Positions 1 to 64,000 of a stretch of 64,000 nucleotides of DNA are shown piece after piece (position 1 is the first letter of the stretch; each line of letters starts with the position of its first letter). A program made the translations under genes and the position numbers. Below the pieces are notes generated by a model. It did not search any database and was not told where the DNA came from. It saw only the letters and a list, made by a program, of their open reading frames with translations. The stretch is from NCBI RefSeq assembly GCF_014202315.1, contig NZ_JACHGN010000029.1, positions 1 to 64,000 on the forward strand. Reading direction: 5' to 3'. This stretch comes from Thermocatellispora tengchongensis (GTDB lineage Bacteria > Actinomycetota > Actinomycetes > Streptosporangiales > Streptosporangiaceae).

Positions 1-752
1 CGCTCCCGGAACTTCCGCCCCCGGTTCGGATCGGTCGCGTTCGGCTCCTGCACCGCACCCGCCAGCGTCGCCGCCTGCGTCAGCGTCAACTCCGACGCCG
101 ACACCCCGAAGAACCGCTTCGCCGCCGCCTCCACACCGTAGGCCCCCGCGCCGAAGTAGGCGATGTTGAGGTACTTCTCCAAGATCTCATCCTTGGTGTA
201 CTTCTCCTCCACCCACATCGCATGCCGCAACTCCTTCAGCTTGCGCGCATACGTCGGCGCCATCGCCTTCGCCCTCTCCTCCTCCGTCACCGCCGAGTTC
301 AGCAGCACCTGCTTGACGTACTGCTGGGTGATCGTCGAACCGCCCTGGCTGACCCCGCCCGCGTTCAGGTTCTTGGCGAGAGCCCGGATCGTGCCCTCGA
401 TGTCGATCGCCCCGTGCTCGTAGAACCGGAAGTCCTCGATCGAGATGATCGCCGTCTTCATCACATCGGCGATCTGATCCAGCTTGACGGCCTCGCGGTA
501 CTCCTCGTAGAACCGCGCGATCTCCTCGCCGTCGGCGTCCAGAACCCGCGACACCTCCGCCGGCGGCGGCTCCTTCAGCTCCGCGGGCCGCAGGTCCACC
601 TGCTCGGTGGCGGCCACGAGCCCGAGGCCCGCGCCGCCCACGGCGGGCAGCGCGATGCCCGCGGCCAGCACGCCCGCCGCCGCCCCCGCCGCGGCGAGAC
701 GTACGGCCTTCGCCAGGGCCCTCGGCCCCGTGCTCTCCCCCCGTCCGGACAT
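1..752 (-). CDS. Class A penicillin-binding protein, N-terminal part (runs off left edge)
   Basis: Bifunctional peptidoglycan glycosyltransferase/transpeptidase; only about the first 250 codons are in the window. From ATG at 752 the protein has a short basic cytoplasmic tail, one Ala/Gly/Leu-rich membrane anchor (about residues 18-48), then a GT51 transglycosylase domain. The GT51 signature is visible: the catalytic Glu of the ED-x-RFYEH motif near residue 106 and GGSTITQQ near 137-144. The transpeptidase domain would lie outside the window. The gene starts only 9 nt after the stop of the beta-lactamase gene on the same strand, so the two are probably co-transcribed. Membrane-bound with the catalytic domains outside. 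Family assignment is firm; the particular paralogue cannot be told from this part. Confidence 0.9.
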   Translation of the reverse strand, partial: MSGRGESTGPRALAKAVRLAAAGAAAGVLAAGIALPAVGGAGLGLVAATEQVDLRPAELKEPPPAEVSRVLDADGEEIARFYEEYREAVKLDQIADVMKTAIISIEDFRFYEHGAIDIEGTIRALAKNLNAGGVSQGGSTITQQYVKQVLLNSAVTEEERAKAMAPTYARKLKELRHAMWVEEKYTKDEILEKYLNIAYFGAGAYGVEAAAKRFFGVSASELTLTQAATLAGAVQEPNATDPNRGRKFRE

Positions 753-761
753 GACCGGCGC

Positions 762-1751
762 CTAGGAGAGCCTGCCGAGGCCGCGCGCGAGGATGGCCGC
801 CGTCTTGGCGATGACCTGTTCCTCGGCGGCGGCGTCCGCGGCCCGGCGGTTGGTGTAGATCGACATGATGATCGGCGCGCCTCCCTCGGCCGGCCACACG
901 ACGGCGATGTCGTTGGCGGTGCCGTACGTGCCGCCGGTGCCGGTCTTGTCGCCGATCGTCCAGGTGGCGGGCAGGCCGGCGCGGATGCGGTTGTCGCCGG
1001 TCTTGTTGGCGCGCAGCCAGCCGTTCAGCCGGGCCCGGTCCTTGGCGTCGAGCGCGGAGCCGGTGGTGAGCGCGGCGAGGTCGCGGCCCATGGCCGCGGG
1101 CGTGGTGGTGTCGCGCTTCTCCTTGGGGCTCCAGTCGTTCAGCTCGGTCTCCCAGCGGTCCAGCCGCGAGACCGGGTCCTTGAGGCTGCGGAAGTACCGG
1201 GTCAGGCCCGCGGGGCCGCCGATCTGCTTCAGCAGCATGTTGGCCGCGGTGTTGTCGCTGCGGGTGATCGCCGCCTCGCACAGCTCGGCGACGGTGAGCC
1301 CGTCGTGCACGTGCTTCTCGGTGACCGGGGAGTTCGGCTTCAGGTCGGCGGCCGTCCAGCGTACGACGCGGTCCATCAGGCCCGGGTCGGAGGTGCGGGC
1401 CTTGTGCAGCACGGCGGCGGCGGCCACGGCCTTGAACGTGGACAGCATCGGGAAGCGCTGCCCGGTGCGGTTGCCGACCGTCTTGCCGGTGCCGGTGTCC
1501 AGGGCCCAGGCGCCGATGCGGCCCTTGAAGCGCGCCTCAAGCTCCCGCAGCTCACGGCGTACGCCCGCCTGGTCCAGGACGGGCCCACGCAGATCCAGGA
1601 CCACGGCGCCCGGCGCGGAGACAGGCGCTGCGATGGAGACAGGCGCTGCGGTGGAGACGGACGCCGTCGCGGCCCCCGCGCCGGTCGCTACCAGCGAGGC
1701 CGTCGCCACGGTCAGCACGGCCGCCTTCAGACGCACCCGGAGGTGTCGCAT
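762..1751 (-). CDS. Class A serine beta-lactamase, secreted
   Basis: Hydrolyses beta-lactams through an acyl-serine intermediate. From the chosen ATG (329 aa) all class A motifs are present: STFK (Ser104, Lys107), SDN at 165-167, the omega-loop E-x-E-L-N with Glu201 and Asn205 (Ambler 166/170), and KTG at 269-271. The first ~45 residues form a signal peptide followed by a Val/Ala/Pro-rich spacer. An upstream in-frame ATG at 1787 exists, but the ATG at 1751 has an AAAGGA ribosome site about 8 nt before it and begins directly with the signal peptide, so I use it. It heads a probable two-gene operon with the class A PBP, its physiological target class. No blaI/blaR-type regulator is adjacent. 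Confidence 0.93.
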   Translation of the reverse strand: MRHLRVRLKAAVLTVATASLVATGAGAATASVSTAAPVSIAAPVSAPGAVVLDLRGPVLDQAGVRRELRELEARFKGRIGAWALDTGTGKTVGNRTGQRFPMLSTFKAVAAAAVLHKARTSDPGLMDRVVRWTAADLKPNSPVTEKHVHDGLTVAELCEAAITRSDNTAANMLLKQIGGPAGLTRYFRSLKDPVSRLDRWETELNDWSPKEKRDTTTPAAMGRDLAALTTGSALDAKDRARLNGWLRANKTGDNRIRAGLPATWTIGDKTGTGGTYGTANDIAVVWPAEGGAPIIMSIYTNRRAADAAAEEQVIAKTAAILARGLGRLS

Positions 1752-2354
1752 GCGTGAAGTCCTTTGCTCTCGCCCTACAGAGGGCATGGAGCAAATCAGA
1801 CTCGATCAGTAAATGTCCAATATCGATATCACGGTCGCATCGATATCCGAATCCATATCATTCCTGGTCATCGAGGGTGATGTCGTCGAGTAGATGGCGG
1901 TCAGGCCGGCCGCGAAATCGGGCCGCACCTCGATCACGGACGCCGGGTGGGCGGCGTACAGGCGGGGCGGGATCAGCTCGTGGCACGCGGGCCGGCGGGC
2001 CCGCCCCGATCACCATGGTCACGGCGGCATCGGGGTTCACGACCGGCGAGACGCGGCGCCGGCTCGGCCTCGGCCCACAGATACGCGGCCGGTCGGTCAC
2101 GCAGCCCCCGCCCCTCTCCGGCCGACTGGGGCCGGGCTGGGCGAGCCACCCGGAGAGCACCCGCGACTCGGCCGCGGGCGGCCGAGCTGGAACTCACCTC
2201 GGATCGTGCAGCCCTCGCCCCTCTCCGACCGGCTGAGGGCGGGGCGCCGAAGCGCTCCAGCACGCCCGGCTGGGCCATCAGCCCCGCGAACACCGCGATC
2301 TTCCCGCGCCGGAAAGATCCGGCGCGCAGCACGACGCCCCGAGGTGACGCGCCC
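1752..2354. other. Gene-free upstream region with degenerate, possibly pseudogenic sequence
   Basis: I find no convincing intact gene. Just upstream of the beta-lactamase is an AT-rich patch with three copies of ATC(G/C)ATATC (1822-1830, 1839-1847, 1851-1859), the first inside the palindrome ATATCGATAT. On the minus strand a plausible reading frame runs from about 1985 to 1809 (HELIPPRLYAAHPASVIEV and onwards), but it cannot be joined to an upstream start without a frame change. Two blocks of about 30 bp (2097-2126 and 2204-2233, both C-rich) are imperfect direct repeats about 107 bp apart. Either a decayed gene on the minus strand or purely regulatory DNA; I cannot name a parent protein. Confidence 0.35.
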
Positions 2355-2700
2355 GCGGGTCAGGCGGCGCGCTCGCGGGATCAGGGGGCGCGGTCACGGG
2401 GTCAAGGGGCGCCGTCGCGGGTCAGTGGCGCGGTCGAGGGCCAGGCAGCGCCGTCGCCGGTCAGGCACCGCCATCGCCGGTCAGCAGCGCGGTCGCGGGC
2501 CAGCCATCGCCGGTCAGGCACCGCCATCCCCGCCCAGGCACCCCCATCCCCGCCCAGGCACCACCCATCCCCGCCCAGGCACCACCCATCCCCGATCAGG
2601 CACCACCCATCCCCGGCCAGGCACCACCCATCCCCGGCCAGGCACCACCCATCCCCGATCAGGCACCGCCATCGCCGGTCAGGCAGCGCGGTCGCGGGCC
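2355..2700. repeat. Degenerate 20-21 bp tandem array grown from the end of the CPBP gene
   Basis: About 15 units. The best-conserved block (2515-2670) repeats CAGGCACCACCCATCCCCG plus two variable bases; earlier units (2355-2510) are more diverged. The last unit (about 2680-2700) is the 3' end of the CPBP gene itself, including its stop, so the array looks like slippage amplification of that gene end. On the minus strand nearly every unit carries a TGA. Forward translations of the 21-bp units give heptapeptide repeats, but there is no start signal or gene context for them. Confidence 0.85.
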
Positions 2701-3749
2701 GCGGCCAGGCGGGCGAAGGCGTAGCCGAGGCTGTTGGTGGCGGTGTGCAGCAGGGAGGGGGCCAGGAGGCCGCCGCGGCGGCGTAGCTCGCAGAACAGCA
2801 CCCCGGCCGCCGCCGTGGCCACGACGCTGCCCGCCACCACCCGCACCAGGTCCAGCCGACCGGGCGCGGCGGCTCCGGCTCCCTGGGCGCGTGCTGCCGC
2901 CACTGCCGGAGCGGCCACGGTTGGCGCACCCGCCGCGCCGACGACCGCCGAGGCGTCCGCGGGCGCGGCGTCGGTGGGCAGCGCGCCCGCCGACGCGGCA
3001 TCCGTGGACAGAGCATCCGCGGGGGCGGCATCCGTGGACGCGGCGCCGGTGGGCGGCGGGTCGGCGGGGGCGCTGAGAGGGCTGGTGGGGACCGGGGGGA
3101 GGTCGGCGGAGGCGCTGAAGTGGCCGAAGAGGTCCGGAGGGAGGTCGGCGGGGGCGCTGAGGTGGGCGGTGGGGGCCGGGGGGAGGTCGGCTGGTTGCTG
3201 GGGCGGGTCGGCGGTGGGATCTCCGGGGGCTTCCTCGACGCCCTCGCCGGCGGCCAGGCCGCCCAGGGCCGGGTTGGCGGCGGCCATGTCGATCGCGGGG
3301 AGGATGTGCCAGAGGCCGAAGCAGGCCGACGAGACGGCGGTGGCGGCGGCGGGGCCGTGGGAGCGGGCCACCTGGGCGTACAGGACGCCGCGGAAGCCGA
3401 CCTCCTCCAGCAGGACCGTGCCGATCGGGACCTGGAGCAGGGCCTCCTCCAGGACGCGGGCGCGGGAGAGGGCCAGGGCGCGTTCGTCGCGGAAGAAGCG
3501 GCGGGTGGCGGGCAGGGCGATCCCCGCGGTGTAGACCGCGACGACGCCGGCGGCCAGGGCGCCGCCGAGCGCGGCGCCGCGGGCGGGGCGGGCGAAGCCG
3601 AGGTCGGACCAGGTCAGGCCGGAGCGGCGGGCCATGGTCACCAGCAGGGCGGTGGCCACCGCGGAGGTGAGGGGGGCGAACCGGGGCGCGACCCGGTTGT
3701 TGAGCACGTTGGCGGCGGCCAGCACGGCCAGGGAGCGTCCCAGCGTCAC
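2679..3749 (-). CDS. CPBP family intramembrane metalloprotease with long disordered insert
   Basis: Integral membrane protease-like protein of the CPBP/Abi (CAAX protease and bacteriocin-processing) family, 356 aa. Motif 1 is EExxxR (Glu115, Glu116, Arg120), motif 2 is the His in FGLWH (148), and the last motif is HxxxN (His335, Asn339). Between motifs 2 and 3 lies an unusual ~135-residue Ala/Pro/Asp/Ser-rich, low-complexity insert (about 165-300) with repeated SAPADLPP-like and TDAAPAD-like units; normal family members have only a short loop there. The start is GTG at 3749 with a weak ribosome site. It follows the WhiB gene by 9 nt on the same strand. Its substrate is unknown. The catalytic residues look intact. 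Confidence 0.85.
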   Translation of the reverse strand: MTLGRSLAVLAAANVLNNRVAPRFAPLTSAVATALLVTMARRSGLTWSDLGFARPARGAALGGALAAGVVAVYTAGIALPATRRFFRDERALALSRARVLEEALLQVPIGTVLLEEVGFRGVLYAQVARSHGPAAATAVSSACFGLWHILPAIDMAAANPALGGLAAGEGVEEAPGDPTADPPQQPADLPPAPTAHLSAPADLPPDLFGHFSASADLPPVPTSPLSAPADPPPTGAASTDAAPADALSTDAASAGALPTDAAPADASAVVGAAGAPTVAAPAVAAARAQGAGAAAPGRLDLVRVVAGSVVATAAAGVLFCELRRRGGLLAPSLLHTATNSLGYAFARLAAARDRAA

Positions 3750-3758
3750 GCCCGCAGG

Positions 3759-4034
3759 CTATGCCACTCCGGCCCCGCGCGCGCCGCGGCGCCAGCCCTC
3801 GGGGAAGCGCAGCCGGCGGCGTTCCTCGGGGGTGAGGCCGCCCCAGATGCCGTCGGGCTCGCCCGCGCGCAGGGCGTACGCGCGGCAGTCGGCCAGGACC
3901 TGGCACCCCGCGCAGATCGCCTTGGCGCGCGCCTCCTGCTGCGGCGACGGCGCGAGCGGGAAGAACAGGTCGGGGTCGGCGGCGCGGCACGCGCCGCGCC
4001 TGGCCCAGGCGATCTCCTGCACCGCTGCTTCCAT
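3759..4034 (-). CDS. WhiB-family Fe-S transcriptional regulator
   Basis: Actinobacteria-specific small regulator that binds a [4Fe-4S] cluster and usually acts with the primary sigma factor. The 91-aa product has the four cluster cysteines (Cys16, 41, 44, 50) in the usual C-x(n)-C-x2-C-x5-C layout, the DPDLFFP motif after the first Cys, and the GIWGGLTPEERR turn followed by a basic tail. A longer frame opens upstream (to 4148), but the ATG at 4034 has a perfect GGGAGG site a few nucleotides ahead and matches the family length. It may be co-transcribed with the CPBP protease 9 nt downstream. I cannot assign it to a named Wbl class. Confidence 0.92.
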   Translation of the reverse strand: MEAAVQEIAWARRGACRAADPDLFFPLAPSPQQEARAKAICAGCQVLADCRAYALRAGEPDGIWGGLTPEERRRLRFPEGWRRGARGAGVA

Positions 4035-4155
4035 CAGGTCCTCCCTGATCGTGACCGGCGGTTCCGGCCCGTCGGGCCGGTACGCTTCGGCTCCGCGCGC
4101 GTTCGGATCCACGAGGACGACCTTAGGACGCCGCGCGCCCTCACACATCCGCCTC

Positions 4156-4175
4156 CGGACGGAGACGCCCGTCCG
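4156..4175 (-). terminator. Candidate hairpin downstream of the metallopeptidase gene
   Basis: A 7-bp stem CGGACGG / CCGTCCG with a 6-nt loop lies 27 nt past the stop of the metallopeptidase gene (minus strand) and before the WhiB gene. There is no T-run, which is common for actinomycete terminators. Confidence 0.35.
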
Positions 4176-4202
4176 CGTGTCGGCGTACCCGCCCGGCCCC
4201 GG

Positions 4203-4895
4203 TCAGCAGGAGTCCACGCCGTTGTTGTAGCCCTCGGCGAACGCGGTCTGGCGCTGCTCGGCGGTGCCGTGGGCGTCGGGGCGCCACCAGGCGTCCTCGG
4301 GGTCGCCCGCGGCGGCCAGGTTGAGCAGCAGCTCGTCCTCGTCGCCCGGCTCGGCGGTGAGACTGCCGCCGCGTACGAGCGCGCCCAGGGCGCCGCCCGC
4401 GTAGCAGTCGGCCTGGAGCTCCCGCTGCTGGTTGAGCTCGAAGTCGGACATGAGCTGCGCCTGCACAGCGTGCCCGATCTCGTGCGGAATGATCAGGTAG
4501 ACGGACCCGTCGCCCATCCGGTCGTACAGCTCGCGCATCCACTGCTCGTCATAGGCCACGAAGTGGCCCACCGGGCAGTAGAACGCGTTGTTCGGCACCG
4601 ACGGCTGCCCGCCGCACTCGGGGCCGTTCTCGCCGCTGTAGGGGACGAAGCCCTGCAACGGCCGGTACGTGCGCCCGCTGGCCTCGAAGGTGCCGACCCA
4701 GAACTCCTCCGTGAGCCTCTTGATCAGCTCGACGTCCTCCTCGAACGTCTGCCCGGTCACCTCGGCGGGCGTGGACGCCCCGGGCCCAGCGGTCTCGGGG
4801 GCCGAGCCGGGGCCGGGCAGCCCCCCGCAGCTCACGGCGAGCGCGACGAGCGCCGCCAGGACCAGGGGAACCGCACCGCGCCGGGTCGTCGTCAC
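4203..4895 (-). CDS. Exported neutral zinc metallopeptidase (YpfJ-like)
   Basis: Member of the putative neutral zinc metallopeptidase family (YpfJ/PF04228 type), 230 aa. The N-terminus is a signal sequence ending in AVSC (Cys23), a loose lipobox, so it may be a lipoprotein anchored outside the membrane. The catalytic HEIGH motif is at 138-142 and the likely third ligand is Glu159 in the ELQADCYAG segment that characterises the family. Several Cys residues (94, 107, the C-terminal Cys) may form disulfides. It sits between the two-component pair and the WhiB gene, all on the minus strand, but the gaps are wide enough for separate transcription. The physiological substrate is not known for this family. 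Confidence 0.88.
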   Translation of the reverse strand: MTTTRRGAVPLVLAALVALAVSCGGLPGPGSAPETAGPGASTPAEVTGQTFEEDVELIKRLTEEFWVGTFEASGRTYRPLQGFVPYSGENGPECGGQPSVPNNAFYCPVGHFVAYDEQWMRELYDRMGDGSVYLIIPHEIGHAVQAQLMSDFELNQQRELQADCYAGGALGALVRGGSLTAEPGDEDELLLNLAAAGDPEDAWWRPDAHGTAEQRQTAFAEGYNNGVDSC

Positions 4896-4912
4896 ACCCC
4901 CATCCTGGCCCC

Positions 4913-5548
4913 TCAGACCAGGCGGCGCGCGGTCGCCCAGCGGGACAGCTCGTGCCGGTTGGAGAGCTGGAGCTTGCGCAGCACGGACGACACGTGGGTC
5001 TCGACCGTCTTCACCGAGATGAACAGCTCCTTGGCGATCTCCTTGTACGCGTAACCGCGCGCGATCAGCCGCAGCACCTCGCGCTCGCGCTGGGTCAGCG
5101 AGTCGAGCTCGGGGTCGATGGAGGGCGCCTCGGAGGAGGCGAACGCGTCGAGCACGAACCCGGCCAGCCGCGGCGAGAACACCGCGTCGCCCTCGGCCAC
5201 CCTGCGGATGGCGTCGGTGAGCTCCTTGCCGCTGATGGTCTTGGTGACATAGCCGCGCGCGCCGCCGCGGATCACGCCGATCACGTCCTCGGCCGCGTCG
5301 GAGACCGACAGCGCGAGGAAGCGGACCTGCGAGCCCGAGCCGAGCACGCGGCGCAGGACCTCCTGGCCACCCCCGCCGGGCATGTGCACATCCAGCAGCA
5401 CGACGTCGGGCGCCAGCTCGGCGATCTTGGCCACGGCGGTCTCGACGTCCTCGGCCTCGCCCACGACCTCGACCGAATCGCCCAGCTCGGCGCGGACACC
5501 GGACCGGAACAGCCGGTGGTCGTCGACGATCAGAACCTTGATACTCAC
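4913..5548 (-). CDS. NarL/LuxR-family response regulator
   Basis: DNA-binding response regulator of 211 aa. The receiver domain (1-120) has the phosphoacceptor Asp53 in LLDVHMPGG plus the acidic pair near residues 9-10, and the C-terminal LuxR helix-turn-helix (about 145-205) carries LTQREREVLRLIARGY and SVKTVETHVSSVL. Its start overlaps the stop of the preceding sensor kinase gene by 4 nt (ATGA), so the pair is translationally coupled. The partner kinase has a PspC domain, and a PspC-toastrack gene is divergent from the pair, which points to envelope-stress control. The targets, probably including the divergent gene, are inferred. Confidence 0.94.
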   Translation of the reverse strand: MSIKVLIVDDHRLFRSGVRAELGDSVEVVGEAEDVETAVAKIAELAPDVVLLDVHMPGGGGQEVLRRVLGSGSQVRFLALSVSDAAEDVIGVIRGGARGYVTKTISGKELTDAIRRVAEGDAVFSPRLAGFVLDAFASSEAPSIDPELDSLTQREREVLRLIARGYAYKEIAKELFISVKTVETHVSSVLRKLQLSNRHELSRWATARRLV

Positions 5549-6768
5549 GGCTGCTCCAGCTTCATGGTCAGCATGATCTCAGTGCCTTCACCGGGACTGG
5601 TACGCACCCGAGCGCTGCCGCCGTTGCGTTCCATCCTACCGATGATCGACTGACGGATGCCCATGCGATCCTCGGGCACCGCGTCCAGGTCGAAGCCCTT
5701 GCCCCGGTCGCGCACGAAGATCGTCACCTCCTCGGGCTCCACCTCGGCGTACACGGACACCACCGCGGCCTCGGAGTACTTCGCCGCGTTGACCATAGCC
5801 TGCCTCGCGGCCTGCAGCATCGCGGTGAGCCGGGAGTCCAGCGCGCGGTCGCCCACGCACACCACCTCGATGGGCACGCCGTGCGCGTCCTCCTCCTCGG
5901 CGGCGACGCGGCGTACGGCGGCGGCGAGGGTGGCGTCGGCGTCCTGCTTGGGCTGGTACAGCCAGTTGCGCAGCTCGCGCTCCTGGGAGCGGGCCAGGCG
6001 CAGCACCTCGCGAGCGTCGTGCGCGTTGCGCTGGATGAGGGTGAGCGTGTGCAGCACGGAGTCGTGCACGTGCGCGGCCACCTCGGCGCGCTCCTCCTGC
6101 CGGATGCGCTCGCGGCGTTCGAGCTGAAGCTCCTTCCACAGTCCCGCAAGGTACGGCGCCGCGATCATCGCCAGGCCGCCGACGACGACCGCCGTGAACA
6201 GCAGCCCCGGCCGGGCCTGGGCCAGCTCGCCCTCGGCGGCCAGGAACCCGATCGCCCCGACGATCACCAGCACCATGCCGAGCCCGGTGCGGATGCGGTT
6301 GTGGCGTACGCCGCTCATCCAGCGTTTGCGGCGGTCGGGCGCGGCCTGCTGCCACAGGATCAGCGCGCCGATGCCGCCGACGCCGATGGGCAGCAAGCCC
6401 ACGCCCCCGGCCGCCGACCCGGTCAGCCACCCGAACGCGAGCAGGGCCAGCCCGATCGCGCCGAAGGCGGTGAACTGGCTCCAGTCGCGCTGCGGCTCCG
6501 GCCCCACGTGCGGGCGCTGGGGCGTGAAGATCCACAGTGCCGCGTACGCGACCAAGCCGATGCCGTCCACCACCGTGAGCAGCACGAAGGCGAGCCGGAC
6601 CACCACCGGGTCCAGCCCGAGCTGCTCGGCGGCGCCCTGCGCGACGCCGGCGACCAGCCGCCCCTCCGCCGGCCTGGTCAGCCGGAGATAGGGCGCGGCC
6701 TCCTCCTCTACGGGCGGAGGTGGCGCCACCGGCGGCGGCGCGTCGCGGAGTTTGTGTCGGTCAGCCAT
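5545..6768 (-). CDS. PspC-domain sensor histidine kinase (envelope stress)
   Basis: Membrane sensor kinase of 407 aa. Order of parts: proline-rich cytoplasmic start, PspC domain (about 28-85), further membrane segments (about 100-140 and 162-212), a HisKA_3-type dimerisation segment with phospho-acceptor His235 in AHVHDSVLHTL, and a HATPase domain (about 300-405) with NAAKYS (N box), RDRGKGFDL (G1) and GEGTEI (G2). The kinase is paired with the LuxR-type regulator downstream and is divergent from a PspC-toastrack membrane protein. In actinobacteria this HK-PspC / LuxR-RR / PspC-toastrack trio is known as a Psp/Lia-like envelope-stress arrangement. The stimulus is not known from sequence. Confidence 0.93.
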   Translation of the reverse strand: MADRHKLRDAPPPVAPPPPVEEEAAPYLRLTRPAEGRLVAGVAQGAAEQLGLDPVVVRLAFVLLTVVDGIGLVAYAALWIFTPQRPHVGPEPQRDWSQFTAFGAIGLALLAFGWLTGSAAGGVGLLPIGVGGIGALILWQQAAPDRRKRWMSGVRHNRIRTGLGMVLVIVGAIGFLAAEGELAQARPGLLFTAVVVGGLAMIAAPYLAGLWKELQLERRERIRQEERAEVAAHVHDSVLHTLTLIQRNAHDAREVLRLARSQERELRNWLYQPKQDADATLAAAVRRVAAEEEDAHGVPIEVVCVGDRALDSRLTAMLQAARQAMVNAAKYSEAAVVSVYAEVEPEEVTIFVRDRGKGFDLDAVPEDRMGIRQSIIGRMERNGGSARVRTSPGEGTEIMLTMKLEQP

Positions 6769-6916
6769 ATGACGACATCGTCACACGTCAACCGGCCCAC
6801 CGCATCAGGGCGCTGCCCTGACGGGACCCTGAGTGCGGCAGGTCGCGGGCCCATCGGGGATGTCTCAGGGGTGTCCCGGATGGCTACCCGGCCCCCGCAC
6901 CGGCCACGATGGACCC

Positions 6917-9064
6917 ATGACCGACACCGGCAAGGACGAGGCTCGCGAGGAGGACATCCCCCGCCGGCCCGTCCCGCCCGCCACGCCCGCCCCCCATCAG
7001 GTTCCGGAGGGCACGGGCGCTCACGACGTGGGCCCGGGTGCTCAGGATGTGGGCGCGGGTGCTCACGACATGGGCGCGGACGGACGCGGCGCGGAGGGCG
7101 GCGCGCATGATCGTGCCGGTGCCGGGAGCGAGGCCGGTGCCGGGGGTGAGACCGGTCGGGGCGGTGACGCCGGGGGGCGGGCCGGCCGGGAGCGCCGGGG
7201 TGGCGCCGAGAAGGAGAAGGCGGCCGAGAAGCCCCGAGTGTCGCTGGCCGGGCGGATCGTCGCGCGCAGCGCCGAGGGGCGGATGCTGACCGGGGTCTGC
7301 TCGGGTCTCGGGCGGTTCTGCGGGATCGATCCGGTGCTGATCCGGGTGGCGTTCGCGGTCCTGGTCCTCGGGTCGGGGATCGGGATCATCTTGTATCTTG
7401 CGGCGTTCCTGCTCATGCGCGACACCGACGAGAGCCCCGGCTACCTGGAGCAGTGGACGCGACGGGAGTTCGACGCCGAGACCGTGATGGCCCTGCTGTG
7501 CGGGGTGTTCGCGTTCGGGCTGATCATCAACCTCGCCTCCGGCGGCATCGGGCCGGGGACGGTGGTGGTGGGCACGACCATGGCGCTGGTGCTGCTGGCC
7601 GCGCACGCGGGGGGCGTGGACGTGCTGGCCCTGGCCCGGTCGCTGCCGGAACGGCTGGTCGGCAAGCGCGGGACGCGGCGTACGCCCCAGCCTGGGCCCG
7701 CCCCCGTGTACGGGCCGATGGCCGGGTTCTCGCAGGCCCCGAGCGCACCGCAGCCCCGGAAGGCACCGCAGACCCGGAACGCACCGCCGGCGCCGAGCGC
7801 GCCCCCGGCCCCCGGCGCCCCCTGGGCGGGGAGCGGGCCACAGGCCCCGGGCACGGCGCACGCCCCGGGCATGGCGGGGGGCCCGCCCGCGCCACATGGG
7901 CCGTACGCACCGCCCGCCCCTGCGGGGCCGCCGCACGGGCCCGCGCCGCGTCCCTGGGCCGGGACCCCGAGGCCCCAGGCGGCCACGGGACCCACGCAAC
8001 AGGTGTCGGCCGCGTTCCTGCAACCGCCGGCCGCACCGCCGCAGGAGCCGAAGACGGCCGAATACGTGGCACCGGGACAGGACGCACCGGGGCAGGACAC
8101 AGCAGCGCAGGACCCCGCAGTGCAGGACACGCCCGCGCAGGACGCCCCGGCACAGGACACCTCCGCGCAGGACACGGCCGAGCGGGACACGGCCGAGCGG
8201 GATAGGCAGGAGCGGAGCGAGCCGGGCGCGCGGGACGAGCCCGGGGCGCGGCCCTATCGGTGGTCGGCGGCGTTGCACGGGTCCTACGACTCCTCGGGTG
8301 CGCCGTACGCGCCCCGGGGTCCATACGCCCCGCGCGAGCCCTACCCGGCGCCGGCCGCGTACCAGCCGCTCGATCCGCGGCGGCGGGCGCCGTACCACAG
8401 CCCGTACGCCTACGCGCCCCCGGTCACCGCGCCCCGGCCGCGGCAGCGCAGGCCGAAGTCGTACATCGGCACGATCACCGTGCTGCTCGCCATCATCGTG
8501 GGAGGGATCGTCATGGCGGCCCAGTCAGCGTCCGGACAGCCGGTCTCCGCGCCCGTGGTGGGCGGGGCGGTGCTGCTGACCATCGGGGCGGGTCTGCTGG
8601 TCGCGACCTGGTTCGGGCGCGGGGCGGGGCTCGTGGTGGCGGGCGCGCTGGTGACGCTCGGCGTGGTGGCGAGCTCGACGGTCACCGACGTGCCGAGGAC
8701 GGTGGGCAGCTACTCCTGGAGTCCGGTCACGGTCGCCGAAGCCATGCTCCCGCACCGGGTCGGGATCGGCGAGGGCAACCTGGACCTCACCGATCTGGAA
8801 CTGCCCCCGGGCTCGCGGGTGGAGGTGTCCGGCTCGGTGTCGGTGGGCGAGTTCACGGTGACGGTGCCGCCCGACGTCCGGGTCGCGGTTCGGGCGAAGA
8901 GCCGGGTCGGCGACGTCAAGATCGAGCATTCGGTGCGCGGCGGCCCCGAGGTCTCCGTCAACACGGTGCTGGAGCCGGAAGTGCGGCCGCGGGGCGAGGT
9001 GGCGACGATCGTGCTGGATCTGCGTGCGGGTGTGGGCGACGTGGAGGTGCGCCGTGCCGCGTGA
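6917..9064 (+). CDS. PspC domain membrane protein with C-terminal toastrack/LiaF-like domain
   Basis: A 715-aa membrane protein, probable output or sensor component of the adjacent two-component system. It begins with a disordered stretch containing AHDVG-like repeats (30-100), then a PspC domain (about 118-172), several membrane helices (about 185-250), a very long Pro/Ala/Gly-rich linker (about 270-530) that includes a run of pentapeptide-like QDxxA repeats, three more helices (about 540-610), and a C-terminal beta-rich toastrack/LiaF-type domain (about 625-715). I start at ATG 6917 because the frame upstream is low-complexity and has no ribosome site. It is divergent from the kinase gene, and its last codons overlap the next small membrane gene. 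Confidence 0.85.
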   Translation: MTDTGKDEAREEDIPRRPVPPATPAPHQVPEGTGAHDVGPGAQDVGAGAHDMGADGRGAEGGAHDRAGAGSEAGAGGETGRGGDAGGRAGRERRGGAEKEKAAEKPRVSLAGRIVARSAEGRMLTGVCSGLGRFCGIDPVLIRVAFAVLVLGSGIGIILYLAAFLLMRDTDESPGYLEQWTRREFDAETVMALLCGVFAFGLIINLASGGIGPGTVVVGTTMALVLLAAHAGGVDVLALARSLPERLVGKRGTRRTPQPGPAPVYGPMAGFSQAPSAPQPRKAPQTRNAPPAPSAPPAPGAPWAGSGPQAPGTAHAPGMAGGPPAPHGPYAPPAPAGPPHGPAPRPWAGTPRPQAATGPTQQVSAAFLQPPAAPPQEPKTAEYVAPGQDAPGQDTAAQDPAVQDTPAQDAPAQDTSAQDTAERDTAERDRQERSEPGARDEPGARPYRWSAALHGSYDSSGAPYAPRGPYAPREPYPAPAAYQPLDPRRRAPYHSPYAYAPPVTAPRPRQRRPKSYIGTITVLLAIIVGGIVMAAQSASGQPVSAPVVGGAVLLTIGAGLLVATWFGRGAGLVVAGALVTLGVVASSTVTDVPRTVGSYSWSPVTVAEAMLPHRVGIGEGNLDLTDLELPPGSRVEVSGSVSVGEFTVTVPPDVRVAVRAKSRVGDVKIEHSVRGGPEVSVNTVLEPEVRPRGEVATIVLDLRAGVGDVEVRRAA

Positions 9065-9317
9065 GCGCGGGCGCGACGACGCGCACGACCCCTACCGCGT
9101 GCCGGGTCCGTACGGCGCGGAGGTGGACAAGCCGAAGCGGACGCACAGGACCGACTGGATGGCGCTGCTCAGCGGGCTGCTGTTCGTGGTGCTGGGCATC
9201 GCGTTCGTCTCGGGCGATCTCGACGACCCGTTCGTGGCGATCCCGCTGCTGCTGGCGGGGCTGGGGCTGGCGGGCTTCGTGGCGGTGATCGCCCGGGTCA
9301 TCCGCGGCGGGCGGTGA
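9054..9317 (+). CDS. Small two-helix membrane protein
   Basis: An 87-aa product read from a GTG that overlaps the end of the PspC-toastrack gene by 11 nt. A charged N-terminal half (many Arg, Asp, Lys) is followed by two hydrophobic helices (about residues 36-53 and 59-82) separated by a short acidic turn with SGDLDDP, and a basic C-terminus. No known family is recognised. The overlap indicates coupled expression with the PspC protein, so it is probably an accessory subunit of the same envelope-stress locus. The start codon is uncertain. Confidence 0.7.
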   Translation: MPRERGRDDAHDPYRVPGPYGAEVDKPKRTHRTDWMALLSGLLFVVLGIAFVSGDLDDPFVAIPLLLAGLGLAGFVAVIARVIRGGR

Positions 9318-9421
9318 CACGCACCTCCACAGGCGGGCATTCCACGGGCGTGAAGCGGTTCACGCTTCGGCAATGCGCGGGATGAGCTGGGTAAAAGGCG
9401 GGCCGGAACGCGAACGAGGGC

Positions 9422-9449
9422 TTGACCGGCGCTAACAGCGGCGTACGTT
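9422..9449 (+). promoter_or_regulatory. Candidate sigma-70-type promoter of the cox-like operon
   Basis: TTGACC (9422-9427) and TACGTT (9444-9449) are separated by 16 bp, about 80 nt before the coxS-like start. The surrounding DNA is less GC-rich than the genes around it. Prediction only. Confidence 0.4.
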
Positions 9450-9528
9450 CGCATTTGTCGGTTCTCACTACTCCCAACCTCTCATCGGTGCACCGTCCGT
9501 GATGTACCTGGGCGCGCTTGGAGGATGT

Positions 9529-10031
<503 letters not shown>

Positions 10032-10035
<4 letters not shown>

Positions 10036-12368
10036 CCGAGGTGGGCCGGGCGCGGCGGCGCAAGGAGGACGCACGGCTGGTGACGGGGCGCACCCGCTGG
10101 ACCGACAACATCCAGATGCCGGGCATGCTGTACGTGGCGTTCCTGCGCAGCCCGATGGCGCACGCGCGGATCACCCGGGTGGACACCTCGGCGGCCCGCG
10201 GCAGGCCCGGCGTGGTGGCCGTCTACAGCGGCCGCGACTTCGCCGCCGAGCAGGGCAGCCTGCCGTGCGCGTGGCCGGTCAGCGAGGACGTGGTGATCCC
10301 GGACCACCCGCCGATGGCGGTCAGCGAGGTGCGGTACGTCGGCGAGGCGGTGGCGTGCGTGGTCGCGACCGACCGCTACAAGGCGGCCGACGCGCTGGAC
10401 GCGATCGAGGTGGACTACGAGCCGCTGCCCGCCGTGCTGGACATGCGCGAGGCGCTGACCGAGGACAGCCCGAAGGTGCACGAGTCGGGCAACAAGGCGT
10501 TCACCTGGACGTTCTCCGGGGGCGACATCGACGCGGCGTTCACGGGCGCGCCGGTCGTGGTGGAGCGGGAGTACGTCCAGCAGCGGCTGATCCCGACGGC
10601 GATGGAGCCGCGCGCGGTCGTGGCGAGCACCGACGGCGAGACCTTCACGATCTACTCCGCGACGCAGATCCCGCACGTGCTGCGGGTGATGCTGGCCGTC
10701 ACCACCGGCATCCCGGAGCACAAGCTGCGCGTGATCGCGCCCGACGTGGGCGGCGGCTTCGGTTCCAAGCTCCAGGTCACCGCGGAGGAGGTGCTCACGC
10801 TGCTGATCACCCGGCGGCTGGGCAAGCCGGTGAAGTGGACCGAGTCGCGCTCGGAGGGCAACCTCACCGTGCACCACGGCCGCGACCAGATCCAGCGGAT
10901 CTCGGTGGCCGCCGAGCGCGACGGGCGGCTGCGCGGCATCAAGGTGGACCTGCTCGCCGACATGGGCGCCTACCTGATGCTGGTCACGCCGGGCGTGCCG
11001 CTGCTGGGCGCGTTCATGTACAACGGCATCTACAAGATGGACGCCTACCACTTCGCGTGCACGGGCGTGTTCACCACCAAGATGCCCACGGACGCGTACC
11101 GGGGGGCGGGCCGGCCGGAGGCGACGTACGCGCTGGAGCGCGTGATGGACGAGCTGGCGGCCGAGCTGGGCATGGACCCGATGGAGATCCGCAGGCGCAA
11201 CTGGATCAGGCACGAGGAGTTCCCCTACACCACGATCGCCGGGCTGACCTACGACTCGGGCAACTACGAGGCCGCCACCGACCGCGCCATGACCCTGTTC
11301 GGCTACGACAAGCTGCGCGCCGAGCAGGCCGACCGGCGCGAGCGCCGCGACCCGGTGCAGCTCGGCATCGGCATCTCGACCTACACCGAGATGTGCGGCC
11401 TGGCGCCGAGCCGGGTGCTGGGCAGCCTGGCGTACGGCGCGGGCGGCTGGGAGCACGCGAACGTGCGCATGCTGCCCACCGGCAAGGTCGAGGTGGTCAC
11501 CGGGTCCAGCCCGCACGGGCAGGGCCACGTGACCGCGTGGAGCCAGATCGCGGCCGACGCGCTCGGCGTGCCGTTCGAGGACGTGTCGGTGATCCACGGC
11601 GACACGGCGATAGCGACCAAGGGCATGGACACCTACGGCTCGCGCTCGCTGGTCGTGGGCGGCATGGCCGTGCTCCAGGCGTGCGAGAAGGTCAAGGAGA
11701 AGGCCCGCCAGGTGGCGGCGCACATGCTGGAGGCGTCCGCCGACGACGTGGAGTTCGACCAGGGCTCCTTCCGGGTGCGCGGCACCGGCGCGGCCAAGAC
11801 CATCCAGGAGATCGCCTTCGCCGTGTTCGCGGCGCACGACCTGCCCGACGGGTTCGAACCGCGGCTGGACGCCGACGCGACCTTCGACCCGGAGAACTTC
11901 TCCTTCCCCCACGGCACCCACCTGTGCGCGATCGAGGTGGACACCGAGACCGGGCAGAGCAGGATCCGCTCGTACGTCGCGGTGGACGACGTGGGCAAGG
12001 TCGTCAATCCGCTGATCGTGGAGGGCCAGGTGCACGGCGGCCTGGCGCAGGGCATCGCGCAGGCGCTGTACGAGGAGGCCGTCTACGACTCCGAGGGCAA
12101 CCTGCTGACCACCACGATGGCCGACTACCTGATCCCGTCGGCGGCCGACCTGCCCGACTTCGTGACCGACAGGACCGAGACCCCGGCCACCAGCAACCCG
12201 CTCGGCGTGAAGGGCGTCGGCGAGGCCGGCACGATCGCCTCGACCCCGGCCGTGGTGAACGCGATCGTGGACGCCCTGCGCCCGCACGGCGTGCACGACG
12301 TACGGATGCCGTGCACCCCCGAGCGGATCTGGCGGACCCTGCAGAGCGTGAACGGAGGTGCGGCATGA
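10032..12368 (+). CDS. coxL: Molybdenum hydroxylase large subunit, form II CoxL-like
   Basis: Catalytic molybdopterin-cytosine-dinucleotide subunit, 778 aa. The active-site loop reads AYRGAGR (355-361), the form II signature, not the AYxCSFR of form I CO dehydrogenase. Mo-cofactor contacts such as GGGFGSK (240-246) and the conserved Glu of GVGEAGT near the C-terminus are present. Form II enzymes are often annotated as CO dehydrogenases, but their true substrates (purines, aldehydes, aromatics or heterocycles) are mostly unproven, so CO oxidation should not be assumed. It overlaps coxS and coxM by 4 nt on each side, giving one coupled operon. Confidence 0.93.
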
Positions 12369-13255
12369 TCCCGGCCGCCTTTGACTACGTCCGGCCCCAG
12401 ACCCTGGAGGAGGCCGCGATGGCGCTGGCGGAGGCCGGCGAGGACGCCAAGGTGCTGGCCGGCGGCCAGTCGCTGCTGCCGCTGCTGCGGCTGAGGCTGT
12501 CCTACCCGAGCTCCCTGGTCGATGTGGGCCGCCTGTCCGAGCTGCACGGGGTGCGCGACGAGGGCGACCACGTGTTCATCGGCGCGGCCACCACGCACTA
12601 CGACGTCGTGCACTCGCCGGTCGTCCAGGCCGAGTGCCCGCTCGTGGCGATGGCCACCGCGACGGTGGCCGACCCGCAGGTACGGCACCGCGGCACCTTC
12701 GGCGGCTCGCTCGCGCACGCCGACCCGGCGGGCGACCTGCCCGCGGTGGCGGTGGCGCTGGACTGCGCGTTCGTCGCGCGCTCCGCGTCCGGCGGCGAGC
12801 GGGAGATCCCGGCCTCGGAGTTCTTCGTGGACTACCTGGAGCCCGCGCTGCGCGCCGACGAGATCCTGGTCGGGGTGAAGGTGCCCAAGCTCGGGCCCGG
12901 CTGGGGCTACCACTACGAGAAGTTCCACCGCACCGCCCAGTCGTGGGCGATCGTGGGCGTGGCGGCGGCCGTACGCCGCTCGAACGGCTCGATCGAGGAG
13001 GCCAGGATCGGCCTGACCAACATGGGGCCGACGCCCGTACGCGCGAGCGCCGTGGAGGAGGCGCTGCGCGGCACGCCGATCACCGTGCCCGTCCCCGGCG
13101 GCGGCAACGGCGGGCCCGACCCGATCCGCGACGCCTGCGGGGAGGCCGCCGCGGGCACCTCGCCCCCCGCCGACCTGCACGCCCAGCCCGACTACCGCAG
13201 GCACCTCGCCAGGGTGCTGACCCACCGCGCGGTGCTGTCGGCGGCGCGGGCGTAG
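12365..13255 (+). CDS. coxM: Molybdenum hydroxylase FAD-binding medium subunit (CoxM-like)
   Basis: FAD-carrying electron-transfer subunit, 296 aa. It shows the two flavin-binding motifs of the family, AGGQSLLPLL near residues 36-45 and TFGGSLAHADPAGDL near 117-131, followed by the CO_deh_flav C-terminal domain (about 180-290). It completes the S-L-M operon and its start overlaps the stop of the large subunit (ATGA). A strong 15-bp hairpin follows 14 nt after its stop, marking the operon end. No maturation genes (coxD/E/F, mocA) are in the window. Confidence 0.93.
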   Translation: MIPAAFDYVRPQTLEEAAMALAEAGEDAKVLAGGQSLLPLLRLRLSYPSSLVDVGRLSELHGVRDEGDHVFIGAATTHYDVVHSPVVQAECPLVAMATATVADPQVRHRGTFGGSLAHADPAGDLPAVAVALDCAFVARSASGGEREIPASEFFVDYLEPALRADEILVGVKVPKLGPGWGYHYEKFHRTAQSWAIVGVAAAVRRSNGSIEEARIGLTNMGPTPVRASAVEEALRGTPITVPVPGGGNGGPDPIRDACGEAAAGTSPPADLHAQPDYRRHLARVLTHRAVLSAARA

Positions 13256-13269
13256 GAGCCGGAAGCGAG

Positions 13270-13303
13270 CCCATGCCGGGCGGGGGTTCCCGCCCGGCAT
13301 GGG
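13270..13303 (+). terminator. Perfect 15-bp hairpin terminator after the coxSLM-like operon
   Basis: CCCATGCCGGGCGGG (13270-13284) is exactly complementary to 13289-13303 with a GGTT loop. It lies just after the coxM-like stop and before coxG. There is no T-tract, as is usual for high-GC actinomycete hairpin terminators. Confidence 0.8.
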
Positions 13304-13381
13304 GATCGCCGGTGCGGGCACAGGGCTATCAATCCTGGACCCGGGGTCGTAGTGTCACAGGATCGGAGCAAGGAGCTGACC

Positions 13382-14134
13382 ATGGCGATGCGATTCGAGC
13401 ATGAATTCTCTGTGCCGGTGCCGGTCGAGCAGGCGTGGACGACGCTCCTCGACGTGGAACGGGTCGCACCGTGCCTGCCGGGGGCGTCGGTCGAGTCGGT
13501 GGAGGGCGATGACATCACCGGCACCATGAAGGTGAAGGTCGGCCCGATCAACGTGACCTACCGCGGCACCGCCGTCTTCGAGGACATCGACAAGGACGCC
13601 CGTACGGTGACGCTCAAGGCGTCCGGCAAGGAGACCAAGGGCACCGGCACGGCCGGCGCCACCGTGCACGCCCGCCTTGAGCCCCGCGAGGACACCACGC
13701 TGGTCAGGGTGGAGACGACGTTCAACGTGACCGGGCGCCCGGCCCAGTTCGGCCGGGGCGTGATGGCCGAGGTGGGCGCGAAGCTGATCGACCGCTTCGC
13801 CGAGAACCTGTCCACCCTCCTGACGGGCGGCGAGACGGCGGGAGAACAGGAGCAGGAGCCCCGTCCCGCCGAGACGGCCGGGATCGCGCCGGCGGCCCCC
13901 GAACCGTCCAGGGCCGCCGACGAGCCGCGCCACCTGTCGGCCGTGCCCGAGATCCCGCGCGACCCGCACCCGGTCGGGACGGCCCGCACCTCCCGCACCC
14001 CGCAGGAGGAGGCGCTGGACCTGCTGGAGATCGCGGGCACGCCCCTGCTCAAGCGCCTGGCCCCCGTGGCGGGCGCCGTGGTCCTGCTGGTCGCGGCGAT
14101 CTGGCTGCTGCGCCGGCTCCTGCGCACCAGGTAG
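13382..14134 (+). CDS. coxG: CoxG-like SRPBCC protein with C-terminal membrane anchor
   Basis: CO dehydrogenase subunit G family, 250 aa. An SRPBCC fold covers about residues 1-150 (starts FEHEFSVPVPVEQAW, includes the LPGASVESVEGD strand region). A Pro/Glu-rich linker (155-215) and a single C-terminal transmembrane helix (about 224-246) with a basic tail follow. In Oligotropha CoxG anchors the Mo-hydroxylase to the membrane, and the same role is likely here. ATG 13382 is preceded by AAGGAG at good spacing. It sits beyond the operon terminator, so it probably has its own promoter in 13304-13370. Convergent with the FAD monooxygenase. Confidence 0.87.
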   Translation: MAMRFEHEFSVPVPVEQAWTTLLDVERVAPCLPGASVESVEGDDITGTMKVKVGPINVTYRGTAVFEDIDKDARTVTLKASGKETKGTGTAGATVHARLEPREDTTLVRVETTFNVTGRPAQFGRGVMAEVGAKLIDRFAENLSTLLTGGETAGEQEQEPRPAETAGIAPAAPEPSRAADEPRHLSAVPEIPRDPHPVGTARTSRTPQEEALDLLEIAGTPLLKRLAPVAGAVVLLVAAIWLLRRLLRTR

Positions 14135-14140
14135 CCGCGC

Positions 14141-15769
14141 TCAGGACCTGGCCAGCACGGCGGTCAGCGCCCGCTCCAGCTCCGCGGCCGGATCGACGGC
14201 CGGGTCGGACGCGGCGTGGACGGCCCGCCAGGCGATGACGCCGTCGGGACGCACCAGCACCGCGCCGCTCCCGCCCACGTGGTACCTGCCCTCCCACGCG
14301 CCCTCGCGGTCGGCGACCTCTCCCCCGATCCGGTACGGCGTGAGGGCGACGCCGAGCCTGCCCGCGACGGTCCGGGCGGCGTCCGCCCAGGCGGCGCCGT
14401 ACCGGCCCGCGAGCAGCACGAAGCCCTCGCCGAACAGGTCGATCGTGGAGATCTCCCGCCCGCCGCGCTCCAGCAGGACGTGCGGAGCCCGGGTGCCGGG
14501 ACGCCCGGAGGGCTCGCGCGGGTCCTCCATCAGGGCGCCGTCGTCGTCGCCCGGCTCGGCCACGACCGCGCCCGACCGGTAGCGGAAGCCCAGGATGGGC
14601 GCGATCGGGTCCTCGATCGGCTCCGGGAAGCCGGCCCGCATCGCGGGCGGCATGCGTACGCCGAGGTTGGCGAGCTGGGCGTCGGCCACGAGCTTCCCGT
14701 ACGGGCGGCGCTCGGCGTCGTAGGAGTCCAGCAGGCCCGGCCCGGCCTGCCCCGACAGCACCAGCCACAGCCGCCAGGCGATGTCGCACCCGTCCTGGAG
14801 CGCGGTGCTGCCGCCCTGCCCGCCCGTCGGCGGCATGGTGTGCGCGGCGTCCCCGGCCAGGAACACCCGCCCCTCGCGGTAGCGGTCGGCCAGGATGTGC
14901 GCGACGGCGAAGCTGGTCCGGTCGATCACCTTCACCTCCAGCCCGGGACGCCCCGTGGCCACCCGCACCAGCTCGACGCCGCGCTCCTCGGTGAAGTCGT
15001 CCTCGCTCTCGCCGCGCGCGGGGTCGTAGTTCACCGCCAGCACGTGGTACCCGACCCCGGTCCCGGTGACGATGGCCCCGTTGAACGTCTCGTTCTGCAG
15101 GTACCACAGCGTGACCTCGCGCTCGCGCACCAGCCCGCCCAGGTCGGCCTGGAACATGATCGCGCACGTCTGCCCCAGCTCCCCGTGCCCCGAGGTGGGA
15201 ATCCCCAGCATCCGCCGCACCGGGCTCCGGTACCCGTCGGCCGCCACCATGTAGTCGGCCCGCACGGTGGTCTCCTCGCCGGTGCCGAGGTCGCGTACGA
15301 GCGCGGTCACGCCGTCGGCGTCCTGCTCGACCGAGACCAGCTCGGTGGAGAACCGCAGCTCGGCCCCCAGCTCCTCGGCGGCGCTCCGCAACAGCGCCTC
15401 CACCCGCGACTGCGGCGCCCCGACGTTCGGCACCGGCGTGAGCCCGGCCAGGAACGCGAACTCGCTCTCCTCGTCCTCGATGATCATGTGCGGGTCGGGG
15501 TCGCTCAGACTGGACGCGATGGCGATCCGCATCCCGTCCCCGATCCCCTCCCAGATCTCCACCAGCGCCCGCTCCAGCCCCGGCACCGGCCGCAGCATCT
15601 CCAGCGCCCGCCAGTTGACCCCGAACGCCTTGGGCTGCACGGACGTACTGGGATGCCGCTCCACCAACATCGCCTTGACGCCCCGCCGGGCCAGCAACGC
15701 GGCGGCGCTCAGCCCTGCATAACCGGCCCCGACGACCAGCACGGGCACACGCACCTGCGAGTCGGACAT
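14141..15769 (-). CDS. FAD-dependent aromatic hydroxylase (PHBH-type, class A flavoprotein)
   Basis: Flavoprotein monooxygenase of 542 aa, hydroxylating an aromatic or polyketide-like substrate with NAD(P)H and O2. Motifs: GxGxxG in VVGAGYAGLSAA (about 13-24), the DG motif AADGYRSPVRR (about 186-196), and the GD motif with FLAGDAAHTMPPTGGQGG (about 300-317), then a thioredoxin-like C-terminal domain (about 400-540) as in PgaE/MhpA-like enzymes. ATG 15769 has AAAGGGGAGAGG just ahead. Two strong dyads occur 16-65 nt upstream, so expression is probably repressor-controlled, but no repressor gene is adjacent. It is convergent with coxG and need not belong to that pathway. The substrate is unknown. 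Confidence 0.9.
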   Translation of the reverse strand: MSDSQVRVPVLVVGAGYAGLSAAALLARRGVKAMLVERHPSTSVQPKAFGVNWRALEMLRPVPGLERALVEIWEGIGDGMRIAIASSLSDPDPHMIIEDEESEFAFLAGLTPVPNVGAPQSRVEALLRSAAEELGAELRFSTELVSVEQDADGVTALVRDLGTGEETTVRADYMVAADGYRSPVRRMLGIPTSGHGELGQTCAIMFQADLGGLVREREVTLWYLQNETFNGAIVTGTGVGYHVLAVNYDPARGESEDDFTEERGVELVRVATGRPGLEVKVIDRTSFAVAHILADRYREGRVFLAGDAAHTMPPTGGQGGSTALQDGCDIAWRLWLVLSGQAGPGLLDSYDAERRPYGKLVADAQLANLGVRMPPAMRAGFPEPIEDPIAPILGFRYRSGAVVAEPGDDDGALMEDPREPSGRPGTRAPHVLLERGGREISTIDLFGEGFVLLAGRYGAAWADAARTVAGRLGVALTPYRIGGEVADREGAWEGRYHVGGSGAVLVRPDGVIAWRAVHAASDPAVDPAAELERALTAVLARS

Positions 15770-15785
15770 ACCTCTCCCCTTTCTC

Positions 15786-15833
15786 GAATACTCGACTCAG
15801 AGTATTCTGGACACACGCGATACATCGCGATGT
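15786..15833 (-). promoter_or_regulatory. Two operator-like dyads upstream of the FAD monooxygenase
   Basis: Dyad 1 is GAATACTC-6 nt-GAGTATTC (15786-15807), perfect 8-bp arms. Dyad 2 is the palindrome ACATCGCGATGT (15822-15833), extendable with one mismatch to 9-bp arms (15819-15836). A related half-site GATATATCGC occurs near 15860. They fill the likely promoter region of the monooxygenase, as expected for a TetR-, MarR- or PadR-type repressor encoded elsewhere. Confidence 0.6.
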
Positions 15834-15910
15834 CTCCGAGTATGCGCCCAAGACGAGATATATCGCAACCCCCTCCAAGGGAGCCCGGTCCCGGCGAAAG
15901 GTCCTGCCAA

Positions 15911-16012
15911 GGGGGCGCTCCGCGCCGCCAGGCCAGGGCTGTGCTCCCCAGGGGGGCTCACGCCCCCCTTCGACCCCCCGGCGGGGGGCTCCGCCCCCCG
16001 CACCCCCCGCTG
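15911..16012 (-). repeat. Dispersed C-rich repeat, copy 1 (left boundary of island)
   Basis: Read on the minus strand from 16012 to 15911 this ~100-bp block is nearly identical to 21418-21516 read on the plus strand. It contains GGGGGGCGGAGCCCCCC and GGGGGGCGTGAGCCCCCC, two strong GC hairpins joined by GCCGGGGGGTCGAA. Only a few scattered substitutions separate the copies. It acts at least as a strong structure or terminator; the pair in opposite orientation frames 16-21.4 kb. Confidence 0.9.
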
Positions 16013-16266
16013 CCGCCCACCCGTTGCCGTAGTAGGTGGTTACCCGCCTGGCGCCCACCCGGCGCGCGTCCCGCGCGCCAAAGGCCCTCGCTGACGCTCG
16101 GCCGTTCTTCCGAGTGTCGGGCTGACGCCCGACGCTAGCGCCCACCCGTTACCGCCTACCTCCGATCGCCCACCCTCGCCCCGATCCCCGATAGCAACGC
16201 CGTGTAAGCACCTGCCCCGACCAGCCGCCCGAAGAGTCCCGTCCTTGGGCACCACCACCCGCAAGC

Positions 16267-16341
16267 TTCGGCCAGCACCGCACCGATAAGACGGATGATC
16301 GCCGCCCGGTCAGGGAAGATCCGCACCACAAAAGGAGGCAC
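16267..16341 (-). pseudogene. IS256-type (mutator) transposase scrap
   Basis: The minus frame starting with GTG at 16341 reads FPDRAAIIRLIGAVLAE after seven residues. This matches the conserved stretch near the C-terminus of IS256/mutator-family transposases (typically FP-x-RAAIIRL-x-GAVLAEQ-x-DEW), as I know it. After that Glu the similarity stops and no other transposase segment is found nearby. It is a relic of an insertion, close inside the left copy of the dispersed repeat. Confidence 0.65.
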
Positions 16342-16867
16342 GATCCCACGGTGGAGCCGGGTAGTCGCTCATGGGGCTGGTCCGTCCGTGCCCTGATCTG
16401 GGCAGATGTGGCGTTGGAGCGGGTGGAGGCGTCTCACTGGTACTCGCCGAGACTCGCCGAGGCTCACTGTTCACGGGCCATCCACGGGCCAACGTCGGCG
16501 GGCCGTGTCCCCAGGCCAGGGGCCCATTCCGCGTCGGTTCGCGGGCCGGTGGCGTAGGGGGTCGCCTCGCGTCCCGGACCATACCCGCCGGCTGGTCATC
16601 CCGTCTGCTTGGGCGGGTATCGGGCCAGTGCGCCGGGGGCGGGACCGTCAAGGTCGTCTTCGCGCGTTCCCTTAGCCTGTCACGGTTCCTCGGGCATGAG
16701 ATGCCGTCCTGTACAGACGACCTTGACGCGGAGAGTCCCCGGTGTGCTGTCATGCCCGGGGCCGACGCGGGCGGGTGACCAGCCCACCTCAGCCACAACG
16801 AACCGAGCGGGCGTGCGGGGCCTCCCCATCCCGGAGCTGAGGCCCCCGCCAAGGGCTTTGTTGTGGC
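16342..16867. other. Gene-free stretch with several nested inverted repeats
   Basis: No frame here looks coding. The right half is strongly structured: 14-bp perfect arms at 16646-16659 and 16715-16728 (CGTCAAGGTCGTCT and its complement) with 55 nt between them; a hairpin GGCAT-GAG-ATGCC at 16693-16705 inside that loop; the palindrome CTGTACAG at 16709-16716; CCCCGG/CCGGGG arms at 16737-16761; then the terminator structure described separately. The left half has a direct duplication of ACTCGCCGAG (16442-16461). Could be a structured RNA, a regulatory region or an old replication/transfer locus; nothing here decides between them. Confidence 0.55.
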
Positions 16868-16870
16868 TCA
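16790..16870 (-). terminator. Large stem-loop at the end of the XRE gene
   Basis: An inner perfect 8-bp stem GGGGCCTC/GAGGCCCC (16817-16824 and 16839-16846) lies inside imperfect outer arms (about 16790-16802 and 16857-16870, CAGCCACAACGAA against its near-complement). The outer right arm touches the stop codon of the XRE gene, so it is well placed to end that transcript. Confidence 0.65.
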
Positions 16871-18037
16871 GGCCGACGTCGGCTTGGTGCTCCTCGGTGA
16901 CGGCATGGATGAGACTGCGGCCTGTAGTTGCTGACGAGCGTCCCGCACTTCTCGCACGTTGGCCCATGCGGCAGAGGTGGAAAGAATCTCCTGCGCGAGA
17001 GAATGAGTTCTCGCCGATGCGAGAAACGGAAGAATCGCAGCAAATGTGTGCATGAGATCGGCGGCAAGAGAAAGCTCACGTGCGCGCACGGCCGCTTTGG
17101 TCTGATGCGCAAGATACTGTGCCCGGTATAGCGTTGACCATTGCCCCATGCGCGAGACCGTTTCATCGAAGGTTGAGTGCGCCTCGTGGTGTAGGTGAAG
17201 ACGATCTAGTGCGATAGCGACGTTTCCGGCTACGTCGGCAGCCTCGAAGGCGGGAATTCCGTCAAGACTTCGCGCCTGGTCAAGCATGGTACGTGCCTGA
17301 CGCTCCTTGCCCGGGACGAGGGATAGAGCCCGCCCTAGCCGTATCCTGACGTATGCCTTGTTGGCGTTACTCAAGTCGGGAAGTTGCAGCGCGCGCTCAG
17401 CATATACCGCTCCGCGATCACCTATTCCCTGGTGAGTGTTGATCTGGCTGAGAATGGTGTAGGCGGTCGCTTGAGCCGGGTAGTCCTTGGCGCGACGCGC
17501 TAGAGCCAGAGAGAACTGTCCGATCCGTTCCGCTTCGTCGTATCGCTGAGCATCATAGAGTGCGAGCATTGCCTCTCTGGCAAGCCTTGAAGCAGCGGCC
17601 TGCAATTTCTGGTCGGTCCCATGGACAGCGCTCTCGGTGCGCCGGACCTGGCCCAGTAGCGAAGGGAGCACAGGGTGCCCCCCTAGCTCGTGGCGAGTGC
17701 TGGCGGCGCGGTCGGCCAGTGCGTGAACGTATTCCGGATCTTGGAATGCGTCAGTCTTCGCGGAAGGAATCAAGATCACCCCGGCGGCGGATTGGGCGAT
17801 CTTCGTGTTGAATTCTCTCCGTTTCACCGGACCCTCCCTTTTGGGCCTTATGACCACTTCCCAGTCTACGCGCGCAAGGAGTGTGATCGCCTTCGCGATC
17901 CCGGTGTCCTTGTGTCCTAAAGTGATCTGGGATACCCATGTCTGAGATGTGTTCAGCTCTTTCGCCAGTTGCGTCTGTGTCCAGCCGCGCTGCTGCATGA
18001 TCAATTTAAGGGCTTCGGGAAGACTGCGGGCATCCAT
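16868..18037 (-). CDS. XRE-family regulator with TPR-like C-terminal region
   Basis: Putative cytoplasmic transcription factor, 389 aa. The N-terminal helix-turn-helix (about 6-60: QRGWTQTQLAKELNTSQTWVSQI) is followed by a long helical region with TPR-like repeats (about 150-370). This is the architecture of Streptomyces-type regulators that sense small ligands or partner proteins. The base composition is clearly less GC-rich than the flanking genes and many codons end in A/T, suggesting acquisition. ATG 18037 has no clear ribosome site and may be leaderless. It is divergent from an operon beginning with a HATPase protein; XRE plus HATPase pairs are a recurrent actinomycete regulatory combination. 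Target genes unknown. Confidence 0.87.
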   Translation of the reverse strand: MDARSLPEALKLIMQQRGWTQTQLAKELNTSQTWVSQITLGHKDTGIAKAITLLARVDWEVVIRPKREGPVKRREFNTKIAQSAAGVILIPSAKTDAFQDPEYVHALADRAASTRHELGGHPVLPSLLGQVRRTESAVHGTDQKLQAAASRLAREAMLALYDAQRYDEAERIGQFSLALARRAKDYPAQATAYTILSQINTHQGIGDRGAVYAERALQLPDLSNANKAYVRIRLGRALSLVPGKERQARTMLDQARSLDGIPAFEAADVAGNVAIALDRLHLHHEAHSTFDETVSRMGQWSTLYRAQYLAHQTKAAVRARELSLAADLMHTFAAILPFLASARTHSLAQEILSTSAAWANVREVRDARQQLQAAVSSMPSPRSTKPTSA

Positions 18038-18046
18038 GACGTCAGG

Positions 18047-18064
18047 GTATTGCTCTCAGTATTG
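18047..18064. promoter_or_regulatory. Direct repeat GTATTG in the XRE/HATPase divergent promoter region
   Basis: GTATTG occurs at 18047-18052 and 18059-18064, 12 bp apart on one face of the helix, 10-27 nt upstream of the XRE start. This 156-bp divergent spacer (18038-18193) is comparatively AT-rich. A site for autoregulation is plausible but unproven. Confidence 0.35.
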
Positions 18065-18193
18065 ACGCACCTGCAAAACAGTAATCCTCACGGGCAAAAT
18101 CGCGGCAGGTCCATCAGTGACCACAAGCACGGAACCCGCCGAGCGTTGGGAGCGCTGCGACGGGTTCCTCAATCAGGAAGGTGCTCCTGACCT

Positions 18194-18763
18194 GTGAACG
18201 AGAGTAGGGCCGTGCGCCCTGGATTGCGCACCAAATCGGGAGAACCCAGGCCGGGAGCGGTGATCTCGGCTGTGAGCGGGAGGCTTCCGGTTGGAAGCGC
18301 CGGCTGCGTCGGTGCTGGTCACGTGGTGTTGCCGGTCCATCCGGCGTCGGTGTCGTCGGCTCGTGTGTACGCCTCCGTGAGGCTGGCGCTTCTGGGGCGA
18401 GAGGAGATGACCGACGCGGCGCACCTGGTGGTCAGTGAGCTGGTGACCAACGGTCTGCGTGCGGCGCTGGCGCTCGGTGGTTGCGAGAGGGAGGGGCACG
18501 AGTCCGGGGGGCGGACGGCTGGAGGGTGCGCCGGGGTCGGCCGGTATGTCTGCGTGGCGCTGTACCCGTGGCGCGCCGGGATCGTCGTGGACGTGTGGGA
18601 CCCCAGCCCCGAACCGCCGAAGCTCTTGGACCCTGCGTGGGATGAGGTCGGCGGGCGGGGCTTGCACCTGGTCAACGCGGTGGCGGCCTGCTGGGGGTAC
18701 CGGTGGGTCAAGCCGGGCGGCAAGGTCGTTTGGGCGCGGCTCGCGGAGGGTTCGGGATGGTGA
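18194..18763 (+). CDS. HATPase-domain (anti-sigma/SpoIIAB-like) protein
   Basis: ATP-binding regulatory protein of the HATPase_c_2 (RsbW/SpoIIAB-like) group, 189 aa. After a ~50-residue N-terminal extension the Bergerat fold shows the N box VSELVTNGLRAA (about 82-93), a G1-like VVDVWDPSPEPP (about 134-145) and a G2 box GGRGLHLVNAVA (about 154-165). The middle region between N box and G1 contains a Gly-rich insertion. No cognate sigma factor is adjacent. In actinomycetes such proteins are commonly encoded with XRE regulators, as here. It starts from GTG with a distant GGAAGG; its stop overlaps the next small gene. Confidence 0.82.
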   Translation: MNESRAVRPGLRTKSGEPRPGAVISAVSGRLPVGSAGCVGAGHVVLPVHPASVSSARVYASVRLALLGREEMTDAAHLVVSELVTNGLRAALALGGCEREGHESGGRTAGGCAGVGRYVCVALYPWRAGIVVDVWDPSPEPPKLLDPAWDEVGGRGLHLVNAVAACWGYRWVKPGGKVVWARLAEGSGW

Positions 18764-18927
18764 CGATTCATCCGCACCCGTATTCGTGGGTGGTGCTGAG
18801 GTCGATGCGGGGCGAGCGGATCGAGGCCCGCCGCGTGCCGGGGCCGATGGTCGAGATCCGGGTCTGTCAGGGTGACCAGATCGCGGACCCGGCCTATCTG
18901 CGCCTGCACCGCGCATTGGTGGGCTGA
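18757..18927 (+). CDS. Small unrecognised protein (56 aa)
   Basis: The ATG at 18757 overlaps the end of the HATPase gene (ATGGTGA), so translation is likely coupled. The product is rich in His, Arg and Val at the start (MVTIHPHPYSWVVLRS) and ends in a short helix. It is basic and soluble, with no known motif. It belongs to the island operon that runs from the HATPase gene towards hemC. Confidence 0.6.
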   Translation: MVTIHPHPYSWVVLRSMRGERIEARRVPGPMVEIRVCQGDQIADPAYLRLHRALVG

Positions 18928-18930
18928 GCG

Positions 18931-19287
18931 GTGGGGAGAAGGCGCGAGCATCCCCCGGTCGAACCGCCGCCACCGGATGACCTGTCGCAGCCGCGGCCGG
19001 GTGATGTGGTCGCCGTTGTGCGTGTGCTGCACAGCCACAGCCGCCTGCATGTGTACGCCGACGTGCTGCTCGGCATGACCGGCAGGGTGGAGCGGCTGAT
19101 GCGCGGCGGACAGTACGCCCTGGTGAGCCTGAACGCGGCGGAGGATGAGCGGCGGATCTTGGGGGGCGTAAGGCTGGTGCTGCATCTGGATGACCTGCGT
19201 GTGCTTCCGCAGCGAGAAAGGCCGGAGGGGCCTTGTCGGCTGCGGTTCGGCCCCTCGTCGTCGGCGAAGGGAGAGCAGATGGCATAA
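18931..19287 (+). CDS. Unrecognised protein (118 aa)
   Basis: Starts at GTG 18931, 3 nt after the previous stop. A Pro-rich basic N-terminus (about 1-22) leads into a compact-looking alpha/beta segment (about 24-95) containing DVVAVVRVLHSHSRLHVYADVLL and DERRILGGVRLVLHLDDLRVL-type strands split by a basic helix. No family is recognised. Spacing makes it part of the same operon as the HATPase protein. Confidence 0.55.
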   Translation: MGRRREHPPVEPPPPDDLSQPRPGDVVAVVRVLHSHSRLHVYADVLLGMTGRVERLMRGGQYALVSLNAAEDERRILGGVRLVLHLDDLRVLPQRERPEGPCRLRFGPSSSAKGEQMA

Positions 19288-19410
19288 GCACCGATGGGAC
19301 AGGGGTTCGGCCCCGCGAAGCGGAACGGGCCTGCCGGCGCTTCCCCCCGGTGGGTGTCTTCGCGGGGCCATGGGGCGCGCTTGGTCGGCATGGAGAGAAG
19401 GTGAGAGGTC

Positions 19411-19524
19411 ATGGACCTGTGGTCGTTTCTGACGGATGAGTGGCCGTCGATGGTGATGAGCGCGGTGGGGGCGTTCTGCGGTCTTGCGGCATGGAGCTTG
19501 TGGAGGACGCGTCGGCGGCCCTGA
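19411..19524 (+). CDS. Very small putative membrane protein (37 aa)
   Basis: ATG 19411 has AGAGG just ahead and encodes an acidic N-terminus (MDLWSFLTDEWPS), one hydrophobic helix (about 15-30) and a terminal RTRRRP basic patch, i.e. the layout of a single-span membrane peptide with a cytoplasmic C-terminus. It lies between two other small island genes. Short and unsupported by homology, so tentative. Confidence 0.45.
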   Translation: MDLWSFLTDEWPSMVMSAVGAFCGLAAWSLWRTRRRP

Positions 19525-19558
19525 ATCCGGACGCGGGAGCAGGAGAAGAGAGGTGGTC

Positions 19559-20023
19559 ATGCGGCGTCGGCGTTACCTGACCTTGCGGGCCGTGCTGGGA
19601 GAGCGGGGCATGGCATGGCGTGCGCGGCGGTCTCGTTGGCGGCCGGTGGTGGGCAGGTCGGAGTGCTGGACGCTGCCCCTCTGGCGTCATACCGATCCAT
19701 GGGTTGCGGCCGGGCCGGCGGGGACGGAACGGATCGAGGTACGGCGGATCGCCTCGGGTGTCCAGGTGAGAGCGCGCCGGGATGAGCCTCCCCGGAGGTC
19801 CTGGCTGCTGACGTTCGAGCAGTGGCGGGCTTTTCATGACGGGGTGATCGACGGGTCGGTGATGCCGCAGTTCGATCGGGGGTACGCGTGGGTGAGCTTC
19901 CCCGGCCACAGTGAGCGGATGCTGGTGAGCCTGGAGTGCTGGGGCCGGTTCGTGTCCGGGGTGGCGCTGGGGGCCTATCAGGTGACGTTCTACCCCAGGC
20001 AGCCCCGGGCCGGGAGGGACTGA
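19559..20023 (+). CDS. Unrecognised basic protein (154 aa)
   Basis: From ATG 19559 (AGAGAGG ahead) the product begins with a strongly Arg-rich segment (MRRRRYLTLRAVLGERG), then a Trp/aromatic-rich domain with WRHTDPWV, SWLLTFEQWRAFHDGV and YAWVSFPGHSERML. No membrane span is obvious and no family is recognised. The position and orientation place it in the island operon just upstream of hemC. Confidence 0.55.
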   Translation: MRRRRYLTLRAVLGERGMAWRARRSRWRPVVGRSECWTLPLWRHTDPWVAAGPAGTERIEVRRIASGVQVRARRDEPPRRSWLLTFEQWRAFHDGVIDGSVMPQFDRGYAWVSFPGHSERMLVSLECWGRFVSGVALGAYQVTFYPRQPRAGRD

Positions 20024-20095
20024 GGAAAACGCAGGCACTCACGGTGACCTGTAGGCCACAGTTGGCATCGACCGGACGGGAAGGGAGTGTGCGCA

Positions 20096-21136
20096 ATGGA
20101 AGTGCCGATCGGCGTGGAGTTGGTGGCCCGCGATGCCCACGAGCGCAATGTCGCAGTGGCGGAAGCGGTCGGCGCGTTCGTGGCTCGGTCGCCGGCCGGG
20201 CGGCGGGTGCGGCTGGGCTCGCGTACCTCACCGATGGCGATCTACCAGGCCGAGCATGTGAGGAGTCTGCTGCAACGTCTGACCCCCTCCCTTGAGGTGG
20301 AGATCGTGGGGATAGCGACCAGCGGGGACCGCTGGCAGGGTGATCTTGCGGAGCTGGGCGGCAAGGGCGCGTTCATGAAGGAAATCGATCGCGCGCTGGT
20401 GATGGGGGCGATCGATGCGGCGGTGCATTGCATCAAGGACGTGCCCGGTGATGTGCCGCTGACGGAGGGGACGACGTTCGCCGCTTACCTGGAACGGGAG
20501 GACGTGCAGGATGCGGTGGTGTGGCGCGCGGGTTCGCCGTATGCGAGCCTGGCCGACCTTCCGCCCGGTACCCGGATCGGCACCTCTTCGGTGCGGCGCA
20601 AGGCGCAACTGCTGCGGTATCGGCCGGACCTGTACGTGGATCGCATCCGAGGGAACGTGAACTCGCGCCTGGCGCGTCTGGACGCCGAGCAGCGGTTCGA
20701 GGCGTTGGTGCTGGCGTGCGCGGGGCTGCGGCGGATCGGGATGGACAAGCGAATCGGTCAGGTGCTGCCGCTGGACATCATGTGCCCGGCCGTGGGCGCG
20801 GGGGTGGTCGGGGTGCAGTGCCGGACGGCGGATCAACCGATGGTGGAGCTGGTGCGGCTTTTGGATCATGCCGCGACGCGGGTGCATGTGCGGGCGGAGC
20901 GGGCCATGCTGCATGCGTTGCAGGGGCACTGCAATTCACCGATCGCCGGGCATTGCTCGACCACGTTGGATGGTCAGCTCTCGCTGATCGGAATGGTGTT
21001 CACGCGTGAGGGTGGCCAGTTCGCGTACGCGCATGAGTGGGACGTGATGGAGCGGCCGGAAGAGTTGGGCGGGTATGTGGCGGCGGTGCTGGCACGTAAG
21101 GGGGCTCGCGACATCATCCGGGGTATTCCGCACTGA
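20096..21136 (+). CDS. hemC: Hydroxymethylbilane synthase (porphobilinogen deaminase) paralogue
   Basis: Family enzyme joins four porphobilinogen units into hydroxymethylbilane. The 346-aa protein keeps most signatures: LGSRTSPMA (40-48), GGKGAFMKEID (88-98), KDVPGD, GTSSVRRKAQL (162-172), RIRGNVNSRLARL (183-195) and the dipyrromethane Cys in LQGHC (279). It departs from typical HemC at PAVGAGVVGV (usually PAPGQGALAV), HCIKDVP (usually HSLKDVP) and GGHC-like GHC. There is a ~35-residue N-terminal extension. ATG 20096 has GGGAG 8 nt ahead. No other haem genes are near; it ends the regulatory island operon, so it is probably a second copy with a special role. Confidence 0.85.
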   Translation: MEVPIGVELVARDAHERNVAVAEAVGAFVARSPAGRRVRLGSRTSPMAIYQAEHVRSLLQRLTPSLEVEIVGIATSGDRWQGDLAELGGKGAFMKEIDRALVMGAIDAAVHCIKDVPGDVPLTEGTTFAAYLEREDVQDAVVWRAGSPYASLADLPPGTRIGTSSVRRKAQLLRYRPDLYVDRIRGNVNSRLARLDAEQRFEALVLACAGLRRIGMDKRIGQVLPLDIMCPAVGAGVVGVQCRTADQPMVELVRLLDHAATRVHVRAERAMLHALQGHCNSPIAGHCSTTLDGQLSLIGMVFTREGGQFAYAHEWDVMERPEELGGYVAAVLARKGARDIIRGIPH

Positions 21137-21176
21137 CCAAGCAGTTGGGTACGGCGGGAGGTTGGGCCTGCTGAAT

Positions 21177-21209
21177 GGCCGAAGGCCACCCGTAGGGCTG
21201 CGAAGCAGC
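21177..21209 (+). terminator. Two adjacent GAA-loop hairpins after hemC
   Basis: GGCC-GAA-GGCC (21177-21187) and GCTGC-GAA-GCAGC (21197-21209) lie 41-73 nt after the hemC stop. Both have the same 3-nt GAA loop. Likely transcript end or stabilising structure. Confidence 0.4.
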
Positions 21210-21685
21210 GCAAGCTGAGGCGGCTTCCCCGGTGGCCCGGCGGCGGTAACGGCGCCTGGTCGGACGGAGGTGAGCTGAGGTCACTTCGTGCCCGGAGTCC
21301 GGGGCGGGATGGGGGACGATCATGAGCCCACTTCTGACGCTCAGGGGAGTGAGCCGGTTTCCAACGGTTGGGCTTCACGGGTGTCCTGGTGGTCGGGTGA
21401 CGGTGGCCGGGGGCGCTAGCCGGGGGGTGCGGGGGGCGGAGCCCCCTGCCGGGGGGTCGAAGGGGGGCGTGAGCCCCCCTGGGAGGCACAGCCCTGGCCT
21501 GGTGGCGCGGAGCGCCCACTGCCAGGGCCGCGCGCTTCGCCGCCGCGGGCACGCGGCCCCGTACAGAATCCGGCGAAGGGCGATAAACGGCACTATCCAC
21601 TAAAAACACCGTCATCACTCCATGCAATCGGACACTTCGCCCTTACAGTCTGCAATAGGGATCAATGCCGACTTGGGGGGGTCGC
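21210..21685. other. Gene-free region between the island and the glycopolymer locus
   Basis: Contains the right copy of the dispersed C-rich repeat (21418-21516) and, at 21560-21685, an AT-richer stretch that probably carries the promoter of the GT2-TagF gene. I see no coding frame. The segment 21571-21590 (CGATAAACGGCA core) resembles a short stretch inside the following gene near 22108-22121, perhaps by chance. Confidence 0.5.
21418..21516 (+). repeat. Dispersed C-rich repeat, copy 2 (right boundary of island)
   Basis: Near-identical to the reverse complement of 15911-16012, including both GC hairpins and the downstream GCACAGCCCTGGCCTGG block. Similarity fades on both sides of the ~100-bp core, so the copies are a defined unit. 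Confidence 0.9.
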
Positions 21686-24460
21686 ATGCCCGATTGCACC
21701 GTGGTCGTGATCACGTACAACGACGCGGGGCGGTTGCCTCGTGCCGTGCGGTCCGTGCTCGGACAGTCGCTGCGGAATCTCGAAGTGATCGTGGTGGACG
21801 ACGCGAGCACCGATCGGACTCCGGAGGTCGTGGCCGCCCTGTGCCGGGAGGACCCGCGGGTGCGGTCCATTCGCAGGGACGTCAACAGCGGCGGGTGCGG
21901 GGCGCCGCGCAACGATGGGCTCGCCGCCACCACGACGCCGTACGTGATGTTCCTGGACAGCGACGACCGGCTGCCCAGGCACGCGTGCAAGAGCATGTTG
22001 ATGGAGATCGAGCGCACCGGCGCCGACTTCGTGACCGGCCAGGTCGCCCGCCTGTACGAGGCGACGGGCAAAAAGCGGTTCTATTTTCCGTCGTTGTATC
22101 GGCGCAGGACGATAAACGGCATTCGCGAGGACCCGGAGATGTTCCTGGACACCTTCGCGACCAACAAGCTGTACCGGGCCGGGTTCCTGCGGCGGCACAA
22201 CCTGTGGTTCCGGGAGGACATCCACTTCGAGGACCACGTGTTCTCGGCGAAGCTGTTCTGCGCCACCCGGCGGTTCGCGGTGGTGCCGTGGGTGGTCTAC
22301 GACTGGCACCGGGCGGTGGAGCGGCCCGGGACCCGGACCTCGATCTCGCTCAGCGTGAAGGAGATGGACAACGTGCGGCAGCGGGTGCTGGCCGCGCGGC
22401 TGAGCGACCAGGTGCTGCGCGACACCGGGCACGCCGACCTGCTGCCGGAGCGGCACCACCGGTTCCTGCGCCAGGACCTGCGGGTCTACCTCAACCCCCT
22501 GCCGGCGCGGGACCGGGTGTGGGTCAAGGAGTTCGCCTCGATCGTACGGCCCTACCTCACCGAGATCATCGGGACCGACCCGGACGTGTTCCAGCGGGTG
22601 GACCCGATCATCCGCGTCTGCTGCCACTCCATCCTCACCGATCAGATCGAGGAGCTGGAGGTCGCCGCGCGCTCGCTGAACGGGCCGCGGGCCGCGCCCC
22701 GGCGGGTCCTGCGGGTGGACGGGAAGACCTACTGGGGCGGCACGGCCGAGCCGATGCTGGACATCACCGGCCTGCGCCTGGCCGAGCTGCCGTTCTCGGC
22801 CTCGGCCCTGCGGCACGAGGTGGTGGAGGCGACCGCGAGCGGGAGCGTGCTGACGCTGGCGGTGCACACCTACGACCCGTTCGGGGTGCTGGAGCGTACG
22901 CCGGGCTGGCGGGCGGAGCTGCGGCTGCGCGGCCACCGCGTACGCCTCGCGCCGCGCCGCCGCCTGGAGGACGGCGAGGGCATCTGGGAGAGCGAGGTCG
23001 CGATCGACCTGGCCGCGGCCACCCCGGGGCCGCTCGGGTTCGACGGGCGGCAGGAGCCCAGCGTGGCGATCGTACGGCCCGACGGCCACGCGACCACCGA
23101 CAAGCTGCTCCTCTCCCCCGCCCATCCGCCGATCCGGACGCGGGTGCCGGGGCACGGGGTGACGGTCCGGCCGGACGGGCCGGCGGGGGTGCTGCGGGTG
23201 GAGTGGCGGCGCGAGGGGCTGCTGCGCCAGGTGCCCAGGCTGGGCCGGCTCAAGCGGCGTGTCATCGCCCGGCTGTCCTCCCCGGAGCTGAAGCTGCGCG
23301 CGTACAAAGGGCTGATCAAGGTGGTGCCGCGGCGGGCGGACCTGGCGATCTTCGAGTCCGACGTGGGCAAGGGCTACACCGGCAACCCGCGCTACATCTA
23401 CGAGGAGGTGCGCCGGCGCGGCCTGCCGATCAAGGCGGTGTGGTCGGTGGCGCGGCGGCGGGCCGACTTCCCGGCCGAGGCCGTGCTGGTGCGCCGGATG
23501 AGCTGGCGCTATGTGTGGACGCTGGCCCGCGCGGCGTACTGGGTGGACAGCCACGGCTTCCCGCTGGACTTCCCCAAGCCCAAGGGCACCCGCTACCTGC
23601 AGACCTGGCACGGGCAGGGCGTGAAGTCGATCGGCTACAACGCCCCGGACCTGCGCGGCGACTTCGCCGGGCCGCGCGAGCAGTGGCGGCGCGCGGTGGC
23701 GCGGTGGGACGCCCTGGTCTCGCCGGGCGCGGAGTTCGAGCGCACGTTCCTGCCCGCCAACCGCTACACGGGGCCCGTGCTGCGGTTCGGCTCGCCGCGC
23801 TGCGACGTGCTGGTGCACGGCGACCCCGGCGCGGAGCGGCGGGTGCGGGAGCGGCTGGAGATCCCCGACGACCGGCGCATCCTGCTGTACGCGCCGACGT
23901 ACCGCGACCGGGGCATGTCCTCGGGCCGCTCCGTGCGGGCGGACCTGGCGGAGCTGGCCGGGGCGCTGGCCGAGGAGTGGGTGCTGGTGCTGCGCACGCA
24001 CCCGGTGGAGCGCTACACGGTGCCGCGGCACGTGCGCCACTTCGTCCGCCCCGCGGGCTCCTATCCCGAGGTGAACGACCTCATGCTGGCCTCCGACGCG
24101 CTGGTGACGGACTACTCGTCGCTGATGTGCGACTACGCGGTCACCGGCAAGCCGATGGTGTTCCTGATCGACGACTGGGAGGACTACCGGCTGCGCGAGC
24201 GCGGCAGCGTCTACGACCTGCCGGCCATCGCCCCCGGCCCGTGCGTGACCACGACGGCGGCGCTGATCGACGCGGTACGCGGCCTGGACGGGCTGGCGGA
24301 GGCGTTCGCGGTCAAGTACGCCGAGTTCCGCCGCACCTGGTGCGCGGACGAGCGCGGCGACGCGGCGGCGCGGGTCGTGGACGCGTTCTTCCTGAACGCC
24401 GTCTTCCCGGGCGGGGCGCCGGAGCGCCGGGAGGCCGTCACCGCGGGGGCCCTGCTGTGA
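21686..24460 (+). CDS. GT2 glycosyltransferase fused to TagF-type CDP-glycerol polymerase
   Basis: Wall-polymer synthesis enzyme of 924 aa. The N-terminal GT2 GT-A domain (about 1-230) has TVVVITYNDAGRL, VVDDAST and the DSDD metal motif; a beta-rich middle domain follows (about 330-540); the C-terminal domain (about 550-900) is a CDP-glycerol glycerophosphotransferase with FESDVGKGYTGNPRYIYEEV-like start, TWHGQGVKSIG, LLYAPTYRD and DALVTDYSSLMCDY. This resembles teichoic-acid primases/polymerases of the TagB/TagF group. ATG 21686 follows a GGGGGGG run; an ATG 7 codons earlier is possible. First gene of the glycopolymer locus and coupled to the next glycosyltransferase by a 4-nt overlap. Confidence 0.9.
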   Translation: MPDCTVVVITYNDAGRLPRAVRSVLGQSLRNLEVIVVDDASTDRTPEVVAALCREDPRVRSIRRDVNSGGCGAPRNDGLAATTTPYVMFLDSDDRLPRHACKSMLMEIERTGADFVTGQVARLYEATGKKRFYFPSLYRRRTINGIREDPEMFLDTFATNKLYRAGFLRRHNLWFREDIHFEDHVFSAKLFCATRRFAVVPWVVYDWHRAVERPGTRTSISLSVKEMDNVRQRVLAARLSDQVLRDTGHADLLPERHHRFLRQDLRVYLNPLPARDRVWVKEFASIVRPYLTEIIGTDPDVFQRVDPIIRVCCHSILTDQIEELEVAARSLNGPRAAPRRVLRVDGKTYWGGTAEPMLDITGLRLAELPFSASALRHEVVEATASGSVLTLAVHTYDPFGVLERTPGWRAELRLRGHRVRLAPRRRLEDGEGIWESEVAIDLAAATPGPLGFDGRQEPSVAIVRPDGHATTDKLLLSPAHPPIRTRVPGHGVTVRPDGPAGVLRVEWRREGLLRQVPRLGRLKRRVIARLSSPELKLRAYKGLIKVVPRRADLAIFESDVGKGYTGNPRYIYEEVRRRGLPIKAVWSVARRRADFPAEAVLVRRMSWRYVWTLARAAYWVDSHGFPLDFPKPKGTRYLQTWHGQGVKSIGYNAPDLRGDFAGPREQWRRAVARWDALVSPGAEFERTFLPANRYTGPVLRFGSPRCDVLVHGDPGAERRVRERLEIPDDRRILLYAPTYRDRGMSSGRSVRADLAELAGALAEEWVLVLRTHPVERYTVPRHVRHFVRPAGSYPEVNDLMLASDALVTDYSSLMCDYAVTGKPMVFLIDDWEDYRLRERGSVYDLPAIAPGPCVTTTAALIDAVRGLDGLAEAFAVKYAEFRRTWCADERGDAAARVVDAFFLNAVFPGGAPERREAVTAGALL

Positions 24461-25593
24461 CCACCTCCCTCGCTCCCGCCCGGCCGTACGCGCGGCGCGG
24501 CCTGCCGGAGCGGGTGGTGTTCGCCTGCATGGACGCCCACACGCTGGGCGGCATCCAGCGGGTGACCCACACCCTGGCGCAGGGCCTGGCCGGGCGCGGC
24601 TACGAGGTGCACGTGCTGGGCCTGCACCGCTCCCCGGCCCCGTTCCGGTACGTCGAGCGGCCGGCGTACCGCTCGCACGAGATCCACCGCACGCCCATGG
24701 GCCCGGTCGGCCCGCTCGCGCGCCGCCTGGGCGACCGGAGGCTGCGCGCGCTGCTCGACCGGCTCGGCCCGGCGCACATCGTGCTGACCTCGCCGGGCGT
24801 GGTGAGCCGGATGCTGGCGCTGCTGCCGCCGCACATGACCCCGATCGGGCACTACCACGGCTCCTTCGAGCACGCCCAGGGCACCTGGCACCTCGGCTCG
24901 GTGCGCCGCCACTGGGGGCGGCTGGAGCAGTCGGTGTTCCTCAGCCCGGACGACGCGGCCGGCTTCGCCGCGCACGCGCTGCTGCCGCACACCTGGACGA
25001 TCCCGAACCCGCTGCCCGACTGGCCCGCCCGCCCGTCGCCGCTGTCGGCGCCCCGGGTGCTCGGCATCGGGCGGCTGGAGGGCGTCAAGCGGTTCGACCG
25101 GCTGATCTCGGCCTTCGCCCGCGCCGTGCGCACCGGCCGCGACCCGTGGGAGCTGCACCTGATCGGCGACGGCGAGGACGTGCCGCTGCTGCGCGAGCAC
25201 GCCCGCGCCGAGGGGGTCGGCGACCGGGTGGTGTTCCGCGGCCGGGTGCCCGCGGCGCTGATGCGCGCGGAGTACCTGGGCGGGGCGGTGGTCGGGCTGT
25301 CCAGCGAGCACGAGGGGCTGCCGCTGGTGCTGTGCGAGGCCGCCTCGTACGGGGTGCCGGCCGTGGCCTTCGACGTCTCGGGCGGGGTCAGGTCACTGGT
25401 GCGGCACCAGCGCACGGGGCTGCTCGCCCCGCCCGGCGACGTGGACGCGCTCGGTGCGGCGCTCGCCCGCCTGATGGGCTCGGCGGACGAGCGGCGGCGA
25501 ATGGGCGCCGCCGCCCGCGCACACGCCGAGCAGTTCCGGCTGGACCGCGTGCTCGACGGATGGGAGACCCTGTTCGAGCACATCGCGCGATAA
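24457..25593 (+). CDS. GT4-family glycosyltransferase
   Basis: GT-B retaining glycosyltransferase, 378 aa, starting at a GTG that overlaps the previous stop (GTGA). Shows the GGIQRVTHTLAQGL acceptor-side segment (about 29-42), the GxGRLEGVKRFD start of the C-terminal domain (about 205), LIGDGEDVPLL, and the E-x7-E signature EHEGLPLVLCEA (about 288-299). It resembles TagE/poly(glycerol-phosphate) alpha-glucosyltransferases and other cell-wall GT4 enzymes. Co-expression with the TagF fusion suggests that it decorates or extends the same polymer; sugar donor unknown. Confidence 0.88.
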   Translation: MTTSLAPARPYARRGLPERVVFACMDAHTLGGIQRVTHTLAQGLAGRGYEVHVLGLHRSPAPFRYVERPAYRSHEIHRTPMGPVGPLARRLGDRRLRALLDRLGPAHIVLTSPGVVSRMLALLPPHMTPIGHYHGSFEHAQGTWHLGSVRRHWGRLEQSVFLSPDDAAGFAAHALLPHTWTIPNPLPDWPARPSPLSAPRVLGIGRLEGVKRFDRLISAFARAVRTGRDPWELHLIGDGEDVPLLREHARAEGVGDRVVFRGRVPAALMRAEYLGGAVVGLSSEHEGLPLVLCEAASYGVPAVAFDVSGGVRSLVRHQRTGLLAPPGDVDALGAALARLMGSADERRRMGAAARAHAEQFRLDRVLDGWETLFEHIAR

Positions 25594-25711
25594 TTGCGAT
25601 TGCTTCGCAATACGCGGGCTTGGGCGCTCTGCAGGGTCGCGTCTTCCCCTCGTCGCTCCGGTCGCTACGCTCCCTACGCTCCTCAGTCCAGACACGACCC
25701 GCGCCCAAGCC
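25593..25711. terminator. Composite bidirectional terminator between GT4 and sulfotransferase genes
   Basis: A short hairpin ATTGCGA-5 nt-TCGCAAT (25593-25611) overlaps the GT4 stop, followed by a long-range stem GGCTTGGGCGC (25617-25627) with GCGCCCAAGCC (25701-25711), extended inward by GGGTCGxGTC/GACxCGACCC. It lies between convergent genes. Confidence 0.7.
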
Positions 25712-25744
25712 ACCACTACCCGTCTACCGGATGGGGCGCCGGGT

Positions 25745-26806
25745 TCACTTGGCGGCGGCTCTGGTGCCGGCGAGTTCGGGGGAGCCGGTGCGCTGGCGGG
25801 GTACGCCGGTGATGGCGAGCTGGCCCGAGGTGAGCTGGGCGCCGATCGGGTTCTGCTCGCGCATGCGGATGAGGCGGTCGAACGCCTTCTTGCGCAGGCG
25901 CGACAGCTTGCGCCTGGCGGCCATCCGCTCGTACGCCGCGAGCTTGGTCATCGGCGCCTTGGGCGCGCCGGTCACCTCGTACCCGTAGGCGTCCAGGCGC
26001 TCGGCGAGCACGCTCTCGCACAGGGAGATCTCCCACGGCTCAAGCCGGGTGCGCCAGCTCCCGGAGCGGGACGTGGTGACCTCGCCGTGGGTGCGGGAGT
26101 GCCAGGTCTTGCGCTCGGGCACGGCCACGCTGGCCACCAGGTGCGGGCGGCACATGGCCGGGTCGAACTCCTCGCCGATGAACTCGCACAGCGTGCGCAG
26201 GGTGCTCTCGGGGTCGCTGATCAGGTTCTCGTACTGCAGCTCGTGGTAGCTGCCCTTGGGCATGCGCAGCGCGCCGTTGCGGGCGAAGTCGATCGCCTCG
26301 GCCCAGCCGGAGACGGCGCTGTAGATGTTGCCCTTGTACCAGGGCATCTCCTTCAGCGAGGCGACGCAGTCGCGCCCGTCGCGGATCAGGTGGATGAACT
26401 GCGCGTCGGGGAACAGCCGCAGCAGCACATCGACGTTCTGGAAGTACGACGGGCGCTTGTCGCCCCAGCGCGGCTTGCCGAAGCGGGCGGCGTACGCGCG
26501 CAGCACGATGCCGAGCGCCGAGCCGAGCGTCCCCGGGCCCTCCACGATCTGGCGGGAGACCTCGGCGGCGTCCAGGCCCAGCTCGTAGAACCGGGTCTGG
26601 CGGCGGGTGACGATCCACTCGGCCAGGGCGCGCCGCTTGGCCGGGTCGTTCAGGTCGCCGAAGGTGAGCCGCCGGTTGTAGGCCGTCATCACGAACCTGG
26701 TCTCCGGCGGGATGGCCATCCGCGGATGCGAGTGCATCATGAGCTGGAGCAGCGTGGTCCCCGAGCGCGGGCACCCCACGATGAAGATCGGTCGATCCGA
26801 TTGCAT
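25745..26806 (-). CDS. Sulfotransferase family protein (PAPS-dependent)
   Basis: Transfers sulfate from PAPS to a hydroxyl group, probably on a glycan or lipid. The 353-aa protein begins with the 5'-phosphosulfate loop FIVGCPRSGTTLLQ (about 8-21) and has the 3'-phosphate region FIHLIRDGRDCVASL (about 135-149) of the Sulfotransfer_3/1 superfamily. I start at ATG 26806, next to the P-loop, with GGGGG upstream; the frame continues 63 codons further but that part is low-complexity. Same strand as, and downstream of, the CDP-alcohol transferase and GT2 genes, so a sulfated surface polymer is a possibility. Confidence 0.87.
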   Translation of the reverse strand: MQSDRPIFIVGCPRSGTTLLQLMMHSHPRMAIPPETRFVMTAYNRRLTFGDLNDPAKRRALAEWIVTRRQTRFYELGLDAAEVSRQIVEGPGTLGSALGIVLRAYAARFGKPRWGDKRPSYFQNVDVLLRLFPDAQFIHLIRDGRDCVASLKEMPWYKGNIYSAVSGWAEAIDFARNGALRMPKGSYHELQYENLISDPESTLRTLCEFIGEEFDPAMCRPHLVASVAVPERKTWHSRTHGEVTTSRSGSWRTRLEPWEISLCESVLAERLDAYGYEVTGAPKAPMTKLAAYERMAARRKLSRLRKKAFDRLIRMREQNPIGAQLTSGQLAITGVPRQRTGSPELAGTRAAAK

Positions 26807-26918
26807 TGCACAAACCCCCGATGAGATTGCCGCGCGTGCGCGCATGTCGCGTCTCTCGCGTGTCGCGGTAGTGGTGTAGTCGCGTGTGGTGTAGTCGCGT
26901 GTGTGTCTGTGCGCGCCC

Positions 26919-27977
26919 TCAGCGCGCGAGTGGAGTGCCGACGCGGTTCTTCTCGTCCTGCCGCTGGATGCGCCGCATGACCCGCCCGAAGTCACGGGTG
27001 GACATCCACAGCTTGTAGACCAGCGCCGACTCGAAGATCAGCAGCAGCGCCCCCGCCACCCCGATCACGTACGGCACCGCCGCCGGGCCGAGCAGCGGCC
27101 CGACCACGAACACGGCCATCTGGTATTCGATCCCGCTGACCAGGTGGGTGCGGATCCGGTGCGCGAGGAGCATCCCGCGCAGGCGGGTGTACCACGGGAA
27201 GCGGGACTGGAAGCCGTGGTGCAGGCCCTGGTTGGCCCGCGAGCGCAGCCCCCGGCGCGGGCGCTCGGGCGCGTCCCCCGACGCGTTCCCCGTCGCGAGT
27301 CCCGTCCCGAGGCCCGTCCCGAGTCCCGTCGTGAGGCCCGTCGCGGGTCCGGGCACCGCGTGGCCGAGGGCCCCGTCCATGTCGTCGTGGTCGTCGTGGT
27401 CGTCGTGGCCGGCCGTGCGGGCGGCCAGGCGTTCCAGCGCGGCCTGCCGCTGGCCCCCCTCGGCGGAGCTCATCGCGCTGACCAGCTTCTCGCGCATGTT
27501 CCTGCGCACCTTGGCCATCTGCGGGCCGTTGAGGTAGCGGACCAGGTCGAAGGCGATGATCACCCCGGCCAGGAACGCGGCCTCGGGCCGCCCGCCGTGC
27601 TGGAACAGGCCGTAGGCCAGGGCGAAGGCGCAGACCACCATCCGCACCTGGTCCAGGCTGAAGTCCAGCCAGAGGCCGAACGTGGTGCCGTTGCCCTTCA
27701 GCCGGGCGAGCTTGCCGTCCATGCAGTCGGCGATGAAGCCGAGGTGGAAGAACAGCGCGCCGAGCGCCAGGGTGTGCCACTCGCCCAGCGCGAAGCAGAC
27801 GGCGGCGCACATGCCGAACAGGAACGCCGTCGCCGTGAGCGCGTTCGGCGTGATCGACGTACGGGAGGCCAGCACGCGTACGAGCCTGCACGCGATCGGA
27901 TCCACCAACAGCACGGTCCACCAGGCGTCGCGCGGTTTGCACACGGCACGTACGTCCGCCAGCGAGTACGTCGTCAT
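26919..27977 (-). CDS. CDP-alcohol phosphatidyltransferase family membrane protein
   Basis: Integral membrane enzyme joining a CDP-activated alcohol or sugar-phosphate donor to an alcohol acceptor, 352 aa. The full active-site motif is visible: Asp84-x2-Asp87-Gly88-x2-Ala91-Arg92-x8-Gly101-x3-Asp105-x3-Asp109. Six or so membrane helices surround it. Unusually, a ~75-residue insert (about 180-255) contains HDD repeats and a GLGTG repeat run of low complexity. The preferred start is the ATG at 27977; an ATG four codons earlier is possible and neither has a clear ribosome site. In this locus it may make a phosphodiester-linked lipid or polymer precursor; the acceptor is unknown. Confidence 0.85.
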   Translation of the reverse strand: MTTYSLADVRAVCKPRDAWWTVLLVDPIACRLVRVLASRTSITPNALTATAFLFGMCAAVCFALGEWHTLALGALFFHLGFIADCMDGKLARLKGNGTTFGLWLDFSLDQVRMVVCAFALAYGLFQHGGRPEAAFLAGVIIAFDLVRYLNGPQMAKVRRNMREKLVSAMSSAEGGQRQAALERLAARTAGHDDHDDHDDMDGALGHAVPGPATGLTTGLGTGLGTGLATGNASGDAPERPRRGLRSRANQGLHHGFQSRFPWYTRLRGMLLAHRIRTHLVSGIEYQMAVFVVGPLLGPAAVPYVIGVAGALLLIFESALVYKLWMSTRDFGRVMRRIQRQDEKNRVGTPLAR

Positions 27978-28018
27978 GACAGCCAGCATGATGAAGCCGG
28001 ACGGATCGCCATGGGAGC

Positions 28019-29560
28019 CTAGCCACCTTGGGAAACTGTCCTGACTGACTCTTTACCGGTGGCTTTATCTGAGACTTTGTCGGATAGCCCCGCCCGCGCC
28101 CGCTTGGCCCTGCGCAACTGCCGCCGCCGCAGGGTGCCGTGCTTCACCGGGCCCTCGCGGCGCAGCCCGCGCGGCCCGGTCAGCTCCACGTGCAGCGACC
28201 AGCGTCCGCGCAGCTCCTTGACCAGCTTGCGGTTCAGGGTGGCCACGAAGCCGGTGGCGGGGCCGTCGGCGCCGTCCGGGTGCGGGCGGCGGGTGCGGGC
28301 GAACGTCACCACCGGGATGCGTTCCTGCGTGCCCGGTGAGACCAGCCACAGCTTCATGCGCGTGCGTACGTCCTCGGCGTGCCTGATGTAGGCGTAGCCC
28401 TCGATCGCCAGGGACCGGCCGCGCCAGGACACGCGCTCGACGCCGGCGCGCAGCTCCAGCTCCTCGGTCACGTCGTACAGGTGGGCCGGGATGCGCCGGG
28501 CGCGGTCGCCGTAGTACGGGTAGGCGGCGAACCAGCGCGCCTCGCGCAGCCCGCGCGGCACCACCCTGACCCGCCCGCCGTGCTCGCGCCTGGACCGGCG
28601 CACCTCGGCCAGCTCGCCGACCATGCCGTGCCGCAGCAGGTACAGCTCCAGCCGGCGGATCGCGGGCAGCCCGCGCACGGCCTCGCCGTCGATCTGGTCC
28701 ACGTACGCGCCGACCAGGCCGAGCAGGGCGGACCTGTCGGGCTCGGCGGCGGCCTCGACCGCCTTGGCCACGATCGCCAGGTCCCAGGACGCGACCATCC
28801 CGTCGTACGCCGCGAGCAGCGCGGGCGCGCGCCGGGCGAGCAGCGAGCGCGCGGTGCGCACCGAGGCCAGCCGCTCGGCGATGTTGGCCGCCTCGGTGCG
28901 GCGCTGGGTGATCGAGGACGCGCCCGACTCGCGCAGCCGCCAGTGGTAGACGACCTCGGGCACCACGTCCACGGCGGACGCGCGCACGTGCGCCTCCAGG
29001 GCGACCGGCAGGTCCTCGTACAGGCCCGGCGGGAACGACAGGCCGCAGGCGTCCCAGAAGGAGCGCCGGTAGACCTTGTTCCACACCGTGCGGTCGCGGA
29101 CCAGTTTGGGCGCTCGGGTGATGTGGGTGCGTCTGGCCCCGCGCCGGAACGTCCTGGCGTGCAGCGGTGAGGGGCCGAGGGTGCCCGACTCCAGCCGCTG
29201 CACCCCGCCGCAGGCCAGATCGGACCCGCTGTCCTCCAGGGCGCGCACGAGCCGCTCGTACGCGTCGCGCGGGAGCACGTCGTCGGCGTCGGCGAAGGCG
29301 AGGTACCGGCCGGTGGCCGCCTCGATGCCGAGGTTGCGCGCCGGCCCCGGCCCGACGTTGGCGCCGGTGCCGACGAGGACGAACCTGGGGTCCCATGCGG
29401 CGAACACGTCGGCGATGGTCCTGCTGCCGTCGGCGGACCCGTCGTCCACCATGACGACTTCCAGGTCGTCCAGCGTCTGCGAGGCGAGTGAGGTGAGACA
29501 CTCCTCCAGATATGCGACTACGTTATGGAAGGGTACGACAACAGAGAGTAACGGTGCCAT
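28019..29560 (-). CDS. GT2 glycosyltransferase with extra C-terminal module
   Basis: GT-A family 2 transferase, 513 aa. The catalytic domain (about 1-230) starts LLSVVVPFHNVVAYLEECL, with VMVDDGSADGS and ADADD (metal site). The C-terminal half contains a beta-rich module starting near YDVTEELELRAGVERVSW (about 365) that also occurs in the GT2 gene at 35995 and, less clearly, in the TagF fusion. The closing ~40 residues are very basic. First gene of a minus-strand operon with the CDP-alcohol transferase and sulfotransferase; divergent from the pse genes at 29681. Acts at the membrane inner face on an unknown acceptor. Confidence 0.88.
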   Translation of the reverse strand: MAPLLSVVVPFHNVVAYLEECLTSLASQTLDDLEVVMVDDGSADGSRTIADVFAAWDPRFVLVGTGANVGPGPARNLGIEAATGRYLAFADADDVLPRDAYERLVRALEDSGSDLACGGVQRLESGTLGPSPLHARTFRRGARRTHITRAPKLVRDRTVWNKVYRRSFWDACGLSFPPGLYEDLPVALEAHVRASAVDVVPEVVYHWRLRESGASSITQRRTEAANIAERLASVRTARSLLARRAPALLAAYDGMVASWDLAIVAKAVEAAAEPDRSALLGLVGAYVDQIDGEAVRGLPAIRRLELYLLRHGMVGELAEVRRSRREHGGRVRVVPRGLREARWFAAYPYYGDRARRIPAHLYDVTEELELRAGVERVSWRGRSLAIEGYAYIRHAEDVRTRMKLWLVSPGTQERIPVVTFARTRRPHPDGADGPATGFVATLNRKLVKELRGRWSLHVELTGPRGLRREGPVKHGTLRRRQLRRAKRARAGLSDKVSDKATGKESVRTVSQGG

Positions 29561-29680
29561 ACGAATCAGAGTGCCTTCCGGGGCCCTCTCTGCGGCGAAG
29601 GACTACCCGCCGCTTGCCCGGCCTTTGCCCAAGCCTGGGCTTCCCCGTCCACATCCCGAACGATCACTGTCTGCGGCAAA

Positions 29681-30220
29681 ATGAACGCGACGAGTGAGGA
29701 ATACGAGGCCATGCTGCGCGGAATCGCCGACCACGAGCTCGAAACCGTACGCCGCTGGCGCAACCATCCCAAGGTGCGCGCGGCCAGCTTCACCACCCAC
29801 GTCATCCGGCCCGACGAACACGCCCGCTGGTGGGCCGCCGTGCGCGACGACCCGTCGCGGCGGGTGCTGATGTACGAGCACGCCGGCGTCCCGGCCGGGG
29901 TCGTGGCCTTCAGCGGGCTCGACGCCCCCGGCGGCGGTGCGACGTGGGGCTTCTACCTGGACATCGACGGGCTGCTCGCCTCGGGCGAGCTGCTGCGGGC
30001 GTGGTTCGGCTGCGAGCGGGCGGCGGTCGAGCACGCGTTCGGGCCGCTCGGCCTGCTCACGCTGCACGGCGAGGTGCTGGCCGGCAACCGGCAGGTGCGC
30101 GCCCTGCACCGCCGCTTCGGCTTCGCCGAGGTGGGCTCCTACACCCGGGTCATCGACGGCGAGCCGCGCGAGGTCGTACGCGTCCGCCTGGACCGCGACA
30201 ATCGAAGGGAAAGCACGTGA
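29681..30220 (+). CDS. pseH: GNAT N-acetyltransferase, PseH-like
   Basis: Predicted to acetylate the 4-amino group of the UDP-4-amino-4,6-dideoxy-AltNAc intermediate of pseudaminic acid synthesis. The 179-aa GNAT protein has LETVRRWRNHPKVRAASF near the N-terminus, typical of PseH, and the acetyl-CoA region VLAGNRQVRALHRRFGF (about 128-144). It overlaps the pseI-like gene by 4 nt (GTGA), which supports the assignment. The start may instead be the ATG at 29711, nearer the usual family start and preceded by GAGGAATACGAGG. Confidence 0.85.
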   Translation: MNATSEEYEAMLRGIADHELETVRRWRNHPKVRAASFTTHVIRPDEHARWWAAVRDDPSRRVLMYEHAGVPAGVVAFSGLDAPGGGATWGFYLDIDGLLASGELLRAWFGCERAAVEHAFGPLGLLTLHGEVLAGNRQVRALHRRFGFAEVGSYTRVIDGEPREVVRVRLDRDNRREST

Positions 30221-31260
30221 TCTCCATTGCCGGCCGCGCCATCGGCGCGGGACACCCGCCGTTCGTGATCGCCGAGATGTCGGGCAACCACGACGGCGAC
30301 CTCGACCGCGCCCTGGCCATCGTCGACGCGGTGGCCGAGGCGGGCGCCCACGCGCTGAAGCTGCAGACCTACCTGCCCGACACGCTCACCATCGACGCCG
30401 ACGGGCCGGCCTTCCGCATCGGGCGCCGGCACGAGCTGTGGGGCGGCGAGACCCTGTACCGCCTCTTCGAGCGGGCCCACACGCCCTGGGAGTGGCACGA
30501 GCCGCTGTTCGAGCGGGCGGCCAAGCACGGGCTGGTCGCGTTCTCCTCGCCGTTCGACCCGAGCGCGATCGAGCTGCTGGAGTCGCTGGGGGCGCCGGCG
30601 TACAAGATCGCCTCCTCCGAGATCGTGGACCTGCCGCTGATCCGGATGGCCGCGGCCACCGGCAAGCCGCTGATCATCTCCACCGGCATGGCCACGGCCG
30701 AGGAGGTCTGCGCCGCCGTGGCGGCGGCGCGCGAGGCGGGCTGCGACGAGATCGCGGTGCTGTCGTGCACCGCCACCTACCCGGCCCCGCCGCAGGAGAG
30801 CAACCTGGCCGCGCTGCCGCTGCTGGGCGCGCTCACGGGCTGCGTCACCGGGCTGTCGGACCACACGCCGGGCATCGGGACGGCGGTCGCGGCGGTGGCG
30901 CTGGGCGCGTGCGTGATCGAGAAGCACGTCACGCTCTCGCGCGCCGACGGCGGCGTCGATGCCGCGTTCTCGCTGGAGCCGGCCGAGCTGGCCGCGCTGG
31001 TGGCCGAGACCGAGCGCGCCTGGCAGTCGATCGGCGAGGCCCGCATCGGCCCCAAGCCCAGCGAGCGCGAGGGCCTGCGTTTCAGGCGCTCGCTCTACGT
31101 CGTGGCCGACGTGCGCGCCGGCGACCGGGTGACCCCGGCCAACGTGCGCTCCATCCGCCCGGCGGGCGGCCTGCACCCCGACGCCGCCCGCCTGGTCATG
31201 GGCCGCACCTTCACCCGTGACACGCCCAAGGGGACGCCGCTGACCTGGAACTTGATCTAG
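30217..31260 (+). CDS. pseI: Pseudaminic acid synthase (NeuB family)
   Basis: Condenses phosphoenolpyruvate with 6-deoxy-AltdiNAc to give pseudaminic acid. The 347-aa protein has the NeuB TIM-barrel (about 1-270) with FVIAEMSGNHDGDLDRAL, KLQTYLPDTLT, KIASSEIVDLPLI and GLSDHTPGIGTAVAAVALG, then a C-terminal SAF/antifreeze-like domain (about 285-347). GTG 30217 has AAGGGA ahead and overlaps pseH. The EMSGNH form and the neighbours favour pseudaminate over sialate or legionaminate. Its 3' end overlaps the convergent pseG gene by 50 nt. Confidence 0.92.
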   Translation: MISIAGRAIGAGHPPFVIAEMSGNHDGDLDRALAIVDAVAEAGAHALKLQTYLPDTLTIDADGPAFRIGRRHELWGGETLYRLFERAHTPWEWHEPLFERAAKHGLVAFSSPFDPSAIELLESLGAPAYKIASSEIVDLPLIRMAAATGKPLIISTGMATAEEVCAAVAAAREAGCDEIAVLSCTATYPAPPQESNLAALPLLGALTGCVTGLSDHTPGIGTAVAAVALGACVIEKHVTLSRADGGVDAAFSLEPAELAALVAETERAWQSIGEARIGPKPSEREGLRFRRSLYVVADVRAGDRVTPANVRSIRPAGGLHPDAARLVMGRTFTRDTPKGTPLTWNLI

Positions 31261-32215
31261 ACAGCGCGAGCAGCGCGTCGGCGACCCGGGAGCGCCCGTG
31301 CCCGTCGATCAGCGCGCGCCCCGGGCCACCGAGCCGCGCCCGCGCGCCCGGGGCGGCCAGCTCGGCCAGCAGCGCCCGCAGCACCGGCACGGCGGCCTCG
31401 GGGTCGGCGCCGAGCCCGGTGGCCAGCCCGTTGCCGACCACCGCCTCGTAGCCCACGAGCTGGTTGGCCGCCACCCAGGTGAGCGCGGCCGGCACCCCGA
31501 GATACAGCAGCTCCCAGGTCGCCGACCCGGCCGCGGTGAGCACCAGGTCGGCCCGCGCCATCAGCGCCGGCAGCTCGTCGGTGGGCGGGATGACGGTCAT
31601 CCCGGGGTACGCCGGCGCGTCGCCGACGGCCGTGCACACGCACGGCACGCCGGTGTCGGCCAGGGCCCGCAGCCACCGCCCGGTCACCCCGGCCGCGTCG
31701 GTGCCGCCGAAGAAGCACAGCACCCGCGGCGGCGCGGCGGCGTCGGGCCGCACCTCGCCGCCCTCGCGGACCACGTCGTCGCGCAGCAGGGCGTAGCGGG
31801 CCCCGGCCAGCACGGGCGTGCCGGGGTCGTACCTGGCCTCCGCGCCGAGGTTCTGGTCCAGGTACAGGTCGGCCTCCTGCCGCGGCTCGGGGGCGTCGAT
31901 CACGTGCAGCACGGGCACGCCCGCCCCCCGCAGCGCGGCCCCGGTGCCCTCGGGCAGGTCGTAGCGGTCGAGCACCACCACGCCCAGCCCCAGCGCCGTG
32001 GCCTGCGCGGCGAACCGGGCGGGCTCGGCCGCGGCGGGCAGCAGCGACAGCCTGCGCCGCCACAACTGCGCCCGCGCCCACTCCACCCCGCCGAGGTCGC
32101 CCAGGAACAGCACCTCGGCCCCGCGGGCCACCAGTTCCTCCGCCAGCGCCACGCACCGCACCAGGTGGCCGACGCCGATCCCGCGCCCCGCGTCGCAGCG
32201 AACTCCCACTCGCAC
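31211..32215 (-). CDS. pseG: UDP-sugar hydrolase PseG
   Basis: Removes UDP from UDP-2,4-diacetamido-2,4,6-trideoxy-altropyranose before the PseI step. The 334-aa GT-B-like protein has the PseG N-terminal pattern VRCDAGRGIGVGHLVRCVALA and the C-terminal LTAAGSATWELLYLGVPAAL nucleotide-sugar region (about 226-245). GTG 32215 follows AGGAGG at about 10 nt and lies 6 nt after the PseF gene on the same strand. The last ~15 residues are Ser/Ala-rich and read through the 3' end of pseI on the opposite strand. Confidence 0.9.
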   Translation of the reverse strand: MRVGVRCDAGRGIGVGHLVRCVALAEELVARGAEVLFLGDLGGVEWARAQLWRRRLSLLPAAAEPARFAAQATALGLGVVVLDRYDLPEGTGAALRGAGVPVLHVIDAPEPRQEADLYLDQNLGAEARYDPGTPVLAGARYALLRDDVVREGGEVRPDAAAPPRVLCFFGGTDAAGVTGRWLRALADTGVPCVCTAVGDAPAYPGMTVIPPTDELPALMARADLVLTAAGSATWELLYLGVPAALTWVAANQLVGYEAVVGNGLATGLGADPEAAVPVLRALLAELAAPGARARLGGPGRALIDGHGRSRVADALLALSRSSSRSAASPWACHG

Positions 32216-32221
32216 GGCCGC

Positions 32222-32953
32222 TCACGCCTCCTGCAGCGACTTCTGCCGGACGTGGGCGTTGAGCTCGGCCACCTCGGGGTGGAGGTGCAGCCAGTCGATC
32301 AGTTCGGCGACCGAGACCGGCTGGTCGCCGAACTTGGCCACGATCCGCTGGATGACCTGCCAGTCGGGCTCGGTGTCCAGGGTGACGCGGAGGTGGGCGG
32401 CCGAGGGGTGGTGGGTGAGGCCGAGGACCCGGAAGCGGCCGGGATGGGTGTAGACGTAGGAGGTCACGTGGGCGCGGTGGTAGCCGCGGGCCTTGCGGTC
32501 GGCCTCCTCCAGCGCCTCGCGGCCGACGATCTCGACGTCGGTGCCGCGCGGCAGGGCGGGCGGCAGCGACGTGCTGAGGTAGTCCAGGCCGGGCACCACG
32601 CGGAAGACCTCGGCGGCCTCGCGGATGACGTCGGGGTCGAGCAGCGGGCAGTCGGCGGTGAAGCGCATCACGGCCCCGCAGCGGGCGTCGTCCTCGACCA
32701 CGCGCATGAACCTGGTGAGCACGTCGTCGCGGGGCCCGCGGTAGCAGGCGACGCCCAGGCGGGCGCACTCGGCGGCCACCGCGTCGTCCGGCGGCTCGGC
32801 GGTGGTGGCCACGGCCAGGCCGTCGAGCGAGCCGGCGGCGCGCGCCGCGCGTACGACCCAGCCGAGCACGGACCTGCCGGACAGCTCGCGCAGCACCTTG
32901 CCCGGCAGCCGCGAGGACCCCATCCGAGCCTGGATGATCCCGACAATCCGCAT
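32222..32953 (-). CDS. pseF: CMP-pseudaminic acid cytidylyltransferase (PseF/SpsF-like)
   Basis: Activates the nine-carbon sugar with CTP. The 243-aa nucleotidyltransferase begins IVGIIQARMGSSRLPGKVL (about 3-21), the signature of the PseF/SpsF cytidylyltransferase family, and has the FTADCPLLDPDVI segment (about 97-109). It forms a two-gene unit with pseG and is divergent from pseB across a 105-bp promoter region. In context with PseB/C/H/G/I the pseudaminate assignment is stronger than sequence alone allows. Confidence 0.88.
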   Translation of the reverse strand: MRIVGIIQARMGSSRLPGKVLRELSGRSVLGWVVRAARAAGSLDGLAVATTAEPPDDAVAAECARLGVACYRGPRDDVLTRFMRVVEDDARCGAVMRFTADCPLLDPDVIREAAEVFRVVPGLDYLSTSLPPALPRGTDVEIVGREALEEADRKARGYHRAHVTSYVYTHPGRFRVLGLTHHPSAAHLRVTLDTEPDWQVIQRIVAKFGDQPVSVAELIDWLHLHPEVAELNAHVRQKSLQEA

Positions 32954-33058
32954 CGATGCCTCATTCTCCTGTGTGACCGTGCGTCTCCATTCGGTCGCGC
33001 TATGCTACCGGCTCCGGGGGCGACTACCGCGGGTAGTCACGAATTCCAGGGGGCTTGC

Positions 33059-34048
33059 GTGAGCGTACTTACCGGGTCGTCGATATTGATCACAGGTGGC
33101 ACCGGCTCCTTCGGCAAGGAGTTCATCCGCCACGTCCTGCGCGAGCTGGAGCCGCGCCGCCTGGTGGTCTTCTCCAGAGACGAGCTGAAGCAGTACGAGG
33201 CGCGCCAGCTCTTCGGCGGCGACGACCGGCTGCGCTGGTTCATCGGCGACGTGCGCGACCGCGAGCGGCTGACCCGGGCCATGCACGGCGTGGAGAACGT
33301 GGTGCACGCCGCCGCGCTGAAGCAGGTCGACACGGCCGAGTACAACCCGTTCGAGTACGTCCGCACCAACGTCTCCGGCTCCCAGAACGTGGTGGAGGCG
33401 GCGATCGACGCCGGCGTGCACCGGGTGGTCGCGCTGTCCACCGACAAGGCGTCCAGCCCGATCAACCTCTACGGCGCCACCAAGCTGGTGGCCGACAAGC
33501 TGTTCGTCTCGGCCAACCACTACGCCGCCGCCCACCCGACCAGGTTCGCCGTGGTGCGCTACGGCAACGTCGTGGGCAGCCGGGGGTCGGTGGTGCCCTA
33601 CTTCCAGCGCCTGGCCCGCGAGGGCCGCAGCATCCCGATCACCGACAAGCGCATGACCCGGTTCTGGATCACCCTGGAGCAGGCGGTCAGGTTCGTGGTC
33701 GACTCCTTCGACCAGATGCAGGGCGGCGAGCTGTACATCCCGCGCATCCCCAGCATGCGCATCACCGACCTGGCCGAGGCCCTGGCGCCCGAGTGCCCCA
33801 CGTACGAGATCGGGGTGCGGCCGGGCGAGAAGCTGCACGAGGAGATGATCGCGCCCGACGACGGGCGCCGCACGCTGCGCCTGGCCGACCGCTACATCGT
33901 GCAGCCCACCATCGCCACCTGGGGCTACGTGCCGCCGCTGACCGGCGAGGCGGTGCCCGAGGGCTTCTCCTACCGCTCCGACACCAACGACCAGTGGCTG
34001 TCGGTCGAGCGGCTGCGCGAGATGACCTGTCCGGAGCCGGTGCGATGA
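33059..34048 (+). CDS. pseB: UDP-GlcNAc 4,6-dehydratase (inverting), PseB
   Basis: First step of pseudaminic acid synthesis: C4 oxidation, C6 dehydration and C5 inversion of UDP-GlcNAc. The 329-aa extended SDR has the nucleotide loop GGTGSFGKEF (13-22) and the catalytic set Asp129, Lys130, Tyr138, Lys142 in STDKASSPINLYGATK, which is specific to the FlaA1/PseB group. GTG 33059 is preceded by AGGGGG at good spacing. The stop overlaps the start of pseC (ATGA). Confidence 0.94.
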   Translation: MSVLTGSSILITGGTGSFGKEFIRHVLRELEPRRLVVFSRDELKQYEARQLFGGDDRLRWFIGDVRDRERLTRAMHGVENVVHAAALKQVDTAEYNPFEYVRTNVSGSQNVVEAAIDAGVHRVVALSTDKASSPINLYGATKLVADKLFVSANHYAAAHPTRFAVVRYGNVVGSRGSVVPYFQRLAREGRSIPITDKRMTRFWITLEQAVRFVVDSFDQMQGGELYIPRIPSMRITDLAEALAPECPTYEIGVRPGEKLHEEMIAPDDGRRTLRLADRYIVQPTIATWGYVPPLTGEAVPEGFSYRSDTNDQWLSVERLREMTCPEPVR

Positions 34049-35169
34049 TGCCCTACGGCCGCCACTCCGTCACCGAGGACGACATCGCCGCCGTGAGCGA
34101 GGTGCTGCGCGGCGACTGGCTGACCACGGGGCCCGCGGTGCGCGCCTTTGAGGACGAGCTGTCGCGCTGGGCCGGGGGCATGCCGTGCGTGAGCGTCACC
34201 TCCGGCACGGCCGCGCTGCACGTCGCCTACGTCGCGGCCGGGCTGCGCCCCGGCGACGAGGTGGTGATGCCGCCGATGACGTTCGTGGCCACCGCCGCGA
34301 CCGCCCACCTGCTCGGCGGCAAGGTCGTGTTCGCCGACGTGGAGCCCGACACGGCCAACCTCGACCCGGCGGCGGCCGAGGCGGCGATGACGCCGCGCAC
34401 CCGGGTCGTGACGGCGGTCGACTACGCGGGCCACCCGGCCGAGTACGACGCGCTGCGCGAGCTCACCGGCGCGGCGGACGCGGTGCTCGTGGCCGACGCC
34501 GCCCACTCGCTGGGCTCGTTCTACCGCGACCGCCCGGTCGGCACCCTCGCCGACCTGACCACGTTCTCCTTCTTCCCCACCAAGACCGTGACCACGGCCG
34601 AGGGCGGCGCGGTGGTGGCGACCGACCCGGCCCGGCTGGCGACCGCGGCCAGGTTCCGCAACCACGGGCTGGTGCGCGACCCGGCCGAGCAGCGCCACCC
34701 CGACGAAGGCGGCTGGCACCAGGAGGTCCACTCCTTCGGGCTGAACTACCGCCTGCCCGACGTGCTGTGCGCGCTCGGCATCGCCCAGCTCGGCCGGCTG
34801 GCCGAGTTCCGCTCCCGCCGGGCCGAGCTGGTCGCCCGCTACGACGCGCTGCTGGCCGACGTGCCGGGGCTCGCGCTGCCCGCCTGCCGCCCGTACGTCT
34901 CACCGTGCCGCCACCTGTACCCGGTGCGGGTGCTCGACGGGCGCCGCCGCGAGGTGTACGACCGCATGCGCAAGGCCGGGATCGGAGTTCAGGTGAACTA
35001 CATCCCGGCCTACTGGCATCCCGCGTTCGAGGATCTCGGCTACCGCCGGGGCATGTGCCCGGTCGCCGAGCGCTACTACACCGAGCAGCTCTCGCTCCCG
35101 CTGCACCCCGGCCTGAGCTTCGCCGACCAGTCGCGGGTGATCGAGGAGCTGACCCGCATCCTCACCTGA
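34045..35169 (+). CDS. pseC: PLP-dependent sugar aminotransferase PseC
   Basis: Transfers an amino group to C4 of the PseB product, using glutamate. The 374-aa DegT/DnrJ/EryC1 protein has TSGTAALHVAYVAAGL (about 52-67), the acidic cofactor contact in VADAAHSLGS (about 149-158), and PLP Lys180 in FSFFPTKTVTT. It starts at ATG 34045 overlapping pseB; the next codon is also ATG. Its 3' end overlaps that of the convergent methyltransferase gene by 8 nt. Together with pseB, H, G, I and F it completes the pathway. Confidence 0.93.
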   Translation: MMPYGRHSVTEDDIAAVSEVLRGDWLTTGPAVRAFEDELSRWAGGMPCVSVTSGTAALHVAYVAAGLRPGDEVVMPPMTFVATAATAHLLGGKVVFADVEPDTANLDPAAAEAAMTPRTRVVTAVDYAGHPAEYDALRELTGAADAVLVADAAHSLGSFYRDRPVGTLADLTTFSFFPTKTVTTAEGGAVVATDPARLATAARFRNHGLVRDPAEQRHPDEGGWHQEVHSFGLNYRLPDVLCALGIAQLGRLAEFRSRRAELVARYDALLADVPGLALPACRPYVSPCRHLYPVRVLDGRRREVYDRMRKAGIGVQVNYIPAYWHPAFEDLGYRRGMCPVAERYYTEQLSLPLHPGLSFADQSRVIEELTRILT

Positions 35170-35998
35170 GCTTGCGCATCCGGCTGGGGAACAACAGCTT
35201 GAGCATCCGCCGCACGCGGCGGCCCTTGCGCCCGGTGCGCTTGCTGGTCCACGCCGGCGCGCCGGGCACGATCTCCGGCAGTGGCTTGGTGTCGCGGCGC
35301 TCCTCCTCGCCCGCGTCGGCGCGCGGCGCGACGCGCAGCACCCGGTGGCCGCACACCCGCTCCTCGGACGTCGCCCACTCGTCGGCGCGCTCGGCCAGCC
35401 AGGCGGCCAGTTGCTCCTGCACCGGGCCGGGGTCGCCCCAGGTGCCGTAGAACTTTTGCGGGGTCAGGCAGATCGGCCGCAGGCCGCGCGCCGAGCACGC
35501 CTCCCACACCGCCGCGGCTACCCCGGGCGCGTCCTCGTCGCGGTAGCCGTCCACGGCCACGATGCCGTCGGGCACGATCAGGTCGCGGGCGGAGGTCAGG
35601 TCCTCGGTGACGTCCTCGTAGCGCTTGGAGGCGTCGATGTGGACGAACCTGCACGAGGCGGGCTTGACGTGGTCGCGGATGGCGGAGCTGGGCCCCTCCA
35701 CGATCACCGGCAGCGCCTCGTGGAAGGCGAGGTAGTTGGTCTCGAACAGGCCCCGGACCGGCTGGGCGCCGGGCTCGGCGGGGAACAGGTCGCAGACCGT
35801 GAAGCGCTCCTCCTCGCGCAGGTGCCGGGCCATGAGCACGGCGCTGCGGCCGAGGTGGGCGCCCAGCTCCAGCAGGTCGCCCGCGGTGTAGAAGCGGGAC
35901 TGGTAGCTGAGCAGCCAGTCGAACACACGCATGTCGGTGGCCGGCAGGGTGCCGGGGATGCTGTCCAGCGTCCAGGGCGCCGGTGGCACTGCGCTCAA
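35162..35998 (-). CDS. Class I SAM-dependent methyltransferase (Methyltransf_24-like)
   Basis: Probable surface-sugar O-methyltransferase, 278 aa. SAM-binding motif I is LLELGAHLGRSAVLMARHL (about 42-60), with VHIDASKRYEDVTEDL (about 115-130) as the acidic post-motif. A basic C-terminal tail ends the protein. No ATG fits; the TTG at 35998 overlaps the stop of the upstream GT2 gene (TTGA) and has AAAGGA about 10 nt ahead, so coupled initiation is likely, with GTG 35989 as the alternative. Belongs to the minus-strand operon 39841-GT2-methyltransferase. Confidence 0.82.
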   Translation of the reverse strand: MSAVPPAPWTLDSIPGTLPATDMRVFDWLLSYQSRFYTAGDLLELGAHLGRSAVLMARHLREEERFTVCDLFPAEPGAQPVRGLFETNYLAFHEALPVIVEGPSSAIRDHVKPASCRFVHIDASKRYEDVTEDLTSARDLIVPDGIVAVDGYRDEDAPGVAAAVWEACSARGLRPICLTPQKFYGTWGDPGPVQEQLAAWLAERADEWATSEERVCGHRVLRVAPRADAGEEERRDTKPLPEIVPGAPAWTSKRTGRKGRRVRRMLKLLFPSRMRKLR

Positions 35999-37974
35999 CG
36001 GATGTCGGTCCTTTCTCTGAGTATCAGGTGGCACTGGCCGGACCGGGTCACGATGTACCGGCGCGGTCCGGTGGTCCCGCCGATGTGCGCGGCGGCGTCG
36101 AACGCGAGCGGTGTGCCGCTCCCGCCCGGACGCTGCAGCACCAGCCGCCGTCCGCCCTCGCCGAAGTCGCCCGACCCCAGCGGGATGACGGCGGTGAAGG
36201 TGGCCCCGCCCGCGCCGTCGTCGCGCATGCGGGCGGGGAAGGCCATGAGGTCGGAGCCCGACGCGGTGATCGTTGCGGCGTCGGCGGCGGGGCCGCGCGC
36301 CCAGCCCGAGATGACCAGGCGGCCCGACTCGATCGCGCACGCGGTCACGGCGGCCTTGGCCTGGCGCACCTTGAGCCGGAACCGGCGGCCGGGGCCGATG
36401 GACGGGATGAGCCACAGGCCGTCGCCGATCCGCAGCGGCCCGAGGGCGTAGATCTCGTCGCCGACCTGGCCCTTCAGGCTGGCCGCCAGGCGCAGGCCGC
36501 GGGCCTGGAGTTCGGCGTGGAGCTGCCACAACCCCTCGTGCGGCACCGCCGGGTTCTGCTCGCCGCTCTCGTCCAGCGCCGCGGTGAGGTCGGCGGTGAA
36601 GGCGATGGTGGCCCCGTCGTCGCGTACGGCGAATCCGTCGCGCGGGCGGGCGGAGACGCGCCAGGCGGCGACCGGCAGGCGCGGGCCGTCCGCGCCGCCG
36701 GGCGGGCCCTGGCGCAGGGCGAGCGCCAGGCGGGCGCCGCGCAGGTCGCGGGCCACCACGCCGGGCACCCAGATCCGCCCGTCGGCGACCAGGCGCTCCT
36801 CGCGCCAGGCGACCCGGTCGATCTCGCCGGCCAGCTTCAGCTCGCCGGTCACGTCGTGGCAGTCGGCGGGCAGGCGCGGGTCGCCGTACAGGGGGTAGTC
36901 GGCGTACCAGCGGCGGCGCAGCAGGCCGCGGGGGCGTACGCGGACCCGGCGCTCGTCGGCCACCGCGCCCGCCGCGGTGGTGGTGCCGAGATCGGCCCCC
37001 TCCTCGTACGCGAGCACCGGGGCGATCTCCTCGATCAGGCCGCGTTGCAGCAGCCGGAGCTGGAGCCGGGTGAGCGCGGGCACGTCGCCCCAGGTGGCGG
37101 CGGCGACGCCGTCGAGGTAGCCGCGGGCCAGGGCGAGCAGTTCCTCCCGCTCGGGGCCGGCCAGCAGCGGCATCGCCTCGACCGCGACCTTCAGGTCGAT
37201 CTCCATCGACTCCCGGTCGAGCAGCGGCTTGAGCTCGGGCGCGTGCGCGGCCAGGAAGGCGGCGGTATCGCGTACCGACAGCAGCCGGTCGCGCAGGTTG
37301 CCGGGTTCGAGGCGGCGCTGGGTGATGGAGGACGTGCCCTCCTCGCGCTCGCGCCAGTGGTAGACGACGTCGGAGAGCACGTCCACGGTGCGGGCCAGCA
37401 CGTGGGCCGGGATCGTGACCGGCTGGTCCTCATACAGCCGGGCGGGGAAGGCCAGCCCGTGCCGGTCCCAGAACGCGCGCCGGAAGACCTTGTTCCACGC
37501 CATGCGGTCGCGGACCAGGTCGCGGTGCTCGCGCACGTGGGTGCGCCGGACGGTGGCGCGGAACGCCTCGCGGTGGGCGTAGGACTGGGTGAGCCGGTCG
37601 CCCTGGAGCCGGCGCACGTTGCCGCAGGCCAGGTCGGAGCCCGTCTCCTCCAGCGAGGCGACCATGGTCGCGTACGCGTCGGGCGGCACCACGTCGTCGC
37701 TGTCGGCGAAGGCGAGGTACCGCCCGCGGGCGCGGGCCACCCCGGCGTTGCGGGCCGGGCCGAGGCCCCGGTTGGGCTGGACGAGGACCGTGATCCGGTC
37801 GTCGGCGGCGGCGCGGGCGCGGACGATCTCGGCGCTGCCGTCGGCCGAGCCGTCGTCCACGCAGATCACCTCCAGGTCGCGGAGGGTCTGCCCGGCGATG
37901 GAGTCCAGGCACTCGCCGACGTACTTCTCGACGTTGTAGTAGGGGACGACGACGGACAGCAGCGGCTGCGGCAC
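35995..37974 (-). CDS. Large GT2 glycosyltransferase with C-terminal beta-rich module
   Basis: GT-A family 2 transferase, about 659 aa. The N-terminal catalytic domain (about 1-220) has LLSVVVPYYNVEKYVGECL, VICVDDGSADGS and ADSDD; it is clearly paralogous to the GT2 gene at 28019. The C-terminal ~330 residues hold the same module (DVTGELKLAGEIDRVAW near 375) followed by a further beta-rich region ending in RSGQCHLILRERT. I use GTG 37974 because GGGAGGA lies just ahead; GTG 37986 is the longer alternative. Same strand as the methyltransferases on either side; probably builds the repeating unit of the surface polymer. Confidence 0.87.
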   Translation of the reverse strand: MPQPLLSVVVPYYNVEKYVGECLDSIAGQTLRDLEVICVDDGSADGSAEIVRARAAADDRITVLVQPNRGLGPARNAGVARARGRYLAFADSDDVVPPDAYATMVASLEETGSDLACGNVRRLQGDRLTQSYAHREAFRATVRRTHVREHRDLVRDRMAWNKVFRRAFWDRHGLAFPARLYEDQPVTIPAHVLARTVDVLSDVVYHWREREEGTSSITQRRLEPGNLRDRLLSVRDTAAFLAAHAPELKPLLDRESMEIDLKVAVEAMPLLAGPEREELLALARGYLDGVAAATWGDVPALTRLQLRLLQRGLIEEIAPVLAYEEGADLGTTTAAGAVADERRVRVRPRGLLRRRWYADYPLYGDPRLPADCHDVTGELKLAGEIDRVAWREERLVADGRIWVPGVVARDLRGARLALALRQGPPGGADGPRLPVAAWRVSARPRDGFAVRDDGATIAFTADLTAALDESGEQNPAVPHEGLWQLHAELQARGLRLAASLKGQVGDEIYALGPLRIGDGLWLIPSIGPGRRFRLKVRQAKAAVTACAIESGRLVISGWARGPAADAATITASGSDLMAFPARMRDDGAGGATFTAVIPLGSGDFGEGGRRLVLQRPGGSGTPLAFDAAAHIGGTTGPRRYIVTRSGQCHLILRERTDIR

Positions 37975-37990
37975 GGTTCCTCCCACCCCG

Positions 37991-39844
37991 TTACCCGCGC
38001 GCGATCCGGCGTGCGGCCCGCAGGCGGCGGCGCACCGGGCGGGTCAGGGGCCGGGTCAGCGCCCGCGCCCGGCGCATCAGGCGGAAGCCGAGCCTGCGGC
38101 GCAGCCCGGCGATCCTGCGCCGCGCGGCGCGGAGTTTGGAGCGGGTCTTGCGCAGCTCGCGCTCGCGGTGGGTGAGCTTGACCTCCAGCCGGTCGATGCG
38201 GGCCTGCGCGGCGGTGAGCGTGTCGCGCAGGCGCTCGCGACCGGCCAGCACCTGCCGGTAGCTCTCCGGGGCGTCGGCCGCCGCGGTGGCGCCGACGCCC
38301 AGCGTGGTGCCGATCTCGCGGTCCAGCGCCTTGGCGCGTTCCAGATGCCGCCGGTCGTGCCGGAACCCGCTGATCGCGACCAGGGTCGCGGTCAGCCGGT
38401 CGGCGTCCACCGACCACGGCCAGGGGTGGTGGTGGCCGGAGCCGAGCAGGCGCACGGCGAAGCGCCACAGGGTGCGGGTGAGCACGACCTCGGTGGGCAG
38501 CGCGTCGGCCAGCGCCCAGCTCGGGTCGATCAGGTCCAGCCGCTCGCCGTCCCACACCAGGTTGTCGGTGGTGGCGAAGGCCAGCTCGCCGGGGACCATG
38601 CCGGCGTCGCTCCAGCGCGACAGCCAGCCGGCGAGGTGGCGCAGGCGCTCCCTGATGGCGCGGATGTCGTCGTACGCGCACGCGGTCAGCAGCACCTCGT
38701 CGAGCACCCTGCCCTCCGGGATGGGGCCGGAGAGCAGGGCGGGATCACGGTGGACGCGGTCCAGGGCGAACGGGCGCGAGGCCGGCGGCACGTGCCGCAC
38801 CCACTTCCCCTGCTCGCCGCGGGCGAGCTCCTGCACCAGCGTCCAGGGCGGCGCGCAGACGTCGTCCTCCAGCAGCGCGGCGGGCAGCGCCGGGCCGCCG
38901 GTACGGCCGGGGGCCTGCTTGCGGGCCACGGTCACCCACGCGGGGGCGAGCCTGGCGGCGAGCCCGTGCCGGAACGCCTTGCGGGTGAGCTGGACCGGGT
39001 CGGCGACGACGGCCCTGCCGTGGTAGCCGCGGGCGCAGGCGGCCACGGTGACCGCGTCGGGCAGGGTCCGTCCGCGGGCCAGCGTCTCGACGGAGAACAG
39101 CGCCCGGGGCGCGCCCGCGGCCGGATAGGCGGCGTAGCAGTCGTCCACGAGCAGGCCGTGCGCGTCCAGCTCGGCGGCGAGGGTCTGGTGGCCGTTGGGC
39201 CGGGTGTGGTCCAGCCCCCGGGGATGCCAGTCGGCGTCGGTACGCTCGTGCGGCCGGGCCTCCACCAGCGACTCGATGCCCAGGTCGTTGCGGGTGGACA
39301 GCAGCAGGGTGCCGCCGGGCGCGACGAGCGCGGCAACCTCGGCCAGGGTCTCGCGCCAGGGCCGGTAGGGCGACTCGGCCGAGTGCACCCGCTCGAACCC
39401 GTCCAGGGCGAGCACCACGTCGAACGGGTCGAGCCCGCCCAGCTTGGCGAGCTGCCCGCAGTAGACCGCGAACCCGGCGCGGCCCGCGTGCCGGGCGCCG
39501 AGGCGCACGGCGTCGGGATAGGAGCGCACCGCGACCGCGACCGAGCGCGAGCGGGCCACCAGCCAGTCCACGAAGTCCTCGGGGTGCGGGCCGATCAGCA
39601 GCACCCGGCCCGGCATGGGCCGCACGCGGCGGATCAGCTCCCGCACGATCTCGCCGCACGCCCACGCCGCCCCGTGGCCGGCGCCTCCCCAGGCCGCCCC
39701 GCCGGCGCCGCCCGGTCGCAGCGCGGCCCACTGGCCGCCGTCCTGCGCGCTCTCGGGCGCGTCGGACCACAGGAGCATCTCGCCCCCGACGAGATGCACG
39801 TTGGCGGGGCTCGCCGGTATCGACGGGACCTCCGTCGTCCTCAC
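37991..39844 (-). CDS. Methyltransferase-like protein with kinase-like middle and coiled-coil tail
   Basis: A 617-aa composite protein. The N-terminal part (about 65-270) resembles a class I SAM methyltransferase (RVLLIGPHPEDFVDWLV, then PFDVVLALDGFERVHS and LVAPGGTLLLSTRND). The middle (about 430-520) has FATTDNLVWDGERLDLIDPSW, reminiscent of the catalytic/metal loops of APH/choline-kinase-like proteins. The C-terminus (about 555-617) is a coiled coil turning into a very basic, Arg-rich tail. GTG 39844 overlaps the stop of the upstream gene and has AAGGAGG in front. Function is unknown; a multi-domain glycan-modifying protein is my best guess. Confidence 0.7.
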   Translation of the reverse strand: MRTTEVPSIPASPANVHLVGGEMLLWSDAPESAQDGGQWAALRPGGAGGAAWGGAGHGAAWACGEIVRELIRRVRPMPGRVLLIGPHPEDFVDWLVARSRSVAVAVRSYPDAVRLGARHAGRAGFAVYCGQLAKLGGLDPFDVVLALDGFERVHSAESPYRPWRETLAEVAALVAPGGTLLLSTRNDLGIESLVEARPHERTDADWHPRGLDHTRPNGHQTLAAELDAHGLLVDDCYAAYPAAGAPRALFSVETLARGRTLPDAVTVAACARGYHGRAVVADPVQLTRKAFRHGLAARLAPAWVTVARKQAPGRTGGPALPAALLEDDVCAPPWTLVQELARGEQGKWVRHVPPASRPFALDRVHRDPALLSGPIPEGRVLDEVLLTACAYDDIRAIRERLRHLAGWLSRWSDAGMVPGELAFATTDNLVWDGERLDLIDPSWALADALPTEVVLTRTLWRFAVRLLGSGHHHPWPWSVDADRLTATLVAISGFRHDRRHLERAKALDREIGTTLGVGATAAADAPESYRQVLAGRERLRDTLTAAQARIDRLEVKLTHRERELRKTRSKLRAARRRIAGLRRRLGFRLMRRARALTRPLTRPVRRRLRAARRIARG

Positions 39845-40683
39845 GACGCCTCCTTGATTTTCTCCCAGCCCAGCAGGTTCCTCAGCTCGTCGGGTCCGGC
39901 GACGTGGGTGAAGCCGAGCTCGTAGCGGGCTATCTCGCGGGCGGTGCGGCGGTCCACGTCCAGGCCGTGCAGTTCGGGCCACAGCCGCAGGCGCCGCGCG
40001 GTGCCGCCGTATTCGGGGCGCTCGCCCTCCAGCTCCATCGGGTCGCCGTAGACGGCGACGTCGCAGCCCACCGAGGCGCCGTAGAAGACGGCGCTGCCCA
40101 GGCGGTTGGAGGCGACGCGCCGGTGGCGGCGCAGCTCGACCATCTGGTTGCGCAGGAAGTCCACGCCCTTGGTGTCCCAGCGGGAGCCGCGGTCGCCATG
40201 GCAAATCACCCGGAACCCCGCTTTTTCATACCATTTCCGGATCTGGGGGTTCCGGTACTCCAGCCAGTACAGGCACACCGTCACCGGCCCCGGCTCCACG
40301 CTCTTGATCTCCTCGACGAGCCGCGCGTGGTCGCCGCGTACCGAGTGCTTCTCCCAGCCGTGGAACGGGTACCAGATCGTGCCCCGCCGCTCGGAGTCGG
40401 GCAGGCGGCCCAGGTCGGGCTCCATCGCCAGCAGGTAGGCCCACGGCGAGCCGATCACGTAGTGGCCGCGCCGCCCCATCGACCAGCCGCGCCTGGCCAG
40501 CACGTCGGACCAGACGAAGCGCGGGTAGCCGGGCGAGGCCCAGCGGTCGTTGGGCGGAAAGCCGTGCAGGTAGTTCCACCCGTGCTGCACGAACCCCTGG
40601 ATCCGCGGGACACGCCGCGCGTCCAGGCCGCAGTAGCGGGCGAGTATCCGCGAATGGCCGTACCAGTGGTTGGACTCGTCCAT
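39841..40683 (-). CDS. Unrecognised glycan-locus protein, possible glycosyltransferase
   Basis: A 280-aa soluble protein with no motif I can name. Features: MDESNHWYGHSRILARYCGLD at the start, HGWNYLHGFPP (about 35-45), GSPWAYLLAMEPDL, YPFHGWEKHSVRGDHARLVEEI (about 106-127), and GASVGCDVAVYGDP (about 208-221). The alternation of a His-rich N-terminal region with a likely nucleotide-sugar region GxSVxxDVAVYGDP is in keeping with a GT-B transferase. First gene of the minus-strand operon with the methyltransferases and GT2; divergent from the acyl operon. Since no other gene here is an obvious nonulosonate transferase, it is a candidate for that job. Start ATG 40683 or GTG 40686. Confidence 0.6.
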   Translation of the reverse strand: MDESNHWYGHSRILARYCGLDARRVPRIQGFVQHGWNYLHGFPPNDRWASPGYPRFVWSDVLARRGWSMGRRGHYVIGSPWAYLLAMEPDLGRLPDSERRGTIWYPFHGWEKHSVRGDHARLVEEIKSVEPGPVTVCLYWLEYRNPQIRKWYEKAGFRVICHGDRGSRWDTKGVDFLRNQMVELRRHRRVASNRLGSAVFYGASVGCDVAVYGDPMELEGERPEYGGTARRLRLWPELHGLDVDRRTAREIARYELGFTHVAGPDELRNLLGWEKIKEAS

Positions 40684-40914
40684 CACACCCCCTCAGCGCC
40701 CTCGTCGGCTCTCTTCCGCACAGACCTAACCAGCCGCCGCGTCCGGGCGAGGCGCCCTATACGGTTCCATTACCTTGATCTATTACCTTTGGTGATCGTC
40801 TGGATGCGGCACGTAACCTTAGTCCACGCCCCCCGCAATCCCCGGGAGCGCCCGGCCGCGATGCCCATTGTTGGCTACACTCCGCCCATACCTCGATACG
40901 AACAGTGAGGGAGC

Positions 40915-41160
40915 ATGGCTCATCTCGATCGCATCCGCGCGGTCTTCCGCAGCTCGCTCAACCTGGCGCCCGACGCCGAGGTCGACGGCCTGGCCTACCG
41001 CGCGATCCCGCAGTGGGACTCCCTGGCCCACATGACACTGGTCGCCGCGCTGGAGGACGAGTTCGACATCATGATCGACACCGACGACGTGCTCGATCTC
41101 AGCTCCTTCGACAAGGCCGTCGCGCTGCTGGAGAAGCACGGTGTCGTCACCGCGGGCTGA
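40915..41160 (+). CDS. Acyl carrier protein
   Basis: Stand-alone ACP of 81 aa carrying acyl groups on phosphopantetheine. The attachment Ser36 is in QWDSLAHMTLV, and the acidic helix II/III region follows (LEDEFDIMIDTDDVLDL). It is of the type found beside activating ligases in surface-sugar loci rather than the primary FAS ACP. GAGGGAG precedes ATG 40915. It heads a five-gene overlapping operon with SDR, AMP-ligase, LuxE- and LuxC-like proteins, and overlaps the SDR start by 20 nt. Confidence 0.92.
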   Translation: MAHLDRIRAVFRSSLNLAPDAEVDGLAYRAIPQWDSLAHMTLVAALEDEFDIMIDTDDVLDLSSFDKAVALLEKHGVVTAG

Positions 41161-41923
41161 GCGCCCCGGGCCGGGCGGCGACCCCGGCCGGGCGCGCCTC
41201 ACACTGGTCACGGGGTCGTCGCGGGGCATCGGCCTGGCCGTGGCGCGGGCGCTCGCCGGCCTCGGCGAGTCCGTCGTGGTGCACGGCCGCACCCCCGAGT
41301 CCGCCGAGTCGGCCGCGGCCAAGCTCGCCGCCGAGACCGGCGCGCCGGTCCACGCCGTGCACGGCGACGTCGCCGACCCCGCGGCGCTGGCCGCGCTGAT
41401 GCGCGAGATCCACCACCGGCATCGGCGGCTCGACGGGCTGGTGATCAACGCGGGCCACCACGACGCGGCGATGCTCGGCATGCACGCGAGCGCGGCCGTG
41501 GACCGGCTGTTCCAGGTCAACGCGGCGGGCGCGGTGCACACCTTGCAGGCGGCCACCCGGCTGCTGCGCCGCGGCACCGACCCGGCCGTGGTGCTGGTGT
41601 CCTCGGTGCTGGCGCGGCGGGGCGCGCCCGGCCAGGCCGCCTACAGCGCGGCCAAGGCCGCGCTGCTCGGCCTGACCGCCGCCGCCGCCAAGGAGCTGGG
41701 CCCGGTGGGCATCCGGGTCAACGCGGTCGCGCCCGGCTTCATCCGCACCGACCTGCTGGCCTCGCTGGGCGACGACGGCCGCGAGGAGCGGGTGCGCGCC
41801 ACCCCGCTGGGCCGCCTCGGCGAGCCCGCCGACGTCGCCGCCGCGGTGGCGTTCCTGCTGTCCGGATCGGCCTCCTTCATCACCGGGCAGGTCCTCGGCG
41901 TGGACGGCGGTGTGGTGCTGTGA
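41141..41923 (+). CDS. Short-chain dehydrogenase/reductase (FabG-like)
   Basis: NADPH-dependent ketone/aldehyde reductase of the classical SDR family, 260 aa. Motifs: TGSSRGIGLAVA (about 24-35), NAG (about 101), catalytic Ser in VLVSSVLARRG and YSAAKAALLG (Tyr-x3-Lys). The C-terminal FITGQVLGVDGGVVL is standard for FabG-like enzymes. The GTG start lies inside the ACP gene. In this operon it might reduce a beta-ketoacyl-ACP or the aldehyde made by the LuxC-like protein; sequence cannot decide. Confidence 0.9.
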   Translation: MSSPRAERPGPGGDPGRARLTLVTGSSRGIGLAVARALAGLGESVVVHGRTPESAESAAAKLAAETGAPVHAVHGDVADPAALAALMREIHHRHRRLDGLVINAGHHDAAMLGMHASAAVDRLFQVNAAGAVHTLQAATRLLRRGTDPAVVLVSSVLARRGAPGQAAYSAAKAALLGLTAAAAKELGPVGIRVNAVAPGFIRTDLLASLGDDGREERVRATPLGRLGEPADVAAAVAFLLSGSASFITGQVLGVDGGVVL

Positions 41924-43272
41924 TCCCCTTCCTGCACCCCGGCGCCCGGCTGATCGACGGGCTCACCGGCCGCGAGCTGGCCGGCGACGCGCTGGTGCGC
42001 GAGATCCACGCCGCCGCCGAGCGCATGTTCGCGCTGCCGCCGGGCCTGATGCTCAGCGTCATGCCCGCCGACGCCCGCTCGGTGATCCGCTACCTGGCGG
42101 CGCTGCTGTCGCGGCGGCCGATCGCGCTGCTCGATCCCGGCATCCGCGGCGAGGCCCTGCTCGACCTGGTCAACCGGTTCACGCCCGCGATCGTGGCGGG
42201 CCCGCCGCCCGCCGCCGCCACGCCCGACGGCTACCGCACCGGGAGCGAGACCTACTGGATCCGCGCCGGCGCCCCGCCGCACCATCCCGAGCTGGGGGTG
42301 CTGCTCGCCACCTCCGGCTCCACCGGCAACCCCAAGCTGGTACGCCTGTCGCGCCCGGCCGTGGCCGCCAACGCCCGCGCGGTGGCCCAGGCGCTCGGCC
42401 TGACCCCCGGCGACCTGTGGCCCACCACGCTCTCGCTGCACTACACCTACGGGCTGACCACGCTCAACGCCCATCTGGCGGCCGGGGGCGGGGTGCTGGT
42501 GACCGGCCACTCCCTGCTCGACCGCGAGTTCTGGGAGCTGTCCGACTCCCACGGCGCCACCTCGCTGGCCGCGGTGCCGTACCACTTCGAGATCCTGGCC
42601 CGGCTGCGCTTCGACGCCGCCGACCACCCCAAGCTGCGCATGATCACCCAGGCCGGAGGGCGGCTGTCGGAGCAGCGGATCGCCGACTTCGCCCGGCGCA
42701 TGGCCGTCACCGGCGGCCACCTGGTCAAGATGTACGGCATGACCGAGGCACCGCGCATGTCGGTGCTGGCCCCCGAGCGACTGGCCGACAAGATCGGCTC
42801 GGTGGGCACGGCGATCCCCGGCGGCGCGCTGTCGATCGACGACGGCGAGGTGGTCTACGAGGGGCCCAACGTGATGATGGGCTACGCCGAGTGCGGGGCC
42901 GACCTGGCGCGCGGCGACGACCTGTGCGGCGTGATCCGCACCGGCGACCTGGGCCACCTCGACGACGACGGCTTCCTCTACCTCGATGGGCGCATCCGGC
43001 GCATCGGCAAGGTGTTCGGCGTGCGGGTCAACCTCGACGACGTCGAGCGGATGCTGGCCGGGCGCGGCCTGCCGGTGGCCGTGGTGGGCGGCGACGACCG
43101 GCTGGTGGTGTGGGCCGAAGGGCTCGACCGCGCGGGGTGCGCCGAGACGGCCCGCGAGCTGGCCGCGGGGCTGCGCACCCACCCGTCGGGCATCGACGTG
43201 CGCGGGATCGGCGCGCTGCCCCTGCTCCCCACCGGCAAGATCGACTACCGCACGCTGGAGAACATGCCATGA
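41920..43272 (+). CDS. AMP-forming acyl ligase (ANL superfamily)
   Basis: Adenylates a carboxylic acid and probably loads it on the adjacent ACP or on CoA. 450 aa, shorter than typical acyl-CoA synthetases. The P-loop-like motif TSGSTGNPK (131-139), MYGMTEAPRMS (about 269-279), the RTGDLGHLDDDGFLY hinge region and the C-terminal catalytic Lys in LPTGKIDYRTL are present. The GTG start overlaps the SDR stop. The next gene overlaps by 4 nt. Substrate unknown. Confidence 0.88.
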   Translation: MIPFLHPGARLIDGLTGRELAGDALVREIHAAAERMFALPPGLMLSVMPADARSVIRYLAALLSRRPIALLDPGIRGEALLDLVNRFTPAIVAGPPPAAATPDGYRTGSETYWIRAGAPPHHPELGVLLATSGSTGNPKLVRLSRPAVAANARAVAQALGLTPGDLWPTTLSLHYTYGLTTLNAHLAAGGGVLVTGHSLLDREFWELSDSHGATSLAAVPYHFEILARLRFDAADHPKLRMITQAGGRLSEQRIADFARRMAVTGGHLVKMYGMTEAPRMSVLAPERLADKIGSVGTAIPGGALSIDDGEVVYEGPNVMMGYAECGADLARGDDLCGVIRTGDLGHLDDDGFLYLDGRIRRIGKVFGVRVNLDDVERMLAGRGLPVAVVGGDDRLVVWAEGLDRAGCAETARELAAGLRTHPSGIDVRGIGALPLLPTGKIDYRTLENMP

Positions 43273-44312
43273 CCGGCCTGTTCACCCTGACGAGCGCCGA
43301 GCGCGAGGCGCGGCTGCTGCCCGAGCTGGCCGCGCTCACCGAGCACCACCGGCGCTCCTGCGCCCCCTACCGGCGCATCCTCGACGCGATCGGGGCCGCG
43401 CCGCCGTGGGATCGGGTGGCCGGGCTGCCCTGGCTGCCGGTGCGGCTGTTCAAGACGCACGAGCTGAAGAGCATCCCCGACGCCGAGGTGTTCCGGGTGC
43501 TCACCTCCAGCGGCACCAGCGGCGGCGGGCGCAGCCGCATCCACCTCGACCGCGCCGCCGCCGCGGCCCAGCCGCGCATGCTCGCCGCCACGCTGCGCCA
43601 GGTGCTCGGCCCCGAGCGGCTGCCGATGCTCATCGTGGACACCCGGTCGGTGGTGACCGACCCGGCGCTCAGCGCGCGCGGCGCGGGCGTGCTCGGCATG
43701 ATGAACCTCGGCCGCGCCCACACCTTCGCCCTGGACGAGCGCGGCGCGCCCGACCCGGAGGCCGTCAAGGGCTTCCTGGCCGCGCACGGCGGGCGGCCGT
43801 TCCTGATCTTCGGCTTCACGTTCATGGCCTGGCTGCACCTGTACGCGCCGGCCCGCGAACACGGCCTGGATCTGTCCAACGGCGTGCTGATCCACTCCGG
43901 CGGCTGGAAGAAGCTGGCCGACCGGGCGGTGAACCCGGCCGAGTTCCGCGCGAAGTTCGCCGCCGACACCGGGCTGCGCCGCATCCACGACTTCTACGGC
44001 ATGGTCGAGCAGATCGGCACGATCTTCCTGGAAGGCCCCGACGGCTGCGGCCTGTACTGCCCCGACTTCGCCGACGTCGTGATCCGCGAGCCCGAGACCT
44101 GGCGTGAGGCCCCGGTCGGCACGCCGGGCGTGATCGAGGTGGTGAGCACCCTGCCCACCTCCTATCCGGGGCACGTGCTGCTCACCGAGGACCTCGGGAT
44201 CGTGCACGGCATCGACGACGGCGCCTGGCCCGGCAAGCGCTTCTCGGTGCTCGGCCGCCTGCCCCGCGCCGAGGCCCGGGGGTGCGGCGACACCTACCAG
44301 GAGGCCGCGTGA
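43269..44312 (+). CDS. LuxE-like acyl-protein synthetase
   Basis: Member of the acyl-protein synthetase (LuxE, PF04443) family, 347 aa. In luminous bacteria LuxE activates fatty acids as acyl-AMP and hands them to LuxC. The nucleotide loop TSSGTSGGGRS is at 79-89, followed by LPMLIVDTRSV, IFGFTFMAWLHL and HDFYGMVEQIGTIF, which match the family pattern. Overlaps both neighbours by 4 nt, directly before a LuxC-like reductase. No luxA/B is present, so light production is not implied; these pairs also occur in polysaccharide gene clusters. Confidence 0.88.
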   Translation: MTGLFTLTSAEREARLLPELAALTEHHRRSCAPYRRILDAIGAAPPWDRVAGLPWLPVRLFKTHELKSIPDAEVFRVLTSSGTSGGGRSRIHLDRAAAAAQPRMLAATLRQVLGPERLPMLIVDTRSVVTDPALSARGAGVLGMMNLGRAHTFALDERGAPDPEAVKGFLAAHGGRPFLIFGFTFMAWLHLYAPAREHGLDLSNGVLIHSGGWKKLADRAVNPAEFRAKFAADTGLRRIHDFYGMVEQIGTIFLEGPDGCGLYCPDFADVVIREPETWREAPVGTPGVIEVVSTLPTSYPGHVLLTEDLGIVHGIDDGAWPGKRFSVLGRLPRAEARGCGDTYQEAA

Positions 44313-45544
44313 GCGCGGTGGAGCTGCGGCTGCCGGCCGGAGGGCTCGCGCCGGTCGCCGAGGTGCTGGCGCAGGTCGCCGCGGAGCCGGCGGACGGGCC
44401 GCTGACCGTGGGCGACGAGCGGGTGCGCGGGTTCCTGGAGGCCGTGGCCCGCCGGCTGGCCTCCCCCGGCGTGGCGCGCACCCACCCCGAGCTGGTCCCG
44501 CTGGGGTTCTTCCTGCGCCGGGCCGAGGTCTCCCGGGCGCTGGAGCGGCTGCACGCCGCGACCGGCGACGCCGCCCTGCGGATGCCGCGCGGGCTGGTGC
44601 TGCACATCCCGCCGGCCAACGTGGACACCGTGTTCGTCTACTCGTGGGCGCTGTCGGCGCTGGCCGGCAACCACAACGTCGTACGGTTGTCGCCGCGCGC
44701 CGGCGAGGCGGCGCTGACCGTGCTCGACGTGCTGCTCGACGTGCTGGCCGACGCCCACCCGGCGGTGGCCGCCTCGCAGCGGGTGATCTCCTACGACCGC
44801 TCCGACGAGGTCACCGCGGCGCTGTCGGCGGCGTGCGACCTGCGGGTGGTGTGGGGCGGCGACGCGGCCGTGCGCGCGATCAGGCGCCATCCGCTCGCCC
44901 CGCACGCCCGCGACCTGACCTTCCCCGACCGCTCGTCGTTCGCGGTGATCGGGGCCGCCGCCTGGCTGTCGGCGGTGGAGGAGGCACGCGAGCGGGCGGT
45001 CGAGGGCTTCGCCAACGACGCCTACTGGTTCGGCCAGGCGGCCTGCGCCTCGCCGCGTACCGTGTACTGGATCGGGCCGCCCGAGGTGGCGCGGCCGGCG
45101 CGCGACGACTTCACCGCCCGGCTGGCCGAGCTGGCCGCGCGGCGCTGGCCGGTGGACGCGGCCATGGCGGTGCACAAGCACGTCGCGGCCTACGGCATGG
45201 CCGCCGACGGCGGCGCGGCGCGGGTGGCCTTCCACGGCAACGCGCTGGCGGTGCTCGACCTGGCCGATCCCGCCGCCCCGCCCCGGCACTGGCTGGGCAC
45301 GGGCACCTTCGCGCACGCCCGCCTCGACGCGCTCGCCGACCTCACCGCCGTGGTGCGGCGCAAGGACCAGACGATGACCCACTTCGGCCTGACGCCCGAG
45401 GAGCTGCACGCGCTGGCCCGCGCACTGGCCGGGCGCGGCGTGGACCGCATGGTGCCCTTCGGCGCCGCCCTCGGCTTCAGCGGCGTCTGGGACGGCTACG
45501 ACCTGCTCCCCGAATTCACCCGCTTGGTAACTATCACCCCATAA
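44309..45544 (+). CDS. LuxC-like acyl-CoA/acyl-protein reductase
   Basis: NADPH-dependent fatty acyl reductase (LuxC, PF05893) giving the aldehyde, 411 aa. The catalytic Cys246 lies in FGQAACASPRTVYW, and the Rossmann-type segment RGLVLHIPPANVDTVFVYSW (about 94-113) marks the cofactor side. GTG 44309 has AGGAGG 5 nt ahead and overlaps the LuxE-like stop. It is the last gene of the acyl operon; a dyad (45546-45570) follows the stop. The product could be a long- or short-chain aldehyde used to modify a sugar. Confidence 0.9.
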   Translation: MSAVELRLPAGGLAPVAEVLAQVAAEPADGPLTVGDERVRGFLEAVARRLASPGVARTHPELVPLGFFLRRAEVSRALERLHAATGDAALRMPRGLVLHIPPANVDTVFVYSWALSALAGNHNVVRLSPRAGEAALTVLDVLLDVLADAHPAVAASQRVISYDRSDEVTAALSAACDLRVVWGGDAAVRAIRRHPLAPHARDLTFPDRSSFAVIGAAAWLSAVEEARERAVEGFANDAYWFGQAACASPRTVYWIGPPEVARPARDDFTARLAELAARRWPVDAAMAVHKHVAAYGMAADGGAARVAFHGNALAVLDLADPAAPPRHWLGTGTFAHARLDALADLTAVVRRKDQTMTHFGLTPEELHALARALAGRGVDRMVPFGAALGFSGVWDGYDLLPEFTRLVTITP

Positions 45545-45545
45545 G

Positions 45546-45570
45546 CCATGAACTTCGCATGACTTCATGG
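45546..45570. promoter_or_regulatory. Dyad between the acyl operon and the first deacetylase
   Basis: CCATGAA (45546-45552) and TTCATGG (45564-45570) are perfect 7-bp arms around an 11-nt spacer, directly after the LuxC-like stop and 26 nt before the next GTG. May be an operator or a weak terminator. Confidence 0.4.
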
Positions 45571-45595
45571 TGAGATACCGTCCGGGCGCACTGAG

Positions 45596-46387
45596 GTGAG
45601 GAAGGGCGGAAGGGCGATAAGGCGGCGGGTTGGCGCCGCGCTGCTGGCCGGGGCCATCACGGCCGCCGCGCTGGTCGGCGCGGGCGAGAGCGCGAGCGCG
45701 GCACGAAGCGGCACCCAGGCGGCACCGGCAGCGGCACCGAAATCGGCACCGGAAACGGCACTGGAAACGGCGTCGAAAGCGGTGGACTGCGCCAGGGTGA
45801 AGTGCATCGCGCTCACCTTCGACGACGGGCCGTCCGCCTCCACCGCCAAGCTGCTGGACACGCTGAAGAGGCACCGGGCCAAGGCCACGTTCTTCCTGGT
45901 CGGCAGGCAGGTGGAGAAGCGGCCCGGCGTGGCCCGCCGGATGGCCCGCGAAGGGCACGAGATCGGCAACCACACCTACTCCCACGCCCGGCTGACCGAG
46001 CTGAGCGAGCAGGAGATCCTGGCGGAGGTCACCGACGCCCAGCAGGCGATCCGGGCCGCGACCGGACGCGAGCCGGCGCTGATGCGCCCGCCGTTCGGCG
46101 CCGTGGACGAGCGGGTCCAGGCGGTGGCCGAGTTCGCCGGTCTGCCGGTCGTGATGTGGACCGGCAGCACCCGCGACTGGGAGCTGAAGGACACCCGGAA
46201 GATCGCTGCGAAGGCACTCGGTCTGGCCCGGCGCGACGCGGTGATCCTGATGCACGACATCGTGCCCCAGACCGTCGCCGCGATGCCGAAGATCCTCACT
46301 GAGCTGCGCGAACGCGGCTACCACGTGGTCACGGTGTCCTCGGTGCTGCGCGGCCGGGAGCTCGCGCCGGGGCAGCGCTACCCGTGA
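45596..46387 (+). CDS. Secreted polysaccharide deacetylase (NodB domain), first copy
   Basis: Carbohydrate esterase family 4 enzyme removing N- or O-acetyl groups from peptidoglycan or another wall glycan, 263 aa. Signal peptide (about 1-35), an Ala/Pro spacer, then the NodB domain: motif 1 LTFDDGPS (catalytic Asp and metal Asp), motif 2 HEIGNHTYSH, motif 3 RPPFGAVDER, motif 4 near TRDW, motif 5 ILMHD. GTG 45596. The domain is closely similar to that of the next gene, so the two are tandem paralogues. Follows the surface-polymer cluster on the same strand. Confidence 0.92.
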   Translation: MRKGGRAIRRRVGAALLAGAITAAALVGAGESASAARSGTQAAPAAAPKSAPETALETASKAVDCARVKCIALTFDDGPSASTAKLLDTLKRHRAKATFFLVGRQVEKRPGVARRMAREGHEIGNHTYSHARLTELSEQEILAEVTDAQQAIRAATGREPALMRPPFGAVDERVQAVAEFAGLPVVMWTGSTRDWELKDTRKIAAKALGLARRDAVILMHDIVPQTVAAMPKILTELRERGYHVVTVSSVLRGRELAPGQRYP

Positions 46388-46487
46388 CCTCCGGGATTCC
46401 TGTGAAGCTTGGGACGAAATTTACAGCTTGGGGCGGTACGGTATACGGCTCCGAGTAAGTTCCCGAGATTTGCGAGGAGCACCCCCG

Positions 46488-47270
46488 ATGGCTCGCCATC
46501 ACCGCGCCCGGCTCACCCTCGCCGTGGCGCTCTCATCCGCACTGCTCGGCCTGGCGGCGCCCCCCGCCCAGGCGAGCACCGACCAGGGACCCAAGAAGGA
46601 GCCGAAGAAGACCACGAAGATCGACTGCGCGAAGGTGAAGTGCATCGCGCTCACCTTCGACGACGGGCCGGGCAAGTACGCCGACAAGCTGCTGGACACC
46701 TTCAAGAAGCACAAGGCCAAGGCCACGTTCTTCCTGGAGGGCCAGTACGTCAAGTCGCGCCCGGCCTTCGCCAAGCGCATGGTGACCGAAGGCCATGAGA
46801 TCGGCAACCACAGCTACACCCACCCGCACTTCCGCGAGATCAGCGACTACCAGATCCGCGAGGAGCTGGAGTCGACCGCCGAGATCGTGAAGAAGGTCAC
46901 CGGCAAGAGCCCGACCATGATCCGCCCGCCGTACGGCGAGTTCGACGAGCGGGTCGTGTCGATCGCGACCGAGATGGGCCTGCCGATCGTGCTGTGGAAC
47001 GGCGGATCGCGCGACTGGGCCACCAAGAACGAGGACGCGATCTACAAGGAAGTGCTGCGCAGCGCCAAGCGCGACGGCGTGATCCTGATGCACGACTGGG
47101 TGCAGCAGACCGTCACCGTGATGCCCAGGCTGCTCACCGCCCTGGAGAAGCAGGGCTACCACATGGTGACGGTCACCGACCTGCTGCGCGACGGCCGCAA
47201 GCTGGAGCCGGGCGAGATCTACCCCGACCCCGACGTGCAGCCGAGCGAGCTGGAGTCGCCCGCGGTGTGA
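46488..47270 (+). CDS. Secreted polysaccharide deacetylase (NodB domain), second copy
   Basis: CE4 deacetylase, 260 aa. ATG 46488 has GAGGAG 8 nt ahead and is followed by a typical signal peptide ending near AQA (about 27-29) and a Lys-rich spacer. NodB motifs: LTFDDGPG, HEIGNHSYTH, RPPYGEFDER, SRDW, ILMHDW. It shares the CIALTFDDGP-type core with the first copy but is distinct in the linker and C-terminus. An AT-richer gap of 100 bp precedes it, so it has its own promoter. Convergent with guaA. Confidence 0.93.
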   Translation: MARHHRARLTLAVALSSALLGLAAPPAQASTDQGPKKEPKKTTKIDCAKVKCIALTFDDGPGKYADKLLDTFKKHKAKATFFLEGQYVKSRPAFAKRMVTEGHEIGNHSYTHPHFREISDYQIREELESTAEIVKKVTGKSPTMIRPPYGEFDERVVSIATEMGLPIVLWNGGSRDWATKNEDAIYKEVLRSAKRDGVILMHDWVQQTVTVMPRLLTALEKQGYHMVTVTDLLRDGRKLEPGEIYPDPDVQPSELESPAV

Positions 47271-47277
47271 CCCGGGG

Positions 47278-48852
47278 TCACTCCCACTCGATGGTGCCCG
47301 GCGGCTTGCTGGTCACATCGAGCACCACCCGGTTGATCTCGCGCACCTCGTTGGTGATCCGGGTGGAGATCCGCGAGAGCACGTCGTAGGGCACCCGCGC
47401 CCAGTCGGCGGTCATGGCGTCCTCCGAGGTGACGGGCCGGAGCACGACCGGATGGCCGTAGGTCCGCCCGTCGCCCTGGACGCCGACCGAGCGCACGTCC
47501 GCGAGGAGCACCACCGGGCACTGCCAGATGTCACGGTCGAGCCCGGCACGGGACAGCTCCTCGCGGGCGATGGCGTCGGCCTCGCGCAGGATCTCCAGGC
47601 GCTCACGGGTGACCGCGCCGATGATCCGGATGCCCAGCCCCGGGCCGGGGAACGGCTGCCGCCACACCATCGCCGCGGGCAGGCCCAGCTCCTCGCCCGC
47701 CCGGCGCACCTCGTCCTTGAACAGGGTGCGCAGCGGCTCGACCAGCTCGAAGGCCAGGTCGTCGGGGAGCCCGCCCACGTTGTGGTGGGACTTGATGTTG
47801 GCGGTGCCCGTGCCGCCGCCCGACTCGACCACGTCGGGGTAGAGCGTGCCCTGCACCAGGAAGTCGACCGCGCCGTCGGCGCCGGCCAGGATCGCGCGCT
47901 GCTCGTCCTCGAAGACCCGGATGAACTCCCGGCCGATGATCTTGCGCTTCTCCTCCGGCTCGGTGACCCCCTCAAGCGCCTTGAGGAACTGGTCGGAGGC
48001 GTCCACCACCCGCAGGTTCACCCCGGTGGCGGCCACGAAGTCGCGCTCGACCTGCTCGGCCTCGCCCTTGCGCAGCAGCCCGTGATCGACGAACACGCAG
48101 GTCAGCCGGTCGCCGATGGCCCGCTGCACGATCGCCGCGGCGACCGCGGAATCGACGCCGCCCGACAGCGCGCAGATCGCCCGCCCCTCGGGCCCGATCT
48201 GCTTGCGCACCGCCTCGACCGCGTCCTCGACGATGTTCAGCATGGTCCACGTGGGCCGGCAGCCCGCGGCGTCGAGGAAGTGCTTCATCACGGCCTGGCC
48301 GTGCTCGGAGTGCAGCACCTCGGGGTGGAACTGCACGCCGTACAGCCCCTTGCCGGGGTGCTCGAACGCCGCGACCGGGGTCTCGGCCGTGGCCGCGGTG
48401 ACCGCGAACCCCTCGGGCGCGGCGGCCACGGCGTCGCCATGGGACATCCACACCCGCTGCGCGGCCGGCAGCCCGGCGAACAACACGCCCTCGGACAGCA
48501 CGTTGAGGTCGGTGCCGCCGAACTCGGCCACGCCGGTGCGCGCCACCTGGCCGCCGAGCGCCTGGGCCATGGCCTGGAACCCGTAGCAGATGCCGAAGGT
48601 CGGCACCCCGGTCTGGAACAGCCCGACCGGCACCGAGGGCGCGTCGTCGGCGTACACCGACGACGGCCCGCCGGAGAGGATGATCGCCTTCGGCTTCTTG
48701 GCCAGCATCTCCTCCACCGGCATCGACCACGGCACGATCTCGGAGTAGACGTGGCATTCGCGCACGCGGCGCGCGATGAGCTGCGCGTACTGCGCGCCGA
48801 AGTCGACGACGAGAACGGTGTCGAAATCCGACACGTGATCGGACACGCGCAT
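47278..48852 (-). CDS. guaA: GMP synthase (glutamine-hydrolysing)
   Basis: Converts XMP to GMP with glutamine and ATP; cytoplasmic purine enzyme of 524 aa. The class I amidotransferase domain (about 10-200) has nucleophile Cys89 in [11 protein letters not shown] and His176/Glu178 in FHPEV. The ATP-pyrophosphatase loop is SGGVDS (230-235) and the C-terminal dimerisation domain ends in the family hallmark [10 protein letters not shown] start at ATG 48852 near the domain start; GTGs a few codons later or an ATG at 48909 are also in frame. Convergent with the deacetylase, 7 nt between stops. Confidence 0.97.
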
Positions 48853-48977
48853 AACCCCCAGAAGCCGGACCAGCGGAAAGACCAGTCTATCCGCCCTCGG
48901 GGCGTGCACAGGTGGAGCCGCCGATTGGCAGATCTCGCCGATGACGTGCGGCGGCCCGGGTCTTCTACCGTGCTGTC

Positions 48978-50231
48978 ATGAGACCTCCCGACCTGCTGAT
49001 CCGCAACGCGGCCCTGCGAGGGCGCGCGGGCAGGTGGACGCTGGCCGCGACCGCGGGCCACCTCACGCTGATCGCGCGGGACGACCCCGCCCTGCCGGAC
49101 GCCGCGACGACCATCGACGCCGACGGCGCGCTGGTCACCGAGCCGTTCGTGGACGCGCACCTGCACCTGTGCAAGGTGCGCACCCTGGACGCCGCGGGCC
49201 CGGCGGCGCTCGCCCACTACACCGGCGACGGGATGGGCGCGGCCATGGCCGCGATCGAGGGCGCGGCGGCGGTCAAGCGGGACCAGACCACCGAGGACGT
49301 GCTCGCCCGCGCCCGCCCCGTGCTGCGCGAGTCCGTACGCCACGGCGTGCGCGCCGTCCAGGCGTTCGCCGACGTCGATCCCAAGGCCGACCTGACCGGC
49401 GTGGACGCCCTGCTCACCCTGCGCGAGGAGTTCCACGGCCTGGTGGAGATCGCGGTGGTGGCCTTCCCGCAGGACGGCCTGCTGCGCGAGCCCGGCACCG
49501 AGGAGCTGCTGGTGGAGGCGATCCGGCGGGGCGCGGACGTGGTGGGCGGCATCCCGTGGATCGAGTGGACCGACGCCGACGCCGCCGAGCACGTCAACCG
49601 GGTGACCGATCTGGCGCTGGAACACGGGCTGCGGGTGGCGATGCTGGTGGACGACGCGGGCGACCCCGGGCTGCGTACGACGGAGATGCTGGCCCAGGCG
49701 CTGCTGGACCGGCGGATGGCCGGTCGCGGCAGCGCGCAGCACGCCCGCGCGATGGCGCTGTACCCCGAGCCGTACCTGCGCCGCCTCACCGGCCTGTGCC
49801 GCGCGGCCGGGCTGGGGTTCGTCACCGACCCGCACACCGGGCCGCTGCACCTGCCCGCGCTCACCCTGGCCGCGGCCGGGGTGCCGGTGGCGCTGGGCCA
49901 GGACGACATCGAGGACGCCTACTACCCCTTCGGGCGGCACAACCTGCTGGAGGTCGCGTTCCTGGCCGCGCACCTGCTCGGCGCGCGGACGGACCCCGAC
50001 CTGGAGCGCCTGTACGACATGGTGACGGTGGACGCCGCCCGGGTGATCGGCCGGCCCGCCGCCCGCCTGGAGCCCGGGGCGCCCGCCGACCTGGTGGTCC
50101 TGGACGGCCGCACCGTCCGCGAGGCGCTGACCCGGCACGCCCCGCCCCGGCACGTGATCGTCGGGGGCAGGGTCGTCGCGAGCACCACCACGACCACCGA
50201 GTTCTCCGGCATTCCGGCCGTAAAGTCATGA
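48978..50231 (+). CDS. Amidohydrolase, cytosine-deaminase-like with altered metal site
   Basis: Metal-dependent hydrolase of 417 aa resembling CodA/AtzF-type cytosine deaminases. The N-terminal HxH (His61, His63 in FVDAHLHLCK) and the conserved Gln in FPQDG (about 165) are kept, as is a His near 255. However, the segment matching VHCDE of CodA reads MLVDD here (222-226), replacing the metal His by Leu and the catalytic Glu by Asp, and the later GHDD reads GQDD (307-310). The fold is therefore clear, but activity may differ. Downstream it is followed by the PIG-L gene 12 nt later, suggesting an operon. Confidence 0.8.
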   Translation: MRPPDLLIRNAALRGRAGRWTLAATAGHLTLIARDDPALPDAATTIDADGALVTEPFVDAHLHLCKVRTLDAAGPAALAHYTGDGMGAAMAAIEGAAAVKRDQTTEDVLARARPVLRESVRHGVRAVQAFADVDPKADLTGVDALLTLREEFHGLVEIAVVAFPQDGLLREPGTEELLVEAIRRGADVVGGIPWIEWTDADAAEHVNRVTDLALEHGLRVAMLVDDAGDPGLRTTEMLAQALLDRRMAGRGSAQHARAMALYPEPYLRRLTGLCRAAGLGFVTDPHTGPLHLPALTLAAAGVPVALGQDDIEDAYYPFGRHNLLEVAFLAAHLLGARTDPDLERLYDMVTVDAARVIGRPAARLEPGAPADLVVLDGRTVREALTRHAPPRHVIVGGRVVASTTTTTEFSGIPAVKS

Positions 50232-50243
50232 ACCCATAAAGTC

Positions 50244-50969
50244 ATGAGCATGGAGCAACTGGAGACGCTGCCCGAGGACTGGACCCGCGCGCTCGCCATC
50301 GCGGCCCACCCCGACGATCTGGAGTACGGCGCGGCCGGGGCCATCGCCCGGTGGACCGACGCCGGCAAGGACGTGCGCTACCTGCTGGTGACCCGGGGTG
50401 AGGCGGGCATCGACGGCATCCCACCGCACGAGTGCGGCCCGCTGCGCGAGGCCGAGCAGCGGGCGGGCGCGGCCGAGGTCGGCGTGTCGGTGGTGGAGTT
50501 CCTGGACCACCGCGACGGCGTGATCGAGTACGGCCTGCCGCTCCGCCGCGACCTGGCCGCCGCGATCCGCCGCCACCGGCCGGAGATGATCATCACCGGG
50601 AACCACCGCGACACCTGGGGCGGCGGCGGGTGGAACAGCCCCGACCACCGCAACGTCGGCCGTGCCGTGCTCGACGCGGTGGGCGACGCCGGCAACCGGT
50701 GGATCTTCCCCGACCTGGAGCCCGCCGAGCCGTGGCAGGGCGTCAAGTACGTCGCCGTCGCGGGCTCGCCCGAACCGACCCACGCCGTGGACATCTCGGC
50801 CACGCTGGACCGCGCCGTGGCCTCGCTGGAGGCGCACCGGGCCTACCTCGACGGGCTCGGCGACCACCCGATGGCCGCCGCCCGCGAGTTCCTGGAGTGG
50901 CTGGCCGACCTGACCGCCCCCCGCTACGGCGACCGCCGCGCGGCGGCGTTCGAGCTGTTCCCGATGTAG
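50244..50969 (+). CDS. PIG-L family deacetylase
   Basis: Zinc-dependent N-deacetylase of the GlcNAc-PI deacetylase/MshB-like superfamily, 241 aa. Metal motif AHPDD (His22, Asp24, Asp25) at the N-terminus and the second His in [15 protein letters not shown] (about 133-147), with the TRGEAG loop near 50-55. Cytoplasmic by sequence. Starts 12 nt after the amidohydrolase stop. Could act on mycothiol-like or glycan substrates; not assignable. Confidence 0.9.
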
Positions 50970-50990
50970 CGCGGGGTCAGGAGCGCGGGG

Positions 50991-53015
50991 TCATTCGGCG
51001 GCGGCGAGGGTGTCCAGGATCTCCTGACCGTACTTGTTCAGCTTGTTCTCGCCGACCCCGCTCACGCCGGACAGCTCGGCCAGGGAGGAGGGCGCGCGCA
51101 GCGCGATCTCGCGCAGGGTCGCGTCGTGGAAGACGACGTACGCCGGCACGCCCTGCTCCTTGGCCGTGGCCGCGCGCCAGGCCCGCAGCCGCTCGAAGAC
51201 CGCCGCGGCCTCGGGCGGCAGCTCGACCGCCGCGCCCTTGGCGGCCTTGCCGCCGCGCCCGCCCTTGTCGGGCGCCTTGCCGGGCAGCAGCACGGCGGCG
51301 GGCTTGGCGGGCTCGCGGCGCATCGGCACCTGCCGGCGCTGCCGCAGCACCTCCTGACTCGCCTCAATCAGCGCCAGCGTGCCGTAGTCGCCCTCGACGG
51401 CCAGCAGCCCCTGCGCCAGCAACTGGCGCACCACGCCGCGCCACTCGCCCTCGCTCAGCTCGGTGCCGATGCCGAACGTCTTCAGCGACTCGTGCCGGTT
51501 CTGCGCGATCTTGGGGGTCTGGCGGCCGAGCAGGATGTCGATGACGTGCCCGGCGCCGAAGCTCTGGTTGCGCTCGCGCTTGAGCCGCCACACCGTGGAC
51601 AGCAGCTTCTGCGCGGCGACGGTGCCGTCCCACGTCTCCGGCGGGTCGAGGCAGGTGTCGCAGTTGCCGCAGGGCTCGGCCTGCTGGCCGAAGTACGCCA
51701 GCAGCCGCACCCGGCGGCACTCGACGGTCTCGCACAGCGCCAGCATCGCGTCGAGGTGGGCCGCGAGCCTGCGCCGGTGCGCGTCGTCGCCCTCGGAGGT
51801 GTCGATCAGCTTGCGCTGCTGCACGACGTCCTGCAGCCCGTAGGCCAGCCACGCGGTGGACGGCATGCCGTCGCGGCCCGCCCGCCCGGTCTCCTGGTAG
51901 TAGCCCTCGACCGACTTGGGCAGGTCGAGGTGGGCCACGAAGCGCACGTCGGGCTTGTCGATGCCCATGCCGAACGCGATCGTGGCCACCATCACCAGGC
52001 CGTCCTCGCGCAGGAAGCGCGCCTGGTTGGCGGCGCGGGTGCGCGCGTCGAGGCCGGCGTGGTAGGGCAGGGCCTGGATGCCGTTCTCGGTGAGGAAGGT
52101 GGCGATCTTCTCCACCGAGGAGCGCGACAGGCAGTAGACGATGCCCGACTCGCCCGCGTGCTCGGTGCGCAGCAGCTTGAGCAACTGCCGCCTGGGCTCG
52201 GCCTTGGGCACGATGCGGTACTGGATGTTGGGCCGGTCGAAGCTGGCCACGAAGTGGCGGGCCTGCTCCAGCTTCAGCCGCTGCGCGATCTCCTGGTGCG
52301 TGGCCGGGGTGGCGGTCGCGGTCAGCGCGATGCGCGGCACGTCGGGCCAGCGCTCGTGCAGCGCCGACAGCGCGAGGTAGTCGGGCCGGAAGTCGTGCCC
52401 CCACTGCGCCACGCAGTGGGCCTCGTCGATGGCGAACAGCGAGACCTCGGCCCGGTCGAGGAGCTGCGCGGTGGCGGGCACCTTCAGCCGCTCGGGCGCG
52501 AGGTAGAGCAGGTCGAGCTCGCCCGCCAGGAACTCGGCCTCGACCAGGCGCCGCTCCTCGAAGTCCTGGGTGGAGTTCAGGAACCCGGCGCGTACGCCCT
52601 GCGCGCGCAGCGCGTCGACCTGGTCCTGCATCAGCGCGATCAGCGGCGAGATCACCACGCCGGTGCCCTTACGGACCAGGGCCGGGATCTGGTAGCACAG
52701 CGACTTGCCGCCGCCGGTGGGCATCAGCACCAGGGCGTCGCCGCCCGCGACCACGTGGTCGATGATCTCCTGCTGCTGTCCCCGGAACGAGTCGTAGCCG
52801 AACACCCGGCGCAGGACGTCGGCGGCGTCGCCGTACTCGTGCCGCCGCGGCCTGGCCCCCGGCGCGGGCAGCGCGTCGTCGAACCCCTCCTCGAACCCGC
52901 CGCCCGGCTCGAAGTGGGGCTCGAAGTGCGGCTCGTCGTCGTAGGGCTCGAACGGAAACGGCGGGAGCTCGTCCGCCTCGGGGCCGTACCCGGGGCCGTT
53001 CTCGGGGAAAGCCAT
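50991..53015 (-). CDS. recQ: RecQ-type ATP-dependent DNA helicase
   Basis: 3'-5' helicase for recombination and repair, 674 aa. After an acidic N-terminal tail (about 1-55) the SF2 core has Walker [16 protein letters not shown] in [19 protein letters not shown], and motif VI in [10 protein letters not shown]. The RQC zinc-binding cysteines follow ([11 protein letters not shown], then CGNCDTC), with a winged helix and a C-terminal HRDC domain (about 600-670) ending near the stop. An ~85-residue Ala/Lys linker separates winged helix and HRDC. Divergent from the DUF4031 gene. Confidence 0.95.
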
Positions 53016-53046
53016 TCCGTAAGTTTACGGGGGTTACCCTTGCCGG

Positions 53047-53349
53047 ATGACCGTGTTGATCGACCCGCCGAACTGGCCCGGCCCGCGCGGCCTGATGTGG
53101 TCGCACCTGGTCAGCGACGCCTCCCTGGCCGAGCTGCACGACTTCGCCGCCCTCCTCGGCGTCCCGCCCCGGGCCTTCGACCGCGACCACTACGACGTGC
53201 CCGAGACCGTCCACGCGCGGGCCATCGCCCTGGGCGCCGAGCCGGTCACCTCCCGCGAGCTGGTCCGCCGCCTGACCGCGGCCGGCCTGCGCGCCCGCAA
53301 GCGCCCCCTCGTACGCGCGGCGGAGCGATCAGTGCGGCACGATCGATAA
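53047..53349 (+). CDS. DUF4031 domain protein
   Basis: Small cytoplasmic protein of 100 aa of a conserved actinobacterial family of unknown function. It shows the family pattern VLIDPPNWPGPRGLMWSHLVSD at the start, FDRDHYDVPE in the middle and VTSRELVRRLTAAGLR near the end. ATG 53047 is divergent from recQ with a 31-bp spacer, a pairing that hints at shared regulation. No catalytic role is known. Confidence 0.85.
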   Translation: MTVLIDPPNWPGPRGLMWSHLVSDASLAELHDFAALLGVPPRAFDRDHYDVPETVHARAIALGAEPVTSRELVRRLTAAGLRARKRPLVRAAERSVRHDR

Positions 53350-53387
53350 CGGAGGCACTGCCACACATCCGGCGAGGGTGATGCCAC

Positions 53388-54086
53388 GTGAGCGGCCAGG
53401 GGACGGGGCGGAACGCGCGCAAGGGCATGCGGGCGCGATTAGGCGGGGCCCTGCGCCCGACCGAGAACAACAAGTACGTCCTGGCGCTCATCGCGGCCGT
53501 GACCGGCGTCATCTCCGCCGTGGCCGCGATCGTGCTGGCCCCGGGCGGGCAGCCCGCACCGCCGCCCGCGGGCGACACCGCCCCGCCGGTCGTGATCACG
53601 GGCGACGGCGCGGCCGACGGCGCGGTGAGCGGTGAGTGGATCGCCGCCGCCGACGCGGTGTGCGCCCGCGCCGAGCGGAAGATCGCCACGGCCTGGGCGC
53701 CGACGAAGGACCTGCCCAAGACCCTCCCGTCCGGCCTCGGCGACCGCCCGTCCGACGAGTTGTACCGCTACCTGGAGATCAGCGCCGGGGCGTTCCAGGG
53801 CGTGGCGGCGGCCGCCAACGCCGCCGCGAACGAACTGGCCGCCACTCCCCCGCCCGCCGCGGCCCGCGCCCAGCTCAACGCCTCGATCGACAGGCTCAAC
53901 GCCGGCAGCAACAAGATCCAGGCCCTGGGCGTCGCCCTGGAGAACGCCCGCGACGCCGACCCGGCGACGATGTTGCTCCTGCTGCCCCGGCTGCAGGAGG
54001 CCGAGGGGGTCATCGCCGAGCTGAAGACCGCCTTCCAGTCGCTCGCCGTCCTCGGCCCCCGCGCCTGCGCGACCGTGATCGAGTGA
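53388..54086 (+). CDS. Membrane-anchored exported protein of unknown function
   Basis: A 232-aa protein with a basic cytoplasmic start, one transmembrane helix (about 30-52), a Pro/Ala/Gly linker (about 52-82) and an extracytoplasmic helical domain (about 85-230) rich in Ala, with two cysteines (near 93 and 228) that could form a disulfide. No family recognised. The start is GTG 53388. Convergent with the small secreted gene at 54102. Confidence 0.75.
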   Translation: MSGQGTGRNARKGMRARLGGALRPTENNKYVLALIAAVTGVISAVAAIVLAPGGQPAPPPAGDTAPPVVITGDGAADGAVSGEWIAAADAVCARAERKIATAWAPTKDLPKTLPSGLGDRPSDELYRYLEISAGAFQGVAAAANAAANELAATPPPAAARAQLNASIDRLNAGSNKIQALGVALENARDADPATMLLLLPRLQEAEGVIAELKTAFQSLAVLGPRACATVIE

Positions 54087-54101
54087 CCGGCCGGGCCGCC
54101 C

Positions 54102-54437
54102 TCAGAAGGGCGACCGGGGGGCGGGCGGGGGCTTCGGGGGTCGCGGCAGCCCGGTCCCGGCCGGCAGGAGGTGCTCGCACGCCCGCACCGCCGCGCCGTA
54201 CTTCTCCGACAGCACGTCCACCCGCTCTCCGCCTAGGGTGAGGTTGACCGGCCCCTCCTTCGAGACGGTGACCTGGGGGAAGCGGGGCAGGCCGTGCGCG
54301 CGCATGCAGACCGTGAACGCCTTCCCCCCGTCCCCGCCGTCCGCCGCGCCGTGCACGCCGGCCGGGGCCGCGACACCGCCCACCGCCGCCGCGAGCGCTC
54401 CCACCAGGACCAGCCGCCTGATCGTCGATCCGAACAT
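54102..54437 (-). CDS. Small secreted protein next to a two-component system
   Basis: A 111-aa product with a clear signal peptide (about 1-30: basic start, hydrophobic Leu/Val/Ala core, cleavage near VHG-A). The mature part has two cysteines (near 44 and 87) and ends in a Pro-rich tail. ATG 54437 has GGAAGGGA ahead. It is divergent from an OmpR-type regulator across 114 bp, which suggests it is a target of that system. No family recognised. Confidence 0.75.
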   Translation of the reverse strand: MFGSTIRRLVLVGALAAAVGGVAAPAGVHGAADGGDGGKAFTVCMRAHGLPRFPQVTVSKEGPVNLTLGGERVDVLSEKYGAAVRACEHLLPAGTGLPRPPKPPPAPRSPF

Positions 54438-54551
54438 CGTCCGTTTCCCTTCCTCGGTCCGGTGGCACCAGGAGAGCCCGGCCGCGGTTACCGGGCCGGA
54501 ACGGCCGCGCTTACCGCGCTGTAACCCCCGGCGGGGCATGCTGGCGGGACC

Positions 54552-55205
54552 ATGAGAGTGCTGATCGCCGAAGACCACGAGGAGCTGGCCCGCACGGTGG
54601 CCGCCGGGCTGCGCCGCGAGGGCATGGCCGTGGACGTCGTGCTCGACGGCGAGGCCGCGATCGACCGCGCCTCGGCCAACCGGTACGACGTGATCGTGCT
54701 GGACCGCGACCTGCCCGGCGTGCACGGCGACGACGTGTGCCGGGCCCTGGTCGGGGCCGGCGACCCGGCGCGGGTGCTGATGCTCACCGCCGCCGCGACG
54801 ATCGACGACAAGGTGACCGGCCTGGGCGTGGGCGCGGACGACTACCTGGCCAAGCCGTTCGCCTTCGCCGAGCTGGTCGCGCGGGTCCGGGCGCTGGCCC
54901 GGCGGGCGCAGCCGGCCCTGCCGCCGGTGCTCGTCCACGGTGACCTGCGCCTCGACCCGGCGGCCCGGACCGTCACCAGGGCCGGGCGGCGGCTCGCGCT
55001 GAGCCCCAAGGAGTTCGCGGTGCTGGAGCTGCTGCTGGCCGCCGGGGGCGCGGTGGTGTCGGCCGAGCAGTTGCTGGAACGGGCGTGGGACGAGTTCGCC
55101 GACCCGTTCACCCAGACCGTGAAGGTGACGGTCAGCAGGCTGCGCCGCAAGCTGGGCGACCCGCCGCTGATCGAGACCGTGCCGCAGGCCGGCTATCGGA
55201 TATGA
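54552..55205 (+). CDS. OmpR/PhoB-family response regulator
   Basis: DNA-binding regulator of 217 aa. Receiver domain (1-115) with phospho-acceptor Asp51 in IVLDRDLPG, TAAA and the conserved Lys in YLAKPFAF. C-terminal winged helix (about 125-217) with LSPKEFAVLELLL and VSRLRRKLGDP. Its stop overlaps the ATG of the sensor kinase gene by 4 nt, so the pair is coupled. The short divergent gene encodes a secreted protein that may be part of the regulon. Confidence 0.95.
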   Translation: MRVLIAEDHEELARTVAAGLRREGMAVDVVLDGEAAIDRASANRYDVIVLDRDLPGVHGDDVCRALVGAGDPARVLMLTAAATIDDKVTGLGVGADDYLAKPFAFAELVARVRALARRAQPALPPVLVHGDLRLDPAARTVTRAGRRLALSPKEFAVLELLLAAGGAVVSAEQLLERAWDEFADPFTQTVKVTVSRLRRKLGDPPLIETVPQAGYRI

Positions 55206-56302
55206 GCCGGCGCCGGACCGTACGCCTGCGGCTGACCCTGCTCTACACCGGCCTGTTCCTGACCGCCGGGGTGGTGCTGGTCGCCCTGATCTACCTGCTG
55301 GTGGAGCACTCCCCCTTCCCCGGCCCGCCGCCCGCCCCCGCGCCGCCGGGCGGGGCGAGGCTGCCCCTCCCTCCGCTCCCGTTCGAGGAGCGGCAGGCCG
55401 AGACGCTGCGCCGGCTGCTGGTCAACTCGCTGATCGCGCTCGTGGTGATGGCCGTGGCGGCGGTGGCGCTGGGCTGGTACACGGCCGGGCGGGTGCTGCG
55501 GCCCCTGGGCGAGATGACGGCCACCGTACGCCGGATCACCGCCGACCGGCTGGACCGGCGGCTGGCCGCGACGGGCCCGGACGACGAGCTGAAGGAGCTG
55601 GCCGACACCTTCGACGAGCTGCTGGACCGGCTGGAGGGGGCCTTCACCGCGCAGCGGCGCTTCGTCGCCAACGCCTCGCACGAGCTGCGCACCCCGCTGA
55701 CGCTGCAACAGGCGATGGCCGAGGTCGCCCTTGCCGACCCGGACGCCGACGCCGCGTCGCTGCGCGCGGTGCTCGAACGGGTGCTGGCCGCGGGAAGGCA
55801 CCAGGAGCGGCTGATCGAGGCCCTGCTCACCCTGGCGCGCAGCCAGCAGGGCCTGCACCGGCGCGACCCGCTCGACCTGGCCGAGGTCGCCGCGCAGACC
55901 CTGGAGGGGCGCGACGCAGGCGGCGTGCGGATCGAGACGGACCTGCGCCCGGCACCGGCGTCCGGCGACTCCGCGCTGCTCGACCGCCTGGCGGCGAACC
56001 TGGTGGACAACGCCCTGCGCTACAACGTGCCCGGCGGCTGGATCAGGGTGACGACCGGCGTCCACGACGGCCGCGCGGCGCTGACCGTGGCCAACAGCGG
56101 CCCGCCGATCCCGCCCGAGCGGGTGCCCGACCTGCTGCAGCCCTTCCGGCGGCTGGACAGCGGCCGGAAGGCCACCGGCGACGGCCTGGGGCTGGGCCTG
56201 TCGATCGTGGCCGCCATCGCCGAGGCGCACCACGGCCGCCTGGACGCCCGCGCCCTGCCCGAAGGCGGCCTGCGCGTGACCGTCACCCTGCCGCCCCCGT
56301 GA
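55202..56302 (+). CDS. Sensor histidine kinase (EnvZ-like), partner of the OmpR regulator
   Basis: Membrane kinase of 366 aa. Two transmembrane helices (about 10-33 and 75-95) flank a Pro-rich extracytoplasmic stretch, then HAMP (about 96-148), HisKA with phospho-acceptor His160 in NASHELRTPL, and HATPase (about 255-365) with NLVDNALRYN and GDGLGLGLSIV. The start overlaps the regulator gene. Its last 20 nt overlap the 3' end of the convergent HD-domain gene. The stimulus is unknown. Confidence 0.95.
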   Translation: MSRRRTVRLRLTLLYTGLFLTAGVVLVALIYLLVEHSPFPGPPPAPAPPGGARLPLPPLPFEERQAETLRRLLVNSLIALVVMAVAAVALGWYTAGRVLRPLGEMTATVRRITADRLDRRLAATGPDDELKELADTFDELLDRLEGAFTAQRRFVANASHELRTPLTLQQAMAEVALADPDADAASLRAVLERVLAAGRHQERLIEALLTLARSQQGLHRRDPLDLAEVAAQTLEGRDAGGVRIETDLRPAPASGDSALLDRLAANLVDNALRYNVPGGWIRVTTGVHDGRAALTVANSGPPIPPERVPDLLQPFRRLDSGRKATGDGLGLGLSIVAAIAEAHHGRLDARALPEGGLRVTVTLPPP

Positions 56303-56906
56303 GCGCGGCCAGCTCGGCGGCCAGGTTGCGCCGCGCGGCCTCCTCCCACCGCTCCCGCGCCGCCGGGGTGCGGTAGAGCGCGGGCGCGGCCAGCAGCCGC
56401 CGCAGCACCGCCGCCCGTCCCTCGCGGAACAGCTCGCCGGGCACGTGCCGGTACTCCTCCCGTACGGCCCGCGCGTACGCGCCGTACGCCTCCGCGTCGC
56501 CGGCGAGCACCGACAGGTCGGCGTCGCACAGCACCTCGCCGTCGGCGTCACCGGGCTCCGGGTCGTGCGAGGCGGTCAGCCGGACCAGGCGCGCCACCTC
56601 CGCCACCCGCCCCGCCGGCACCCCGCACCGGGGCAGCCTGGCCTGCGCGAGCTGCGCGCTGCGCTCCTCGTCCCACCCCGGCCGCCCGTCGTACACGGCG
56701 TCGTGGAACCAGGCGGCCAGCCGCACCGCCACCGGGTCGGCGGCGTGCCGCTCCAGCTCCGCCACCCCGCCGAGCACCGCCCGCAGATGACCCAGCGTGT
56801 GATACCGCCGATGCGGCTCCGCCCACCGCGCCACCAGCTCCGCCCCCAGCGCCCGCCCGGCCGCCGACTCCCCCACCAGCGCATCCCACTCCACCGCGTC
56901 CCCCAT
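56283..56906 (-). CDS. HD-domain predicted phosphohydrolase
   Basis: A 207-aa metal-dependent hydrolase-like protein with RRYHTLGHL (His36, His40), AAWFHDAVYDG (His68-Asp69) and CDADLSVL, the arrangement seen in the family of HD metal-dependent proteins of unknown substrate. I use ATG 56906, where the conserved part begins; longer starts are in frame but the upstream part is low-complexity. Convergent and overlapping with the sensor kinase. Confidence 0.82.
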   Translation of the reverse strand: MGDAVEWDALVGESAAGRALGAELVARWAEPHRRYHTLGHLRAVLGGVAELERHAADPVAVRLAAWFHDAVYDGRPGWDEERSAQLAQARLPRCGVPAGRVAEVARLVRLTASHDPEPGDADGEVLCDADLSVLAGDAEAYGAYARAVREEYRHVPGELFREGRAAVLRRLLAAPALYRTPAARERWEEAARRNLAAELAALTGAAG

Positions 56907-57010
56907 CTCGGCCGTCCGCCCCACCCCGGCATTCAAGCCGATCGGCCCCACCGGGAGAAGCGCTAACGGGAGAAGCGCCGCCGGGAGAAGCGCTGCCGGA
57001 TGATGCCCGC

Positions 57011-57292
57011 GTGCCCGAGACACGCTGCGACCGCTGTGACCTCCCCATGGGCCTGGGCTGCTCCTGCTCCGGCCCGGCCGCTTTCGCCCCGCACGAGATC
57101 CTGATCTCCCCGAACCGCTACGCGCACCTGCCGGAAGGGTGCGACCACACCGCCGCTCCCGACGTGATGGCGAGTGAGTGGGGGCGCGTTCCCCGCCCCC
57201 CGGCCTGGACTGTGGACGTCCATCGGGCCGGGGAATCCCGTGCGGGCCGAGGCCGGGAACCTGAACAGGGTCGCCGAACGGCGATGCGCTGA
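57011..57292 (+). CDS. Small Cys-rich conserved protein
   Basis: A 93-aa product read from GTG 57011. CDRCDLPMGLGCSC near the start gives a C-x2-C, C-x1-C set that could bind zinc, followed by EILISPNRYAHLPEGCDH, a pattern I associate with a small actinobacterial family of unknown function. The last ~30 residues are basic and may be outside the conserved part. Promoter would lie in the 104-bp divergent spacer with the HD gene. Confidence 0.55.
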   Translation: MPETRCDRCDLPMGLGCSCSGPAAFAPHEILISPNRYAHLPEGCDHTAAPDVMASEWGRVPRPPAWTVDVHRAGESRAGRGREPEQGRRTAMR

Positions 57293-57655
57293 CTGCGCCG
57301 GGAGGTTCCCCGGCGCGACCTGAGGCGGCGTGCCGGAGGCGCCGCCGGGGCGGGGCCACGTCGCCGGGGCGAGGCCACGTCGCCGGGGCGAGGCCACGTC
57401 GCCGGGGCGAGGCCAGGTCGCCGGGGCGGGGCCAGGTCGCCGGGGCGGGGCCAGGTCGCCGGGGCGGGGCCAGGTCGCCGGGGCGGGGCCAGGTCGCCGG
57501 GGCGGGGCCGGGTCGCCGGGGCGGGGTCGCTACCCCGTCGGTGCGGATTCGGCCGCATGCCGGGAGTACCTGGGGTAGGTGTTGGACATGCCTCCACGAT
57601 TACCGCACATCGGCCCGGAGAACAGGCTCGATCCGACGCTCGGCGAGGGGGCCGG
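57293..57655. other. Gene-free region carrying an 18-bp tandem array
   Basis: Apart from the array (57343-57528) nothing coding is convincing. The last ~60 nt before the next ATG include GAGGGG as its ribosome site. Forward frames through the array give Gly/Arg-rich repeat peptides with no start signal. Confidence 0.6.
57343..57528. repeat. 18-bp tandem repeat, about ten copies
   Basis: Unit GTCGCCGGGGCGGGGCCA with GAGGCCAC variants in the first copies; the period is exactly 18 bp across roughly 186 bp. Nearly all differences sit at one or two positions, so the expansion is recent. Confidence 0.92.
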
Positions 57656-58525
57656 ATGACGGCCGAACGCATCCGGAGCGGACTGATCGCCTTCGCCTGC
57701 GGCGACGCGCTGGGCGTGCCCTGGGAGGGCCGGGTGGCCTCGCAGATCGACGCGGCGGCGCTCGACACCCTTCCCCGGCGCGGCGACTGGCCACGGGGAG
57801 CCACCTCCGACGACACCGAGCAACTGGTCATGCTGGCCGAGAACCTGATCGGCAGCGGGGGCGCGGGCGACCCGCGCGCCTTCCTCACCCGCCTGGCCGA
57901 GGCGATGCCCACCATGCGCGGCATCGGCCCGACCACGCTGCGGGCGATCGCCCGCTTCACCCAGGACGGCTCCCTGCACGCCACCAAGGGCGCGTCCAAC
58001 GGCGCGATCATGCGGGTGCTCCCCATCGGCTGGGCCACCCCCGCCGACGCGGCCGGCCGCCGCCGCGCCCTGGTCGACTCGCTGATCCGCACCACCCACG
58101 GCGCGCCCACCGCGCTGGCGGCGGCGTGCGCGGTGGCCGCCATGGGCTCGTACGCCCTGGAGGGACGCTCGATCGACGAGCTGATCGCGGTGGCGATGGA
58201 GGAGATCGAGCCGTTCCGGCTGGGGGAATCCAAGATCATCGATCGGGCGGCGCGGGGCGAGTGGGAGCCCGGCGAGCTGGGGGTGTCGATCGACGCGATG
58301 GACACCCTGGCGGCGGTGGTGCAGGTCATCCGGCGCGAGGAGGACCCGGCGGCGGCCATGCGCCGCGCGGTCCTCCTGGGCGGCGACACCGACACCGTGG
58401 CCGCGATCACCGGCGGCGTCCTCGGCTGCCGCCACGACACGATCGACATCCCCTGGGCCGGCCGCGCCGAACTCCCCGCCGGTCTCGACGCCCTCGCCCA
58501 CGGCCTGCACGCCCTGCGGGCCTGA
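57656..58525 (+). CDS. ADP-ribosylglycohydrolase family protein
   Basis: Removes ADP-ribose from modified substrates; 289 aa. Metal/ADP-ribose motifs: GLIAFACGDALGVPWEG (about 9-25), SDDTEQ (51-56) and GGDTDTVAAITGG (about 242-254), all characteristic of the ARH/DraG family. ATG 57656 has GAGGGG at good spacing; a longer frame upstream lacks a ribosome site. Its target and any partner ADP-ribosyltransferase are not visible here. Convergent with the NmrA-like gene, 3 nt between stops. Confidence 0.92.
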   Translation: MTAERIRSGLIAFACGDALGVPWEGRVASQIDAAALDTLPRRGDWPRGATSDDTEQLVMLAENLIGSGGAGDPRAFLTRLAEAMPTMRGIGPTTLRAIARFTQDGSLHATKGASNGAIMRVLPIGWATPADAAGRRRALVDSLIRTTHGAPTALAAACAVAAMGSYALEGRSIDELIAVAMEEIEPFRLGESKIIDRAARGEWEPGELGVSIDAMDTLAAVVQVIRREEDPAAAMRRAVLLGGDTDTVAAITGGVLGCRHDTIDIPWAGRAELPAGLDALAHGLHALRA

Positions 58526-58528
58526 CCG

Positions 58529-59389
58529 TCAGTCCAGGCCCCAGTCCTGCCTCGCGGCCCACTCCCGCAGAGTCGTGGTCCCGGTCCCCAGCACCGCCGG
58601 GTCCGGCGCCACGGCCGGCGGGGGTGCCGCGTAGGCCGCCGCGACGCCCGCGGCGAACTCCGGCCCGGTGTACGGGATGAGCATCCGCTCGTACTCGGCC
58701 GGCTCGACGCGCCGCCACCGCACGTCCCGTCCCAGCACCGCGGCGAGCTCCGCCGCGACCCGGTCTCCGGTCAGCGCCTCGGGCCCGGCGATGATCCGCA
58801 GCGCGGGCGGGGCGGGATCGGTGAGGAACCCGGCGATGGCGGCGGCGAGGTCGTCCACCGCGACCCACGGCACCGGCAGGTCCGCGGGCAGCGGGTAGGC
58901 GACCTCCCCCGCCGCGACCAGCGGCGCCGACCAGGGCGCGGCCAGGTTCTCCAGGTAAGTGAACGCGGGCGCCACCACGGTGGCGACCTCGACGACCCGC
59001 GGCAGTTCCGCGGCCAGCAGCGTACGGGCGTCCACGGCGGGCACCCCGACCGGTTCGGAGGCCGTCATGCCGTTGGTGTTGAACACCGCCCGCCGCACCC
59101 CGCTGCCCTTCAGGGCGGCGATGACCGCCTCGGCCTGCGGCACGGCCGTCTCGGCGGCGAAGACCATCGGAAGCTGTACGACCACCGCGTCGGCCGCGGC
59201 GTACGCCTCCTGGAGGGAGCCGGGCCGGGACAGATCGGCGAAGACCGGTTCGGCGCCGGGGGGCAGCCCCGGGGCCGAGGTGTTCCGGACGGCGGCCCGC
59301 ACGTGGTGGCCGGCCGCGAGAAGACGCTGGACGACGGGACGGCCCTGGGTACCGGTCGCCCCGTGCACGACGACTGTGAGTCTTTGCAT
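58529..59389 (-). CDS. NmrA-like NAD(P)-binding oxidoreductase
   Basis: Atypical SDR of 286 aa with the nucleotide loop VVHGATGTQGRPVVQRLL (about 7-24); the catalytic Tyr/Lys of typical SDRs are not evident, as in the NmrA/HSCARG group. Such proteins may sense redox cofactors or reduce quinones. ATG 59389 has no ribosome site and may be leaderless. It is divergent from an HxlR-type repressor gene, the usual arrangement for a repressor and its target. Confidence 0.9.
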   Translation of the reverse strand: MQRLTVVVHGATGTQGRPVVQRLLAAGHHVRAAVRNTSAPGLPPGAEPVFADLSRPGSLQEAYAAADAVVVQLPMVFAAETAVPQAEAVIAALKGSGVRRAVFNTNGMTASEPVGVPAVDARTLLAAELPRVVEVATVVAPAFTYLENLAAPWSAPLVAAGEVAYPLPADLPVPWVAVDDLAAAIAGFLTDPAPPALRIIAGPEALTGDRVAAELAAVLGRDVRWRRVEPAEYERMLIPYTGPEFAAGVAAAYAAPPPAVAPDPAVLGTGTTTLREWAARQDWGLD

Positions 59390-59400
59390 GTCACGGACAT

Positions 59401-59428
59401 TAGTTCCCGTAGTGAAGTAGTACCCAGA
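59401..59428. promoter_or_regulatory. Operator-like direct repeat between NmrA-like and HxlR genes
   Basis: TAGTTCCCG (59401-59409) and TAGTACCCA (59418-59426) repeat in the 57-bp divergent spacer, 17 bp apart. HxlR-type repressors commonly bind such short repeats in their own divergent promoters. Confidence 0.4.
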
Positions 59429-59446
59429 ACCGCATATGGTTTCCCT

Positions 59447-59803
59447 ATGGGAAGCAATGGGACCGACATCGCCGCCCGCCTGGCCGACGCCTCCCGCCCC
59501 GGCTGCGGCATCGAGCGCACCCTCAAGGTCCTCGACGGCAAATGGACGACCTTGATCATCCGCGAGCTGCTGACCGGGCCCAAGCGCTTCGGCGAGCTGC
59601 GCACCGCCTTGGGCGATCCCAGCGCCAAGACCCTCACCGATCGTCTGCGGAGTCTGGAGCACCAGCAGATCCTCACCCGCACCGTGTACGCGGAGGTCCC
59701 GCCCCGGGTCGTCTACGAGCTCACCGAGCAGGGCCACAGCCTCGGCGACATCCTGTACGCCATGCTGGTGTGGGGCGAGACCCACCCCCTCGAAGACGCC
59801 TAG
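59447..59803 (+). CDS. HxlR-family winged-helix transcriptional regulator
   Basis: A 118-aa DNA-binding protein; the family signature is the N-terminal Cys in RPGCGIERTLKVLDGKWTTLI with recognition region FGELRTALGDPSAKTLTDRLRSLE and the wing PPRVVYELTEQGHSL. Cys20 may sense redox or electrophile stress as in other HxlR proteins. Divergent from the NmrA-like gene, which it probably represses. Confidence 0.93.
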   Translation: MGSNGTDIAARLADASRPGCGIERTLKVLDGKWTTLIIRELLTGPKRFGELRTALGDPSAKTLTDRLRSLEHQQILTRTVYAEVPPRVVYELTEQGHSLGDILYAMLVWGETHPLEDA

Positions 59804-59825
59804 ACGCGAAGGCGCCGGGAGACGC

Positions 59826-61319
59826 CTAGAGGATCGCGTCGAGCAGGCCCAGGGGCGGCGAGCCGAGGTCGAGCAGGGCCTTGTGGAAGCGTTGGAGGGT
59901 GAAGCCGGCGCCCCACTGCCGCCTGGCGCGGTCGCGCAGCGCCATGATGACGAGCTTGCCCCACGTGTAGCGGCCGTACGTGGGGTCGTAGGTGGCCCTG
60001 GCGGCCTCGGCCATGGCGGCGGGGCCGGCGAGGTGGGTGTCGGCGGCGAAGCGGCGGGCGCCCTCCTCCACGGTCATGGCGCCGGTGTGCACGCCGATCG
60101 CGCAGGCAAGGCGGGTGACCCGGACCAGGGCCTCCAGCCAGACGCCGATCTCGAAGCGGGGGTCGCCCGCCTCGAAGCCCTCCTCCACGCACACCTCCTC
60201 GGCGTAGTGGGCCCAGCCCTCGATGAAGGCGCTGCCCTGGAGGATGCGGCGGACGTCGCCGGGGGCGCGGCGCAGGGCGCGGGCGTGGGAGAAGTGGCCG
60301 GGGGCCACCTCGTGCACGGTGATGCCGGGCAGGGTGGTGGCGCTGAAGACCTCCAGCCACTCCTCGATGTCGCGCTGCGGCCAGGACGGGTCGGGCGGGG
60401 TGATGTGGTACCACGACGGGCCCTCGGGCTCGCCGGGCGCGGCCCAGCTCATCATGGCCATCGCCCAGCGCCGCGACTCGGGCGCCAGGCCGACCAGGCA
60501 CTCGCCGTCGTGGTACGGGACCAGGTCGCGCTCGCGGGTGAAGGCGATGGCCTTCTCGGTCCAGAACCTGGCCGCGTCGATCACGCCGTCGATCCCGGGG
60601 TGGTCCCGGACCAGCTCGCGGGCGACGTCCAGCGGGGGGCGGCCGGGCTCGCCGTAGCGGGCGCAGGCGGCGGTCAGGCGCTCCATCAGGCGGTCGCGCT
60701 CGGCGTCGGCCTGCTCGGCCAGGCGGCCGAGGTCCACGGGGAGGCCGTCGGTCGCGGCCAGCAGCGCGGCGAGCCCGTCGGCGCCGATCGAGGCGTCGGG
60801 GTCGCCGTCGGCGGCGGCCTTCTCGACGTGGGTCACCAGGGCGGCGTGCGCCTTGAGCGCGGCCTCGTCCGCGATGCCGGCGGCCAGGCCGCGTACCGCG
60901 CCCAGCAGCGCCGTCGCCACGGGGGCGCTCAGGTTGTCCAGGGACTTCAGGGAGGCGTGGATCGCGTCCGGCCACTGCGCCAGATGGGCCCGGCGGGCCG
61001 CGGCGCGCTCGGCCTCGGGGGCGTAGTCGCGGTCGTAGCAGGCCAGGTCGAGGTTGCCCAGGTGGTCCAGCAGGTTGCCGCGGTGCAGTTCCAGCTCTCC
61101 CAGGCGTACGCGCAGCGCCTGCTCGAAGATGCGCAGGTGGGCGGCGTCGTGGGGGTCGGCCGGGGCCGGGCCGTGGCCCAGGGCCGCCAGCCCGGCGCGC
61201 ACGCCCTCGGGGGAGAGGTCCTGCACCCGCCCGTCGTACTCGTGCCGGCCCGCCGCCTCGCGTACATCGGCCATCATCAGGTCGCACACCGCCCGCAGGC
61301 GCGCGTCGAGATCGCTCAT
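59826..61319 (-). CDS. DUF885 family predicted zinc hydrolase
   Basis: A 497-aa protein of the DUF885 family. The metal motif is HEVAPGH (336-342), an HExxxxH variant typical of this family, followed by IEGWAHYAEEV (about 366-376) with further ligands. Mostly helical and cytoplasmic (no signal peptide). Distant relation to M32/gluzincin peptidases has been proposed for the family. ATG 61319. Convergent with the HxlR gene. Substrate unknown. Confidence 0.88.
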   Translation of the reverse strand: MSDLDARLRAVCDLMMADVREAAGRHEYDGRVQDLSPEGVRAGLAALGHGPAPADPHDAAHLRIFEQALRVRLGELELHRGNLLDHLGNLDLACYDRDYAPEAERAAARRAHLAQWPDAIHASLKSLDNLSAPVATALLGAVRGLAAGIADEAALKAHAALVTHVEKAAADGDPDASIGADGLAALLAATDGLPVDLGRLAEQADAERDRLMERLTAACARYGEPGRPPLDVARELVRDHPGIDGVIDAARFWTEKAIAFTRERDLVPYHDGECLVGLAPESRRWAMAMMSWAAPGEPEGPSWYHITPPDPSWPQRDIEEWLEVFSATTLPGITVHEVAPGHFSHARALRRAPGDVRRILQGSAFIEGWAHYAEEVCVEEGFEAGDPRFEIGVWLEALVRVTRLACAIGVHTGAMTVEEGARRFAADTHLAGPAAMAEAARATYDPTYGRYTWGKLVIMALRDRARRQWGAGFTLQRFHKALLDLGSPPLGLLDAIL

Positions 61320-61352
61320 CCCCGGAACGCTATCCCCACGGCCCGCCGCTTG

Positions 61353-61390
61353 TCATCGGCCCTCATCGGCCCTCATCGGCCCTCATCGGC
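61353..61390. repeat. Short 10-bp tandem repeat
   Basis: TCATCGGCCC is repeated almost four times just upstream of the DUF885 gene. A nearby TTGAC-7 nt-GTCAA dyad (61441-61457) may be an operator or part of a promoter. Confidence 0.75.
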
Positions 61391-61505
61391 CGCCGGGGGC
61401 GACCGGCCGATCATGAACCGGTTTACTGATCGCAAAGTGATTGACGTAGGAGGTCAACCTGATCCCGGGGCCGTGCGTCAGGTGTAGGCACCATTCAGCA
61501 CGGGC

Positions 61506-61736
61506 ATGTACGGGCACGGAGGTCGATCAAGGGTGATCCGACGAGAGGTTCCCGCCGAGCGGGAAGCGCATCGAGCGCTCGACAAAGTACGACGGCAGGG
61601 GCCCGAGGCGGCCAGGGAGGAGACACTCCGGGTGCAGGCGGAGCTGGTCCGGCTGTACGGCTGGGAGGGGTACCAGACGCTGATGGCGCAGATGGAGTCG
61701 GATCTGGCCCGGCTCAGCGAACACCGGTCATACTAG
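61506..61736 (+). CDS. Small helical protein of unknown function
   Basis: A 76-aa acidic/basic helical product (EREAHRALDKVRRQG, then LVRLYGWEGYQTLMAQMES). The real start may be the GTG at 61533. No membrane span, no known motif. It lies between the divergent DUF885 gene and the kinase, with a fair codon pattern. Confidence 0.55.
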   Translation: MYGHGGRSRVIRREVPAEREAHRALDKVRRQGPEAAREETLRVQAELVRLYGWEGYQTLMAQMESDLARLSEHRSY

Positions 61737-61836
61737 GGGTGACGCCGAAGCGTCGCCGCCGGATGGTTACCAGGTCGTGCCCCCGTAGGTTCTCGGTCAG
61801 GTGGCCGTTGTCACCGCAAAGCGCCACAATCCCCTT

Positions 61837-64000
61837 ATGCCTTCTATCACGCCGCTGAGATCCGGAGACCCCACCCGACTGGGAGGCCATGATCTCCGCG
61901 GGCGACTGGGCGAAGGCGGGCAGGGCGTCGTCTATCTCGCGACCGACGCTCGCGGGAACCATGTCGCGGTCAAGTGGCTCCGGCCGGAACTGTCCGGCGA
62001 TCCGGTCATGGTGGAGCGCTTCGTGCGCGAGGTGGCGGTGGCCGAGCGGGTCGCCCCCTTCTGCACCGCGCAGGTCCTCGCCACCGGGGTCGAGAACGAC
62101 CGGCCGTACATCGTCAGCGAGTTCATCGAGGGGCCCTCGCTCCAGGCCGTGGTCACCGAGTCGGGGCCGCGCGCCGGCGCGAGCCTGCACCGGCTCGCGA
62201 TCGGCACGGCCACCGCGCTCGCGGCCATCCACCAGGCCGGGATCGTGCACCGCGACTTCAAGCCCGCGAACGTCATCCTCGCCTCCGACGGCCCGCGCGT
62301 CATCGACTTCGGCATCGCCAGGGCGCTGGACGCCACGTCCACGCTCAGCGCGATGCCGGTGGGCACGCCGGCGTACATGGCGCCGGAGCAGATCCTCGGC
62401 CACACGGTCGGCTCGGCGGCCGACATGTTCTCCTGGGGCAGCACCATGGTGTACGCCGCCAGCGGCCAGGCGCCGTTCGGCAGCGACACGCTCCCCGCGG
62501 TGATCAACCGGGTGCTGAACGCCGAGCCCGACCTGTCCAGCCTGGACGGGCCGCTGCGCGACCTGGTGGCCGCGTGCCTGCACAAGGACCCCGCCCAGCG
62601 CCCGTCGGCCGAGCAGGTGATCCTGCGCCTGCTGCAGCATCCGGTGTCCGCAGCGCCCAGCTCGCCCACGATCCTCCAGGAGGCCGCCGCCGCGGCGGCG
62701 GAGCAGCCGTCCAGCCCCGGCGGGCCCTCGTCCTTCCCGGGCGCGGGCGGGCCGCCGTCGGTGCCGAGGGCCGGTGGGCCGTCGTCGTTCCCGGGGGCCG
62801 GCGGGCCGTCGTCGGTGCCCGGAGCCGGTGGGCCGTCCTCGTTCCCGGGGGCGCACGGGCAGCCGCCCGTGTCGCAGCCGCAGGCCGCGGCCTGGGGGCC
62901 CGCGGGCAACACGCCGCAGCAGCAGCCCCACGGGCAGCCGGGCTACCCGCAGCAGCCGTACGGGCAGCCTCAGCCGCAGCAGCCGTACGGGCAGCAGCCG
63001 CAGGGATACCCGCAGCAGCAGCAGCACTACCAGCAGGCGCCGCCCGCCCCCTACGGCCACCAGCAGCCGCAGGGGTACCAGGGCTACCCGCAGCACGGCC
63101 CGCCGACGGTGCCCCGGCAGGGGGGCGGTGGCGGGCTGCGCGGCGGCACGATCGCGGCGATCGCCGGCGGGGCGCTCGCGGTCGTGCTGGTGGTCGTGCT
63201 CGTGGCCGTGGTGATCCGGAGCCAGGGCGGGGGCGGCGAGCCGCAGCCGACGGGCAGCCCGCTCGCGCAGCGCACCCCGAGCGCCACCCCGACCCCGACC
63301 CCGACGTCCACTCCGGTGCCGACGTCGAACCTGACCAAGACCACGCTGCCGGGCGGTGCCGGGATCACGCTCTACGAGCACCCCGACGACACGCTCGCGC
63401 TGACCTCGTACCAGATCCAGGACCCCAAGACCAAGGAGTGGGTCGACTACGCGCGGGCCTCGCTGACCGGCGACTACGCGAAGTACCCGAACAACTGGGA
63501 GTCCAAGGTCTCCCCCAACGGGCGCTACCTCGCCGCGCGGGGCAAGAACTACACCGACGACGGCTACGACTCGGTGGTGATCACCGACCGCGACACCGGC
63601 CAGCGGACCACGGTCAAGACCGTGCGCAAACCGCTGATCGCCAGCGTGTGGCTGTGGTCCAAGGACAGCACGCGGGTGCTGCTCGCGATCGAGCGCGAGG
63701 TCAGCACCGACAACTGGCGCACGGAGGGGTTCGTGATCGCCACGGTGGGCCAGACGGCCGCCGACGTGGTCACGATCAAGGACACCGCGGTGGACGAGTC
63801 GTACTACGGCTGGTACGGCCCCGGCGGCGGCACCGTGACGGTGGCCAAGGACGGCGACCAGGAGTCGCTGCGGGTCTACGACACCAACGGCACCGAGGTC
63901 CGCACGATCGACGGCATCGGCCACGTGCCCGACACGATGGACTTCTTCTCGCCCTCGGGCCGGCAGTTCGTCACCGACTGCCCCGGCGGCACCGCGCAGA
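61837..64000 (+). CDS. Membrane Ser/Thr protein kinase (PknB-like), cut by right edge
   Basis: Eukaryote-like kinase; at least 721 residues are visible and the gene continues past the window. Kinase domain (about 18-268): Gly loop GEGGQG (25-30), Lys46, HRDFKPAN with Asp140 and Asn145, DFG (157-159), and MAPEQIL. A Gly/Pro/Gln-rich juxtamembrane linker (about 290-430) with GGPSSFPGA and PQQPYGQ repeats precedes one transmembrane helix (about 438-460). The extracellular part (from 470) has a Thr/Pro stalk and a beta-propeller-like domain (SPNGRYLAARGKN, VITDRDTGQ). It may sense an extracytoplasmic signal. ATG 61837 lacks a clear ribosome site. Confidence 0.92.
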   Translation, partial: MPSITPLRSGDPTRLGGHDLRGRLGEGGQGVVYLATDARGNHVAVKWLRPELSGDPVMVERFVREVAVAERVAPFCTAQVLATGVENDRPYIVSEFIEGPSLQAVVTESGPRAGASLHRLAIGTATALAAIHQAGIVHRDFKPANVILASDGPRVIDFGIARALDATSTLSAMPVGTPAYMAPEQILGHTVGSAADMFSWGSTMVYAASGQAPFGSDTLPAVINRVLNAEPDLSSLDGPLRDLVAACLHKDPAQRPSAEQVILRLLQHPVSAAPSSPTILQEAAAAAAEQPSSPGGPSSFPGAGGPPSVPRAGGPSSFPGAGGPSSVPGAGGPSSFPGAHGQPPVSQPQAAAWGPAGNTPQQQPHGQPGYPQQPYGQPQPQQPYGQQPQGYPQQQQHYQQAPPAPYGHQQPQGYQGYPQHGPPTVPRQGGGGGLRGGTIAAIAGGALAVVLVVVLVAVVIRSQGGGGEPQPTGSPLAQRTPSATPTPTPTSTPVPTSNLTKTTLPGGAGITLYEHPDDTLALTSYQIQDPKTKEWVDYARASLTGDYAKYPNNWESKVSPNGRYLAARGKNYTDDGYDSVVITDRDTGQRTTVKTVRKPLIASVWLWSKDSTRVLLAIEREVSTDNWRTEGFVIATVGQTAADVVTIKDTAVDESYYGWYGPGGGTVTVAKDGDQESLRVYDTNGTEVRTIDGIGHVPDTMDFFSPSGRQFVTDCPGGTAQ

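Follow-up and report, generated by a model that had tools for sequence, protein, structure and literature searches.

A stretch of 64,000 nt from Thermocatellispora tengchongensis (the window) carries genes for CMP-pseudaminic acid (CMP-Pse), which we interpret as an optional addition to a wall-glycopolymer locus of actinobacteria, with an unannotated protein, X281, as the Pse transferase; we give this explanation as a whole a probability of about 0.6. The six pse genes, which a sequence-only reading had taken for a complete pathway, are all present, but the module is larger and extends to position 45544: X281, the adjoining gene MT23 and the genes running from an acyl carrier protein (ACP) to a LuxC-type reductase belong to it as well.

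A Pse module in a wall-polymer neighbourhood

The six CMP-Pse genes span 29681-35169 as three pairs, pseHI on the forward, pseGF on the reverse and pseBC on the forward strand. Overlaps of 4 nt join pseH (29681..30220) to pseI (30217..31260) and pseB (33059..34048) to pseC (34045..35169), and a gap of 6 nt separates pseG (31211..32215) from pseF (32222..32953). Convergent overlaps are found between pseI and pseG (50 nt) and between pseC and the next gene (8 nt), and 105 nt lie between the divergent pseF and pseB. The ORF coordinates thus agree with the earlier description of adjacent pairs in alternating orientation, overlapping or nearly so. A scan of 29400-35400 found no sigma-70-type promoters, and a terminator scan of the same interval found one terminator-like site, the same as in shuffled sequence. 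Elsewhere, pseB, pseC and pseI occur together in 13 of 14 PseI stretches from other genomes, the exception (L038) being cut by a contig end, and among 80 kept X281 loci, which were picked by X281 and not by Pse, all six pse genes are present in 53, two to five in 9 and none in 18. Strains of Nonomuraea and Micromonospora are among the carriers of the module. Because the pse gene set is repeated in those 13 stretches and 53 loci, its grouping is not due to chance.

On one side of the pse genes are a GT2-TagF fusion of the wall teichoic acid polymerase type (21686..24460, +; PF00535, 117 bits; PF04464, 271 bits), a GT4 glycosyltransferase (24514..25593, +; PF00534, 106 bits), a sulfotransferase (25745..26806, −; PF13469, 148 bits), a CDP-alcohol phosphotransferase (26919..27989, −; PF01066, 50 bits) and the family 2 glycosyltransferase GT2a (28019..29560, −; PF00535, 126 bits). 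On the other are the methyltransferase MT24 (35162..35989, −; PF13578, 51 bits) and GT2b, a family 2 glycosyltransferase with a long C-terminal part (35995..37986, −; PF00535, 133 bits). The TagF fusion, GT4, sulfotransferase, CDP-alcohol phosphotransferase and MT24 are common to a locus in the related genome G012, whose guaA-to-TagF stretch is colinear with the window, contains a GT2 gene of the GT2a/GT2b/TagF cluster and lacks the pse genes, X281, MT23, AMP synthetase, LuxE and LuxC; X281, MT23 and LuxE were not found in the whole G012 genome. Because G012 has the same guaA-to-TagF locus without the module genes, the Pse module looks like an optional add-on to it.

The TagF and GT2 neighbours had been read as implying a wall polymer. 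This is supported by the recurrence of GT4, sulfotransferase and CDP-alcohol phosphotransferase genes near the pse genes in 8 of 14 PseI stretches, all 8 from one genome family. The part of the argument that relied on TagF does not carry far: TagF adjacency alone is weak evidence, since the TagF block occurs without pse genes in G012 and the two Micromonosporaceae stretches taken around PseI (L145 and L146) gave no TagF-like match less than 10 kb from it. That TagF is seen in 4 of 80 X281 loci means little, as these loci reach 10 kb and TagF of the window lies 15 kb from X281. The block of TagF, GT2, GT4, CDP-alcohol phosphotransferase and sulfotransferase genes would make the underlying polymer.

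X281, a candidate Pse transferase

X281 (39841..40686, −) is a GT-B-like protein without annotation, and we propose it as the best candidate among the neighbours for the CMP-Pse transferase on the grounds of co-occurrence, fold and remote relatives. It has no match in Pfam or NCBIfam, nothing better than E 0.85 by sequence among solved structures, nothing better than E 0.05 in PHROG and no phage match. Among 120 relatives (own genome counted), X281 is found in 15, and these are the identical 15 that have PseI over its cut-off; for independent genomes, which these are not, identical sets would have a chance of 2e-19. It is the sole non-pse gene seen in all 15 (the GT2 genes and TagF lay outside this test), and by contrast 57 of the 120 have a match to the polymer gene at 26919-27989. 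Nine, perhaps ten, of the 15 genomes contributed rows to the X281 profile. Across 394 genomes of the class, a set that shares genomes with the first, X281 occurs in 13, PseI over cut-off in 20 and both in 11 (p 1.6e-14, kinship ignored). Since the genomes are related, both p-values are overstated.

X281 and PseI lie on separate contigs in G067 and G076, and in 14 of the 80 X281 loci X281 and MT23 stand apart from the pse genes. For the 18 loci without pse genes, PseI over its cut-off was found elsewhere in 17 of 17 searched genomes (that of L123 too; the genome of L051 was left out of this search), and the two class-set X281 genomes without PseI over cut-off carry a PseI-like or NeuB-like gene at distances of 3 and 13 kb. 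By the first profile, 9 of the 20 PseI genomes in the class set are without X281; a broader profile, searched in the stretches around PseI, recovered it in 1 of these 9, so other Pse transferases must exist.

The AF2 model of X281 (pLDDT 86, pTM 0.88) gave VIA Z scores of 10-11 over about residues 1-277 with UDP-GlcNAc 2-epimerases, TagF, TarL and a capsule-synthesis multienzyme solved with CMP, which presumably have a GT-B-like fold in common; by this model the fold of X281 is GT-B-like. The common fold alone gives no reaction. Azospirillum and Aureibacter have remote relatives of X281, annotated as hypothetical, inside nonulosonate clusters. Starting from one Azospirillum relative, a search of 72,556 plasmid records returned three records including its own, and in all three a nonulosonate synthase gene lies in the same cluster. 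The Aureibacter relative has a weak Pfam match to PF01973 (E 0.06), which is a lead only. The HP and D/E-D/E-G motifs, described as conserved in sialyltransferases in the available part of PMC7439481, are lacking in X281, each occurring in 4 of 28 rows with no common column, a point against our proposal. His34 and His108 of X281 are invariant.

There is a second possibility for the transfer step, namely that GT2a, GT2b or the TagF-domain protein is the Pse transferase and X281 acts later, modifying or epimerising a Pse intermediate. Foldseek ranks nucleotide-sugar 2-epimerases first for X281, at low TM-scores (0.32-0.44 across the 15 matches with E 0.001 or better), TagB-domain proteins are named as plausible transferases of Pse/Leg derivatives in Tannerella (PMC7439481, available part), and the loosely built GT2a/GT2b/TagF cluster occurs in 66 of 77 pseI+pseB loci, about equal to the 68 with X281 in a set that is enriched for X281. 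However, TagF, a GT2 and GT4 are also present in the pse-less G012 locus, X281 is in all 15 PseI genomes and MT23 in 12 by a test that did not extend to the GT2 genes and TagF, and SpsB, which has a TagB domain, is dispensable for Leg transfer in B. subtilis by the same partial source (PMC7439481). We regard transfer by one of these neighbours as unlikely and keep X281 as the candidate; from its co-occurrence, fold and neighbourhood, it would use CMP-Pse as donor and attach Pse to a lipid-linked polymer or its repeat unit.

The acceptor and the identity of the sugar

MT23 (37991..39844, −) has a methyltransferase-like domain, a middle domain, a long coiled coil and a basic tail. It occurs in 12 of the 120 relatives, all 12 among the 15 with PseI, and adjoins X281: for the 84 called X281 genes, 79 pairs of neighbouring X281 and MT23 were counted. 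MT23 is likely to act on the same product as X281, and methyl capping or length control would be a guess at its role. The chain terminator WbdD, a methyltransferase-kinase-coiled coil protein, is like MT23 in the methyltransferase-like domain and the long C-terminal coiled coil, which in MT23 has the basic tail. Searched by sequence against the PDB, MT23 matched coiled-coil-like stretches, ribosomal protein L9 and methyltransferases only, at E 0.086 or worse, and not WbdD. WbdD is also absent among the 50 matches listed in each of two fold searches, in which methyltransferases fill the lists and the middle domain was never run apart. A kinase-like motif noticed by eye in MT23 is not conserved across the alignment.

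The acyl cassette consists of genes for ACP (40915..41160, +; PF00550, 23.9 bits, cut-off 20.8), an SDR of the 3-oxoacyl-ACP reductase type (41141..41923, +; exact start unsure, from the reading frame and PF13561, 191 bits on 41240-41923), an AMP-dependent acyl synthetase (41920..43272, +; PF00501, 101 bits), a LuxE-type acyl-protein synthetase (43269..44312, +; PF04443, 142 bits) and a LuxC-type acyl-CoA reductase (44309..45544, +; PF05893, 104 bits). It is found in about half of the PseI genomes (by LuxE, it is absent from 8 of 15) and, where present, may provide an acyl-derived decoration.

We infer that the acceptor of Pse is a wall polymer. Pse is classically found on proteins, and this counts for a surface or spore-coat glycoprotein as the target instead. 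A similar acyl cassette in flagellin-glycosylation islands (PMC7874193, available text) points the same way; the TagF, CDP-alcohol phosphotransferase and glycosyltransferase neighbours argue against it, as does the lack of a flagellin, the sole glycoprotein looked for, and we consider a protein target rather improbable.

The sequence-only reading also had all six steps to CMP-Pse in place. Tested with NCBIfam models at their own cut-offs, the claim holds clearly for the inverting UDP-GlcNAc 4,6-dehydratase PseB (TIGR03589, 497 bits, cut-off 408) and the pseudaminic acid synthase PseI (TIGR03586, 442 bits, cut-off 340) and barely for the UDP-4-amino sugar N-acetyltransferase PseH (TIGR03585, 93.5 bits, cut-off 93.1). 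The aminotransferase PseC (TIGR03588, 394 bits, cut-off 423.5) and the UDP-sugar hydrolase PseG (TIGR03590, 129 bits, cut-off 153.6) score slightly below, with the Pse model by far the top family for each. The PseF model TIGR03584 fails on the cytidylyltransferase of the window (23 bits, cut-off 205.7), which has a CTP_transf_3 domain (PF02348, 85 bits) and represents another, SpsF/KdsB-like subfamily in the place of PseF. Its role as CMP-Pse synthetase is presumed from context, and the label SpsF-like is presumptive. Among solved structures, the nearest relatives are the cytidylyltransferase 6oew for PseF and the pseudaminic acid synthase 8h2c for PseI; PseH matches the PseH structure 4xpk weakly (E 6e-4), and phmmer found no PseG among those related to PseG of the window. 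By these family assignments, PseB, C, H, G and I with the SpsF-like PseF would convert UDP-GlcNAc to CMP-Pse.

The product might also be legionaminic acid, 8-epi-Pse or another isomer, given that spsF is a gene of the B. subtilis legionaminate pathway (PMC7439481, available part) and that PseG and PseC fall below their cut-offs. Against this, PseB is above the cut-off for the inverting dehydratase, and in a PseI tree of 23 rows PseI of the window is placed with annotated PseI proteins, apart from NeuB, with split support of 100/99; three rows have long branches and no row is an experimentally proven LegI. The NeuB model gives PseI 260 bits (cut-off 400). Grouping with sialate or legionaminate synthases had been named as grounds for abandoning Pse, and with the placement found here we judge another nonulosonic acid very unlikely.

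Flagellar glycosylation, to which the gene set and acyl cassette bear a likeness through Aeromonas islands (PMC7874193, available text), we reject as having next to no probability, as had the earlier reading, since the own genome (11.65 Mb, rated 100% complete) has no match to flagellin PF00669 in a search that was positive in 4 of 14 control genomes. Maf-type PF01973 also had no match in this genome, a weak result in that the 4 of 14 positive controls are all archaea and no known-Maf control was positive.

Relation to known systems and significance

Wall pseudaminate in actinomycetes is as such already known, and Pse-containing wall polymers occur in Actinoplanes and Kribbella. By family assignment, the window has the same six steps as the PseB-C-H-G-I-F pathway of Campylobacter and Helicobacter, and differs in the SpsF/KdsB-like PseF, the three convergent/divergent pairs and the absence of flagellin from the genome. 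The literature searched held no text on Pse-containing wall polymers (Actinoplanes, Kribbella, teichulosonic acid) beyond a reference-list entry in the available part of PMC13274773. Streptomyces coelicolor has a Gal-Kdn wall polymer with genes SCO4873-SCO4882, and Kribbella has teichulosonic acids (PMC11481543, PMC7831098, PMC13011467, PMC6113628); as far as the accessible text of these sources goes, such nonulosonic wall polymers have Kdn or an unspecified sugar, whereas the genes here are for Pse. The own genome separately encodes a CTP_transf_3-HAD-NeuB fusion adjoining a PF07388 polysialyltransferase-type gene, which we take for a Kdn system.

The Aeromonas group II flagellin glycosylation island has pse genes and, in order, genes for ACP, 3-oxoacyl-ACP reductase, AMP-dependent synthetase, luxE and luxC (PMC7874193, available text). 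This resembles the cassette by gene names, with no protein comparison, but the window has wall-polymer neighbours and no flagellin, and X281 and MT23 are features of the window that go unnamed in the available part of that account. The B. subtilis sps legionaminate pathway has, like the window, an SpsF cytidylyltransferase with TagB-domain and GT2 proteins nearby (PMC7439481, available part), whereas PseB and PseI of the window are of the Pse type.

Transfer is a poorly known step of nonulosonate pathways, and the Leg transferase of B. subtilis is still unidentified according to the available part of PMC7439481. Pfam, NCBIfam and the literature searched, which excludes most subscription journals, hold nothing on X281 as a described transferase. 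Tentatively, and a little short of an even bet, X281 may be the founder of a GT-B family of nonulosonate transferases, so far without a name, which would accept CMP-Pse and, near NeuB-like genes, other CMP-nonulosonates; the family would occur in Actinomycetes and remotely in Alphaproteobacteria and Bacteroidota, and in Streptosporangiaceae and Micromonosporaceae it would be accompanied by MT23, capping or measuring the Pse chain, and often by the acyl cassette. As a family without a Pfam or NCBIfam name that is present in those related genomes which carry the pathway, X281 is a direct, testable transferase candidate, and the locus is a genetic handle on the nonulosonic acid wall polymers of actinomycetes.

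Six pse genes and the affiliation of PseI

The source genome (11.65 Mb in 62 contigs) carries the window on contig C29, where pseH, pseI, pseG, pseF, pseB and pseC occupy positions 29681-35169. The ORF positions bear out the sequence-only reading that these genes form adjacent pairs on alternating strands: pseH and pseI overlap by 4 nt, as do pseB and pseC, a 6-nt gap separates pseF from pseG, and pseI and pseG overlap convergently by 50 nt. PseB, PseI and PseH exceed the curated NCBIfam cut-offs, PseH by a tiny margin; PseC lies 7% and PseG 16% under theirs. PseF is a CTP_transf_3 protein that scores 23 bits with the NCBIfam PseF model (206 required). Because its relatives were found repeatedly next to pse genes in other loci, gene context points to a role as synthetase of CMP-pseudaminic acid (CMP-Pse).

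PseI scored 442 bits with the NCBIfam PseI model versus 260 with the NeuB model, and its closest solved structure is a pseudaminic acid synthase (8h2c, 232 bits); SpsE reached 174 bits and a SiaC/NeuB entry 134. In a 23-row tree, with long branches on 3 rows and 10 inner branches drawn open, it falls into a 16-row clade (100/99) with annotated PseI of Peribacillus, Klebsiella, Mesorhizobium and Aureibacter. The other 7 rows are NeuB proteins (two beside neuC), a NeuB fusion from the same genome and a synthase from genome G354. The pseudaminate assignment made from the sequence thus holds in this phylogeny, which sets PseI with annotated PseI and apart from NeuB among rows that include no experimentally proven LegI. 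By its sequence context the G354 synthase would be of the legionaminic acid type, because its PseB- and PseC-like neighbors are only ~30% identical to those of the window. The CTP_transf_3-HAD-NeuB fusion lies on contig C3 (L046:7471-11937) beside a GT2 gene and a PF07388 polysialyltransferase-type gene, and we infer a second nonulosonate system of Kdn type there.

A use of the sugar other than flagellar glycosylation had also been proposed, and a flagellin profile search, positive in 4 of 14 control genomes, found no match in this genome. A PF01973 search also gave 0 matches in this genome, a weak result whose positive controls were all archaeal.

Distribution of X281 and PseI

X281, an unannotated gene (39841-40686, minus strand) proposed as a candidate CMP-Pse transferase, was compared with PseI across 120 genomes of relatives, including the source genome (X281 threshold E 1e-5; PseI counted over cut-off). 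PseI was present in 15 and X281 in 15, and these were the identical genomes. MT23 occurred in 12 of the 120, all inside the 15 (missing in G074, G075 and G076), and LuxE in 9, 7 of them inside, so that 8 of the 15 lack LuxE. The polymer gene encoding a CDP-alcohol phosphotransferase (26919-27989, minus strand) had matches in 57 genomes, a distribution that does not track PseI. The co-occurrence P-values are too small because the genomes were treated as independent. Of the 15 positive genomes, 9 (maybe 10) contributed rows to the X281 profile, which cannot account for the absence of X281 from the other 105. The single TGA flagged in the window's X281 match is the gene's own stop codon.

A class-level set of 394 genomes, taken as one draw for both searches, contained X281 in 13, PseI over cut-off in 20 and both in 11, of which 7 belong also to the 120 relatives. 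Of the two X281 genomes without PseI over cut-off, G288 carries a PseI-like gene at a distance of 3 kb from X281 (299 bits) and G354 a NeuB-like one at 13 kb (246 bits). With the first profile, 9 of the 20 PseI genomes lacked X281; a broader profile applied around their PseI genes recovered a relative in G450 and nothing in the other 8, the G209 stretch being just 5 kb.

Scanning species-level genomes with the initial X281 alignment confirmed 354 relatives, and the 80 kept were chiefly from Nonomuraea and Micromonospora. All six pse genes accompanied X281 in 53 of these loci, two to five in 9 and none in 18. Four of the 18 (L049, L051, L063 and L075) lie on a short contig or cut stretch; among the other 14, the 11 inspected all have an MT23-like gene after X281, and 9 have a GT4-like gene nearby. 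When the genomes of 17 of the 18 pse-less loci and of locus L123 were searched, PseI exceeded the cut-off in 18/18. X281-MT23 pairs distant from pse were seen in Micromonosporaceae with PseI elsewhere (L089-L094, L103, L105, L107, L110-L112, L118 and L121). M. musae and sp. 15K316 have a second X281 adjoining pse besides the X281 locus away from it.

Predicted fold and remote relatives of X281

The AlphaFold2 model of X281 (28 sequences) had a mean pLDDT of 86 and a pTM of 0.88. Top Foldseek matches were nucleotide-sugar 2-epimerases (E 1e-5; TM 0.32-0.44 in the best 15 matches), and VIA-align gave Z scores of 11.2 for an epimerase, 10.7 for TagF, 10.3 for TarL and 10.3 for a capsule multienzyme solved with CMP, in matches spanning almost the entire model. 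The predicted fold by itself names no reaction.

Against plasmid records, X281 found a Nonomuraea match; two hypothetical proteins of Azospirillum matched weakly (E 0.9 and 0.1), and a gene of the N-acetylneuraminate synthase family lies 7-8 kb from each. Matches to two Streptomyces phosphotransferases (E 0.6) were attributed to chance. When the X281 profile was run against 45 proteins encoded in nonulosonate loci, the Azospirillum pair reached 41 and 29 bits and an Aureibacter hypothetical protein, two genes past pseI, 24 bits; none of the remaining proteins scored above 0 bits. Aureibacter is not an independent draw, because it was first fetched for having PseI. Profile comparison of X281 with these three proteins gave a probability of 98.5 (E 2.8e-15, 198 columns). 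Among the residues that the two groups have in common are the HG pair in QHGWN (His34) and the YPFHGWE histidine (His108). One Azospirillum protein as query matched 3 of 72,556 plasmid records, its own among them, and the Aureibacter protein matched the same 3. Pfam and NCBIfam gave no significant match for the two Azospirillum proteins, the Aureibacter protein and two divergent actinobacterial X281 relatives. A weak PF01973 match of the Aureibacter protein (L171:5208-6230; E 0.06) may point to a distant relationship with Maf-type proteins.

Locus neighborhood, MT23 and the acyl cassette

To the left of pse lie genes for a GT2-TagF fusion (21686-24460, plus), GT4 (24514-25593, plus), a sulfotransferase (25745-26806, minus), the CDP-alcohol phosphotransferase and GT2a (28019-29560, minus). 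To the right follow the methyltransferase MT24 (35162-35989, minus), GT2b (35995-37986, minus), MT23 (37991-39844, minus), X281 and an acyl cassette of ACP, SDR, AMP synthetase, LuxE and LuxC (40915-45544, plus). Among 14 PseI stretches from other genomes, 8 had matches to GT4, sulfotransferase and CDP-alcohol phosphotransferase, all from the window's own family. X281 was present in 9; the remaining 5 stretches stop short of it or break off where the contig does, and X281 was detected genome-wide in 5/5 of the genomes behind them. X281 and PseI are on separate contigs in G067 and G076.

One genome, G012, provided a pse-less comparison. It has no PseI over cut-off, and its CDP-alcohol phosphotransferase is 73% identical to the window's over the first 206 residues. 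Its locus L158 (guaA, deacetylase, GT2, MT24, CDP-alcohol phosphotransferase, sulfotransferase, GT4, GT2-TagF) is colinear with the window and contains no pse gene, X281, MT23, AMP synthetase, LuxE or LuxC, with one SDR past guaA; these genes are therefore jointly absent from an otherwise similar locus. A genome search found no X281, MT23 or LuxE elsewhere in G012.

The sulfotransferase is conserved in the wall-polymer locus, with 2-3 copies in relatives (L033, L037 and L040), and a sulfated wall polymer is possible. A second TagF-type gene (PF04464) lies beyond the window at C7:93440-94540, within a 1012-aa open frame. The window also contains a beta-lactamase family gene (762-1604) and a gap without a gene call (15770-18364); G+C, mostly >0.70, drops to 0.64 within 16001-18000.

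At its N-terminus MT23 resembles methyltransferases (VIA Z ~15 to UbiG and others); a middle domain, a helix predicted for residues 529-596 and a basic tail make up the rest. In overall plan this is similar to the WbdD terminator (methyltransferase, kinase and coiled coil), any counterpart in MT23 of its kinase part being hypothetical. Pse is found in the walls of Actinoplanes and Kribbella. In Aeromonas, flagellin-glycosylation islands are reported to combine pse genes with the five functions of the acyl cassette, listed in the same order (PMC7874193), and Enterobacteriaceae islands are reported to contain similar genes (PMC4875605); the likeness to Aeromonas is one of listed functions and order, not of compared sequences. 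Nonulosonic wall polymers are already known from actinomycetes (PMC7831098, PMC13011467 and PMC6113628), and the window's Pse pathway is therefore of a known type. As far as our searches go, what is new here is the coupling of this pathway with X281, MT23 and the acyl cassette.
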